A DNA stretch of 64,000 bases from Acorus gramineus (lineage: Eukaryota; Streptophyta; Magnoliopsida; Acorales; Acoraceae): assembly GCA_030737835.1 (NCBI GenBank), contig CM060851.1:4926615-4990614 (forward strand). Reading direction: 5' to 3'. Positions 1 through 64,000 of this stretch are shown here, one piece after another (position 1 is the stretch's first letter; each line of letters starts with the position of its first letter). The translations under genes and the position numbers were made by a program. The notes under the pieces were generated by a model. The model did no database searches and had not been told where the DNA came from. It saw only the letters and a program-made list of their open reading frames with translations.

Positions 1-239
1 CATATTATATGGTTGATTCGTTTCTTGCAATATCTATCCATTACTCTAAAAAAAAAGGACATTGATTTGTTGGGGCATAGCTATCCACTATTTTGTTTTT
101 TTTTTTTTTTTTAAGAAGGATATTCCAAGCTATCCACTATTCAGCTCATAATACCACGTACACACACATATTCTACTGCATGCATGACTGGTCATATGGG
201 ACAATAATTTGAACAGAATTTAAAAATTGAACGATGGGA

Positions 240-461
240 AATTGAGATTATTTTTGGGCCTCTGAGCCCGCCCGTCGCCCAAAGCCTGATTTTTTGTCCC
301 AGCGGGCCCGACAGGCTTGCGGGCCTGGGTCAAGCCCATCACGTCGTTCATGATCGATCGATGATCGTGGGCGGGCCACCTCCGAACGGCGTACCCCATC
401 GACGAACCGTTACTTCTGTTACTTTTGTCTATCTGATCTGATGGTATAACCACCCATCTTC

Positions 462-464
<3 letters not shown>
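240..464. repeat. Dispersed duplicated block, copy 1
   Basis: This block is nearly identical, in the same orientation, to about 35975-36170, from the GCCTGATTTTTT stretch through CATCACGTCGTTCATGATCG to the GATCTGATGGTATAACC end. It is GC-richer than its surroundings. A short minus-strand reading frame crosses both copies but shows no recognisable domain, so I do not call a gene. It probably marks an old segmental or transposon-borne duplication. Confidence 0.75.

Positions 465-538
<74 letters not shown>
465..538. repeat. (AT)n microsatellite
   Basis: An uninterrupted AT dinucleotide tract of about 74 bp. It follows duplicated block copy 1 directly. The second copy of that block ends in a much shorter AT tract near 36170-36180. 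Confidence 0.95.
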
Positions 539-542
<4 letters not shown>

Positions 543-1760
543 TGCTAGGGTGTAACTTTTGATCAGTTAATAGTATCCGAGGTCATCCAAATTGATTTTT
601 TTGAGGTCTAGGTTTATGTCAAAAATATTTTTTTATTTAGTTTAGATACCGTGAAGATAAAAATCTGCACTATATTTAAAGACGACACGTGTCAAGATTT
701 AAACAGATATGTGCCGTCGTATCCAACATCCGAGAGCTTGAATCTAAATTCAGTACTGACTTGGGTCAGCTTAAATGAGATGCCTTTTCGCCAAACGTAT
801 CCGACACCTACAACCGCGCGAGCGGGTGCTACCTGAAGATTAATTTATTTGATTGCGTGTTTGGATTTTTTCTTAGTACTTTATTTTTTTTAATGATTTA
901 TTTGTGAGAATAAAAAATGTGAACGAACTTTTTAGTGGTGTATATATATTAAAAAAAAAATTAACACAAAAATATTGATGATTTTTCATTTTTTTATTAA
1001 TGATTGAACCAAAAATAATATGTGTTGAATGTTAATTTATTTTTCTTTATGGGAAACTTGTGATTGATATTTTATTTAAAATATAGATAGGCTTTATTTT
1101 TTTGTATAATAGTAGCACGTCTTTTTAAACATTTTGTTTATAAACAAATTTTGTATTTTTTTATTCGATTACTTAGTTCTTGTATAAATATAATTATTAT
1201 TTATTAAATTGTGTATATAATTTGAAATTTTATACCTCGTATCAGCACGTGCATGATAACTAGTTACTTATTAAAAGAATTCTGATCCAATATTTTCATT
1301 TTCCTTTTTATCCTTTAAACAGTTGGTCAATTACTAATATATCTATTATTTTAAAATTTAAAATATATAATGGATAACTACATGATAGATATACATGGAT
1401 TATAGGTATTTTCATTTCCCTTATTATCCTTTAATAAATTGCTTAATTACTAATAGTAATAAATTTATTTAAATTTTAAAATTATTCATTGATACAATCT
1501 GATCTAATAAGATTATTATGATTTGTTAGGATATGAAGATATAGGTTTGACTTAGTTTGATTTAAGATAAACTTATTTATTTTTTAGGATTAATTTATGT
1601 ATTTAATCAAAATAATCCCTTGATTTTTTGAAAATTCTCTGATCTCAGATTTGAGATAATAGATGATGTCGCATGCAGGAATACTATTTAAATCGCATGT
1701 GAATGGGTTTTTTTAGAGCAACGAGTTTTTTTTTTCCAAAACGGAACAAGTATCTTTCTT
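539..1760. other. AT-rich noncoding stretch
   Basis: No gene seen. The sequence is AT-rich with many short homopolymers. Its only notable content is the lectin-derived island at 800-839, annotated separately. Confidence 0.6.
800..839 (+). pseudogene. 40-bp lectin coding fragment
   Basis: Forty consecutive bases, from TCCGACACCTACAACC to GCTACCTGAAGA, match lectin 1 positions 10110-10149, the segment around the second conserved cysteine. Similarity to the lectin gene stops abruptly on both sides. It is a GC-rich island in AT-rich DNA. The short reading frame from 651 that includes it has no lectin signature upstream, so this is a captured or left-over fragment, not a gene. Confidence 0.85.
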
Positions 1761-2770
1761 TTTTATGTTTATATTATTATGATCTTTCATTTCATTTTAT
1801 TTATTTTTTTATTTTTTCAGTTGAAGAGATCTTTTTTATGTTTATATTATTATGATCTTTCATTTTATTGTATTTTTTTATTTTTTAAGTTGAAGGGATT
1901 GGAGTACTACTTAGTTTATGAAGAGAAGTACCACTTCAATAAAAAATGAAGGTAAAAAGAAATAAAAAACTAAATTTTTTTTTTGTGTTTTATTTATAAT
2001 ATTATTGAATATTTTTATGTGGGTACTAATTATTAATGATTTTGTCTTTTAATAAATTTTCAATGAATAATTTTGTTGGGTTATGTTATATGGAAAACCT
2101 ATAACTATTATTATGTGTTTTGTTTTAATTTATTTGAATTGTGTTTTAGGATTACATAAAGATAAAACTGATTTAATCATCTTTTTTAAGTTTGTATTAT
2201 TATGATCTTTTATTTTAATTTTTTTTTAGTTGAAGGGCTTGGGGTACATTCATGAAGAGAAGTACCACTTAATAAGAAATGAAGGTAAAAAGAAAAACAA
2301 ACTAAATTTTTTTAGGAATTTTTATTTTTTAGTCCCTATAGTATGATTTAGTGATCAATCCTTCACTTCTTCATGTTATAGTTTAAGTCCCTAGATTTAA
2401 AGGGTATGTTTCTTATTAATCCCTGAGAGAGACCAATTATTAAATTATTTTATTTGCTTATTAGTCCTTGTGAGAGACTAAAAATGAATATATCCAGGGA
2501 CTTAAACTGTAATATGAAGAAGTGAGAGATCGATCACTAAATCATATATTCATGGTGACTTAAAAATAAAAAACCCATTTTTTTTTGTGTTTTGTTTATA
2601 ATTTTATTGAATATTTTTATGTGGGTGCTGACTATTAATTATTTTTAATAATTTTTCAATGAATAATTTTGTTCGGTTATATGCTACAATGAAAAACCCA
2701 TAACTATTATTGTGTGTTTTGTTTTATTTTATTTGAATTATGTTTGAGGATTGCATAAAGATAAAAGTGC
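1760..2770. repeat. Imperfect tandem duplication (unit about 350 bp)
   Basis: The segment about 1800-2160 is repeated as about 2165-2770. Shared landmarks are GAAGAGAAGTACCACTT, AATGAAGGTAAAAAGAAA, TGTGTTTTGTTTTA and GGATTACATAAAGATAAAA. The second copy is longer because a family A MITE (2314-2577) interrupts it. A further partial repeat of the TTATGATCTTTCATTT segment sits at about 1768-1870. No coding content is seen. Confidence 0.8.
2314..2577. mobile_element. Inverted-repeat MITE, family A, copy 1
   Basis: The left arm runs from AGGAATTTTTATTTTTTAG through AGTCCCTA, CACTTCTTCAT and GGGTATGTTTCTTATTA. It is mirrored by the right arm ending in ACTTAAAAATAAAAAACCCA. Nearly the whole element is two inverted arms around a short centre. 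It sits in a T-run. The uninterrupted tandem copy near 1970-1990 shows the empty site (a single T10 run), so the element boundary is well supported. It has no coding capacity and its superfamily is not assigned. Confidence 0.85.
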
Positions 2771-3690
2771 TTTAATCATTTGATCGATGTATATAGGAGT
2801 TATATACTTGATGAATTGATTGGTGCCTAAAGGAGTTCTATGCTTCAAAACGTACATAAATGGATGTAAGTGTGTGTGTGTGTGTGTTATTGCATGACTT
2901 AATTTATTCCAAGTGTTTTGATAATTTTCAACTAATTTAATATCAGTTATTACATGAGATCCCACATATCAGTAGATTAGTTTTTATTTTGATTTTCATT
3001 TAAATAATTTTTTTCTCGACAAATTAATTTAAATGGTCCATACAGATTTGGAGCAAACATCAGCATTGTTATCTATTAGTTTGATTTACTTTTCAGTTAT
3101 CTAATATAATAAGACAATTTGATATTAATTTGATTTAAATTTTAAAATTATTCAATGATACATAAGATTTAAATAATATTTAGATTGGATTTGCTTTTTT
3201 CGTATTTAACAATCATATATTAATTTGATCATTATGATATGAAAAATCAATAATAGATTGTGTAGAGATAAAATAGATTATGGTATGAAGATATATGTTT
3301 GACTGAGTTTGATTTAGGGTCCCATTATATTATATTTGATTTAGAGTTTGATTAGGTATGATTTTTAAAAAAAAAAAAAAAAATGTAAGTAGTGAATGAA
3401 TAGAGTTTTTGTTTTCTTTTAAATAGGTTATTAGTTGACTTCTTTGGTCATTTTTATCCAGATCAAAAGACTATATACAGTTGATTTTATATCTTTCCTA
3501 CATAAGGAATAAAAAGGAGAAATTAATTAAAAAAATATAACGTAATATGTTTTTAGATTTGAAATAACAAAAAAAAAGGGTCATGAATTAAATATTCCAA
3601 TCCGCTTGTACATAGGGGACTTGAAATCCGAAAAAAATAATTCATGCTTGAATGATTTATCAATGTGCACATAGCTGATCAACGTGATTG
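2771..3690. other. AT-rich noncoding stretch with (GT)n
   Basis: No gene seen. It contains a short (GT)8 tract at about 2871-2887 and an A-run at about 3366-3383. Confidence 0.55.
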
Positions 3691-4000
3691 ATGCTAATCG
3701 GATCCTTGTATAAGGTGATTACAATTTTTTTATTTCAAGTTTTGATTAACCCATTACACCAAAAAAAGAAAAGAAAAGTTTTGATTAACCCATAAAGCAT
3801 ATAATCAGATTGCATAAATGTATATTTTTTTATATTTCAAGTTTTCATTTAACCCAAAAAACTATTCGGATCCATTTATAAAGTGATTATAATTTTTTTA
3901 TTTCAAGTTTTTATTAACCCATAAAGCATATAAGCAAATTGTGTGCATGTACATGATGATTAGAATTTTTTATTTCAAATTTTGATTTATCCATAACTTG
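3690..4000. repeat. Irregular short tandem repeats
   Basis: A unit containing TTTATTTCAAGTTTTGATT, AACCCATAAAGCATATAA and GTGATTAGAATTTTTTA recurs about four times with variable spacing (roughly 70-120 bp). It is diverged and noncoding. Confidence 0.6.
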
Positions 4001-4334
4001 TTCCAATGACGCCAACCAGGTCTGAGGATAATACGTTGGGCATTAGTAAACAAGAACATATGTGAAATATTATTTGTTAGATGTCTATATTATTTCGAAT
4101 TTATAAATGCACAAACTTTTGATTAGTATTAATATTTTTAGTATTTCTTATTATCTTTGTACATATTAAATAAAATAGATAATATTTTATAATTTTTTTA
4201 TAAACACATTATATATATATATGTTTTGTATAATTTTATGTAATATCATTATTTTTTATTTATATATATTTATGTGAATATTATACCACGTGCTTTGGCA
4301 CATGCATGAAAACTAGTATATATTTTATATATGG

Positions 4335-6405
4335 GATTTTTTCATTTATACCCCTGTTAAATATGGTATTTTGCGTTATACCCCCCTTAAAAAGCTAATT
4401 GCATCTATACCCCTGAAAAACTCTTTCGTGTTGCAATTGTGCCCCTCCGTCTGTCTCTGTTACCAAGGCTGAACCAACCATGGTTACGAACCTAACTCTA
4501 CCCCACGAAATGTCTCTTTTACCCCATGGAATTTTGCATTTATACCCCTGTTAAATATGGTATTTTGTGTTATACCCCCATTGAAAAGCTAATTGCCTCT
4601 ATACCCCTGGAAACTTCTTTCGTGTTACAACTGTGCCCCTCCGTCCATCTCCGTTACCAAGGCTGAACATATAATTTATGTTGTTTTGTATTGCAGTTAG
4701 AATAAGACACTCATGTTGATCTAATTTTTAGGTATGGAGGGTTTTGGAAGATTGATAAAGGCTCAGGAAAAGGAACATATAAAAACATATAAGAGAATAT
4801 ATGTCTTGTATTTTTCAATGCTTATACATTTCACATATCATTGTGATCTTATTTATTAAACAGCAAAAATAAGTAGTTGAATAGACAAATATAGATAGAT
4901 CCATTTTTTTTTTTCTTGAAATATTTGTAATATCAACTTTAAAATCAAGACAATTGTTTAAACAGTTTATCTAAAAAGTATCAAATTTTTACTTGGTTCT
5001 TCTATGTTTGGAGTGGATCATTGTTGAGTTCCATATGGTTCTCATTATGCTAATAGAGATTCTATTGTCTTTTGATTTTTGTTCATGAAATCTCAATATT
5101 AAAATAAAATTTGTGATTTTTTACTTTTGTTCATCCTACAATCAATCTGTGTTTTTTTTTGCCTCTATTTGGTGTATTATGCTAATTGATGCTTATTCTA
5201 CATGTTGAGGATCATCTGACATGAAAATTTTGCCAATAAATATTTTTATATTTTGTTCACCGTGATAGTTAGGATGATTATACCTTACTTTCTAGAATGG
5301 TTATATGATTGAAATAGTGTTTGTTGATATTTTCTATTATGGAAAATAATATCTATCAATGAAACCCAAATAAACACTATTTATCTTAGTCTTTTGAATA
5401 ATTGTAAGGTTTTCAACATGAAGAATTTAGCTAGATCCTGATATATTTGTTTTTATGTTGAAGAAGGTGAGAAAAAAGAGTTTCAATAGGTTTGGAGGTT
5501 GCAAAACTCACTCTTGACATGATGTTCACATACAATTGAAGATATAATTTGATATTAAAAGTCTTTAAACACGTTATGTTTTTTTTTTAACATGTAATTT
5601 TGATTATTTCATTTAATTCATATTTAATACTATTGTGTCATTTATACAAAAGATCAAATAAATAAATAGAAATCCTAATAGTTAAAGTTTTGTATTATGT
5701 TATTTTTTGTAATAATTTTTTAATTTAAATGAACAACCATAACAAAAAAAAAAAATTTAATTTAGTAATTTTTTTTATTTTGTTTTTCACTTTAGAATGA
5801 AATACCTAACTTCTGGTTTCAAAAAGAATGAAAGGAACTGGAGTTATCACTTCATAATTTTTTAAAGGCAATTAGTCATTGCTTTTTTATTTCAAAATGA
5901 ATTTTGTGATTATTTTCTGGTATGGTTATATGATTGAAATAGTGTTTGTTGATAGATTTTCTATTATGAAAAATAAAATCTGTTAGTGAAACCCAAATAA
6001 ACACTATCTATCTTAGTCTTTTGAATAATTATAAAGTTTTCAATCAATTATTGAAGAAGATGAGAAAAAAGGGTTTCAGCAGGTATGGAGGTTGAAGAAA
6101 ATGGGTTTTATAAGCATCAGGCAAACACAGGGGCATAGATGAAATTTCAGACAGACACAGGGGTATAAATGCAATTTTTTAAGCCCCTACGGTCCAAAGG
6201 GTTGTTTGGTCAATTCATTTTGCATTTAACGCCGTTAATGGAATATTCCCGGTATATTCCACTCTCATCCGACGGAACTTAACTTCAGGGGCACAGTTGC
6301 AACACGAAAGATTTTTTCAGGGGTATATATGCAATTAGTTTTTTAATGGGGGTATAACGCAAAATACTATATTTAATAGGGGTATACATGCAAATTTCCC
6401 TATTT
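4335..6405. mobile_element. Foldback element, family B (CCCCTG-type)
   Basis: The left arm (TTTATACCCCTGTTAAATA, GTTATACCCCC, CTATACCCCTGAAAAA, TGCCCCTCCGT) is present twice in tandem at 4335-4495 and 4510-4670. It is mirrored at about 6120-6405 (AGGGGTATACATGCAAATT at the end). The interior holds a direct duplication of about 200 bp (about 5290-5510 and 5918-6095, containing GGTTATATGATTGAAATAG). There is no open reading frame of note. The evenly spaced C-rich blocks in both arms match the layout of other foldback elements here. Confidence 0.75.
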
Positions 6406-7270
6406 TAATTTAGGAAAAAATCGATATAGGTCCCTGAAAACTTATAAAAATAAGAAAAAGTCCTTATAAAATTGGTAATTCCCTCAGGTCCCTATCTTAT
6501 TAGATAATATTTATTTTAATCCTTATAACTAATCAGAAGTGTAATTAACTCTAATCATGCATAGTAAATTATTATTATACCCTTTTAAAATTTATTTTAT
6601 TTGTTAGAAAAAATCGATATAACTCCTTGAAATCTTATGAAAATAAAAAAAAAGTCCCTCTGAAATTTAAAAATCATCTTAACTCCCTGAAATCTTCTTA
6701 AAATCACAAAAAATTCACGTGATTATCTAAAAATATACTTATTCATTTAAATTTATTAAACAAATTATAGTTTTATAATCAAGGTGTATGCTTTTTATTG
6801 CTAGTAATTTTGAGTTAAGAATGTATTATAGAATTTTAATTGGGTTTTAAAATTGTTTTCTCTATTGATTTTGTAATGGAGTTGATGAAGTTGTTTTTTT
6901 TTTTGTTCAGTCTCTGTAATGAGATTGAAGATGTTAAAATGTTAAAAAATAACTCAATTTTATAGATCAAATGATGTTTGATGGATATTATTTTTTTTAC
7001 AGATGATGATGACATTTCAGGAGATAGGAATGTTGAAAAAATGACGAAAGTATTTTTGTGTTACAAAAGAACTAAAACTGATTTAATAAAGTTTGTAGGC
7101 ATTGAATTCAATTTTAGTAAGTTTTTGAAGACTTATTTCAATATATTCTTAATCAAGGGACTAAATTCGTTAACCATATACACTTTATAGGGATCTAGAA
7201 TGATTTTTTGATTTTAGAGGGAGTTTTTGTAATTTCAAGGAGATTTGAAGAAGGTAAAAGAAGATTTTTC
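6406..7270. mobile_element. Probable foldback element, family C
   Basis: Left-arm blocks AGGTCCCTGAAAACTTAT, AAAAAGTCC and AACTCCCTGAAATCTT occur twice from about 6415. Approximate inverse partners (AAGGGACTAAATTC, AGAGGGAGTTTTTGTAATTT) occur at 7155-7245. The interior is AT-rich with no gene. The right boundary is uncertain. Small open frames at 6978-7453 show no family signature and are probably chance. Confidence 0.45.
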
Positions 7271-7544
7271 CCAGCGGTCCATCGACATATGCATCACGTG
7301 GGTCTACACATATGGTCCTTAGACAAGATCACATATGGTCCTTTAGATAATCTTATCCAAAATCCATTAATTATTGACGAAGATTCCCGTGTCTTTTTTT
7401 TTTTGTGTTTTTGTAAAACGTATGTATGCATGTTACACATTCAACCAAAATAAATCTTACTTGTATTTGACAAAGAGTATTAAAGTAATAAATTTATATA
7501 AAGCAAATAAGTTCATATTCAAATTGTAAAAAAAAAAAAAAAGG

Positions 7545-8455
7545 AATTTTTGTATATATACCCCTATTAAATTTCAATTTTGTCAAAATACTCCTGAAAA
7601 AACTCACACTGCAAAAATACCATTCAAAAACATTGAGTGAGTGCAACCATACCCCTATACCATACGTCGTGAAGAACTCCGGATTAACCATGGTTAAAAA
7701 GTCTAACTCTACTTGTACATTGACCTAAATGCCCTTACTAATTTTGAAAAGAATATTTGTTTTGCATAAATACCCCTCTTAAAACCCGTATTTTCAGAAT
7801 TACCCCTATTATATTCACCATTATATAAATGCCCATGAAATTTTAATAAATTGTACAAATTTGCCCCTCAATCAGTCGTTGTTAAGAACACACACCGAAT
7901 CATGATTAGATTATTAACCTTACCAGTACCATGTAAAATGACCAATTTACCCCTCACTTAAATCACACACTCTACTCAACCTTATATGAACAAGAAAGCG
8001 AGAAGAGGGAACTAGGGTTTGACCATCCAAACAGAGCGTGGTGAGGGTATTTTGGACTATTTACATGTGATTACGGTGGCTAATGGAGATATTCTAATCA
8101 ATCCTCATGAACACTAACCACGGGAGCAAATTTGCACAATGTATTAAAATTTCAAGGGTATTTATGTAATGGTAAAAATAAAAGGGGTAATTATATAAAT
8201 ATGTATTTTAAGAGGAGTACATATATAAAAACAAATAAAAATAAAACTCATTTTGAGTAACCTGATGATACAAGGGTCATTTCAACACCTATAACGAAAT
8301 GAAACGGAAAATATTAACCAAATCAGACGGAATTTGACCGCATGGGTACGGTTGCACTCACATAGAGTTTTTGGAGGGTATTTTTGAACTGTGAGTTTTT
8401 TTCAGGAGTATTTTAAAAAATTAAAATTTAGCAGGGGTATATATGCAAAAATCCC
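7545..8455. mobile_element. Foldback element, family D
   Basis: The left arm starts near TATATATACCCCTATTAAA and carries AATACTCCTGAAAAAACTCA and GAGTGCAACCATACCCCTA. The right arm mirrors it with GGTACGGTTGCACTCA, GTGAGTTTTTTTCAGGAGT and AGCAGGGGTATATATGCA. An inner pair of arms (AAATTGTACAAATTTGCCCC and its inverse near 8125) suggests a nested or compound structure. Noncoding, about 0.9 kb. Confidence 0.75.
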
Positions 8456-8605
8456 AAAAACAATGCCAATTAATGAATAAAGAGAAACTAAACAATAAAA
8501 TGTTACTGAAGTTTTCCTTTTTTTGGTTAAATTGTTATTGATCTAAAGAGTAGAATATGGAGCTTTACTGTGTACACTATGTGACTCTAACATTTAACAA
8601 AGTCA

Positions 8606-8807
8606 GCCTCAGTGGCCATAGCACAATGATTCATGGTTTATTTGTGTTAAGAGTAGATTTTGGGTTTGAGTCTTGGTGCTGTGTCATACTTTTTGTTTGT
8701 TAGGTAAAATTTAAAAGAATTTTCTTTGGGACCAGGACAAATAGGCGAATGTAGCTTTTCTAGTTTGACCGTAAAGTCGGCCATACCGATATTAAAAAAA
8801 AAAAAAA
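8606..8807 (+). mobile_element. tRNA-derived SINE with 14-bp target duplication
   Basis: The element lies between perfect direct repeats ATTTAACAAAGTCA at 8592-8605 and 8808-8821, and ends in an A-rich tail. Near its 5' end is a tRNA-like A box (GTGGCCATAGCACAATGA). About 50 bases later comes a decayed B box, GGTTTGAGTCT (consensus GGTTCGANTCC). About 200 bp with an internal pol III promoter, a poly(A) tail and a long duplication are the hallmarks of a SINE. Retroposition is by LINE machinery encoded elsewhere. The perfect duplication implies a fairly recent insertion. Confidence 0.85.
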
Positions 8808-8821
8808 ATTTAACAAAGTCA

Positions 8822-9908
8822 ACTAAAAATCAATTATAACGTTGAATGACAGATCAATTAGATCAGATTTAATGTTGTTTTATATTTAAAGTGATTTCCA
8901 TGGATCATATATAGTAATATATATATATATATATATATATTATTTTAATTTTTTTTTATGTAAAAAATATTATCTTTTATAATATAAAATACAAAAATGG
9001 TAATAAATATTATAATAATAACATCTTGGCGACTTGGTCATGCTACCTCTTCAGGGCTTCAGCCAACAATATCCTCCGCCTCCGGATAAAAATATTTATT
9101 TATGATTTTATCATCTACAAAACTTGACCAAACCCTGTAATTTGAAAATAAAAATCCAGAACGAGCAAGGTGAACATAAATTGTGGAGCTGGGTGGGGTT
9201 TAGGTTACACCATCACATAGGACAAATTAAAAGAAAGTGGTAAACATGATGTGGTGGTAGCCTCTCATGTCCTTGTCTCACATCAGTACGCTTTGGAATT
9301 CATTCGAAAAAACAAGTGGTTATGTGCATGGCACGCATTGAAACACGTTGATACATCTGTTCTTGATCACAAATCTAACTAACATATTAGTTATGCTGTA
9401 TTTTTCAACGACACAATCACGAAGAAATGAACATATATTGAATGCTGGACCAGAATTTTAAACATTACATTATTTATGCTTGATATCAAGTACTACCCAA
9501 CAAAATCTAGATTTATTTCCCCACGTTTCTGAATTCCCAATCAAACCTGGTTCACTCGTTCACTCCAACACCTATCCACACTCGTCACTTGTTTCGCCAC
9601 AACCATTTAATCTCTCCATGCACACCCATCCAGATTCATCTACAATCACATAATTTCTCTGTGACTGTGAACATGAAAAACATAACATTTCATAACTATT
9701 TCTGATGTTATTCATAAAAAAAAGATCAATATATGCATGTATATTTTAATTTATTTTGAAGAATCACGCTTGCGTGACACACACCAGTTGATCAACACAA
9801 AAAGAGTCTGATTAGGCAGTGAACGTCATCAAACCCAAACCCAAAACCCCCTCTTAATACAGCTCCAATGAGTGATCAACCTCGACAACAACAATCCAAA
9901 CCCAACCA
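8822..9908. other. Upstream region of lectin 1
   Basis: No gene seen. It contains an (AT)n tract at about 8912-8940. The part at about 9425-9600 recurs in inverted orientation at 36755-36960. No convincing TATA box is seen just before the lectin 1 start, unlike lectins 2 and 3. Confidence 0.6.
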
Positions 9909-10360
9909 ATGGCGAAACCCTCCTCCCTAACCCTCCTGACCCTCTTCACCCTCCTCGCCACCTTCTTCTCCTCCGGCTTCGAAGACAACATCCTGTACAC
10001 GAACGAGATCATCTCCGGCGGTGCCTCTCTGACCTACGCCGAGTACCGGCTGACCATGCAGTCGGACTGCAACCTGGTCCTCTACGACAACAACCAGGTT
10101 ATATGGTCGTCCGACACCTACAACCGCGCGAGCGGGTGCTACCTGAAGAAGCAGAGCGGCGGGAACCTCGTCATCTACAGCAACAACGGCGTCGTCTGGG
10201 CTTCCGGAACTACATTTTGGTACTTCAGAGGGACCGCAACGTCGTCATCTATGGGAGCTCTGTTTGGGCCTCCGGAACGAACGCAAACGGCGTTGGAGTT
10301 ACGATTAATTCGCTTAAGAACTCGACCGGCGGCGACGGCATTGTTATGGTGACTAATTAA
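9909..10360 (+). pseudogene. GNA-type lectin 1, single domain, frameshifted
   Basis: GNA-related lectins are secreted or vacuolar beta-prism proteins that bind mannose through three QxDxNxVxY sites. The start at 9909 gives a hydrophobic signal peptide (about residues 1-24) before a DNILY domain start. Site 1 is canonical (Q51 to Y59, MQSDCNLVLY). Site 2 is degenerate (QSGGNLVIY, D to G). The conserved disulfide pair is present (Cys54, Cys77). After VVWASGT, near 10200-10215, the frame breaks. The rest of the domain, including a canonical third site LQRDRNVVIY, continues in another frame to TAA at 10358-10360. The break falls where GGAAC occurs and a short glycine-rich loop is missing, which fits a microhomology deletion. 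Unless the assembly is wrong, the protein loses site 3 and gains a foreign tail of about 45 residues. No intron is seen, unlike lectins 2 and 3. Confidence 0.88.
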
Positions 10361-11075
10361 ATGGAGGTGTAAGAGTGGGGAGGAATTAATAAATCCAATA
10401 TGAGGACATGATGATTATATGATCATGATTAAGTGTTCAAAAAAATAAATAAAAATCAACTAGTAAAACATATATCTCATTGACTAGTACTACACGTGGA
10501 ACTGCATACAAAGACCTACTATTATTGTTGTTCTTCTTTAGTCATGACGCGAAATGTAACCGGTGATTGGATCATATCCCAGCAAATGTGCATATGTTTA
10601 TGATGTACCACAGACATATCTAAGCATGTGACTGGATGACTGGATGTGTGGGCTGTTGAGCAATAATAAAAAGGTTATCAAGTAAGTCAATGGTCTTCCA
10701 TTCGGTGAATATCGCCATATCGGAATTGTATAAAGTGAACATTTTAATTAGGAAAAAAAAAAAAAAAAACGTTCGGTTTCGTTTACATCCTGCACACGTT
10801 TGATTTGTTTTTTCAAAATTATATATTTAATTAATGAAGTAGATTTTTTTTTACACAAATTAATTATTATACTCATACGAATTAAATGGATAATTTTTTT
10901 TTATATATTTTTTGTAATTATATACTTTCAAAGATAATATAATATATGCTATTTTTTATAGTTTTATAAATTGAGTTATTGATATAAAAGTGCAACAACC
11001 TTTAACTAGATACTAATATAATATAAGCCCCAGATAGACACACACATTAAATTACTCAGGTTTAAATAATGAAAA
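10361..11075. other. 3' flank of lectin 1, AT-rich
   Basis: No gene seen. AT-rich sequence with an A-run at about 10754-10769. No clear repeat was identified. Confidence 0.5.
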
Positions 11076-11079
11076 ATTA

Positions 11080-12445
11080 TTTACAAGCCCCGTTACATAG
11101 GCCCCATGTAAACCCCTTGAACTTAATTTGAGAATCTTCACCAGATTAATTGGACAGTTATAATCTTTCCGTGATTGCATTGTATTCATGCCCTATTTTT
11201 TCCCCCATTTTGGATTTTTTTTAAATCATCGATTGATAATTGAATTACATACTCAATTTTTATCATGAAATGTCGATAATTCTTCAGAGAACCCATTGAA
11301 GCAGATTGGATATGATATTTGATCGACTTTTAAATTCTTATTTGGTTTTTGCAAGACTTCTCAGCCATTTATCTGATCGGAAAAACAACAAAACTTATTG
11401 GTCTTCATATCAATGTCTAGCGATTCAGGTGTGGAGGTTGTTATTGTATATATGTTCTTGCAAATTTTTTTTTAAACTTATACGCATTATTTTTCAAAAG
11501 ATATTTACATTCCATACTAATCTGTATATTTACACACTTTTTTATAAGTTAGTTACAATTATAAATGTAACTGATTTGTTATATGAATATGTTGTAAAAG
11601 TTAGTTACATTCACAAATGTAACTAACATTTTTGTGCAATTGATCGATTTGGCTGTCGTTTTCAATGTTTGTCTTTGTCATTGTTTGTCATTGCATTTAG
11701 TACAATTTTTTTATTGAATTTGTTGTTTAATATTAAATATGGTAGTTTTTAATTTGGCTTTTGTTTAAAATTTTTTCTTTGAATCTAGTGTTTGATGTTA
11801 AATATGTTTTTTTGAGGATTTTATAGAGTTTTGATGTTATATTGGCATATGGTTGTGTTACATTTTCAAACTAATATGAACCTTTATGCATTATATTTTG
11901 TAAGCCAGTTACATTTTTAAAATATAACTGATGTTTACATGCCTTAAATAATAAAAGTTAGTTAATTGAACTATTTGTGTAATATATTTTAAAACTAAGT
12001 TTCATTCACAAAATGTAACTGACTTTTTTAGCTGATCTTAATGTTTCATTAAAAGTTAATTACATTCATAAAAAAATGGATATGAAGGTCGAAAAATGTG
12101 AAATCTGGAGAAAGATTGAAAGAGCAATCGAACCACATCTCATATGATAGAGATCGACAAAAGGAATATAGGAATGGTGACGCCGTTCGTCGAATATGAG
12201 TAGGTTGACCGGAATGATTTTTTTAAGTTGCTGATTTAAAAAAAAAAACAGTTAAATTTTTTGAGGATGTGTTTAGGGAGAATAAATCGTAGGGACTTGA
12301 CATGTGAACTTGTGATTTAAATTGAGACAGTTTTATATTTTAATTTTTTACCCTCTTGTAAAGATCAATTAGTCAATCAAAAAAATTTAATTATATGAGT
12401 GGAGCTTATATAATGGGGCCTATGTAACAGAGCTCATATGGTAGT
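11080..12445. mobile_element. Inverted-ended element with repeated small hairpins
   Basis: The left end (AAGCCCCGTTACATAGGCCCC, about 11084) is mirrored at the right end (GGGGCCTATGTAACAGAGCTC, about 12416-12436). Inside, the palindromic motif GTTACATT-(3-8 nt)-AATGTAAC recurs several times (for example 11600-11625, with degenerate copies near 11550, 11905, 12000 and 12058). A short open frame at 11306-11626 overlaps these repeats and shows no known domain. This is probably a nonautonomous DNA transposon of unassigned superfamily. Confidence 0.55.
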
Positions 12446-12930
12446 TGAAATTGACACGTTGAAGGACATTTTGGTAACCACGTGAGTGGTGTTTGGATAA
12501 GTTCTATTGAGAATATCATGTGGTTTTCTTAAGTATACCCAGACACAACGTGGCTGTACTAAAATGTTGTATTTATGATACTGATTCCATCCATCTCGTT
12601 GATGACAATTTCATCTCGTTATACTAACCAACCCGAAGCTTTTAAAAAATGATATGCGCAACACCATGAGCATCCCCAGTTACAGTTACAGTTAACGTTA
12701 ATTTTTTTTTTTTAAATAATACACTCTTCAATTGAAGTATATGTTATTATATAAAATAAAATATATATTTAGATATATTATTATATTTTTTTTATTTTAA
12801 AAAAATAATTTTTTTTATATCATACATTATGATAGAACTCTATACATTATAATAATATAATATCGCTATTATAATGTAGGTGACTCCTAAATGAATTGAA
12901 TGGATGAGTGTTCTTAAAAAATTGCACAGA
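12446..12930. other. AT-rich stretch with a diverged MITE-like segment
   Basis: No gene. The segment at about 12690-12890 is, in reverse orientation, similar to parts of 34540-34760 and 53210-53420 (TATAGAGTTCTATC and the long A/T blocks). This suggests a dispersed AT-rich MITE family. Confidence 0.4.
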
Positions 12931-14640
12931 CTAAAATACATCTTATATTTTAATATTTCAACCATCCATGAATATAAACTTCGTCTTACGTGAAACATTT
13001 GGTCCCCGGGTCAATTTTATGTGGTCCAACTTGGCTAAAAGAGCTTCTGTCACTAACCAAACAGTGGTTAAAAGAGTCACAAGCCTGGAACCTAGTCACT
13101 TTCATGGAAAGACATGGATAGAAGGACTCAGATAAAATACATTCACTGACTTAAAGACATAAAGAAAATTTTGAATTGTCAGGTACCTAAAAATTAATGA
13201 AAAGGTGATTTGGAGCTTAATTTCCCTTTATTTTTTTGAATTTTTTTTATTTTTTAGTCCTGTAAACTACATAATTTAGCGATCGATGCATCACTTCTTC
13301 ATATTTCTGTTTAAGTCCTTAGATTTAAAGGGTATGTTTCTTATTAGTCCCTAGAAGGAACCTATCCCTAAATTATTTGATTTTCTTTTTAGTCCCTGAG
13401 AGATACTAAAAGGAACATATCCTTTAAATTTAGGGACTTTAAATAAAAATATAAAGAAGTGAATGATCGATCACTAAATCATATAGTTTATGAGGACTTA
13501 AAAATAAAAAATCCAATTTTTTTTTTGAAATTGTGTGCTCTACTTAATTTTATACCTTGAACTCTTTCATGGAAATGGGAGGTACTGACAAACTAATTAA
13601 AACTTGATTCACAGTATGTTTTTATATTACTTATTTTTTAGGGAAAAATCCATATATAACCCCCCATGAAATGTCTGAATTCTATATAACTCCCTGTCAT
13701 TTTCTAAAGTCCATAGGACCCCTGAAAACATTCATGTAAGTCTAAATAACCACTTGAGCTAAATTTTCATTGATAGATAATTTATATTCTGTTTGGTTAA
13801 TATATGCTAAAAATATAGTATACCAAAAACTCCATACAATACATAAAAATATGAAAAATTATATGTGGATGATAATTTAAGCTCTCTAGATAAATTTTTA
13901 TCATTTATTTACATACTAAAATCGTCATTTATGAAGGATTTTCTATATTTTCAACATGTAGGATTGAATGGATAAGTGTTCTTAAAAAATTCTCACTAAT
14001 TGAAATGCATCTTATATTTTAATATTTCAACCATTCATAAATATAAACTTTGTCGCACGCGAAACATTTTGTCCCAGGGTCAATTTTATGTGGTCCAACT
14101 TGGTTAAAAGAACTTCTGTCACTAACCAAGCAGTGGTTAAAAGAGTCAGAAATCCGGAACCTAGTCACCTTCATTGAAAGACATGGATGGAAGGAATATT
14201 AAAAAATACATTCACTAACATAAAGAAAACTTTGAAGTGTCACGGACCTAAAAATTAATAAAAGGGTGATTTTTGGAGAACCTGTAATTAATTTTTTTTT
14301 TTTTTTTTTTTTTGAAATAGGGTGCTCTCCTTAATTGTATACCTTGAACTCTTTCATGAAAATGTGAGGTACTGACAAACTAATGAAAGATTGATTCATA
14401 ATATATTTTTTATATTACTCATTTTTTTAGGAAGAAATCCATATAAACCCCTCTCCCCCCTCATAAACTGTTTGAATTCTATATAACTCCCTGACTTTTT
14501 AGAAAGTCTATATGACCCCCTGAAAATACTCGTGTAAGTCTAAATAACCCCCTGAGCTAAATTTTCATTGATAAATGATGAATATTCTGTTTGGTTAACA
14601 TTGACTGAAAATACAGTATATCAAAAATTCCATACAATGT
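12930..14640. repeat. Tandem segmental duplication upstream of lectin 2
   Basis: Unit 1 (about 12940-13960) and unit 2 (about 13965-14640) share long stretches. Examples are GTCAATTTTATGTGGTCCAA, CTTCTGTCACTAACCAA, GACATGGA, TACCTTGAACTCTTTCATG and GAGGTACTGACAAACTAA, followed in each by a family E C-rich arm. Unit 1 contains a family A MITE (about 13228-13522) that unit 2 lacks, so the MITE inserted after the duplication or was lost from unit 2. Noncoding. Confidence 0.8.
13228..13522. mobile_element. Inverted-repeat MITE, family A, copy 2
   Basis: Arms match copy 1: TTTTATTTTTTAGTCC, CACTTCTTCATAT and GGGTATGTTTCTTATTAGTC are mirrored by AAAGAAGTGAATGATCGATC and GAGGACTTAAAAATAAAAA. It lies within unit 1 of the local tandem duplication and is missing from unit 2. 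Confidence 0.8.
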
Positions 14641-14863
14641 GTAAAAAATTCAAAAAATTATCTATGAACAATAATATCTTTAACATATGTTTTTCTAAAC
14701 TGACTGTGTGGACTTATTCATTTCAATTAAATCAGAATAGAACATGTTCGAATGCTCACTCAGTTAAAAATAAAACATACAAAAGAAAGAAGAAAGAAAA
14801 AGAGAAACAATAATGCGATGCGGGGGATAGAGGCTGCTAGAAAAATAAAGGAACATGTTCACA

Positions 14864-14900
14864 TCACGATCACGATCACGATCATGATCACGATCACATG
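14864..14900. repeat. GATCAC hexanucleotide repeat
   Basis: Five to six units of GATCAC/GATCAT lie about 600 bp upstream of the lectin 2 start. The equivalent place upstream of lectin 3 (about 50216-50234) has only two to three units, so the tract has expanded or contracted since the duplication. Confidence 0.75.
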
Positions 14901-14943
14901 TTTTCAGGCATGACTTCCACGTGTATCGCAAACATTTAATAAA

Positions 14944-15368
14944 AGGAAAATATCTATATAACCCCTTGTAAACTATTTGAAATCTATATAACACCCTTAA
15001 TTTTTCTGAAGTCTATGTAACCCCTGAAAACAATTGTATAAATTGAAATAGCACCTTGTATTAAATTTTCGTTGATAAATGAGGATAATTTTAGAAATAT
15101 TCTATTTAGTTGATCTTGGCTGATAACATAGTATATAAAAAATCCCTTATAAGGAATTAAAAATAAAGATAATCTTTTATATATAGTGATTTTACCCCTA
15201 GGGTTTTGTTATCTATCAAAAGAGGTAAAATCGTCATTAACAGATAATTTTCTGTATTTAAAATAATTTGTAGGGATTTTTCAGTATATCGTGTTGTTAA
15301 TCAGGGTTACTCAGATAAAATATTCATAAAATATTTCTTATCTGTCAACGAAAATTTTAACTCAGGTA
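14944..15368. mobile_element. Foldback element, family E, right end truncated
   Basis: The left arm has CTATATAACCCCTTG and GTCTATGTAACCCCTGAAAA. The core halves are inverted: GTTGATAAATGAGGATAATT is mirrored by a stretch ending near CTTATCTGTCAACGAAAA. The C-rich right arm is missing, and the element ends at AACTCAGG, immediately before the lectin 2 promoter. Partial left arms of the same family lie at about 13640 and 14430, and a fuller copy at 54140-54617. Confidence 0.65.
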
Positions 15369-15419
15369 GTGATTTACATAGTCGGGATCATCCAACTTAG
15401 CCTACCCAATATTTTTGCC

Positions 15420-15427
15420 TATAAATA
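15420..15427 (+). promoter_or_regulatory. TATA box of lectin 2
   Basis: TATAAATA lies 72 bp before the ATG, in the same context as in lectin 3 (50424-50431). It is preceded by a CCAAT-like CCCAATATTT about 20 bp upstream. The conserved position in both paralogs supports the call. Confidence 0.75.
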
Positions 15428-15491
15428 CACCCAACTCGATCAAAGAAACCACAAACCATATCAAAGAAACCTACCTCCACCACCAACAGTA

Positions 15492-16751
15492 ATGGCAACA
15501 CCACTGTCCCTAGCCCATCTAATCCTCTCGGCCTTGCTCCTCGGCCTCTTCGCGCCACCTTGCGAGGCCACAAACATCCTATACAGGGACTACAATACCC
15601 TCTATGCGGGCTACTCCCTCACCCAAGACAACTACCGATTCACCATGCAACCCGACTGCAACCTGGTCCTTTACGACAACGGCAAAGCCGTCTGGAGTTC
15701 AAAAACCGGGGACAAGGGCCGCGCGTGCCATGCCACGTTGAGGAGAGACGGGAGACTCGTCATCTACCCCGAAACCGGCGGTAACGGCATTTGGGATACC
15801 GGTAAACCAGGCGACGCCCTCGACGCAGATTACGCTCTAGTCCTTCAGGTGTGTTAGTATATATCACTTTGATATCACTTGTTGGTTTTTCTAATTTCAC
15901 CCAGTTACTCTATCAAAGAATACACAAAAGACAGAATTAAACACATTATTATATGACTTCTTCACGTCTTTTTATTCGGTGGTGTGACTTTGAGAAACAA
16001 AGATAAAAAATTCTAAAAATATATATAAAAATTTAGATCTCTTTAACGAGAACGAACAAAACACCGTGAAAATATTTTTAAAATGACTCATATTATATTA
16101 ATATATATAATAATTTGTAACCCAAGTAACATAAAATTATTTATGAATATATATATATATATATATAGACACAAACTTATAAATAATAAAAAAATAATGA
16201 TATAATTCTTCTGATTTTTTTCTTAATTATTTGATATTAAATATAATATTAAATTAAATATTTTAACATTTTAATTTGATATTTATAAAAAGGTGGACCG
16301 CAACGTGGTCATCTACGGCCCGGCTAAGTGGGCGACCAACACTGAGTCGACCCCCATTAGTGACAAAAACCCTAAAAACATCTTGGGCACGGACGAGATC
16401 CTTTACGCGGAATCCTCACTGACCTACGGCGATTACATGCTGGCCATGCAAGCCGACTGCAACCTGGTCGTGTATGATAAAGGGAGTGCTGTCTGGCACA
16501 CAAACACTGCTGGGAAGGGGTACCGGGACTGCTACCTGAAGATGCAGAGCGACGGGGATCTCGTCGTCTACAGCAAAGATGGAAAACACCGGCTTTGGTC
16601 GTCCGGCACAAGCGTCGGTGGCCACAAATACTATAACTTGGTCCTTCAGCCAAACCGGAACGTGGTCATCTATGGCCCGGCTATATTTCACACAAACACG
16701 GCGGCAGTGAGCAGTGCTATCAAAGGCATCGCAATGGTGACTGAGGTTTGA
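15492..16751 (+). CDS. GNA-type lectin 2, two-domain, intact
   Basis: This is a mannose-binding bulb-type lectin of 271 residues with two tandem GNA domains. Exon 1 is 15492-15848 and exon 2 is 16293-16751, with a 444-bp GT-AG intron splitting site 3 of domain 1 (Q119 | VDRNVVIY). A signal peptide covers about residues 1-26 (hydrophobic, ending PPCEA). Domain 1: site 1 is canonical (Q53 to Y61), site 2 is lost (RRDGRLVIY), site 3 is canonical, and Cys56/Cys79 are present. Domain 2 begins near NILGTDEILY: site 1 is canonical (Q172 to Y180), site 2 has N to D (QSDGDLVVY), site 3 has D to N (QPNRNVVIY), and Cys175/Cys199 are present. Family knowledge says such precursors can be cleaved into two subunits, and the linker around residues 132-148 would fit. 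Upstream in-frame codons exist, but the ATG after the leader matches lectin 3. This is the only lectin in the window without a break. Confidence 0.92.
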
Positions 16752-17112
16752 GTGGGAATGAATGGATATGGCCGGCCGCCGCAAAATGTTATGTATGTGT
16801 ATGTTGTAGTGTTCTTGCTGGGTATGTGTGTAGAATATGTGTGTAGAATAATTGCGGCAAATCCTGTTTTGTTTGGTCGACTATATATGAACGTCGTCCC
16901 TTTGGCTAGCTAGCTTGTTGATGCGTCTTGAATGTTCTTTTATTAGTACTCATGTTTTAAGCCAACGAGAAATAATCTATATGTGACTATGAATAATTTA
17001 GAAATGATTTAATTTTTTTTTTAAATTCATAATTTTCATGTCTCAAAAAAATAAATAAATACAAACAGAAACTTTAATTTATAAGATATGAGAATATTCT
17101 ATTATATGATAT

Positions 17113-17149
<37 letters not shown>
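16752..17149. other. 3' flank of lectin 2, ending in (TA)n
   Basis: Noncoding and near-identical to the lectin 3 flank (51544-51930). It ends in a (TA)n tract (about 17118-17149) that borders MULE-1. Confidence 0.8.
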
Positions 17150-17154
<5 letters not shown>

Positions 17155-18373
17155 CCGATTAGGTGCAGTTCGTGCGGTTAGGGGTCTACGGTGCGGCCAA
17201 CACATGCGTCGTCCGATTTCATTTCCACCGATCAAGTGGTGGAAATTTTTTTTTTTATTTAATTTGTAACCCCACCAACCATCCATCCCTGTCAATCACT
17301 CTCTCACTCTCCTCACTTTAATTTTTTCATTTCATCCCTCTCATTCTCTGTGTGAACAAAAATTTTTTTTTTTTCAAAACCCACCTGATCCCGGTGAGCC
17401 CCGGCTTGACCCTCCGATCCCGGCTTGACCCTCCGACACCGGCGACCTCTTCTTACCCCGAAACCTCCGTGGGCGACCCACCCTCGACCCTGATTTCATC
17501 GAGTGCTCCATTTAGGGTAAGGATTTTTTTTTTCGTGATAGCCTTTTCTTTTTTTATGTTTTACATGATTTCATTGTGATTTATCACTGGAGGATTGGTT
17601 ATAGAGAGGTTAGAGACCTGATTGGGGTCGATTATGCCATTAAAGCTAGGTCATATTTTGTTAAGAAATAAAAGTTTGGGTCTTTTTATATAATCTGAGT
17701 TAGAAAGATTCCTTGACTACCTATGTTATGTGAAAAGTCTTTTGATGACTTTCAAGGACTTGAAAAATTGTTGTGATGAAAATGTACTTTTCTGTATATA
17801 TGTGTATAGTTCTCTATTATTTCATTGTAATGGTGTTGTTAATGCTTATGGTTGTGTTTATACTAAATAGGTTGTGGTGTTATGGTACTGTCAGATGGTT
17901 GAAGGTGTTAGGGTGCAACTATTCATCAAGTCCTTGAGTTCAGTGATTGTGCTTCTGTTTATGTTGTCTATTATACAGTAGTTTATTTTGTTATGTAGTT
18001 GCTATGCAGTTCAGCTTATGGTTGTATTAAACATATATTATGCAGTTGATATGCAATTCACTTCAGTTTGTCTCACATGTTTAATGTGACAATGAAGAAA
18101 CAAATCAGCTTATGTTTCTAACCACCAGCACACAAATTATGACATATTCAATTGCCAAGTTGAACACTGCAGGGCCTTATTTCAAGAAATAGAATTTGCT
18201 ATTATATCCAAGTTGCACGTCTGACTACATGTTTTTTTCTCTAAAACATGTTTATTTAATTTGTATAATAAGTTTTTTTTTTTTGTTCAATGATTCGTGG
18301 GTGTGATTGTATGTCTTCGTGGTAATATTGAAGATTAATTAAGCCAATTCAAAACATGGTAACACCTAAGAAA
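17150..18373 (+). repeat. MULE-1 left TIR
   Basis: About 1224 bp, inversely matching 32042-33261 up to GGTAACACCTAAGAAA. It contains a GC-richer leader with a splice-donor-like AGG|GTAAGG near 17514-17521, which would pair with the acceptor before the transposase ATG. The small open frames in it are not conserved as proteins. Confidence 0.93.
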
Positions 18374-18829
18374 GATTTTATTTTACCTTCTTTGATTTAC
18401 ATTGATGACTTAGGGTTTAGGGTATTCATTTTTTTTTTAAGGGTATCAAAGTTTTGTGTTTTTTTCAACCAACCAATGTTGGTAAGGTGGGTGGCTGATT
18501 TTTGAAGGTGATGGACATGTGAAAAAGATTAGGTCGTATTGGTAATGATTAACACAAGACAATATTATCTTGTACTTTCAATTAAGAAAATGAGAGTCAT
18601 GATAATTGAACATTATTATTTCATCAACTATAAAAAAACTTATTTTCATGCATGCGTAATCACATTGAATATTTTAGACAGTGATCATGCATAGTTATTG
18701 AACACTTGAATACCCTTTTGGTAATAGCCTTACAACAGATCACATAAAATTGTTTGATGGAATGGCTTATGAGTATTGTTTGATGGTGGGTGAATTATTT
18801 CTTTTATTTGTTGTCATATTACAGTAAAA
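18374..18829 (+). other. MULE-1 region between left TIR and transposase start
   Basis: AT-rich, no gene. It ends in a splice-acceptor-like TATTACAG at 18817-18824, six bases before the transposase ATG, consistent with a 5' UTR intron that starts in the TIR. Confidence 0.6.
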
Positions 18830-21800
18830 ATGTTTAGTGGAGATGACGATACACTTGAAGAAACTGTTCAGAATTTAGAATCATTGTATGGTGATCATAG
18901 CGGTATTTGGATTCCGGACGTAGATGAACAATGTAAACCATTAATGGGAATGCCTTTCGATTCTCTTGAAGAAGCAGAAAAGTTCTATGTGAATTATGCA
19001 AAAATTTCAGGCTTTTCTGTTCGAAAGTCATCAACAAAATATCGTAATAATGATGGTGCAAAAGAACTTTATTTGAGAGATTTTGTCTGTTCCAAAGAAG
19101 GATTTAAAAAATCTTCGACTATAAAACAAACCCGAGGACATGTGTGATTAGGTTGGAAGGCTAAAATCAGTTTAATGAAAGATGGTGAAAGATGGAAGGT
19201 GCACAGTCTTGTTGAAGGTCATTCCCATGTTTTGTGTACTCCCACAAAAACACACCTCTTGAGATCACATAGAGAAGTAACAAATGCTCAAAAATCTTTG
19301 ATTGACACATTTAGAGGAGCCAATGTTAGCACTGCACAGACCATGTCTATTTTTGTTATATATGTGTCACTTTTTGCCTGCTGGTAACCATTGGAGCATT
19401 TTGGCAGTTTTTGAGTTTTTTTTTCGTTTTTCGATCGGAATCGTAAAATTTTGGACTGTTAGCTATCATCCTGTGTTTGAGGACTCTGATTGAAAATCTA
19501 ACTGCATATTATGTGTCCTGGTGCCATTTTAAGCCACTCATGAAATTTTCATCGAATTCCGGTAACGTTTCTAAAATTTCACAGTTCCGGGGCGTATCCG
19601 GGTTTTGACCGAGCGAGAAGTCATTGGGAGAGTTGACTCGGTCAAAGTGGACCCATGACTTGGTCAACCCTTTTTGTTTTTTTGTGTGGTTGGGTTGACC
19701 TAAGTCAAATCCCACTTAAAACCTTTAATCCTCACTTAAACCTAGCTTAAACCCTAATCAAGTTGCTTTGACTTATTTAAATGGGATCTAAAAAGTTCTT
19801 GCACTATTCATCATCTTCTCAAATCTCACTTTCTCTCTCCCCCTCTCTCCTTTTCTTAGTTTTGAGCCACCTAGGGTTCTCAAAGCTTAAAACCTAAAAC
19901 ATAGAAAGGTTAGATCCGATCCCAATCTACACCCCGGTGTTTTCGGATTCAAATTCCGAGGTGTTTAGCCCCTTCTCCCCCTCTCTTTTCTCCCCTGATT
20001 TGAGCCATTTCGAGGGCTAGGGCGGAGCTTGGCGGTGGAGGTTTTTGGGGAGGTGTTTCGGTGCGCGGAGAGCAACCGAACTTCCCTTCCTTCCCTTGGT
20101 AAGCTCTTTTTCCTTCTTTTTTGGCTTAGATGCTTGTTAGGAGGGTGGTTTTGAGGTTGGGTGGTGGTCGGCGGCTGTGGGTGGCTGTCGGTGGTGGTTG
20201 GGGGCGGTCGGAGGCCATGAGTAGCCGGTGGTTGGTGGTAGAGGAGCTCGGGCAGAGAGGTTGGCAGTCTCGGGCAGCAGGCAGCACAGGCAGCGCATCA
20301 GGCAGGCGCAGCAGGCGTGTAGCGGCAGGGCGCGCGCGCGCGTGCGCGCGGGCGTGCGCGCGGGCGTGCGCTCGGGTGGCGCAGGCGCGGGTGTGCTGGG
20401 CGCTGGGCGTGCTGGGCGCTGGGGCGTGCCGGCTGTGTTGGGCGCTGGGTGTGCTGGGCGAGGGTGCTGGGTGGTGCGCGCGGAGCGCTGGGCAGAGGCG
20501 CAGGCGAGCGGTGGTGCGCGCGGGGTGTGCGCGCGCGGCGAGGCGAGAGGTGGTGAGTGCGGAGTGCGCGCGGGGCGCGGGCCGTGCGGGTGTGCGCGCG
20601 GGCTGCTGCGCTGGGGCGCAGCGAGCGCGCGGTGCACCCAGGGTGATCCGACAGGAAGTCCGGGCGTGCAGGCTGGGCTCGGCAGTGCACCTGGGAGAGC
20701 GGGCTGGGGCTCGACTGTGCGCCCGGGGCGGGTGGCCGTGCGAGCGGCTGCCCGGGGAGTTCGGGAGTGAGCCGGGGTGCTCGGGCTCGCGTGCGTACGG
20801 GCCGTATGCACGTTTGCCCGAGTGTTGTGTATTTTTAGAGTATTTTTGGTATACTTGTGGATTTTACTCACCAAGTTGATACCCTGTCTTGCAGATCTTG
20901 ACGAACGGTCGCGCGACGACCCGACTTCCGGTGAGTGGGACAATCCAACCCAGTTGGGAGGCGCTATATGCACTTGGGCGTATACCGTCCTCCCCTGGGG
21001 CACCATAGATTAATATTAACCTGTTTAATATGTAATCCATGCAGCATGATTGATATGTAGTATGCATGCTACCCTAGACTGATTATGTTAGGGACTTGCA
21101 CCCTTAGGTTGTGTAAGAGCCATGCATCTTGTCCCCTTTGTTATCATGCTAGGAAAGCCTCGACCTTTGTATGCTCCCATTAGTTTAACTTGTTAAATTA
21201 AATGCAACTGGTAATATTATTGCATGCCTTAGGGAATATTAAGGGGCCTTGCGAGGTCAACATTGAGACCCGGGCTAGGGTGCTCCGTGTTCCTTGTTTG
21301 GTTGTCGAGATGTCCTATATCGGGACCTCATGGTGCCCTCCCAAGGTTTCTTTTCCCGTTTATACTAATGCATGTTCCCCGCATCTTGGTTATGCGCCCT
21401 GGAGGAATTCTGATGAATTCAAGACACTAGAGTTATAGAGATGTATAGTCAGCGGATCCGAGTGGATCATATGCGTGTGGGTAGGCTGTTTCTCTTCCCT
21501 TCGTTGGATCCGTGTAGGAACTCCTCAGCGTTAGACAGGCTATCCTGATAGAGGGCTCCCATCAGTAGGCACCTCCTGATCTTGGACTCGGACTGTGCTG
21601 AATGTGGGAGTAGACCAGGCAAGCTACGGTGTGGAGGAGAGGCTATCGGTGGACCAAGGATGATTAACAGCCTAGTCAGTCCCAATATCCTATGTCACCT
21701 ATTGAGGGGTGAGGGTGAGGGTGTATGGATGTGTATGGATGTGTTTGGATGATTATCAGTCCCAATATCCTATGTCACCTATTGAGGGGTGAGGGTGAGG

Positions 21801-24418
21801 GTATGGTGGTTCGGCGATGTAATGAATCACTGGATTATGTTGTTATGCCACTTTGAGGCTATTTGTTGATTATTAGTGGTTGATATAAACTGTGATGCAT
21901 GGGTTGTGCTGTTCACTGAGCGTGTGGCTCACCTCTGAGGAGGACTTGAAGGATGAGCTCCCTGAGCGACTGCACCAGTAGCGGAGTAGCGCTACGTCCC
22001 GCGAGTTTCTAAGGCCATCAGCATCCTTCCTTGTTATTGTATGTATATATTTCTGTGCTTGGGCACCCAGTTGTGTATTATTTGGATGTATTATGTATAT
22101 TGGCTCTCACAGGACGTTTGATTATGTATCGAGTCTGTAGTATGTTTTTGGATTACAGACTCTGTCTTTTAGCTTCCGCTTTTGGTGTATATATCATGTC
22201 AGCCCTACTTTGTAGTCTGTGTTGTCATTATAGCTGTTGTATGAGTATGTGATTGAACTCCTATTTTACTGATATCATATATACACTTGCCGCGACCCGG
22301 GGACGGCCGCCCTGGGGCGTGACAATTTTGGGTATGGATTCAGGAGGGTATGAAGAGGTTGGATGTACGGAGAGAGACATTCGGAACTACATAAGCAAAA
22401 ATTGAAATGAATTGAAGGATTATGATGCAGAATTATTTGTGAACTACTTCAAAGAAAAATATGAAATGAATCCATCTTGTTATTTTGCGTATAAAGTGGA
22501 TAAAGATAACAAGTTGACACACTGTTTTTGGGCCGATGGGGGTGCAAGAAAGACCTATGGTCATTTTAGAGATGTAGTTGTATTTGACACAACTTATAGC
22601 ACAAACAAGTATTCTCTAATATGTGCACCTTTTACTGGAGTGAATCATCATTTTCAATCCATTAATTTTGGTTGTGGCTTGTTAAATGATGAGAAGATTG
22701 ATTCATTTATGTGGCTTTTTGAAAAATGGCTGGACGCAATGGGAAATAGTCCTCCAAAAGCATTCATCACTGATCAAGATCCTGCAATTGGGGCTGCAAT
22801 TGCACATTTGTTCCCTCAGGTGCCTCACAGATTTTTTATTTGGCACATAATGAAGAAGGTAACAGAGAAAGTCAGCCCAGTTTCTTATAGAAGTGAATTT
22901 TTAGAGCCCTTCAAAGCATGCGTATATGGCTCAGAAACTTCAGATGAGTTTGAAGAAAAGTGGTGGGGGATAATTAGAAAATTCAAGTTAGAGCAGAATG
23001 AATGGTTCGCAACAATGTTTCTTATCCGTGAAAAGTGGATTCCATTATATTTTAAAGACATTTTCATGGCAGGAATGAAGAGTAGTCAACGAAGTGAATC
23101 TCAAAATTCTGTTTTTGATAAATACTTCAATAAAAATAACAGTCTCATTGAGTTCATTCATCTTTTTGAAAGGGCATTAGAGCGTCAAAGGTACAATGAA
23201 CTAGTGACTGATCATGGGACATTTGATAAAAGTCCAGAACTTGCAACAAATTATGCTATTGAATCTCAAATGGCCAAAAGATATACTCACAAAATTTTTT
23301 ACATGTTCCAAAAGGAAGTTATATCTTCTATGCAGTGTGGATCGATGATGAAATTTGAAGAAGATGTTCAAGTGCATATTGTTAAAAGGTTGGGGATGGG
23401 GGATTCATTTAATTATCGTGAAGTTTCATTTAATCCCTCATCTCAAGCAATTAATTGCTCGTGCAAGAAGTTTGAGAATGAAGGCATTCCATGTTCTCAT
23501 ATAATTGTTGTTTTGAGAAACAATTTCATCGATTGCTTACCTGAAAATCTCATCCTTGAAAGATGGACTACCACAGCCAAATCGAGGTCAGTATATGATA
23601 AGGATGGAGTAGAACTTCAAGCACAGAGAACATCAGGTCAGTCAAGTGGCAGGAAGAATATTGAGATCGTGCGTGGTTTTGCAGAATGTTTGAATGATGC
23701 TCCTGTTGAAGTGTGCAACGTAGCAAAAGATATGTTGGTTGAATTGCAGAAAATCAAGGCCTCGCACACAAGTGGCAGTAACAACCCACCACAATGCACG
23801 AGCATGTCAATTCCTTCGATTGTGAATGTCCATCCCCCGAATATTTCAAAACCCAAAGGCAGTGGAAAAAGATTGAAAGGGGGTAAGGAAATAGCGATGG
23901 AAGAGATGGGTAAGAGACGAACTTGTAGTGTATGCGGTAAGAAGGATAAACACAATGCACGTACTTGTCCCAAATTGAAAGAAATGTAAGTCTACAATCC
24001 ACTTTGTCAGATAACATTAATTTATTGCATATTTTCTTAGTGATATATGATGGTATGTGATTATTTCAGGTTATCACAAAATACTCAAGATAATTCTATT
24101 TCATTAAATGAAACTCCCGCTTCTAACATTTGCACCTCCAAGCGCATGGTAAACAATTTTGTCAATGTGTCACTCCGTTTGGTCATTTGTTCTATGAGTT
24201 TTATCTAATTTCCCCTTGCTTCAATTTTAATCATTGCAGACTATAGATAATGAACGGTGGAATACCTTTCGGAGGCTAAGCTTTGATCTTAACACTGGTA
24301 TAGTTGTAATGAAAAGCAATATGATATTATCTTGTCTTCAACGCACTTCAACATGCAGGTCTTGATCACATTTATGGTTTTCATCTGTAATGCAGATCAT
24401 GGGAGTTCAAATATCTAA
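18830..24418 (+). pseudogene. FAR1/mudrA-type MULE transposase, disrupted
   Basis: This cut-and-paste transposase family gave rise to the plant regulators FHY3/FAR1. Exon 1 starts at 18830 and encodes a FAR1-type DNA-binding domain. It meets an in-frame TGA at 19145-19147, then reads on through GWKAKI and EGHSHVL to the solo LTR at 19354. After the LTR the frame resumes (GMDSGGYEEVGCTERDIRNY), meets a second TGA near 22404, then stays open from 22412 for 525 codons. Numbered from 22412: MULE catalytic domain with D59 (VFDTTY), D121 (ITDQD) and likely E229 (QRSESQN); SWIM zinc finger C349xC, C361xH; and a C-terminal zinc-knuckle-like CSVCGKKDKHNARTC. Likely short 3' exons are 24070-24148, 24240-24297 and 24396-24418; all keep frame and end at TAA. 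Two nonsense codons plus the LTR make it inactive. Confidence 0.9.
19354..22324 (+). mobile_element. Solo LTR (2971 bp) nested in the transposase
   Basis: It starts TGTTATATATGTGTCAC, ends GGGGCGTGACA, and is flanked by the 5-bp duplication ATTTT (19349-19353 and 22325-22329). Removing it plus one duplication copy restores the transposase frame. No primer-binding site, gag-pol or second LTR is seen, so it is a solo LTR left by LTR-LTR recombination. Length and the GC-rich middle suggest a Gypsy-type LTR (Tekay/Del-like is a guess). It contains a pyrimidine-rich stretch (about 19828-19858) typical of LTR promoters and a 46-bp direct repeat (21676-21722, 21756-21801). Long frames in the GC-rich part (20130-21006) on both strands are compositional. 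Confidence 0.9.
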
Positions 24419-24580
24419 TAGTAGATGAAAAAGTCCAGGACAACACGAGAACGGGATGCCTCTTTTGTGAATTGAAGTATATGAAATCATGTAATTTTTT
24501 TGATGATGTAATATTTATCCTTTTGTAATTATGCATAACAATTCAAACTTTAATTTACTCACTTCTAAATGTAACAATTT
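24419..24580. other. 3' region after transposase
   Basis: A short AT-rich spacer between the transposase stop codon and the first degenerate array copies. No terminator signal is called. Confidence 0.4.
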
Positions 24581-27440
24581 TTTGGATGTGTCTACATATC
24601 TATGTACAAATCACAGGTTACCCATATATTGGGAAGTGACTTAACTATCTGGAAAACCACTGCTGCGTAGTTAGTGGCAGATATTTGATTTCTGATGGTC
24701 TTCAAAATTCTCCAGATCCATGATTTAACTGCTAGTTACATACTATGTTACCAAGAGTTCACTGAAAACTTGATAATAATAAATGCCTATGAGATTAAAT
24801 TACATACATATATGCTAGAATTCACACATTGGTTGAAGCTACCAATCTCACTAGATGTGTCTTCAAACGCAGTTACCTATATACATTTCGTTAGTTACAT
24901 ATATGCGTGAAGTGACTTAATCACCTGTAGGCTTAAAGTACATACATACACACTTGCATTTACTCATTGTCCGAAACTATCAATATCTCTGGATGTGTTT
25001 TAAGACACGGTTATCTATATAAAACTAAGCGGTTACATATTTGGTGGAGTGACTTAACTACCTGTGGGAATAACTTACTTACATACACCCACTATTTGAA
25101 TATATCAAAATATCCCTGGATGTGTTTTAAGACACACTTACCTACATAAATATAACGGGTTACTTACATTGGGGAAGCAAATTGATCACCTGTAGGCTTA
25201 AATTACATACATACACGCTTGCATTTACTCATTGTCCGAAACTATCAATATCTCTGGATGTGTTTTAAGACACGGTTACCTATATAAAACTAACTGTTAC
25301 ATATTTCGGTAGAGTGACTTAACTACCTATGGAATAAATTACATACATACACCCACTATTTGAATATCAAAATATCCCTGGATGTGTTTTAAGACGCACT
25401 TACCTACATAAATATAACGGGTTACTTACATTGGGGAAGCAAATTGATCACCTGTAGGCTTAAATTACATACATACACGCTTGCATTTACTCATTGTCCG
25501 AAACTATCAATATCTCTGGATGTGTTTTAAGACACGGTTACCTATATAAAACTAACCGGTTACATATTTTGGTGGAGTGACTTAACTACCTGTGGGAATA
25601 ACTTACATACATAAACCCACTATTTGAATATATCAAAATATCCCTGGATGTGTTTTAAGACACACTTACCTACATAAATATACGGGTTACATATATTGGG
25701 GAAGAATTGATCACCTGTAGGCTTAAAGTACATACATACACTTGCATTTACTCATTGTCGAAACTATCAATATCTCTGGATGTGTTTTAAGACACGGTTA
25801 CCTATATAAAACTAACCGGTTACATATTTTGGTGGAGTGACTTAACTACCTGTGGGAATAACTTACATACATACACCCACTATTTGATATATCAAAATAT
25901 CCCTGGATGTGTTTTAAGACACTTTACCTACAAATATAACGGGTTACTTACATTGGGGAAGCAAATTGATCACCTGTAGGCTTAAATTACATACATACAC
26001 GCTTGCATTTACTCATTGTTCGAAACTACCAATATCTCTGGATGTGTTTTAAGACACGGTTACCTATATAAAACTAACCGGTTACATATTTTGGTGGAGT
26101 GACTTAACTACCTGTGGGAATAACTTAGATACATACACCCACTATTTGAATCTATCAAAATATCCCTGGATGTATTTTAAGACACACTTACCTACATAAA
26201 TATAACATGTTACTTACATTGGGGAAGTGAATTGATCACCTGTAGGCTTAAATTACATACATACACACTTGCATTTACTCATTGTCCGAAACTTTCAGTA
26301 TCTCTGGATGTGTTTTAAGACACAGTTACCTATATAAAACTAACCGGTTACATATTTTGGTGGAGTGACTTAACTACCTGTGGGAATAACTTACATACAT
26401 ACACCCACTATTTGAATCTATCAAAATATCCCTGGATGTATTTTAAGACACACTTACCTACATAAATATAACGGGTTACATACATTGGGGAAGTGAACTG
26501 ATCACCTGTAGGCTTAAAGTACATATATACACATTTGCATTTACTCATTGTCCGAAACTATCAATATCTCTGGATGTGTTTTAAGACACGGTTACCTATA
26601 TAAAACTAACCGGTTACATATTTTGGTGGAGTGACTTAACTACCTGTGGGAATAACTTACATACATACACCCACTATTTGAATCTATCAAAATATCCCTG
26701 GATGTGTTTTAAGACACACTTACCTACATAAATATAACGGGTTACTTACATTGGGGAAGCAAATTGATCACCTGTAGGCTGAAATTACATACATACACGC
26801 TTGCATTTACTCATTGTTCGAAACTACCAATATCTCTGGATGTGTTTTAAGACACGGTTACCTATATAAAACTAACCGGTTACATATTTTCATGGAGTGA
26901 CTTAACTACCTATGGAAATAAATTACATACATACACCCACTATTTGATGTTTACAAAAATATCCCTGGATGTGTTTTAAGACACACTTACCTACATAAAT
27001 ATAACGGGTTACATATATTGGGGAAGTGAATTGATCACCTGTAGGCTTAAATTACATATATACACTTGCATTTACTCATTGTCCAAAACTATCAATATCT
27101 CTGGATGTGTTTTAAGACACGGTTACCTATATAAAACTAACCGGTTACATATTTTGGTGGAGTTTCTTAACTACCTGTGGGAATAACTAACATACATACA
27201 CCCACTATTTGAATCTACCAAAATATCCCTGGATGTGTTTTAAGACACACTTACCTATATACATTTAACAGGTTACATATATTACTGAAGTGGCTTAATC
27301 ACCTGTAGGCTTGAAATACATACATACATACCTAATTTATTCTTTGTCTGAAATCATATTGACACACACAACTTTTCACAAATCTAACCTATTACATAAT
27401 TTTGTAATAGCACATGCATACCAATGCATGAATACCACCC
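24580..27440. repeat. 264-bp tandem repeat array inside MULE-1
   Basis: A higher-order unit of about 260-269 bp repeats nine times between about 24980 and 27110, marked by ATATCTCTGGATGTGTTTTA. Each unit consists of two related half-units of about 130 bp that share TGGATGTGTTTTAAGACAC, TTACCTA and a GTTACAT box. Copies at both edges (24580-24950 and 27240-27440) are degenerate, as is usual for arrays kept uniform by unequal exchange in the middle. It lies exactly between the 3' ends of the two convergent genes and has no coding potential. Confidence 0.93.
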
Positions 27441-27656
27441 ATTGTAAAACATCGTATTCTTGTCATTTTTCACACGTCACTTCTTAAACGCATCTCATCT
27501 GCAATGCTTCTTTCATTTTTTATATACAATAGATGTGAGATAAAAACACTGTTTAAGTTACAAAGTAAAGAGAGCATGTAACATAGAAATATGAATCTAC
27601 TTACACATCATTGTTTTGACATGTTACAAAAAAATACAAATTAAGGTAGAAGATTA

Positions 27657-30632
27657 TCAACCGATTGCTTGCGATGCTAAAGTCTCATTTTTCTGTAATA
27701 TGAGACCTGCTAGCTTTCCTCGAAAATTATCCATGTCAACCTGAAATATTGTCATGCATAACAGTTATATAAATAATAAAAACTAATTGTGATTTACATA
27801 CATTTAAAAGATTAATTCTCTTACATGTGTGAATTGAAATTCTTTAGCTTGGCCTAAGCACTCCATATATTTTAAAACAAAAACACCACAATCAGTACCA
27901 TTATTTTGTTTGGGACATGTCACACAGTCAACGAGTTGCCAACCCTCATCAACTATCCCCTTGTATATGTTCTTAATATATGCAACCTATATAAAGCAAC
28001 AACCATTATTAGAGCATTTCCAAGATCAAATTATCATCAAACTAGATTGACTGTAAAATAAAACATGAGTGGACTTACAATTGCTTCGGCGCTCTTCATA
28101 TAAAATTTCCCCTTCTTAGATGTATATGCATCAAAACAACCCTTTTTCATATTAATGACCAATAGATGCCAATGAAAATTAGTTAAAAGGGGAATGAATA
28201 CTAGACCAATGGTAGTGGAGATCATCTCCCTCAAAGCACTCAAATGTTTCTCTGCTTTCTTCATTTCTCCTTTTGAAAACCAATACTGTTATACCAACAT
28301 TATATAAATAAGAATTGAGGTCTAATAATATTGTCAGTGAATATTACCAAAACACTTCATACATACATGAAACAATGATGACACAAATATAGTCCTTAGT
28401 TCTCCATCTTCAGTTCGACTCCGCTCTTGAAAAATATAACCACAAACATTGATTACCTATAAGATAAAGAAAGTGTTAATGTTATTTATAATGTTACAAG
28501 ATTGAAATATGAAAAGCACATACAAACTTCATTTAGCTTACATCTCCCTCAAGACATCTTCCTGTTAACAATTCAAATATTTGCTTCCTCGTACAAAATG
28601 TGTCTTCGTTCTCAAACACAATTCTCTGGATGAAATCAAATATAATAAGTAGGAACATAAAACTAAAAATGAGTTATAACACTAAAGCATTACCCATTCA
28701 TTTCTAAACTCAAAAAGTTGCCTATCAATTTTTTGTCAAGTTCATCTAAATCATCCATCGGTACAGTCTGAAATGATAGAAATGATATTAGAAAATATAT
28801 AAAAATCAAAAGATTTTAGCTAGTGTACATCAGAGAAAGTAATGGTAATACGCATTAATACCTTGTGACGCCTCTTGGTGGAGGATGGAAGTAAAAGATA
28901 AGGAGAACTTATCTTGGAACCTTTTTTCTTATCTCTTTTCCCTTTTCCTTTTTCTTTGCTTTCATCCTTTGTAGTGTGAGTTTCTTGCTCCGTGTCTTTC
29001 TGTTCATCCTTGTCAACTTGACAAACATCTTGATCATTTTCAACATATTCATCTTTATTGACATCTTCATTGGTGGAGGAGGACATCGAATATCCAGTAG
29101 ATAGAAATTCATCTTCATCCCTCTTCACACCCGACTGTGCATTATGGAATGATTTCATCCACATATGAATTTCTGCTGTCAACCGGGAATTCTCATCTGT
29201 GAGCCGATCATTTTCTTTCATCAGTCTCACATTTTCCTCAAATAGTCTATCTCTTTCTGCTATAATGGATTCCAAGCTATCTTGTTTACATTCATTTTTT
29301 GTCCCTTGTGTAACCTTTTTTGAAAGAAACGTATTCTCCACATCACGAGGCACAAGTCTTTCAATCACCTATAAACAACAAGATTGAAATCAATATCTTA
29401 CAAGTCTCAAAGTCATATTGACTTTAAAATAATACATATAATATGAATAATAAACAAACTAATATTAATGAAACACTTACTTGGAAGTCTTTCATCCCCT
29501 CAATTAGCATAGCCGCTGAATTTTTTCGATGATGTTTGATTGATTCCCATTTAAAAAGTCGGGGCACTTTATCGCGTGCAATGGACTTGGGTTTCACTAT
29601 ATTGCTATGCTCATAGACAAATACCTGTCAAAATCAAAATTTAATTTTAGACAAATGAGTATTGTCAATTACAATCACTCTAAGAGTTGATGACTTACAT
29701 TGATGAGAATGGCACACCCATTGATATATCCGGCACTTTGACTTTCTCCTTTTTTTTTACTCCTTACCCGATCAGACGCATCAGGTATGTGCTTTATCAA
29801 AAATCTATGCACTGCATCTGCCCATGCATAGTCTCCTAGTCTTTCAATCTCATCAACATATCCCAGTAGCTGAATCGGTATCGCAAAATTTGTTTGGGGA
29901 AAGAGAACAGTGGAAAATAATAAGAGAACCATCATCTTCATGAAATCTTCTAGTGCCCCCCCTATCTCATACAACATCAGTCGTTGGAGATGCCTTACAA
30001 TATTCTTTGTTGTTGGAGGAGATTTATCAAAAAACCTTTTTTGCAACTCTGTACACTCACCATCCTTTTCGAAGTCAACAATTTCTCCATGACTACTCAA
30101 ACCCAGGATTAATGCACAATCGGAGACTTTGAAGGGGATGATTGAATTTCCTAGTTTAAAACCTTTTCTTCCTTTCTCCCATACTCCACAACTTTCCTCC
30201 AGGATGGTTCTCTCACACAAAAGACTGGGCATCTTAAGAAAATGCCCAAACGGTGTTTTATCCATTGCCTTGATATGTCGTTCTTTGAGTTCTAACTTTT
30301 GCACAATCTTGAGAAATTTGGTCGGATAACATCTCATGTTAAGTGTATTTTGACCATTTTTCACTTTATCCTGTCAAATTGTTTATAAATATAAAAATAA
30401 GAAATACAAAGAGTGTATGCAATATAATAAGAGTATTAATAGGAAAGAATGTATTCTTCACTTGTTAAATTACCTTTTGTATGGTCTTTTTGTTTGTGTT
30501 AGACCTCAAATTCTTTGGAATTCTTTTTTCTGATAATTTTGTGCTTGAAGGCTTTGTAGATTGTCTAGCTTTTTTTAGTGGTTGCATTTGTTTTTCCTTT
30601 TCCAAAGTTGCAGGCCTCTTACGTCGAGCCAT
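27657..30632 (-). CDS. Ulp1-like C48 cysteine protease gene carried by MULE-1
   Basis: A ten-exon minus-strand gene with GT-AG introns. Exons: 30632-30474, 30370-29699, 29624-29481, 29368-28862, 28767-28694, 28625-28542, 28456-28367, 28285-28079, 27986-27825 and 27740-27657 (TGA). The product is about 727 residues. The N-terminus is basic (MARRKR). Exon 2 (residues 54-277) resembles the plant mobile-domain/DUF1985-type region that precedes Ulp1 domains in transposon proteins. Exon 4 is a charged coiled coil followed by an acidic then Lys-rich tract. The C48 domain has H615 (NFHWHLLV), D629 (tentative), Q673 and C679 (PKQNNGTDCGVFVLKYME), so the catalytic set looks complete. The family cleaves SUMO-like conjugates; its role in MULEs is unknown. 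Exon 5 is 74 bp where 75 is needed: one A missing from an A-run (about 28721-28726) shifts the frame before FEFRNEW. This is either a disabling mutation or an assembly error. Confidence 0.85.
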
Positions 30633-31143
30633 AGCTGAAAAAACAACATAAAAACAATAAGAGAAAGAAAAAAAAAAAACACACACACATGAAACTCATA
30701 TTGAAAAGGAAACTATTCAGGGAAACATAGAGGAGTGCAAGACAACATGGACATTCTCATATTTATGACAACATGGACAAAATGCTTTATTATTAGGAAG
30801 TAGATGCAGTCTCTTTAGATTTTTAAGATAAAGATTCAATCTACATCATGGTGGATGACAGTCTCAAGTTTTCATATATGGAGTGTCACTAAAGAAAGTA
30901 TCTGCATACATGAAATCTATAGAACCAAGTGCCTTCATAATTACCAATACACTACCAGACAATAACAATTGCCAAAGCCAAGACTTGAATGCACACCAAA
31001 TTCAGCCTTCCCAACCTATTATTTACTGAATCAATGCTACAAGAAACTTGTGTGTGAATGTTAAACCAGTGCCAAAAGCCAAAGGTTTAAAAACTTTTAT
31101 ATAAACTTTTATATACCTCGTTACAAGATGCTTACTATTTAAA

Positions 31144-31191
<48 letters not shown>

Positions 31192-32041
31192 TCAACATTT
31201 TAGACAGTAAAAAAGATTGAGTCAATATTTTCCTTAGATTTAACATGGTACATGGCTCTTGGTGATTAACATAAGAAGCACACGATTCATTCAAATACCG
31301 TATTCAATCAGAGTGGCATTTTTTTGTTGGTTTGAGACTGTCACCGTATTTGAATAGATCATCAACCTTGGATGGTATTACAACGAAATTTTTAGAGATA
31401 TATGTCACAAGCATAAAGTATTCCAAATTTTGTTAACTATCTCATAACCTCAAACCCCATTATCACAAACATTTATTCTCACACCATCACTTTGTATCAA
31501 GAATCATAACTCAAAAAAATAAATAATAATATAAAATAAAAAAATGGGCTCCCTCAGAAATCTTAGGAAGGAATCAATCATTCAACGAATCTCAGAATTA
31601 GCATGGTACATTAAAAACATAATTGGGAACCCAAATCTTATTTTCAACAAAGAAAACCAAAAATTCAAAAAAAAAAATTAAAACTTGTGAAGCTCAAACA
31701 TTGTTATGTGATTCTTTTCCCCAACCTTCAAATTATGAAAGCCTCATAATGAGATGGATATAATAAAAAATATCATCACCGCAGAACAAAAGAAAGCATA
31801 ATTGAAAGATTCATATGTGGTTGGGGGAATGAACAGAACGAAATAAGATGGTAATCTAAAAAACAAATATTCTATGCATTCTTCATTTGGTCGGTTTCAG
31901 TTATAATAGGCATTTCAAGGACTAAATAGGTTGAGGTTGTTTGGTTAGAATAGTTAGATTTAGAGTAAAAACAATAATAAGATGTTATATTTTTTAATAT
32001 TGAAATTAGCTTAGCTAAGCTGGATAATTATACACCAACGT
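30633..32041 (-). other. MULE-1 region between Ulp1-like start and right TIR
   Basis: No gene. It has a (TG)n tract at about 31151-31191. A splice-acceptor-like TTTTTTCAG, read on the minus strand, sits two bases before the ATG at 30632. With the donor in the right TIR this suggests a 5' UTR intron of about 2.2 kb, mirroring the transposase gene. Confidence 0.6.
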
Positions 32042-33255
32042 TTTCTTAGGTGTTACCATGTTTTGAATTGGCTTAATTAATCTTCAATATTACCACGAAG
32101 ACATACAATCACACCCACGAATCATTGAACAAAAAAAAAAACTTATTATACAAATTAAATAAACATGTTTTAGAGAAAAAAACATGTAGTCAGACCTGCA
32201 ACTTGGATATAATAGCAAATTCTATTTCTTGAAATAAGGCCCTGCAGTGTTCAACTTGGCAATTGAATATGTCATAATTTGTGTGCTGGTGGTTAGAAAC
32301 ATAAGCTGATTTGTTTCTTCATTGTCACATTAAACATGTGAGATAAACTGAAGTGAATTGCATATCAACTGCATAATATATGTTTAATACAACCATAAGC
32401 TGAACTGCATAGCAACTACATAACAAAATAAACTACTGTATAATAGACAACATAAACAGAAGCACCATCACTGAACTCAAGGACCCGATGAATAGTTGCA
32501 CCCTAACACCTTCAATCATCTGACAGTACCATAACACCACAACCTATTTAGTATAAACACAACCATAAGCATTAACAACACCATTACAATGAAATAATAG
32601 AGAACTATACACATATATACAGAAAAGTACATTTTCATCACAACAATTTTTCAAGTCCTTGAAAGTCATCAAAAGACTTTTCACATAACATAGGTAGTCA
32701 AGGAATCTTTCTAACTCAGATTATATAAAAAGACCCAAACTTTTATTTCTTAACAAAATATGACCTAGCTTTAATGGCATAATCGACCCCAATCAGGTCT
32801 CTAACCTCTCTATAACCAATCCTCCAGTGATAAATCACAATGAAATCATGTAAAACATAAAAAAAGAAAAGGCTATCACGAAAAAAAAAATCCTTACCCT
32901 AAATGGAGCACTCGATGAAATCGGGGTCGAGGGTCGCCCACGGAGGTTTCGGGGTAAGAAGAGGTCGCCGGTGTCGGAGGGTCAAGCCGGGATCGGAGGG
33001 TCAAGCTGGGGCTCACCGGGATCAAATGGGTTTTGAAAATTTTTTTTTTTTTGTTTACAGAGAGAATGAGAGGGATGAAATGAAAAAATTAAAGTGAGGA
33101 GAGTGAGAGAGTGATTGACAGGGATGGATGGTTGGTGGGGTTACAAATTAAATAAAAAAAAAATTTTCCACCACTTGATCGGTGGAAATGAAATCGGACG
33201 ACGCATGTGTTGGCCGCACCGTAGACCCCTAACCGCACGAGCCGCACCTAATCGG

Positions 33256-33261
<6 letters not shown>
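32042..33261 (-). repeat. MULE-1 right TIR
   Basis: About 1220 bp, the inverse of 17150-18373 with few differences. The leader with the donor-like site lies near 32891-32900 on the minus strand. High arm similarity suggests a fairly young insertion. Confidence 0.93.

Positions 33262-33302
<41 letters not shown>
33262..33302. repeat. (TA)n tract at the right end of MULE-1
   Basis: About 20 TA units directly abut the TIR end. The paralogous empty site at lectin 3 has only a short GTATATATAC. Confidence 0.9.
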
Positions 33303-33305
<3 letters not shown>

Positions 33306-34800
33306 CAAAATATTTTTAATTTTATAAAATTATGTTAAAAAATCTTCTAAAATACAATGATTGAAAAATGTCATCCACGTTTGTTAAAAATATAAAAAAA
33401 ATATCATGTGATTTTAAGAAAGATAATTTGATTTATTATTGAAATATATTGATTTAAAAGTTAAAAATGTGAATGTATAATATTTTGTGGAATCTCGTCA
33501 ATTTAATTATTTTTACAAAATTTATTCTAATACTATTTATTTAATGTTAAAATAAATTTTATTGGTTAGTTTTTGAAATTGATGACAAATAATGAGCCTT
33601 AATTAGCAAGTTTCCAGAGGGTACTACTCTTTTATCATACAAAACCCTCTAATCATGCATATATGGGAGTAGTAGAACTCTGCTTCAAAATGTTCAATCA
33701 CAGCGAAAAAAAAAAAAAAAAACCACCAAGCGGAGGTGACATACATTGATTTTTCCTTATATACTTTTATCATTATTTGATGATATGTTAGAAACACATT
33801 GGTTGTTTTTTTATTTTTATACGTAGTTAAAGAATCATATGTTTTTCACACTTTTAGGCTCCATTTGATAACAATGACAAAGAAACTTTTAAGCTAAAGC
33901 TAAAAGCTGTTATCAAATAGGTAAACTTAAATACATCATTATTACTAGATATTGTCTCTGAACTGTGTCTTGAAATCTATGTTTCATAAAGTAAATCATC
34001 ATTACACCATCAAAAGGTGTACATAAAACATAAAAAACTAAAAGTTATCTTTTAAAGTGTGTTTCTCGACGTGTTTAACCTAAAGTGAGATTGCTGACAT
34101 TGAAAATTATGGCTTACTTCTCTTCTTCTTATGTAATTTGGACCATTTGTAGTTGTACTATTTTTTCTCTTAAAAAAAAAAAAGAAATTGTAATTTGGAC
34201 CATTTGAACTATTCGTAGCTGTACTATTTTTTTTCAAAAAAAACATTAAAAATTATGAAGATAAGATGTATTCATCATGAATATAATACAAATATTGGAC
34301 TCCAGCATGACTTCATCATGACTTTCTTAATATATATATTCATATAACAATCACATGTTCGGAGGAGTTGATATTTAAGCATCGCCGCGTACATCGATCT
34401 TTATGAAATGATTAAAATAGGCAGTGAAAAAGGATTATTTTAATTTGACCTCGCTGTGTTTGTCGAATTGTCGCGTAGCAATTTATAATGGGAGCCACGT
34501 CGATCGTTTCCGTTCGTTAAATTTTTTAATGTCAGTATGTAATCTAATTTATAATTTTATATATTATAATAACATAACATATATTACGTTATCATAGTAT
34601 ATAGAATTCTATCATATTATTTAAATTATTTTTTTTAAAAAAAGTTAAAATAAAAAAATATACTATTATATTTTAATATATACATCATTTCCTGTAACTA
34701 CATACATTTTAATGGGATAATGTATGATTTAAAAAAAATTATAAATTACAGTGGGTTTAGATGTCTCATTTTCTTTAATTTTTACCATCAATTTTATACG
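33303..34800. repeat. Segmental duplication copy A, right part
   Basis: Starts at ACAAAATATTTTTAATTTTA and matches 51936-53460 (shared landmarks: CATACAAAACCCTCTAATCAT, GGCTCCATTTG, CATCGCCGCGTACAT, TGTCGAATTGTCGCGTAGCA, GGGAGCCACGTCGA). It includes a small TTAGGCTCCATTTG-type MITE-like segment (about 33856-34080) present in both copies. No gene. Confidence 0.9.
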
Positions 34801-35003
34801 GAGCCCGTGCGCGAGCGACAGAGAGAGCCCGTGCGAGAGAGAGAGAAAGCGAGAGAGAAAGAGTCTCCCGAGGTGTTTTTGCTTTTTTTGTTTTTTTTTA
34901 AAAAAAAAACGTCGACCGTGCGTTCTCGAGAACGTCGATCGCACGATCGACGTGTGGGGCGCACGATGGGATGCACTGTGCGCACGGTCGCACTCCATCG
35001 GCC

Positions 35004-35080
<77 letters not shown>

Positions 35081-35172
35081 CACGATCAAGGGTGACCGTA
35101 TAAAATTGATGGCAAAAATTAAAGAAAATGATACATCTAAATTATATATATATAATAACATAGCATTATAGC

Positions 35173-35211
<39 letters not shown>

Positions 35212-35265
35212 ATTTTGAGCACCATCAAGCATCAAGGGTGACCGTATAAAATTGATGGCAAAAAT
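34757..35265. repeat. Rearranged inverted repeat around a MULE-like end fragment
   Basis: The flank sequence ATTTTTACCATCAATTTTAT (34757-34799) recurs inverted at 35078-35140 and again, partly, at 35212-35265. Between the first two arms lie a GC-rich fragment (34800-35004, with GGCCCCATATATA at its end) and an (AT)n tract. Read in reverse, that fragment resembles the end of the element starting at 60225 (TATATGGGG, GTGCGCCCC, CTCTCTCTCGC). The lectin 3 copy has a single uninterrupted arm at 53420-53470. Reading frames made of alternating Tyr-Ile come from the AT tract and are not genes. Confidence 0.7.
35005..35077. repeat. (AT)n microsatellite
   Basis: About 36 uninterrupted AT units next to the MULE-like end fragment. 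A second interrupted AT tract lies at about 35173-35210. Confidence 0.95.
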
Positions 35266-35267
35266 TG

Positions 35268-35395
35268 TGTTATTGTGTTGCATTTCACTAGTAAAAATAA
35301 CTCAGCTTTATAAATATATGCAAAAATTAATCTTTGATTTGCTGTCACATCAGCAATAACTACATGATTTATATCACGTGTGTGTATATATATAT
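35268..35395. repeat. Segmental duplication copy A, distal end
   Basis: Matches 55694-55860 (TGTTGCATTTCACT, AATAACTCAGCTTTATAAAT, TTAATCTTTGATTTGCTGTCA, TATATCACGTGTGTG). The intervening 53480-55690 of the other copy is absent here. Confidence 0.85.
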
Positions 35396-35950
35396 ATCAC
35401 TACTCCTCCAGTAGAAAAGAAAAAAACTTATTAAAAAAATAAAAATAATCATATTTCAAAGGTTATTTTAGCCAAATATTTTTGGGATGGGGTTATTTTT
35501 ACAATTAAAATAAAAATATTTTTTTTTAATAAAAAAATATCCAAATTTTGGATGCTCCTACACCAAGGTTTCACGTGTGCAAAAACCAGGTAAAACAAGA
35601 GTGAAAGATGTATGATTATTAGTTATGGAAAAAATTAATTTATTGGTAAACAAAATTAATAAAAAATAATCGATTAATTTTTAAGGAAATACTACACTAT
35701 TTGTATTGTATAAATTAACCCAACTTAGAATACCTTTTTTTTTTTCAAATTTCAAAATAATTTAGAAAACTCAATTTTGGTTTTTTTTTTTTTTCCTCGA
35801 ACGTAAATATGTGATATTTATAGACATTGGGAGCTGTCTGGAAATCTTATATAAAATCTCTTTTCCGACAATCACTTGGGACCAATTTGGAATTTATTGT
35901 CTTTAACATTCTACTGATCACAAAAAAAAAAAAAAAATTCTATATGAAAT
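35396..35950. repeat. Dispersed duplicated block shared with 41400-42235 and 44008 onward
   Basis: Landmarks TTTCAAAGGTTATTTT, AATTAACCCAACTTAGAA and AATCTCTTTTCC/ACAATCACTTGG recur at about 41420-42235 and continue at 44008 after the inserted element there. This copy therefore shows the empty site of that insertion. Noncoding. Confidence 0.75.
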
Positions 35951-35974
35951 CTTTCATTCAAGTGTTCATTCGTG

Positions 35975-36190
35975 GACATCGCCTGATTTTTTTGTCCCAG
36001 TGGACCCGACAGGCTTGCGGGCCTGGGTCCAACCCATCACGTCGTTCATGATCGATCGATCATCGTGGGCGGGCCACCTCCGCACGGCGTACCCCATCAA
36101 CGAACTGTTACTTCTCTTACTTTTGTCTATCTGATCTGATGGTATAACCCCAACCCCACCCATCTCCACTATATATATATTGGTTGTTAG
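35975..36190. repeat. Dispersed duplicated block, copy 2
   Basis: Nearly identical to 282-480 in the same orientation (CTGATTTTTTTGTCCCAG, GACCCGACAGGCTTGCGGG, CATCACGTCGTTCATGATCG). It ends in a short (TA)n followed by GTTGTTAGGATGCAAC, matching the partner's GTTTGCTAGGGTGTAAC. Confidence 0.85.
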
Positions 36191-36754
36191 GATGCAACTT
36201 TTATGCCTCTACTCAAACGAGCATTAATATGACGTTTGGGTTGAAGAATAGGGAAGGAATATGTGTGAATAGAGGATAATAAACAAAAAAATGTTTGGGT
36301 AGAGAGAATAAGTGGGTATAGCTATGTAGAATTATGTGAGAATAAACTGATATTTGCATTCCAGACCCCTCACTTAGAATTGTGTTATTTATCCACTGGT
36401 ATAAGAGGACCTACATGACAAAAAATATTAAATTAATACTCCATTATTCCTTACAAACAAACAATTTTTTTTTATCTTATTTTTATCTATTCCTCCCCTA
36501 TCGATCTCCTATCAAAACAAGGGCTACGGAATGAGATCCTCGGTGTTCTTAACGTATAGAAACTTTGTGCTGACCAATCACCACTAGGTGCATGTTTCAA
36601 AAGAAATTGAATTAGACATGCATTTGTTCTCTTGTAAATAGATTAAAAAATGATGACGTTTTTATAGAGTTAGAATTTTTTCACGTGACAGTTTTTTAAG
36701 TGGATATATAAGATAAATTCTATATGATAGTCACAAAGATGTTATGCCCCATGA
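36191..36754. other. Noncoding stretch
   Basis: No gene or clear repeat seen, apart from general AT-richness. Confidence 0.45.
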
Positions 36755-36960
36755 CATCGGTATGCAGGGGGGAGATGGAATAGTTGTGGCGGAACAAGTG
36801 ACGCGTGTGGATAGATGTTGGAGTGAACTGAGTGAACCAGGTTTGATTGGGAATTCAGCAACGTGGGGAAATAAATCTAAATTTTTGTTGGGTAATAGAT
36901 ATCATGTAAATAATGTAATGTTTAGAACTCTGGCCAGCACTCAATATGGGATCATTTAGA
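36755..36960 (-). repeat. Inverted copy of the lectin 1 upstream region
   Basis: Read in reverse, this matches 9425-9610: GAACCAGGTTTGATTGGGAA, ACGTGGGGAAATAAATCTA and TGGAGTGAACTGAGTGAACC pair with their inverses upstream of lectin 1. No lectin coding sequence is found where it would be expected (about 36460). The 71-codon reading frame over it is a by-product. Confidence 0.85.
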
Positions 36961-37226
36961 TAAAGGGATAAGTTATTATGAGATTTCTATTTATTCTTTA
37001 AATTTTTTATTTTATCAATGAAATAAGTAATTTTCTGTTTGTTAATATTTTCAGTAATTCTCGTTGGGAAACGTAATGATAATAATTATTGGAGTGTTTG
37101 ATTGATGAAGAATAAAATGTGAATAAGGTGTAAAAAGTTATTTAATATGTAGGTTTCATTGATGTATCATAGGTGATAATATGTGATTTGATGTGATGAC
37201 ATGTGATTTGATAGGTGGACTCTTTA

Positions 37227-37678
37227 GCCCCCGTTTGTTTTGGGAATAAGCCCCCGAAAAACCCTAGATAACCTCGGATAAGGGATAAATCCCATTTGGA
37301 AACCCGGATAACCTCTAATAAAGTATGTCATAATAAATTGGTATAAAGTGGTATATGTATTCCAACCAACCCCTGAAATTAAAGTTATCTTAGGTTATTC
37401 ACTCAAAGAATATGTGGGCCTACTGTCAAATCAACTATCATCACCTCTTATAAATCATCTATCAAATTAACTATCATTATTTTTTCACCTTTTATAAATC
37501 CTTATCCATATTTTATTCACATTTTATCTAAACAACAAAATATTTATTCTTATGTTTACCAACGAGAATAATTCAAAACACAACCAAACACAAAATCACT
37601 TTATCCTTATTTATACTCATTTATGCTTTGATAAATGTATACCCAAGAATAAATCCTATTTCTGTTCCAAACAGGAGC
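37227..37678. mobile_element. Tourist-like (PIF/Harbinger-type) MITE
   Basis: Ends GCCCCCGTTTGTTTTGGGAA and TTCCAAACAGGAGC form imperfect TIRs. They are flanked by the TTA duplications (37224-37226, 37679-37681) typical of PIF/Harbinger. 452 bp, noncoding, AT-rich interior. Confidence 0.75.
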
Positions 37679-37689
37679 TTACGCCAATG

Positions 37690-38274
37690 GAGCAATAACA
37701 CAATTCCATAGAGAGACTTCGAATAAAAATACCAATTTATTATTACCTAATTCTGTATAGCTATACCCTTTTATACGATCTACTCAAACTGTTTTTTTTT
37801 TACCTTTGTTCCACTTTATCCCCCTGTTCCACCATTTATTCATCATAAATTCAAAACTAATATAGTGTTGTTTTTAGGGTTGGCACCCAAATCCCAACGT
37901 CCATGATAGATAAAAACTTTCAGGGACCACTTTCGGCAGCAATCACATGGACGGCCTACGGGAGCAGATTGTGGCGCGAGTACAAGGCGGAGAGAACAAC
38001 ATGCTGCCCCGCGTCTCATGGCATGGTCCCCGTAGTTTTATCGGCTATTTTTTATTTTGGAGGGCCTGAAATGACAAATTTTTCAAAGGGCAACGATGCT
38101 ATGGTTGGAGAATATATGGTTGGAGACCTCCCGGTTGATTGTGGAATGGACTGGGGGAGGGTCATTGTGGGGGCGAGACGGTGGGGGCGCTCGTAGGGGG
38201 TCGTTTCAGCACGGCAAATTAATCTTTCTCGTGAGCAGTGGTTTGGCGAGGAGCCTCACGAGTGGTATGTCATA
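37690..38274 (+). other. Unassigned GC-richer segment
   Basis: An open frame of 97 codons (37903-38196, MIDKNFQGPLSAAITWTAYG...) has no family I recognise. The tract is GC-richer than its neighbours and is followed, after a MITE, by a retroelement-like 3' tail (38654-38803). It may be the 3' part of a truncated LINE-type element, but no reverse transcriptase is visible. Confidence 0.3.
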
Positions 38275-38653
38275 GGGCATCTGCAATGGACATGTTAACT
38301 AGCTAATTAGTGTCAGATTTTTATAAAACATGTAAAAATGTTTTTTCAATGGAAATGTTAAAAGAAAGCTAAATGTGGACCCCACCTATCATATGTTATT
38401 TTTCAAGCTAACTGTGGCTAGTTTTTCAGTTAACCAAATATGGGCCCCACCATTCAAAATATTCAAAGAGACATTATTTTGGGTGGGTGGAAAAGTGGGT
38501 TTAATATTATTTTGACTAGTTATTTAGCTAGTCCATTGGAACAACAATAACCAACTAAATGAGAGTGTTGTAAATAAAAGTCTAGTTGAGGGATAAAATG
38601 CTGACATGATACTTTAATATTTTAGTTAGTTAACATGTCTATTAAAGATGTTC
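38275..38653. mobile_element. MITE with 32-bp TIRs
   Basis: Ends GGGCATCTGCAATGGACATG and CATGTCTATTAAAGATGTTC are inverse of each other with a few mismatches over about 32 bp. Flanking triplets are ATA and TTA, so a TTA-type duplication is possible but not exact. It interrupts the segment between 37690 and 38803. Confidence 0.75.
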
Positions 38654-38803
38654 TTATACACTGGGTGTGTTTCCTTTCACCAGACTTCTCCTTTTGCTCT
38701 CTTTTTGTTCTTTTATTTTCACCCTCTCTCCCTTGTTATCCCCATAGATGCTCTTTTGTACCATTCTAATGAATATAAAGGAACTAACATTTCATCAAAA
38801 AAA
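38654..38803 (+). mobile_element. Possible LINE 3' end with A-tail
   Basis: A C/T-rich stretch followed by CTAATGAATATAAAGGAACTAAC and an A-run resembles the 3' ends of plant L1-type LINEs. A similar tail (AAATGAACAACATTTTCTATA plus A-run) occurs at about 41640-41830. No coding part is visible. Confidence 0.35.
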
Positions 38804-38875
38804 TATAATAGATAAAAACAGATAATCTCCCTAACTCTGTCTGTGGGCTAACTATATATGCAGATGATAAAAAAT

Positions 38876-40179
38876 AGGGTTAAAAACATCTAAGTCCTTA
38901 CAAGCATTGGAAAACCCATATAAGTCCCTACTAAAATTGGGACAGACGTACGAGTCCCTGAAAACTCAGAAAAACCCAATTATCATCCCTGAATTAAATT
39001 TCCATCCAAACTTAACGAAATATTCCCAGAATATTCTGTCACATATAATTGTGTAGACATTGAAGTCTTTATAAACAGTTATAAAGACAAAGTAGTCCCA
39101 GCAAAAGATAAAATTGCCTCTAAAATACTTTTACATTAAATTGTGTACATATGACAGTCCCTATAAACAATCATAAAGACAAATTAGTCCCTGTAAAAGA
39201 CAAAATTGCTCCTGAAATATTTTTACATTTAATTGGATAGACATTACAGTCCTTATAAATAATCGTAAAGACAAATTGGTCCATGTAAAAGACAAAATGC
39301 CCCTGAAGGATTTTTACATTCAATTGTGTAGAAATTGCAATCCTTATTTACTTATAAACAATCATAAAGACAAATAATATATTTTTTTATTTATTTTTTC
39401 ATCTTTTATCCTATTGCTCACACTTCACCTGAACAAGTAATGAATAATGCTCTTTTCTTTAAGGTGTTTGCTTGCTTTGAAATATCTATACATGTTTTTC
39501 ACAAAATTTATTTATTTACATTCCTAGCAGAGATAATTTTAATAAACTCATGCCACTTTTTTTACTTTCCTACAAACAAAAAGGTAAAAAGAATGCATTA
39601 TACTGGTTAAATTTTTTTTTTTACATCCAAATTGAGATCTTTAGGTGGAGTGTGAGCGATATGATAGAAGATAAAAAAATAAATAAATAAATTATATTAT
39701 TTCTCTTTATGATTATTTATAAGAACTGCAATGTCTACACAATTAAATGTAAAAATCCTTCAAGGGTATTTTTGTCTTTTAGAGGGACCAATTTGTCTTT
39801 ACGATTGTTTATAAGGACTGTAATGTCTATTCAATTAAATGTAAAAGTCTTTTAAGAGCAATTTTATCTTTTACGGGGACTAATTTGTCTTTATGATTAT
39901 TTATAGGGACTACAATGTGTACACAATTTAATGTAAAAGTCTTTTAGGGGCAATTTTATCTTTTGCAGGGACTAATTTGTCTTTATGACTGTTTATAAGG
40001 ACTTTAATGTCTACACAATTATATTATATGAATATTCTGTTAAGTTTGGATGGAAATTTAACTCAGGGATGATAATTGGGTTTTTCTGAGTTTTCAGGGA
40101 CTCTTACGTCTGTCCCAATTTTTGTAGGGACTTATATGGGTTTTTCCATGTTTGTAGGGACTTAGATGTCTTTAACCCT
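38876..40179. mobile_element. Foldback element, family F
   Basis: 1304 bp with perfect outer ends AGGGTTAAA...TTTAACCCT, flanked by AAAAAAT on both sides (38869-38875, 40180-40186). Each arm of about 450 bp contains an outer part (AAGTCCCTACTAAAATTGGG, GAGTCCCTGAAAACTCAG) and then three to four tandem units of about 100 bp (ACAAATTAGTCCCTGTAAAA, CAATTGTGTAGACATT). The AT-rich centre holds no gene. Confidence 0.88.
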
Positions 40180-40186
40180 AAAAAAT

Positions 40187-41400
40187 ATTTAGCATGGGTG
40201 TTTTTGTTTTAATGTTAAAGCGGTGACATTTTAGGTTTTGGACAATTTTTAAAAACCACAATTTTTTTTTTTACTGGATAAATATCCCGGGTCAGATATT
40301 TCTGGACCGGTTCTTATTCCAAATCACATCTTCATTTTGAAGATGTTAAAAAAATAACAAAAAAAAAACCATAACTGCACCGAGGAGTTTATTTTAATAT
40401 ATTTATATCATGTTTGATTTTTATTATGGGGTTACCACATCATTAAATGTATGTGATTCTTAAAAAAAAAAAATCGATTTTATTTGATATATTTACAGTC
40501 ACTTGATTAGTCAAATAAAATATAATTATGATAAAAACAAACATAAGACATTATTAGCTCATCATCAGTGTCCAATAAATACTTGGCACGGGGACTAAAA
40601 AAAAAGTGGGGCAATCTAATAATTAAAAGAAGACATTAACACCATCCGGTCCCCTATTTTCATGTTTCCCCTTTATTTTTTCATTTCTTCCCTTTATTTT
40701 TTCATTTATTTCCCTCCCTCTCTCCTCTGTGGGCCCCCAATAATTGTTTTAAGGCGCTTTCTTTATGCCGCATGATGGGAACTTGAGGGAATTGTACAGC
40801 AACGTTGTGTTGTGTATGGGTATACTTTAAATAGTCTTCTACATATACTTATAAAATTTAATTTTTTATCTATATCACAATTATAAAAAATAAATAATTT
40901 TTTTTAAATATTTAAAAAATACAAATAAATAAAATAATCGATTATATAATTAAACACACAATAAGAGTAATCTTTTTAAATAAGTTGAATATACGAACTC
41001 CACTAAAAAAATTAAACGACATAATATTAATAACCCAATATTGAACCGGGAGAAAGAAAGAGAGATATGAAAATGCTTTATTAAGATGTAATTAATTTAT
41101 TAGGTGTATAACAGCCATTAGACAAATCAATAACGTAAACCACCTCACCATATTTAGGGATTCAAATTTCACTTTATTCCCTCATGGATTTTGAATTATG
41201 TGGAGCCCGGCCACATTTTCTTTTAAGATAACCAATAACTAATTTAAATGGTGGATTTTAGAACTTTCCAATAATCGAGGGTGGAATTAGAATCCTATGG
41301 GACCTCAGTCAAAAAAAATTAGTAACATTGAACACGGTAAGTATTGATACATTAACATTGACTGAGTTAATTCTTTTAAAAACAAGACATAATTTAAATC
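40187..41400. other. AT-rich noncoding stretch
   Basis: No gene or element boundary recognised. It has a pyrimidine-rich stretch (about 40640-40730). Confidence 0.5.
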
Positions 41401-42235
41401 ACTTCAACATATATATCATGTTTCAAAGGTTATTTTGGTGAATATTTTTGGGGTAGAGTTATTGTTTTTCGATTAAAAATAATTTTTTTATAATATAATA
41501 TAATTTGCTCCTATGACAAAAAATGCGGGTCTAATTATTTTTCATGTGTCACAACAATTCTTTAATTTTATTTTATATATGGGGGCATTACAGTCATGTA
41601 TTCGGCTATATAAACTCTTTTTGTAAGTTAGGTCTTTCTTGCCCCCTCCATCCCTCTGTTGGTTAGTGGTTTCTTTGTGTTAATGGGGGCTGTTGGGGGG
41701 AAGTTTACAAACCTCTTGTGATTCCTTCCATCCCCTGTTATTTTCTTCTTTTTTGTTGTACTATTTTTTACCATTATAACTTCTTAATCCTAAGTTATAA
41801 ATGAACAACATTTTCTATAAAAAAAATACTATTAAGATATTACATTAGAGTTTCGGAAGAAGAGTCAAATTTGTAGCCATCACACAACGTTAATTTATAT
41901 TTTATAAAATTAATAAAAAAAATTATTCTCTCTTTGTGGATGTAGACAACCTTCACGAAAATATATAAATATCTTTTTTATTGTTGTGTATTCTTTTTTC
42001 ATGCTTCTGTCATTGACACGATATTTTTTTGTTAGCAAATGAATCATTTGAGAAAATTAAAATAAACGATTTAATGCAAAAATAATACACTATTGTCATA
42101 AATTAACCCAACTTAGAACACCCATTTTTTTCAAATAACTAAACCATGAAATTAAACTCTACTCAAATTTGTATGCCTTTTCGTCACACGTATATGATAT
42201 TTGTAGATATTAGGTGTGTGGAAATCACAAATCTC
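41400..42235. repeat. Dispersed duplicated block, left part
   Basis: Matches 35440-35870 (see there) up to AAATCTCTT. It contains a possible retroelement-like tail at 41560-41830. The right part resumes at 44017. Confidence 0.65.
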
Positions 42236-42244
42236 TTATTCTAC

Positions 42245-44007
42245 GGGCTCGAATTCCCTGTTCCTATAGAAACAGGAAACACTATTTTAACCCAATAGAT
42301 TAAATTCACGTGAACACTCAAACGGACTAGTTGAGTGACCTCAAAAGAAAATTAATTGCTACTCTAAACGAATTGCACAAAAATCATGTAGAATAAAAGA
42401 ATCACAGATTAGTCAAACCATATTAAAAATAACCACTCTTCTAACTCATTTCAGACAAACACATATACAATCCGCGAATGAAAAAAAGATTGAATAAAAA
42501 AAAATTAATAGTTCAAATATATATAGTCTTTATGCCTTGTTATACCTTCTATTCATTGTGTGTGTGTGTGTGTCTATATGTATATATATATAATATCATT
42601 TAATTTATTAAACTATGTACTTCAACTTTTTATAAAAGTTCATATTTAGTGGCTCAGTAGATGAGGTATATAATTTTTTTAAAAAAATTTAAAATATGGG
42701 CCGACTGCATTTAAAACTATAAAAAAAAAAGGGTTATTTAGTTTCCACCCATCATAAAACAAGTAAATTATTAAAAACCCCCTCCAAAACACAATATTAT
42801 TATAAACCCCCTTTAAATGCTAACTGGATTTGTAAAAAACCCAAATAAGTTATTTTTTGACGGAATATGTTATTAAATGATGGAGTGAAAATAATATCCT
42901 TACTAAAAAATATCTTAACTTGATAGAAAAAGAAACCATTTCATTAACATAAACCATTTTCCGTCAAAATTTTTTTAGGAGTACTAATTTCTTTTTGTTT
43001 TGTTGACTGTTGAGTTTTACAAATCCAGTTAACATTTAGAGAGGGTTTATAATGATTTTGTGTTTTATAGTGTTATTTTTAATAATTTTCCTGTTTTGGG
43101 AGGGGTAGAAACTAAATAACATTTTTTTTCTATCAAGTTAGAATTTTTTAGTAATGGTATTATAGTCAATCCATCATTTAATAACCTATTCCGTTAAAAA
43201 ATAACTCATTTGAGTTTTTTACAAATTCAGTTAACATTTAAAAGGGGTTTATAATAATATTGTGTTTTATAAAGGTTTTTAATAATTTAACCGTTTTAGA
43301 AGGGGTGGAAACTAAAAAACCCTAAAAAAATTGAGCATAATATTTTTCTTTTATTTTTGAAATAGACATTCAATTAAATTATTTTATAATAAACAGATGA
43401 GATGACAAAAAAAAAAATTAAGTGGTATTATTCTCTTACATATATCATGTAAAGTCTGCAAAACCAATTTGATATTGTTGCTAATGATTTTAGAAAATGT
43501 CTTATAAATGTACTTCATGCAAATATAAAAAGAACTTAATAAAAAACGATAAAATAAACTTATACCCATTAATCAAAACTTAAACTAATAATAAGTAATT
43601 TTTTTTCGCCAAGGAACCGATAACAAGCTATTGATATCATCGTATGAGTCTTAGAAGTCCCAAAAAGATGAATTAATGTTCTATGAAAATCTTGTTGGAC
43701 CTCTCGTTGAATCCTTTATTGCTCCTCTCTCGTCAAAATAATACAGACTTTTCACCCTCTATTATTTGATACTAGAGCTTATATGTGATTCAATTGAAGG
43801 GACCGATTTGTGATTGATTTATTATACAAGGACTATAATGCAATGTTTACATTTCCTTTTACAGTGTTACAGTGTTTCAATGCAGACGGGTGTACAATCA
43901 ATTTTTTTTTAAGGCCGTTCAACCAGTCTGTTTGAGTGTCCACGTGGATATATTCTATTGGGTTAAAATGGTGTTTCCTATTCCTATAGAAACAGGAATC
44001 CGAGCCC
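42245..44007. mobile_element. TIR element with 9-bp target duplication (MULE-like)
   Basis: Left end GGGCTCGAATTCCCTGTT and right end AACAGGAATCCGAGCCC start TIRs of about 95 bp (shared CAGGAAACAC, TTTTAACCCAATAGA, ACACTCAAAC). Flanks TTATTCTAC and CTTTTCTAC (9 bp, 7 identical) look like a decayed target duplication, and the copy near 35858-35880 shows the uninterrupted site. A 9-bp duplication suggests a Mutator relationship. No transposase is seen. A family G foldback is nested at 42725-43327. Confidence 0.75.
42725..43327. mobile_element. Foldback element, family G (nested)
   Basis: Arms: AGGGTTATTTAGTTTCCACC at the left and GGTGGAAACTAAAAAACCCT at the right, with AAACCCCCTTTAAATG and its inverse, and GACGGAATATGTTATTAAAT and its inverse. 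A third, inner copy of the right arm lies at about 42975-43130. 603 bp, noncoding. Confidence 0.85.
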
Positions 44008-44379
44008 CTTTTCTACAATCACTTGGTGTGCACTACACATGTATTTATATGTTCTTGTTACCCATCATTATTTTTATGTCTCTTTAAACTTTTTAGGTTT
44101 TCATTAAGTCCTTTAAATAGTGAAAAATTAGTTTTAGGTGTTTTCTGTCGGATGTCGTTAGTTTGTCCGTTAGCGATACCGAGAGTGTTCTTGTCTAATA
44201 ATCTCATGTACAATATTAAGTATTTTCATATACATTGTTAAGTATTTCTTATACAATGTTAACATTCCCATGCATACTAGTAACTTTTTCCGCAATAATC
44301 TCATGTTGATGCTAAAAGAAGGGTCAGATACCTAAAATTATTAAATGGGTGACTTGGAGGACTGGGGATTTTTTTATTT

Positions 44380-44861
44380 TTGGTTAATGACATTCGCATC
44401 CTGTAAACATGAATAATCTCATATAGTTCCATGTGAAAGTTGAGGTAGATACCTGAGTTCCTGAAAACTCACAAAAACCTAAATATCATCCTCATGTTAA
44501 AATTTTATTCAAATTTGATAAAATATTTTATTACCATGTAATCAAGTAGACAATCTAGTCTTCATAAATAATTATAAAAAACAAATTAGTCCATGCAAAT
44601 TATCCTTGTAAGGCTTTTTATGCTTCTTCATTTTTATTGAGGTATTGTTGGATAATGGTTAACAATTTAAGGATAATTTAATTATTTCATGGTTATACGT
44701 TAAAGTTAAGTAGGGTAGGTTGGATTATGATTAATTTTTGTTGAAACCAGATATGTATTTGGGTTTTTCTGAATTTTCAACGACTGGTTTGTCTGTCTCA
44801 ATTTTGATAAGAACTTATATGGGATTACCCATGTTTGCGAAGACGTGGATGTCTTTAACCC
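44380..44861. mobile_element. Foldback element, family F, diverged copy
   Basis: The left arm (GAGTTCCTGAAAACTCACAA, CAAATTAGTCCATGCAAA) and right arm (GGGTTTTTCTGAATTTTCA, GGATGTCTTTAACCC) match the 38876-40179 element but are shorter and more diverged, with at most one internal unit per arm. Confidence 0.7.
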
Positions 44862-44950
44862 TTTTTTTTAAAATGGTGTTTTTTAGTTTTGATATCTTGA
44901 CCTCTTTTATTAATAGGAGAGATGCTAACCGACTACCTAAAACTTGATTC

Positions 44951-44956
<6 letters not shown>

Positions 44957-44994
<38 letters not shown>
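44957..44994. repeat. (TA)n microsatellite
   Basis: About 19 TA units after AACTTGATTCACAA, a phrase also found in the 12.9-14.6 kb duplication. Confidence 0.95.
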
Positions 44995-44995
<1 letters not shown>

Positions 44996-45179
44996 TCATT
45001 TTATTTTAAAATCTTTGTAATTTTTTTTTATATCTGTTCAACAACATTCGTTTTCAAGGATTAAAGATAATTTTTTTTCTTTTTAAAGGATTAAAAAAAC
45101 TTAAAAAATTATAAAGGCCTAAAAATAAGTTACGGTTGATTACGAGAACACGAATTAATTCCCATTTTTTAAAACATAT

Positions 45180-45480
45180 AAAGGCCTAGTTTGGTATGTG
45201 ATAAGGGGTTAGGATAAGGAAAAAAATTGGGTTAAATCACTTGTTATCCTATTTCGCATTAAAAAAAGGGGATAAAGCATGAACAATTGTCCACATTTTG
45301 AGATAAGAAATAGGGATAGTTTGTTGTAGGTAAAAGGTGAAACAGACTTTGTCCCAATTTTTTATCTCTATTTTGTAAAATTAGAATAACATTTATGACT
45401 ATCTTTTTCAAAAATAAAAAATAAAAAAAAAACGAAAGAATGTGCACCAAACAATATTAATGCCCCATTAATAGAAATGG
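45180..45480. mobile_element. MITE-like segment
   Basis: The GGCCTAGTTTGGTATGTGAT start and the GCACCAAACAATATTAATGCCCC end are loosely inverse, in the style of GGCCT-GTTTGGT MITEs. No clean target duplication was read. Noncoding. Confidence 0.35.
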
Positions 45481-46974
45481 TAGATCTGATATTTTTTTTA
45501 AAAAAAATTAAGTTATCCAATATTTGATTCAAATACAAGGTTGATAATAAAAACAGAAAAAATAAAAATAATAAAAAATATTATTAAATATAAATCTAAA
45601 TAAAAATAAAAAAATTTATTTTTATGAATACTAATTTATTTTAAAAATTTATCTTTACAAACAACACATAGCAGTGGGGCTGTGAGGGAGAGAGTCGAGG
45701 CTGACGAGAACGTGGAGACAGAAAGGACAATGAACATGTGATCTTTTGATTTTTTCAACTCTTGGGACCTCTGTCTTTAATTGTTTAGATTTGATTTTGT
45801 TTCTATCAAAAAAATTGGAACCTCTATCTTTAATTGTTTAGATTTGATTTGTTTGTCCAATTGGAAAGGAAGTGTACTATCACCAAAAAAAAAAAAAATG
45901 CAAAAAGAAGTGCACGTGTCATCGAAAAAGCAAGTCACCAACAACTCTTGCATTCATCACAACAGTACAATAGTCGCATGCATCACCTGGTTCGAGGTAC
46001 TTGTAGAATCTTATCCCAAACTATCGAACGGATACACGCATTTACATTGACCTTCTTAAAATTAAATGCATTCCACTCTTCGCGGAAATTATAAAATTTT
46101 TAATTTCATATGAAATTATAATATTCAAATTATGCTCAAACAGTAAAGGTTTCAAAAAATTTTATATACGGAGTTATTAAAAAAATATATTTTATAAAAT
46201 TTTTAAAAAATCTATTATTATTATATATTTATCAAAAACATAAAATTTTTCTTTTAAAAGTTAAACAACTTACACACAAAAAAAAAAAACTATCAAATAA
46301 AGTGGCTCTTGATACACGGGTAAATGAAAGAAAGAGGAGTGTAATGATGAAGAATTTTGTTTATTTATTATATATGATTATCTTGGAAGAGATACATATT
46401 AACACATAAAAATGGTGAAGGAAATAAAAAAGAAAAAGAAAAATAAACAAATCAAAACCAAATCCATAATTAGATATCTGAAATAGAGTAAGAAGAGGAG
46501 ATCAGTAACGTGACCACGATGAATTAATGAGAAGTCTATCTATCTGTCAGCAATTCCAATCTACATATAACTGGCAAACTGGTCGTGTCATGTCAGCCCG
46601 TTACTTGTAGATGGGCCATGTCGACATGCGTCTAGGTGGTGAGCGTGTTTGTCCCTACATAGGTGATCGACAAATCTGCAAATGAGTTCCTGTCCTACAA
46701 TTTTTTTTTATTAAAATGGGGTAGTGTTTTAAGATATCATTTTATTATTTTAGGATCCCACTATATGGGATGTAAGGTTTTAATGGATAAAACTTTGGAC
46801 AGAGCTTAACTGATATGGTTTTTAATAGGTCCACGAATTTAACCCAGTGGTATAAATTATGGTCGGGTTTATTTTATTTTCTTTAAACAAATTTGATGGG
46901 GTTAATTCACCCCATCATTTGGAAGGAGGCGCTTCCCTTGCTCAAGTACACACAAATGAAAGTACACAATTCTA
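45481..46974. other. AT-rich noncoding stretch
   Basis: No gene seen. It has a 55-60 bp direct repeat (GACCTCTGTCTTTAATTGTT, about 45768-45850). Small frames at 45781-46094 show no domain. Confidence 0.5.
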
Positions 46975-48345
46975 CCAGAAAAGCGATCTATGGCTGCAAT
47001 CAATTATACCAACGGTTGTCCAACCGGCTTTATAAATGGTGTCATATTAACTTATAGCTGCGGTTGAAACCGCCGCCATAAATGGTTTGGTTTTACTACG
47101 TTTCTATAAACCACCACGAGGGTTCTTTGTAAATCACACTTTCCTCCTCATACCGACGGTTTTAAAATGTAGCAGAAAGTTTTTTAGTAAATTTTGTAAA
47201 TCGTCCCTATATGTATTAATTCATAATCAAAATCTAAAATTTAACTTAAAAATCAAAATACTTAAATAATATTAGAGTGATTAAATAAAAAATAAACACC
47301 ATATCAACATAAAACTTTATTTAAACAATATTTGAATTTACATAGAAAGAAAAATACAGATAAAAATAAAAATACAATAAACTTTTTCAATGAGAATGTT
47401 AACAAAGTTGTTCCCATATCTATTGCAGTTTCTGCATTTTTTAAACTTTCATATACTTTGTTATCTGCATTAATTTGTTGCTCCATGTCTTCTACTCCAA
47501 TTTCTTCTCCATCTCTTAGTACATCCTCTGCTCCATATCAACCAAAGCATTTTGTAGAACATGTGATTCTGAAGAGAATATTTCAAAGAATGAATCAAAC
47601 TTAAAGTTTATCTGAGAAGTATGTTGAACGAATGAATTAATTATACATGTAAAGTAAGAAGGGAAAAACTATAAATTACAAATGTTCATCAAAGCATAGG
47701 GTTCATGTTAAGCATATAGAAGGAGGTGGCCAAGTGACATGAAAAATGAACTATAGTAAGGTTATAAATCCCCTTAAATCAGATTATATATGAGATAATA
47801 TATTTTATGTATTATCTCATCTTATCATATCATATCATATTATGATAATGGGTACAAAAAATAAAAACAATAGAGACCAATTAGATTTTGATTACCTACA
47901 ATAAGATCACACGGATTTGTGTGGAGAAGAAAACTTTTTACATGATCTTTTTGGAGGAGCTTTATGGAGAAGAAGATGATGGAGCCAATGTGATATAAAG
48001 GGGGGAGGAGTTAAAAGGAGTCAAGGAGTTTCATAGTGGAGGGAAGAATTTTCGGAGTGGAGGGAAATAGGTAATTCGTTGGATTTGAAGAGTTTTTTTT
48101 ATAGTAATTAATGAAACATTAAAATTGTAGCAATTAATGACTTATGCACCTAATTTTTTGTGTGTGCTATATTTGTCAAAACCGCCCCATTATATAGCAT
48201 TACAATTCCCCTAATTTCAGGTAAAATTTCATTTTTAAGAAGCTGCGGTTTTAAAATAATTGTTGCAATATGTTAATTTTAGTGGCGGTTTAAAAAAAAT
48301 GCAGCCATATAAAAAACCACTATATCCCACTTTTCTTGTAGATGA
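46975..48345. mobile_element. CACTA-like (En/Spm) nonautonomous element
   Basis: The left end TACCAGAAAAGCGATCTATG and right end ACTTTTCTTGTAG (inverse CTACAAGAAAAGT) match the CACTACAAGAAAA-type ends of plant CACTA elements, though the outermost bases are altered. Subterminal GCGGTTT/AAACCGC motifs recur in both ends. The interior has a minus-strand, coiled-coil-like but interrupted coding remnant at about 47420-47600. No intact transposase. Confidence 0.55.
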
Positions 48346-48637
48346 ATCAAATTGAACAATTATTGAATCCAATTGTTGAATTGAATTTATAAGCAAATCC
48401 ATCAATTGATTGAAGTATCCGTGAATTGAACTAAAATATTCATTGATTGAACTTCAACATATATGAATATTCAAACAAAACAATTATCAAATTGAACTAA
48501 ACAACGCATAAATCAAATTGAAATACTCATAAATTAAATCAAATAACAAATGAATTGACCTTAAATATATACTCAAAATTGTACAATATACTCGAAACTG
48601 TTTATGAATCAATCAGCTAACTGAATCTCACACTGAG
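48346..48637. repeat. Degenerate AAATTGAA-rich tract
   Basis: Short degenerate repeats around ATTGAATTGAA, AAATTGAACTAAA and CAAATTGAAATA. Low complexity, noncoding. Confidence 0.5.
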
Positions 48638-48880
48638 GTCCTGTTTGGTAACATGATTGGATAGTTATTTTCATTTTAATTAAGCAGAATTGAAAGAGCA
48701 AACGTATTACCAAACAGGTTTTAGGAAGCTGGATTAATTAAAAAATTATTTATAGTTTTTAGTGCAAAAAGATTATTTTTAAAAATCACAGAAAATACAT
48801 TTCTAGGAATCAAAGTTTATTTAAACAACTTTATTCAAAATCTTATTTTTTAAACGTGTTTTCAAATAGGCCCCACAGCT
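48638..48880. mobile_element. MITE-like segment (GGTCCTGTTTGGTAACA)
   Basis: GGTCCTGTTTGGTAACATG at the left and CGTGTTTTCAAATAGGCCCC at the right are imperfect inverses. About 240 bp, noncoding. The superfamily is unclear. Confidence 0.5.
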
Positions 48881-49156
48881 GATATTATGGATTCAAAATT
48901 TTCAAAATAGCTCACCATATGAAAATTTTTTAGGCTTTTTAATAATGCCAATGTTGACATACAATGATTATTTTCTTTTTATATATACTTTTTATCATTA
49001 TTTTTGGGTGAGTAAACATTTTTTATTAGCTTGATTTTTTAGTTACAAAAATAATTACATTTAAAAAGTGGCAAGTTAACTAATTGGGATATCAACCACC
49101 TTGATGAGGTTGAATGTTGGGGTGCCTCGAGTAAACTGAAATGCTGTCATAAAATC

Positions 49157-49537
49157 TGGAGGGATGGCACTGGGATGGAATAAATGAAAATCCACTCCGA
49201 TCTGATTATATTGGGATGAGTTTGATTATCTAAATTTCAAATCTGAACTCGACCTGTTCTAACCCGAGAAAGAAATGGGACTGGTTTGAGGTTTAAGAGA
49301 AAACCCACCCCACCCCGTTTACTCTATGTAAATCATTTATATCCTTCAAAATTATTATAATACATAAAAAATAAAACAAGTTTCCTTCTAAATTGGATGG
49401 GATGGGACGTTTTTGGGTTTTTTAAAAACCCGTTAAGAATGGTTTGGGATTGAATAATCTTTAGGACAAGATTTTCTTAGCGGGTTTGAGATTGCAATTG
49501 CTCAAACCCGATCCAATTTGTTTCATTGCCATTCCTA
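49157..49537. mobile_element. hAT-type MITE with 8-bp target duplication
   Basis: 381 bp between perfect ATAAAATC repeats (49149-49156 and 49538-49545). Short TIRs TGGAGGGATGGCA and TGCCATTCCTA are loosely inverse. Internal GATGGGATGGGA and GGGTTTGAG motifs are common in plant hAT MITEs. Confidence 0.8.
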
Positions 49538-49671
49538 ATAAAATCCACAATTTGGTTACCTTCACAAAAGACATGTGCTCGTTTAATTACCTAGCCAGCG
49601 AAGAATCTCATTCTTTAGTGTAATTACCTAGCTCTCTTTCTTTAATCATTATTTGACATGTATAATAGAAG

Positions 49672-49955
49672 GTTTTTTTTTATTTTTAAGTCCCTGTAAA
49701 CTATATGATTTAGTGACCGATTCCTCACTTCTTCATATTATAATTTAAGTTCATAGATTTAAAGGGTATGTTTTTTATTAGTTTCCTGGAAGAAACTTAA
49801 AAAAAAATTAAATACTTTAATGATAGGTCTCTCCGATTGACTAATAAGAAACATATCATTTAAATTTAAGGACTTAAATTATAATATAAAGAAGCGTGAA
49901 ATTGATTACTAAATTATATATTTTACATAGATTAAAAAATAAAAAACTCCTAATA
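49672..49955. mobile_element. Inverted-repeat MITE, family A, copy 3
   Basis: TTATTTTTAAGTCCCTGTAA, CTCACTTCTTCATATTATA and GGGTATGTTTTTTATTAG are mirrored by ATAAGAAACATATCATTTAA and ATTAAAAAATAAAAAACTCC. Noncoding. Confidence 0.8.
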
Positions 49956-50423
49956 GAAACATTGCATTTTTATTATTTTCAAAATAATGCAATGAACATT
50001 GTATTTATGCATGACTTCACGTATCTCTTATTTATTTAATTATTTTTTGAGATAATAGTGAACATATTTATTTCAGTTAAATTCAAAATTGATAATAGAT
50101 GAATAGGGCAAAAAAAAAAAAAAAAAGGGAAGAGAAAGGAGAGAAGGACAACACACGTACGATTGAAGAGCCAGGCAGAAAAAGAAAAATACAAGAACAT
50201 GTCTTTTTTATATTCATCACGATCACAATCACATGTTTCACATTTTATGCATGACTTCCTCATGCATGTGTCACGGACATTCACAAAAATATTCACGTTT
50301 CGGTTCTCATCCACTGTCCTAACTTATATATAATATATATAATAATATTCAAAGTAGTCTCGACCTCTACTGGTCATTTACATAGTCGGGATCATCCAAC
50401 TTATCCTACCCAATATTTCTGCC

Positions 50424-50431
50424 TATAAATA
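50424..50431 (+). promoter_or_regulatory. TATA box of lectin 3
   Basis: TATAAATA, 72 bp before the ATG, at the same place as in lectin 2. The promoter context (CGGGATCATCCAACTTA, CCCAATATTTCTGCC) is conserved, so the frameshifted gene may still be transcribed. Confidence 0.75.
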
Positions 50432-50495
50432 CACCCAACTCGATCAAAGAAACCACAAACCATATCAAACAAACCTACCTCCACCACCAACAGCA

Positions 50496-51543
50496 ATGGC
50501 AACACCACTATCCCTAGCCCTTCTAATCCTCTCGGCCTTGCTCCTCGGCCTCTTCGCGCCGCCTTCCGAGGCCATAAACATCCTATACAGGGACGACCAT
50601 ACCCTCTATGCGGGTTACTCCCTCACCCAAAACAACTACCGACTCACCATGGAAATCGACTGCAACCTCGTCTTGTACGACAACAACAAATACGTCTGGA
50701 GCACAAAAACCTCGAACATTGCCCACGATTGCCACGTTGGAGAGAGACGGGACACTCTCCCTCTACCCCGACACCGGCGGTAACAGAATTTGGAATAACG
50801 GAAAACCCGGCGTTGCCCATGACGCAGACTACGTACTGGTCCTTCAGGTGTGTATGGTATCGCTATGATATCACTTCTACACCTCCATCACTCTATCAAA
50901 GAATACACAGCATTTTAAAAATGGTGCATATTATATTCATGATATATACGTTAATTTGCTCATCAAGTAAGGTAGAGTCATTTGTGATATGACATTCTCT
51001 TAATTATTCATCTCTTTATTAGTTTTTTCTTTTCAAGTGATGGTAAGATCTTTCACATTTTGATTTGAAATTTCCAATCAGGAGGACCGCAACGTGGTCA
51101 TCTACGGCCCGGCTAAGTGGGCGACCAACACGACCTCGAAGACCCCAGCTTATGACTCAAAGCCTAACAACATCCTGGGCACGAACGGGATCCTCCACGC
51201 GGAACACTCACTGACCTACGGCGATTACATGCTGGCCATGCAAGCCGACTGCAACCTGGTCGTGTATGATAAAGGGAGTGCTGTCTGGCACACAAACACT
51301 GCTGGGAAGGGGTACCGGGACTGCTACCTGAAGATGCAGAGCGACGGGGACCTCGTCGTCTACAGCAAAGATGGAAGCCACCGGCTTTGGTCGTCCCACA
51401 CAGGCGACGGTGGTCACAAAAACTATGAACTGATCCTTCAGCCAAACCGGAACGTGGTCATCTATGGCCCGGCTATATGGCAAGCCAACACGCATGCTGT
51501 GAGCAGAGCTACCAATGACATCGTAATGGTGACTGAGGTTTGA
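50496..51543 (+). pseudogene. GNA-type lectin 3, two-domain, 5-bp deletion
   Basis: Sister of lectin 2. Exon 1 is 50496-50847 (352 bp, exactly five shorter than lectin 2) and exon 2 is 51082-51543, with a 234-bp intron at the same place (CTTCAG|GT...AG|GAGGAC). Lectin 2 reads TGCCATGCCACG where this gene has TGCCACG at 50730-50736: one TGCCA of a direct repeat is gone, shifting the frame about 79 codons in, just past the second conserved cysteine. Read through the shift, domain 1 keeps MEIDCNLVLY (Q to E) and LQEDRNVVIY. Domain 2 keeps MQADCNLVVY, QSDGDLVVY and QPNRNVVIY, and exon 2 is fully open to TGA. The signal peptide and Cys pairs are retained. The encoded product would be a truncated domain of about 95 residues. 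Confidence 0.9.
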
Positions 51544-53476
51544 GTGGGAAGGAATGGATATGGCCAGCCGCCGCAAAATGTTCCGTATGTGTATGTTGTA
51601 GTGTTCTTGTTGGGTATGTGTGTAGAATAATTGCGGCAAATCCTGTTTTGTTTGGTCGACTATATATGAACGTCGTCCCTTTGGCTAGCTAGCTAGTTTT
51701 AATGATCATGGGTTTTGTTGATGCGTTTTGAATGTTCTTCTATTAGTACCCATGTTTTAAGCCAACAAGAAATATTCTATATGTGACTATGAATAATTTA
51801 GAAATGGTTAAAAAAAATTTATTTTTAAATTCATAATTTTCATGTCTCAAAAAAAAAAAAAAAAAAAAACAGAAACTTTAATTTATAAGATATGAGAATA
51901 TTCTATTATATGATATTTGAATGTATATATACAAGAACAAAATATTTTTTAATTTTATAAAATTATGTTAAAAAAATCTAAAATACAATGATTGACAAAA
52001 GTTATCCACGTATGTTAAAAAAGAAAAAAATATCATGTGATTTTAAGAAAGATAATTTGATTTATTGAAATATATTGATTTAAAAGTTAAAAATGTGAAT
52101 GTATAATATTTTGTGGAATCTCATCAATTTAATTATTTTTACCAAATTTATTCTAATACTATATATTTAATGTTAAAATAAATTTTATTTGTTAGTTTCT
52201 TAAATTGATGACAATTAATGAACCTTAATTAGCAAGTTTCGAGAGGGCAGTACTCTTTATCATACAAAACCCTCTAATCATACATTGGGGTAGTAGAACT
52301 ATACTTCCAAATGTTCAATCCCAGCAAAAAAAAGACTACCAAGCGGAGGTCACATATGTCGACATACATTTGATTGATTTTTCCTTGTATACTTTTATCA
52401 TTCTTTGATGATATGTTAGAAATACATTGGTTATTTTTTGTATTTTTATACATAGTTAAAGAATTATATGTTTTTCACACTTTTAGGCTCCATTTGGTAA
52501 CAAAGAAAAAGAAACTTTTAAGTTAAAGTTAACAACTGTTATCAAACCAATTAATTTAAATACATCATCATTATTAGATTTTGTCTCTGAGTTGTACATC
52601 GAAATCTGTGTTTCATAAAGCTGTCATAATCATTGCACATTCAAAAAGTGTACATAAAACATGAAAAACTAAAAGCTATTTTTTAAACTGCGTTTCACGT
52701 ATTTAACTTAAAATGAGATTGCTATCATTGAAAATTATTTTGTACTTCTTCTTATGTAATTTTATACTATTCGTAGTTGTACTACTTTTTCCTTAAAAAA
52801 ATATGTAATTTGGACCATTTGTACTATTCCTAGTTGTACTACTCTTTCCCTAAAAAAACATTGAAAATTATGAAGATAAGACATACATCATGAAAACAAT
52901 ACAAATATTGGACTAATGCACGACTTCATATGTCTTTCTTAATATATATATATATTCATAATAACAATCACATGTTTGGAGGAGTCGATATTCAAGCATC
53001 GCCGCGTACATGGATCTTTGTGAAATGATTAAAATAGGGAGGCAGTGAAAAAAGATTATTTTATTTTTAACTCACTGTGTTTGTCGAATTGTCGCGTAGC
53101 AACTATTTGAATAAAGTCCGGTTGTGTATGGGCCATCCATTATAATGGGAGCCACGTCGACCGTTCTCGTTCGCTAAACTTTTGGACGTTGGTATATTTA
53201 ATCTATGTTACAGTTATATATATTATGATAATATAGAATATATTGTATTATCATGATATATAGAGTTATATCGTATTATATGAATTATTTTTTTAAAAAA
53301 ATTTTAAAATGAAAAAATATATTATTATATTTTAATATATACATCATTTTGTGTAACTATATACACTTTAATAAGATAATGTATGATTTAAAAAAAATTA
53401 TAAACTGCAATGGGATTAGATGTATCATTTTCCTTAACTTTTACCATCAATTTTATAGTCACCCTTGATCGTGTTC

Positions 53477-53480
<4 letters not shown>
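51544..53480. other. 3' flank of lectin 3
   Basis: Noncoding, part of segmental duplication copy B. It includes the MULE-1 empty site near 51925-51945. Confidence 0.8.
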
Positions 53481-53483
<3 letters not shown>

Positions 53484-53508
<25 letters not shown>

Positions 53509-53510
53509 TA
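53484..53510. repeat. (AT)n tract
   Basis: About 13 AT units at the point where collinearity with copy A stops. Confidence 0.9.
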
Positions 53511-53687
53511 GTTGATGTACATGTGCATTGTGATAGTGACTAAGAATTGAGTGGAATCAAGGAGTGATACGGTGGCCGCAAATGTATTTAGTGAGAGTGA
53601 TTAGGGAGTGTTGTTGTTGGTGTATTTGTGTGTGTTGTGTGAAGTGGGAGTGTCTGTTCAAAAATTGCTGCAACTTTTATTATTGAA

Positions 53688-53963
53688 ATTTTTAGTTTTA
53701 AGTCCCCACAAACTATCATATTTAATGATCGATCCCTCCCTTCTTCGTATTTAGGTTTTAATCTCCATATTTAAATGATAATTCATTTTTAGTCCCTGAG
53801 AGGGACCTATCCATAAATTATGTAATTTACTTTTTAGCCCCGGTGAGGGATTTATCCATGAATTATCCTTTAAATCGGGGGACTAAAATCTAAATACGAA
53901 GAAGGAAGGGATTGATTATTAAATATGATGGTTCGTGGGAGCTTAAAACTAAAAATCCCTTTA
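53688..53963. mobile_element. Inverted-repeat MITE, family A, copy 4
   Basis: TTTTAGTTTTAAGTCCCCAC, ATCGATCCCTCCCTTCTTCG and TTTTTAGTCCCTGAGAGGGA are mirrored by ACGAAGAAGGAAGGGATTGA and GCTTAAAACTAAAAATCCC. The arms are nearly complete inverses, and this is a distinct subtype from copies 1-3. Confidence 0.85.
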
Positions 53964-54139
53964 TTATTTAATCATGAGCTTTTGTCAAATAATGGTTGGG
54001 CGTGGCTTCGGTAGGGAGCCCAAGTCACCTTCATCAGGTGTACCGCGCGGCCTGTGTTGGCGTAGGTACCAGCCTTTCCGTTTCCTTCTTATCGCAATCA
54101 TACTTTTATTTTTGCAACATTTATTTTAAAAAAAAAAAA
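53964..54139. other. Short unassigned segment
   Basis: Includes a GC-rich piece (GGTTGGGCGTGGCTTCGGTA to GGTACCAGCCTTTCCG, about 53994-54080) of unknown origin. It does not fold as a tRNA by inspection. Confidence 0.35.
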
Positions 54140-54617
54140 AATTTCATATAATCTCACGTAATCTGTCTCAAATTTATATAATTAACTTTTTGACTTTTTC
54201 TGAAGTTTATATAACCCCCTGAAAACATCTATATAAATTTAAATAACCTACTAAGTTAAACTTTTGTAAGTACATAAAGAATGTCATTTGAGTATTCTGT
54301 TTGATTAAAATGACTAAAAACACATTGTGTCAAATAAACCGTTACAATTTGTTAAAAATGCGTACAAAGACAATAAATGATGATTTTATTTCTCTTGATA
54401 GATTATAAAATTATATACAGAAAAGTAAAATCATAATTATAAAAGATTTTTCGCATCTTTAATATATTGTAGGAGTTTCTGGTATACTATATTTTAGTTC
54501 GGGGTTAACCAGATAGAATATTCATAAAATAATCATAATATGTTAATGAAAATTTAACTCACGGGGCTATTTAGATTTGCATAAGTATTTTTTGGGGGTT
54601 ATATGGATTTTTCCCAA
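54140..54617. mobile_element. Foldback element, family E, fuller copy
   Basis: The left arm has GAAGTTTATATAACCCCCTG and AAATTTAAATAACC. The right arm has AATGAAAATTTAACTCACGG, GGCTATTTAGATTTGC and GGGGGTTATATGGATTTTTCC. The core is inverted around an AT-rich centre. The right arm is intact here but missing in the copy next to lectin 2. Confidence 0.7.
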
Positions 54618-54873
54618 AAAAAATCCAATAATATAATATATATATATATTATATTTTTTAAATGGTGGATGTTGCTACCAGGATTTTATTAACTGATTTC
54701 GTAATACAAATCCAAAAGTGTGGAGAGAAACAAGAGTCGGGAAAAAAAAATTCAAAACGAATAAAAATAAAAAAACTAGAGGGAGAAGACCAGCCTAGTA
54801 CAACACCCCCTCAATCACAAGGCACATGTTGATGAGTTTCACCCCACTTGCCTTGGCAATGAATCTGCCCCAT

Positions 54874-55515
54874 TTGAGGCTCATCAAAAAGCCCGCTGCC
54901 CGAAAGCCTGGCCCAGGCCAGTAGGGCCAAAGCTCGGCCTGGCCCGTTTTTAGGGCGGGTAGGGCTCAAGCCTCTCTTCTGGCGCCCGGCCCGTAGGCCC
55001 GCCTAAAGTGGGCCCGTTCCCGTGGGCCCGGCCGTAGGCCCATGGAGCAGTCTAATAAATAACATATAATTTTTATTTGAATTGTGGTTTAATTATATAA
55101 ATTATTGTCATTTATATGGGTGCTAACCTAGTTAGGTACATCAGTACATGTAATTTTTTATTATGTCAAATAATTAATTCATTTAATATTCTTTTTTTGA
55201 AAATTCAAAAGATATAAATATTTTTTTTAACATTATACTTTAAATTTTGTGTTATTTTAACATTATATACAAATAAACAATTTAAAATTAAAAATAAAAA
55301 AATAAGATGTTTAGAATTTGGGCCCGTGGGCCTGCATGTGGACCCAAACCCAGGCCCGACCCGTGGGGCTCGTTCGGGCCCGGGCCCATAGGCAAGGCCC
55401 GGGCCTTGTTTTTTTTGCCACGGCCCAGCCCGACCCACGGGTCTGGGCGCAAGGCCGGGCCTGTGCCTTATTTCAACGGGTCGGGCCGGCCCAACCTGAC
55501 ACGTTGCCCACCCCT
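54874..55515. mobile_element. hAT-like GGGCC-rich element
   Basis: Very GC-rich ends (GGCCCGG/GGGCCC motifs) around an AT-rich core. The right end, read in reverse, starts CAGGGGTGGGCAACGTG, the common plant hAT terminus. GCCCCAT flanks both sides (54867-54873, 55517-55523). The matching left terminus is poorly conserved. Overlapping reading frames of 85-113 codons come from the repetitive GC sequence. Confidence 0.6.
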
Positions 55516-55689
55516 GGCCCCATTGATGAATATAATTCCAAAACATATCTCACATATTCCGTGATATACGCGGGTTCCACAAAAGATAGCTTCCTTGCCG
55601 GTTCTCCATATATATATTGCCCAGTATTAGTTTTATTCTTTCATTTTTATGCATAATACCCCCGTATATACATGATAGAAGAGGGAGGT

Positions 55690-55825
55690 ACATTGTGTTG
55701 CATTTCACTGGTAAAAAATAACTCAGCTTTATAAATATATGTAAAAATTAATCTTTGATTTGCTGTCATATCAGCATTAACTACTTTTTTTTAAAAAAAA
55801 AACGATACATAATTTATATCACGTG

Positions 55826-55857
<32 letters not shown>

Positions 55858-55860
55858 CTC
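55690..55860. repeat. Segmental duplication copy B, distal end
   Basis: Matches 35268-35395. It ends in (TA)n, where MULE-2 begins. Confidence 0.85.
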
Positions 55861-56748
55861 ATATAGAGTTTTGATACGGTGCAGACATGCGGACGTGCTC
55901 TTAGATGCGGATCCGATCTCGACCGTTCGATCGGCGTGGATCTCATCTGACGGTCAAGATTAGAAAGACCATTTGTGTTGGAGTTTAAGAACCAAAAGCC
56001 TATGCGGATCCGATCTCGACCGTTCGATCGGTGTGGATCTCATCTGACGGTCAAGATTAGAGAGACCATTTGTGTAGGAGTTTAAAAGCCAAAAAACCCT
56101 CTCTCTCCTCACTCATTCTCGTCTCATCGATCTCGAACCCTAAAAATCGCCGTCCGCATCTTCCTCCATCACCCGCTCCTCCTCCTCCGGCCTTCCTCCT
56201 TCCGGCGACGCAAATCTAAGGCGACGGTGGTCCCTTCCTCACCGCGGCCCCTTCCTCCATCTCCGGCTTACTCCACCGCGGCTCCTTCCACCTTTGAATC
56301 CCACGGTAATACAGCCGGATCTTTTGCTTTGTTAATGAGTTATGGAATATTATATCAGAATATCAGTTGTTATGTGTGTGTTGTGAGAGAGAGTGAGGGT
56401 GAATAGGGAAATCTTCTGATTTGAAGGGATTTTGGTGTTTTTATTGCATTCTGTATATTGTATAACATTAGGATCATTTTAAGCTGAGCTCTTTTTTCTT
56501 CCTTGCTTTTGTGCATCTCATTTTTATACATCCATGACATGTATCGGTGACATATTACTGTTGATTGGATTTTATTCAGCATTTGTGCTACAATATGCCA
56601 TTAACACTTTTAACGTGTCAGATTTCACAAATAGATGTCAAACTCGAATGGATTTTTTTTGGGTAGATTTAGGTTGTTTGCTTTTCAAGCGGATCCCCTC
56701 TTCTTTCAATTTTTTTTTTCTTTTAGATTTAGGTTGTTTGCTTTTTTG

Positions 56749-58570
56749 AATTATACTACGCTTGTATGGAATTGAATGAGAGAAAATGCAAATTTTTTAA
56801 ATGGGTATATCTGTATAATGGTGTGGAATATATCAACAAGCATGGGGAAGCTTTATCAAATCAAGAAAAATCACCAAGATTAAGAGGTGGGACTTTCTCC
56901 TAATCCATTTTCAAAGATGCATAGCCAACTTGTGGAACTGAAGATTGCCCAAGTTTTAATGAAGTCGGCTATAGAGGATATAAGGAGCGTATTAAAGCTT
57001 GTGCTTTTGTTTTTACTTGTTGTAATTTGTGCAATTTTATTTAGAACAAATGTGTAACTTTTAGTCATATTGTTATCATTTTGAATGTTGGTTCAGATTA
57101 TGTATTGTTGTTGATTCAGATTTTGTAATGAAACTTGATGGTTCAGCTTATGTAATGAATGGAATGTGTTATTTCTAAGCTCCCTGAAATATATTCTTGA
57201 ATGGTTCTTTGCATGTTTATCTACCTATTTAGATGAGAATTGAGAAAGAGGGAGGAATTGCACTGATTTAAAATGCCTTTTGAAGTTCATCAAATTTGGT
57301 CAATTCCAAGTTTCCCCCAATCTGTCACATGAATTCCCAAATAGGTGGGTACTTGATTTGTTACCAGGAGTTGCAATTCCAACCAAGTCTCATGGAATTC
57401 GAATTAAATGTAATTGTGTGTGAAATTAAATGTATGCAGACTGTAGTTAAGGGTTGTATAATTATAGCCAGTGTTTAAGTTGGTAGTGCAACACCTGGAG
57501 AGTTGGCATATGCAATCCTTGGCTCTTTGAGCTCTATCAATTTAGATTATATGGTGATTTTTTTTGTTTGTTGCACCAGAAATAAAAAGTCAAATTTGGT
57601 AGTGCAGCACCTGGAGAGTTGGCTTGTGCAATCCTTGGCTCTTTGAGCTCTATCAATTCAGATTATATGATGATTGTTTTTGTTTGTTGCACCAGAAAAA
57701 ATTGTTCTTGGGTTCATCTGTATGATGCTCAGAGGGACTGAGCCAATTCAGGTCCACTGGAGAAATAGAAAAAGCATGTGTTCTGATGCATTTATCAATC
57801 CAAGAATTTTTATTTTTTGCATATCACCTACCCATGAAAGTCTGGATAAAAAGAGCCAAACATTCAAATTTACAATGAAATAAAAAGTCAAACTCCAATG
57901 GACTGTTCGAACAAAAACAACAACTACTCCATTTCAATCACTGTCTAACTCTTCATCTTAACTAAACATGAAATTGAGAACATGAAATTGAAAGTGTCCG
58001 CCAAAGCTTTTGTCCGGCCATGTATACAACTATATGTCAAACAGCAACAACAGTAACAAAACAAGTTGAAATTCTACTACATTTGTCCCAACAAAAAGTG
58101 TGTCTTCAAAATCAGGCCCTCAAAAGCTTTTGCCTTGCCATGTATACATCACAGAAGAACCGAAGAACCTGTCTAACAATTAAAAAAAAAAACATGAAAC
58201 TGTATTAATTGCAAACTCCAAAGCAATGCTTTCATGAAACTATGAGAGTTCAAGCTCCTCAATATTTTCATGCAGTAATAAAAGACCTACCAACATGCAG
58301 ACCAAAGATTAAACATTTACATAGAGAATCATGTAGATGAAACATAACAATAAGATATGAAGCCAAGGAAAAAAAATATCACATTCAAATCAAAGATATG
58401 GGATATTTTTGGCTAGATAACTCACAAAATGATGGAATTTTGGGTGTCTCTATATACCGCAGAGTCTTATTGTGTGTTTCGTGCTAACCTAAAATATATC
58501 ACTTGTATCAACAAATAAAAAAAGACAGATATAACAATCTTAACAGAGAGTGTTTAGTTTAATCTTACAT
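56749..58570. other. MULE-2 interior without intact gene
   Basis: Noncoding. A direct duplication of about 112 bp (57482-57593 and 57595-57704: CACCTGGAGAGTTGGC, CAATCCTTGGCTCTTTGAGC) has no recognised source. Confidence 0.6.
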
Positions 58571-59092
58571 TTCTTTGAAGGGCCAACATTTGCTTCTCGA
58601 AAGAAATCAATTAAGGATTTTTTAGTACCGGTAACCTCTCTATGGGACCTCAATAGATGTGCTTTACGAGGAGTGGATAATACATGAGCATGAACCTCAA
58701 TAAAATCATGTATTTTCTATTTGCCATCTTCAGTTTTTCAAAATTGTATTCTAGCCTTACACCCCCCCTCTTATATGTCCTTGATTTCTTATTCTGATTT
58801 GTTTATTAACATCTGTGTTTTTGAATCCCTCTTTTGCACAAACCATATCTCTCTTAATCAATTCTTCTGTGCCCTTACGATACTTAGTAGTAGATTTTTT
58901 AACACCAAATCCTGCTATTCTAGCATAAGAGGTGTACAATTTCTCTCCATCCTCAATTGTGTCCAAACACATTCCAATAACTGGTTTTACGTTATCATCT
59001 ATATTTGGAATCCAAACCCCCTCTTCCTCAAATATCTGCTCAAAATTTTTAACAGTCTCTCCCTCATTAGTCTCTCCCTCATTAATACTCAT
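58571..59092 (-). pseudogene. FAR1-type transposase N-terminal remnant in MULE-2
   Basis: The ATG at 59092 follows an acceptor-like CAG. The frame encodes a FAR1 DNA-binding domain start (GVWIPNIDDNVKPVIGM, SYARIAGFGVKKSTTKYR, RDMVCAKEGF) until about 58760. After at least one frameshift, similarity continues in another frame (LRSHREVT, KKSLIDFFREANVG) to about 58571. It aligns with exon 1 of the MULE-1 transposase (SYARIAGF/NYAKISGF, LRSHREVT) but is clearly diverged. The catalytic, SWIM and zinc-knuckle parts are absent, so MULE-2 cannot move on its own. Confidence 0.85.
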
Positions 59093-60206
59093 CTGTTTGA
59101 AATTCAACAACCAGAGGGATGCAAATAAATTAATCATGCACTATCCATAGATCAAACAAGTTGAAAACATGCAATTTACATAGTACAACCAAAATATTTT
59201 TTTTTTTTAAGCCTTGGTCCTCTGTTGAAAAGCAAGCAACCAAGCAACCGAAATCAAATTTTATTTTTTTTGGTCCTCTATTGAAAAGCAAGCAACCAAG
59301 TCCTCTGTTAATTTTTTTTTTTTAATAATTTTGATGCTCTAAAGCAAGCAACCTACATTTAAAAGAAAAAAAAATTGAAAGAAGAGGGGATCCACTTGAA
59401 AAGCAAGCAACCTAAATCTAAAAGAAAAAAAAAATTGAAAGAAGAGGGGATCCACTTAAAAAGCAAACAACCTAAATCTACCAAAAAAAAATCCATTCGA
59501 GTTCGACATCTATTTGTGAAATCTGACATGTTAAAAGTATTTTTTTTTTTGGGTGAAATCTGACATTTTAAAAGTGTTAATGGCATGTTGTAGAACATAT
59601 GCTGAATAAAATCCAATCAACACTAATATAGTAATATGTCACCAATACATGTCATGGATGTATAAAAATGAGATGCACAAAAGCAGGGAAGGAAAAAGAG
59701 CTCAGCTTAAAATGATCCTAATGTTATACAATACACAGAAGTGCAATAAAAACAACAAAATCCCTTCAAATCAGAAGATTTCCCTATTCACCTCCACTCT
59801 CTCACAACACATCAAACCCCACCAAATACACATAACAACTGATATTCTGATATAATATGCCATAACTCATTAACAAAGCAAAGGCTCCGGCTGTATTACC
59901 GTGGGATTCAAAGGTGGAAGGGGCCGTGGTGAGGAAGGGGCCTCCGTCGCCTTAGATTTGCGTCACCGGAAGGAGGAAGGCCGGAGGAGGAGCGGGTGAT
60001 GGAGGAAGATGCGGACGGCGATTTTTAGGGTTCGAGATCGATGAGACGAGAATGAGTGAGGAGAGAGAGGGTTTTTTTGGCTTTTAAACTCCTACACAAA
60101 TGGTCTTTTTAATCGTAACCGTCAGATGAGATCCACACCGATCGAACGGTCGAGATCGGATCCGCATCTAAGACCACGTCCGCATGTCTGCACCGTATCA
60201 AAACTC

Positions 60207-60224
60207 TATATATATATATATATA
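60207..60224. repeat. (TA)n between MULE-2 and the next MULE-like end
   Basis: Only this short TA tract separates the right end of MULE-2 from the GGGGGATGATTAGGTGCGGC end of the third element. Confidence 0.9.
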
Positions 60225-60765
60225 TGGGGGATGATTAGGTGCGGCTCGTGCGCCCCGAATTTCACCGTGCGCCCCCAATCCCGACCGTGCGATCTCACGA
60301 CCAGCGATCGCACGGTCGAGCTTATTTAAAAAAAAAAACGAAAAAAAAAAAAAAATTCGCCGCACGAGGGGTCTCTCTCGCTGTCTCTCTCTCTCTCTCT
60401 CGACCTGCCTCTCTCTCGCTGTCTCCCTCTCTCGACGATCGGAAAAAAAAACAAATCGAAAAAAAAAAAAAATCGCACGACCTCTCTCTCTCGCTGTCTC
60501 TCTCTCCCCGTCGACGACGACCGCGACCCCCGTGGACGACTGCACGAACCGACCCCCGTCGACGACTGCACGGACCGACCCCCGTCGACGACTGCACGGA
60601 CCGACCCCCGTCGACGACGACCGTGAACCCCTCTGCAACCCCATCGACGACCACCCTCCGGTCGACTGAAAGCAAATTGGTTTGTGATTCCTTTCTATTC
60701 TATTGCAATTTTGTATGTTTCTTTGTTAAATTGGAATGAAAATTTGTTATGTATATTTTTTTGAG

Positions 60766-62378
60766 GCATGAACAGACATTATACTATTGGTGATTGAAAG
60801 ACTTACTGGGAAGGAAATGAGCCTGGTCACGATGGGCAACTGACATACAGTGAACTGTTAGAGAAAGTTTGCCAGGTGGGATTAATTAATAGTACTGCCT
60901 CAAAATCTTCGATCCATATGCGGCCATAGTTTGGTGTTTCTAAGGTTCTTGATTATGTATGCATCCTGTGACAGCTCTCCAACTATTTGAAAGACATCGG
61001 CATAAAAAAGGGTGATGCAGTTGTGATATATTTGCCTATGCTGATGGAATTGCCTATTGCTATGCTTGCTTGTGCTCGCATAGGTGCTGTTCACTCGGTA
61101 TGTCTATAGACTGAGATGCTCCTTTGGAATTTCCAAGTAGAGTTGTGTGGTCTGTTGGTTCTTGAATGAAAGATTGATCTGTTGGTGCTGTTCTTTTTTC
61201 AGGTTGTGTTTGCGGGGTTCTCTGCAGAGTCCCTTGCCCAGAGAATTATTGATTGTCGTCCTAAAGTTGTCTTAACCTGTAATGCTGTGCTCCGAGGCAC
61301 TAAAGTCATCCATCTTAAAGATATTGTGGATGATGCGTTGGTAGAGTCTGCCAAAAATGGGTTCTCTGTAGGTAGGCAAGCATACCAAATTGTGGCACAA
61401 TATCATAATTAATGGGAGTGTTGGACATGGATTGACATCATGAATGAGTAATATCATATATTTTTTCATTTTTTTCCCTTTTTATCATATCTGATAAAAT
61501 TATTTTTACCTATTCACAGAGGTAATCATTTCAGTAGTGCCTTAATGACTGAATCCATTGTAGAGTTGTTGAAGTAGCTTAAGAATTTCTGTTAAGCCAA
61601 CAGCTTTTATATTTTATCACAGAAGGTATGAGTTTCTTTCCCTCTCTGAAGACTTGTTTGTCGTTTGTTACCAATCCTGGGCAGGTGTGTGTTTGACATA
61701 TGAGAATCCCTTGGCTATGAAGCGAGAAATGACAAAATGGCAGGACGGAAGAGATATTTGGTGGCAGGTTTGTACTCCTGTATATCCTAATGTGGAATTG
61801 TCTATTGTTAAACTAGATGATAGCATCAAGAGACAGATTGCCTGCTATAGTTGAAGGTGGGCTAGCAATGTAGAGTATACCGGCTTATCAGTCATTACTA
61901 AAGGTTATTCATTTAACAACTGGCTCTCTTTTCTTTCCAAAACAAATGGAAGTCTTTTTCCTTGTGATTACTATTTTTTTCTGCTTCAGTGACATAAATA
62001 GTAATAACTTATGTGAGTTATACCTCTGCTTCACCTGTTTTTGTGCAATAAAATGGCCTATGTCTCAAAAATGTTCGCACTACATTGAAGTGCCTTGCAG
62101 ACACATGGATTTCTACTAGTTCTGTATATTAGAAGTGAACTGCCTGAGATCAGTGGAGTCCTTTTCTAGGTGTCTCATAACTGGCCTGACTCCTGTATAT
62201 TTTCCTTAAGATACAAACTTTTTCACTGGCTTGGTCATCTCACAACTTTTCTTAACACTTGACATATTATCTTCTGCCAAGTTCTTACATGTTGAGAGAC
62301 TGATTTGCAGGATGTAGTCCCAACATATTCAACGACATGTGAGGTGGAGTGGGTGGATGCATAAGATCCGCTATTTCT
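60766..62378 (+). pseudogene. Acetyl-CoA synthetase gene fragment (exons with introns)
   Basis: ACS (EC 6.2.1.1) makes acetyl-CoA from acetate, ATP and CoA, in plastids in plants. Five consecutive exons are recognisable: 60766-60875 (YWEGNEPGHDGQLTYSELL), 60975-61097 ([19 protein letters not shown]), 61203-61371 (VVFAGFSAESLAQRIIDC), 61685-61767 (CLTYENPLAMKRE) and 62311-62378 (TCEVEWVDA*DPLFL). All junctions keep GT-AG sites and phase, so genomic DNA, not cDNA, was copied. In-frame stops are TGA at 60795-60797 and TAA at 62362-62364 (family usually has Glu). The sequence covers about 190 residues of a protein of about 700 and stops right before the P-loop-like YTSGSTGKPKG motif, where it runs into CAG repeats. 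Confidence 0.9.
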
Positions 62379-62823
62379 GCAGCAGGAGCAAGGGCAGCAG
62401 CAGCACCTTGTTGCAGCACCACAAGCAGCAGGAGCTGCTGCAGCAGGAGCACTAGCAGCAGCAGCAGCAACTATGGCGGCAGCAGCAGCAGCAGCAGCAG
62501 GAGCAAGAGCAATGGCAGCAGCAGCAGCAGCAGTAGCAGCAATAGCAGCAGCAGCAGGTGGGGCAGGAGCAGCAGCAGCAGGAGCAGGAGCAGGAGCAGC
62601 AGGAGCAGGAGCAGGAGCAGCAACTCAACAGCAGTAGGTGCAGCTGGTGGGGCAGGAGCAGCAGCTGCTTGTTGCAGCAACACAAGCAGCTGCAGCAGCA
62701 AGGGCAGCAGCAGCAGCTTGTTGCAGCAGCACAAGCAGCTGCAGCAGGAGCAGGAGGAGCAGCAGCACAAGCAGCAAGGGCAGCAGCAGCAGGAGGAGCA
62801 GCAGCAGGAGGAGCAGCAGCACT

Positions 62824-62858
<35 letters not shown>

Positions 62859-63385
62859 CAGCTGCAGCAGCAGCAGGAGCAGCAGCAGCAGGAGCAATAG
62901 CAGCAGCAGGAGCAGCAAGAGCAATGGCAGCAGCATCAGGAGGAGCAGCAGCACAAGTAGCAGGAGCAGCAGCAGGAGCAGGAGCAGCAGCAGCAGAGAG
63001 CAGGAGCAGGGGCAGCAGCAGGAGCAGCAGCAGGAGCACTAGCAGGAGCAGCTGGAGCAGGAGGAGCAGCAGCAGCAGGTGCAACTGGTGGGGCAGGAGC
63101 AGCAGCTGTTTGTTGCAGCAGCAGGAGCAGCAGCAGCAGCAGCCAGCAGGAGCAGCAGCAGCAGCAGCAGGTGGGGCAGGAGCAGCAGCAGCTGCTTGTT
63201 TCAGCAGCACAAGCAGCAGCAGGAGCAGCAGCAGCAGCAGCAAGGGCAGCAGCAGCAGGAGGAGCAGCAGCACAAGCAGCATGAGCAGCAGGAGCAGCAG
63301 CAGCAGGAGGAGCAGTAGCAGCAGCAGGAGCACTAGCAGGAGCAGCTGCAGCAGCAGGAGCAGCAGCACTAGCAGGAGCAGTGCT
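62376..63385. repeat. 1-kb CAG/GCA trinucleotide array
   Basis: About 1 kb of CAG, GCA and GGAGCA triplets with higher-order repeats: GTGGGGCAGGAGCAGCAGC recurs at about 62556, 62645, 63085 and 63170, and CTTGTTGCAGCAGCACAAGC at several places. Nearly all frames on both strands are open (poly Gln/Ala/Ser on +, Leu/Cys/Ala on -), giving frames up to 337 codons. These are low-complexity and not called as genes. It begins inside the fifth ACS exon. Confidence 0.93.
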
Positions 63386-63560
63386 TCTCAGACGGTGCTA
63401 TTTCAGGGACACTTGAAAAAGGGTGGTGCTTCTCAGATGGTGCTATTTAGTTGGTTTGGCTGTTCTTCAGATTTTGTTTCACCTGGAGATAGAAGTTCAT
63501 GTATAGAATATGTTGACATTGATGTATTAAACCAGGTTGATGTACTGTATTGGTCGATGT
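63386..63560 (+). other. Segment after the CAG array
   Basis: A short direct repeat (GGTGCTTCTCAGATGGTGCT, twice near 63385-63450). No gene recognised. Confidence 0.4.
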
Positions 63561-63785
63561 TCATGTACTGAAATTGATTAATGTTTATGTTCATGTATTA
63601 ACTTCTATTGATGTTGATGTATTAAACAGGTTTATGTTCATGTATTAACTTCTATTGATGTTGATGTATTAAACAGGTTCATGTTCATGTATTGTTGTTC
63701 TATTGATGTTGATGTATTAAACAGGTTCATGTTCATGTATTAACTTCTATTGATGTTGATGTATTAAAACATGTTTATGTATGAG
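63560..63785. repeat. 52-bp tandem repeats
   Basis: Four copies of a unit of about 52 bp: TTGATGTTGATGTATTAAAC, AGGTTCATGTTCATGTATTA, ACTTCTA. Noncoding, with diverged start copies from about 63510. Confidence 0.85.
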
Positions 63786-64000
63786 TGATGTGCTTCAATG
63801 AATATCAATTTGTTGGAATGTGTTTTGGTTTGAATGTGCATGTATGGTATTATGAATATTTTGGAATGTAGCTTGGTGCGAATGTGATTGTCTTTGATTG
63901 AATGAATTTAAAGCACAAGATGTGAAAGCATATTCGAGGGAACTCCAACAGAAATTTGTCATTCATTTTGGTTGTCAGAATACAATAAATCTTATTGATA

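Follow-up and report, generated by a model that had tools for sequence, protein, structure and literature searches.

The reason why Ulp1-like genes are so frequent in plant transposons is described as still unknown in the review PMC13317346, which agrees with an earlier sequence-only reading of the locus reported here. KIU genes combine VANC with Ulp1 and are associated with self-specific hypomethylation (PMC13317346). DUF1985 is present in VANC proteins, whose targets form tandem repeats differing from one related element to the next (PMC5735166). An anti-silencing use of the Plant Mobile Domains (PMDs) that Mutator-like elements (MULEs) have captured is put forward as speculation by Ikeda et al. 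(PMC5418596).

The MULE described in this study lies in a window of 64,000 nucleotides of the Acorus gramineus genome (the whole stretch that was analysed). Like the Jittery-like MULEs of grapevine, and those of melon cited there, it has a Jittery-type transposase with a ULP gene downstream; in grapevine, the ULP gene is found in either orientation and in both TIR and non-TIR MULEs (PMC2528002), whereas the excerpted text of that paper makes no mention of a PMD fusion, an intergenic array, TA tracts or TIR replacement. The orientation of the C48 gene reverse to the transposase is shared with the KI-MULE/KIU elements of Arabidopsis (PMC2528002; PMC6117577), but KI-MULEs (Kaonashi) are non-TIR elements with mudrA, in contrast to the 1.22-kb TIRs and the FAR1-type transposase of the Acorus element. 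A DUF1985-related accessory protein and variable noncoding tandem repeats recall VANDAL/VANC (PMC5735166); the Acorus element, known here from sequence alone, differs in its long TIRs, its FAR1-type transposase, a match over the cut-off to PMD and not to DUF1985, and repeats that are only intergenic. MuTAnT of Medicago is likewise a Jittery-like MULE inserted in (TA)n tracts, whose length varies, but AutoMuTAnT measures 4.9 kb with one transposase ORF in five exons, and neither a C48 gene nor an array is described in the excerpt of PMC4486113. MULE-borne PMDs are also reported from grasses and Amborella, where the PMD is fused to the transposase (PMC5418596), whereas the PMD of Acorus forms part of a separate gene, joined to C48. 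The Acorus family offers a testable setting: both genes occur in intact and in broken copies, sister lineages lack the C48 gene, gene-less relatives bear the candidate array, and a second lineage combines the layout with different repeats.

The element and its two genes

The MULE occupies positions 17150–33260 of the window (about 16 kb). Its left TIR (17150–18373, plus strand, 1224 bp) begins with CAGAACCG immediately past a (TA)n flank (17118–17149), and its right TIR (32042–33260, minus strand, 1219 bp) ends with CGGTTCTG, followed again by (TA)n (33261–33304); the junction (TA)n-CAGAACCGATTAGG was read at both element ends. Aligned left against right, the TIRs are 97.7% identical over 1224 columns with 23 mismatches, which bears out the earlier description of TIRs of about 1.22 kb enclosing both genes. 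Because the flanks are (TA)n, a target site duplication of 8–11 bp is unreadable. The insertion is shown directly by a repeat elsewhere in the window, a paralogue in which the site (near 51898–51931) is uninterrupted and includes a short stretch of TA. With its TIRs, its domains and this empty site, the element is beyond doubt and no chance pattern. In all four elements whose two ends were read (window, C68, C6a and C2b), each end borders on (TA)n or near-(TA)n; the copy in the window is a dead member of a long-TIR MULE family that is multicopy and resides in TA tracts.

The transposase gene (plus strand) is split into a 5′ part (18830–19353), which starts with MFSGDD and encodes a FAR1 domain (1.1e-9), and a 3′ part (22325–23989) with a MULE-type DDE domain (PF10551, 3.1e-26, over the cut-off) and a SWIM domain (7.2e-6). 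It has three lesions: a premature TGA at 19145–19147 (codon 106), a second at 22403–22405 (codon 200), and a solo LTR (TG...CA, 2971 bp, 19354–22324) within the frame, flanked by the target site duplication ATTTT (19349–19353 and 22325–22329) and missing from the frame in seven of seven other aligned copies. Open copies consist of a single exon encoding 727–728 aa. By its FAR1, MULE and SWIM domains, and not by a tree, the transposase is assigned to the FAR1/Jittery type. The solo LTR is itself a dispersed repeat.

On the minus strand, and thus tail to tail with the transposase as the sequence-only reading had stated, lies the C48 gene (27657–30632). Its ten exons (30632–30474, 30370–29699, 29624–29481, 29368–28862, 28767–28694, 28625–28542, 28456–28367, 28285–28079, 27986–27825 and 27740–27657) are likewise as described there, and every intron is GT–AG. 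Exon 2 holds the bulk of a PMD/DUF1985-like region, and exons 8 and 9 (27825–28285) hold the C48 core. In the window, the open frame around exon 2 (29675–30373) matched PMD (1.1e-5) and DUF1985 (4.1e-4), both below the cut-off. Once spliced, the C10 copy gives a 727-aa protein that matched Peptidase_C48 (PF02902, 2.2e-17) and PMD (6.9e-12) over the cut-off, with DUF1985 (0.00098) below it. We call the N-terminus PMD; the protein is a PMD-coiled coil-C48 fusion. An AlphaFold model of exon 2 alone was uninformative (mean pLDDT 36.7).

The window copy, as the only one of 13 aligned copies, is one base short where exon 6 begins (28620–28626, about 28624, minus strand); the base is present in all 12 other aligned copies covering the site. 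With the main exon-6 acceptor, the frame is lost and the first stop falls at codon 539, ahead of the C48 core; a tandem acceptor two bases on would keep the catalytic exons in frame. One-base indels such as this may be assembly errors. A poly-A run in exon 5 was rejected as the frameshift site, since the run is identical in the aligned copies and the lesion is the exon-6 base.

Distribution and preservation of the C48 gene

Genome searches scored the best candidates, and presence and absence are counted among the matches listed, namely 79 transposase loci (from 84 matches, five second fragments being dropped), 38 C48-gene entries of the family, some from one gene, and 60 of the distant C48 matches. 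Among these, 15 transposase loci are at least 90% identical; the C48 gene lies within 20 kb of 14 of them, and a 266-bp tandem array is near 11. At 60–89% identity, the gene and the array were each found at one of 52 loci, in both cases belonging to a neighbouring copy on C68. All 14 close loci with a C48-gene match are tail to tail (read by eye from the coordinates), and the reverse-oriented C48 gene supports the relation in layout to KI-MULEs proposed earlier. Among the matches listed, C48 gene and array together mark one subfamily. Nearly all sister loci had neither of them listed nearby, so the transposase lineage apparently manages without either. Their co-occurrence is expected from shared history alone, because array and C48 gene adjoin.

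Tentatively, and somewhat short of an even chance, we favour the reading that the C48 protein assists the element against silencing, as a VANC/KIU-like accessory with the 266-bp array for its cis target. The PMD-C48 protein would bind the array or similar repeats and relieve silencing of its own element and of gene-less relatives retaining the array, and the transposase would then move the de-silenced element and these relatives. That gene and array mark a subfamily, and that gene-less relatives keep the array, supports this proposal, as do C48 and PMD matches over the cut-off in the C10 protein and the VANC, KIU and captured-PMD precedents cited above. It is weakened by DUF1985 remaining below the cut-off and by one sister transposase locus (C6:22664029) with a distant PMD/DUF1985-type match within 20 kb.

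The absence of a listed C48 gene near 51 of the 52 sister loci, the 52nd having only its neighbour's, would also suit a passive cargo gene, captured by the ancestor of the subfamily and since then hitchhiking and decaying unselected, which we consider not very likely. Of 11 near-full C48 copies read, three are intact and eight are frame-broken. Counts of variable sites, used here instead of a codon model, gave an omega of about 0.67–0.80 for the C48 gene (51 nonsynonymous or stop to 22 synonymous changes, 11 copies, p 0.08–0.22), so dN/dS among copies is not clearly below 1. Both results speak for cargo and weaken the anti-silencing reading. However, variable positions in C48 exons (73/2184) are half as dense as in introns and flanks (59/917; p 0.0002), and the window and C10 copies differ by 15 noncoding substitutions and none in exons (the missing exon-6 base left out). 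This argues against unselected cargo, and the lower exon variation supports an anti-silencing accessory. The closer C48 relatives L034, L035 and L047–L049 are too degenerate for dN/dS and were left out.

The transposase counts, from a different set of eight copies, gave an omega of 0.42–0.50 (72 nonsynonymous or stop to 48 synonymous changes, p < 0.0003), and at six of the 15 loci listed at 90% identity or above the whole query is open in a 739–740-codon frame. Across the genome, the state of the transposase is as good as that of the C48 gene or better. The sequence-only reading, that the protease is far better preserved, is right for the window copy only in so far as the transposase there has its three lesions (the C48 gene beside it lacks the exon-6 base), and it does not hold across the genome (six of 15 open transposase loci versus three of 11 intact C48 genes); preservation judged on a single copy can mislead. 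The dN/dS check proposed with that reading likewise gave no backing to a protease under selection of its own. The associated idea, that the protease serves in trans or benefits the host and is selected apart from transposition, appears very improbable. C48 sequence does occur at loci for which no transposase is listed inside 20 kb (e.g. C1:23872788 and C101), but the constraint on the transposase is equal or stronger, C1 retains only exons 7–10, and in C5b and C2c, where the 20 kb read showed no transposase, the C48 gene is broken and its exon 10 truncated. Distances between copies for transposase and C48 gene were not correlated (Mantel r 0.06, p 0.42, eight copies), a result to be expected of star-like descent, of recombination and of decay alike.

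Catalytic positions of the C48 domain

Active Peptidase C48 enzymes have His, Asp or Asn, Gln and Cys at the SENP1 positions. In the Acorus protein, the SENP1 match (4.9e-14) extends across the domain and aligns His615, Gln673 and Cys679 (numbering of the 727-aa copy). The SENP1 Asp (His+17) aligns with Thr632, the stretch from His to Thr632 being gapless; Asp629 (His+14) lies three residues off. The complete set proposed before (H615, D629, Q673, C679) is thus retained at three positions and fails at D629, the Asp place being taken by Thr632; as this case warns, residues that seem to make up a full catalytic set may have been misassigned. Of ten distant paralogues whose alignment is gapless in this stretch, five show D, four N and one Y where SENP1 has its Asp, and D at His+14 was found in none of the ten. 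Three close kin (L035, L047 and L049) carry both Thr632 and Asp629. Among relatives covering each residue (26–84% identity), 13 of 15 retain His and 13 of 15 retain Cys.

Because His, Gln and Cys are kept with Thr at the Asp place, the C48 domain may be a weak protease, or it may serve mainly as a SUMO/ubiquitin-type binding module. We regard it as unlikely that an active deSUMOylating or Ubl protease, its site completed by Thr632 or Asp629, acts on the SUMO of silencing factors or of the transposase. The SENP1 match with its three aligned residues and the presence of Asp629 in the three Thr632-bearing kin would agree with such an enzyme, but the gapless alignment and the distant paralogues argue against it, and MULE-borne C48 proteins are judged unlikely to act towards SUMO in the excerpted review PMC6117577. 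The threonine would also suit a decaying cargo gene, whereas the retention of His and Cys among relatives speaks against one.

Intergenic repeats and a second lineage

The candidate cis element (24909–27328) comprises 9.2 copies of a 266-bp unit made of two related halves. In copies having both genes, the array sits between their 3′ ends, and its copy number differs between element copies. Half-units chosen without an anchor motif gave the conserved cores ACATACATACAC and GATGTGTTTTAAGA as weak leads. In the window element, these cores are confined to the array and occur neither in TIRs nor in introns, unlike VANC targets, which weakens the anti-silencing reading. Words common to array and TIRs were rejected as binding sites, the shared words of four TIRs being short or of low complexity.

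Its position between convergent genes and the confinement of its long cores could also point to a terminator or insulator that stops antisense read-through and siRNA, the C48 gene being incidental. This is quite unlikely in our view: 23 of the 40 array clusters listed have neither gene listed within 20 kb (clusters were merged from the matches listed, at least 40 exist, and some may share one element). One gene-less array element that was read (L038) has TIRs of at least 1.4 kb and the array, and a protein match to transposase or C48 gene was sought in it and not found.

A more distant FAR1-type MULE lineage shows the same layout. Among all 150 MULE matches listed, ten C48–MULE pairs lie within 5 kb of each other (0.28 expected), all ten tail to tail and 2.4–2.7 kb apart; one pair was typed, as FAR1 plus MULE. 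The intervals between these genes contain short tandem repeats unlike the 266-bp array, and in eight of eight intervals the TRF score exceeded those of ten mononucleotide shuffles of the same interval (barely so in C102, 43 versus 40). Other repeats in the same interval would also suit the terminator or insulator reading. The recurrence of the layout with other repeats between the genes supports the anti-silencing reading, and the ten tail-to-tail pairs in another lineage argue against passive cargo.

Taken further, at least two FAR1-type MULE lineages of one genome might use VANC-like self-recognition, a PMD-C48 protein (with a non-canonical site here) recognising lineage-specific intergenic repeats and lifting silencing of its own element and of gene-less repeat-bearing relatives, while long TIRs would be replaced wholesale between elements with genes about 98–99% identical; as a whole, this extension is doubtful. 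In the gene intervals of the distant lineage, the motif GCATATA occurs three to eight times, on one strand only.

Outline of the element and damage to its genes

The genome holding the window comprises 398.6 Mb in 137 contigs, in which the window is C5:4926615-4990614. The outline proposed for the MULE (17150-33260) in the sequence-only reading was borne out by its TIRs (1224 bp and 1219 bp, 97.7% identical), both starting CAGAACCGATTAGG immediately after a (TA)n tract, and by an uninterrupted paralogue of the host repeat: the flanks (15369-17127 and 33264-34798) have a paralogue at window positions 50373-53457, with just a short TA stretch near 51898-51931. A further inverted-repeat element, likewise bounded on each side by (TA)n, occupies 55836-60260 (arms 55845-56745 and 59341-60225, about 88-96%). 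On the reverse strand just beyond its right (TA)n (~60226-60260) lies CACGAGCCGCACCTAATC, which is also present near the MULE's right end; this tract apparently borders another MULE-type end as well. The window also contains two foldback-like inverted-repeat structures (38875-40180 and 42245-44007) and, at its right edge, a GC-richer tandem repeat array (62379-63381).

The window transposase, whose plus-strand pieces match FAR1, MULE and SWIM domains, is dead. It carries TGA codons at 19145 and 22403 and is split by a 2971-bp solo LTR (19354-22324; TG...CA, TSD ATTTT) that is missing from the frame in 7/7 other aligned copies. Elsewhere the transposase is a single frame of 727-728 codons, open in four of eight copies including the window's (those on contigs C68, C123, C9 and C127); among the matches listed, the full query is open, in a frame of 739-740 codons, at 6 of the 15 loci with at least 90% identity. 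The solo LTR belongs to a GC-rich dispersed repeat also found around copies C10, C123, C2a and C1 and in another genomic stretch, L038.

The C48 gene has ten exons on the minus strand and was aligned in 14 copies including the window's, 11 of them near full. Three of these 11 are intact (C10, C9 and C6a; 720-727 aa) and eight are broken. At the start of exon 6, the window gene has one base fewer than 12/12 other copies covering the site (C1 has no coverage), and its frame is lost upstream of the C48 core if the main acceptor is used; in the CAGAG found there, a second AG two bases on is a candidate frame-restoring acceptor. The C10 protein matches the Plant Mobile Domain (PMD; 6.9e-12) and Peptidase_C48 (2.2e-17), with DUF1985 below cut-off.

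Distribution of the C48 gene and the array

Among the matches listed, 14/15 close transposase loci (at least 90% identity) have the C48 gene no more than 20 kb away, versus 1/52 sister loci (60-89%). The 266-bp tandem array, which in the window separates the 3' ends of the two genes (24909-27328), is near 11/15 versus 1/52. The single sister-locus exception for both adjoins another copy on C68. A distant PMD/DUF1985-type match occurs within 20 kb of the sister locus C6:22664029. With frames of 718-779 codons still open at several sister loci, this lineage can apparently transpose without the C48 gene or the array.

By analogy with published work on VANC proteins and their tandem targets (PMC5735166), KIU genes (PMC13317346) and MULE capture of PMD (PMC5418596), the PMD-C48 protein may act as a VANC/KIU-like anti-silencing accessory, with the array as its candidate target. 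A rival reading takes the array as a terminator. The array varies from about 5 to 12 units among element copies, and 23/40 array clusters have neither gene within 20 kb among the matches listed. One such cluster, L038, has TIRs of at least 1.4 kb (95.8%) and an array whose DNA match continues into the C48 gene's exon 10, together with short stretches from upstream of that gene's start; a search of L038 for protein matches to the transposase or C48 gene found none.

Near-identical genes but long TIRs unlike the window's occur among the genomic stretches L009-L028, pointing to possible replacement of the TIRs. In the copies compared (C68, C6a and C2b), the two genes differ from the window's by merely 1.0-2.0%, and blastn of the window TIR against theirs (C68 1.5 kb, left versus right 99.4%; C6a 556 bp; C2b about 790 bp) gave no match to any. 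By eye, the ends of all four elements have (TA)n and a brief terminal motif in common; the window-type TIR also occurs in C7 and C123.

The element is not classed as a KI-MULE because it lacks features that define that group (non-TIR, mudrA). Jittery-type MULEs with ULP genes (PMC2528002), TA-tract MULEs (PMC4486113) and PMD-carrying MULEs (PMC5418596) have each been described separately. Among the papers listed by a search of largely open-access literature, none combines PMD, C48 and MULE arrays.

Selection and catalytic residues

The key inference of the sequence-only reading, that the protease is far better preserved than the transposase and perhaps under selection of its own, fails. Its proposed dN/dS comparison, run as variable-site counts against neutral expectation, gave an omega of 0.67-0.80 for the C48 gene (11 copies; 49 nonsynonymous, 2 stop and 22 synonymous sites), not significantly below 1 (p 0.08-0.22), versus 0.42-0.50 (p < 0.0003) for the transposase (8 copies; 66, 6 and 48). 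Intron-derived rates gave 0.66 for the C48 gene (p 0.068), and its exons hold half the density of variable positions of introns plus flanks (73/2184 versus 59/917, p 0.0002). The C48 gene is therefore under some constraint, not visibly above that of the transposase; passive cargo is a rival to an accessory role.

A further rival takes the PMD-C48 protein as an active Ubl protease. Aligning SENP1 to the C48 part of the C10 protein (4.9e-14) upheld H615, Q673 and C679 of the proposed catalytic set and not D629: the His-to-Asp stretch is gapless, and the SENP1 Asp falls on Thr632, three residues after Asp629. The region reads FDAYTS in 6/6 copies spliced in frame there (C10, C5b, C9, C7, C6a and C123). 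Among 16 relatives compared at the catalytic positions, Thr is also present in 3/3 close kin covering the site (L035, L047 and L049; L034 and L048 are close kin lacking coverage), and in ten distant relatives aligned gapless at this site the residue is D (5), N (4) or Y (1); L044 was left out of the Thr count, as its Thr is printed solely via a gapped alignment and its own YDS is present. Since in-frame copies and close kin alike read Thr, the missing canonical Asp is a trait of the C48-gene family rather than peculiar to the window copy. The Thr presumably impairs catalysis, judging from general Ulp1 protease background. The catalytic His is retained in 13/15 relatives covering it, and the catalytic Cys likewise in 13/15.

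A second MULE lineage with the same layout

Distant C48 genes and another MULE transposase form 10 pairs within 5 kb versus 0.28 expected (74 C48 rows against 150 MULE rows of listed matches). All ten are tail to tail, spaced 2.4-2.7 kb apart, and the one transposase typed is FAR1-type (FAR1 8.8e-16, MULE 1.9e-34). By eye, eight pairs have a PMD-like exon listed on the same strand up to 7 kb upstream; for the C72 and C55 pairs, none was among the matches listed in that range and orientation.

Of eight intergenic intervals compared, seven hold tandem repeats (scores 143-326, 1.9-3.3 copies; shuffle maxima 32-48), and the C102 interval scores 43 versus a shuffle maximum of 40. All eight are mutually related, C1 in short stretches only, and so do not count as independent cases. 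Each contains GCATATA 3-8 times, on a single strand only; the C5 element has this motif at 6.0 per kb between the genes versus 0.4-1.0 elsewhere. In the stretches L036, L037 and L051-L058, genes of this distant PMD-C48 type and of the second FAR1-type lineage lie tail to tail, separated by one-strand GCATATA repeats.
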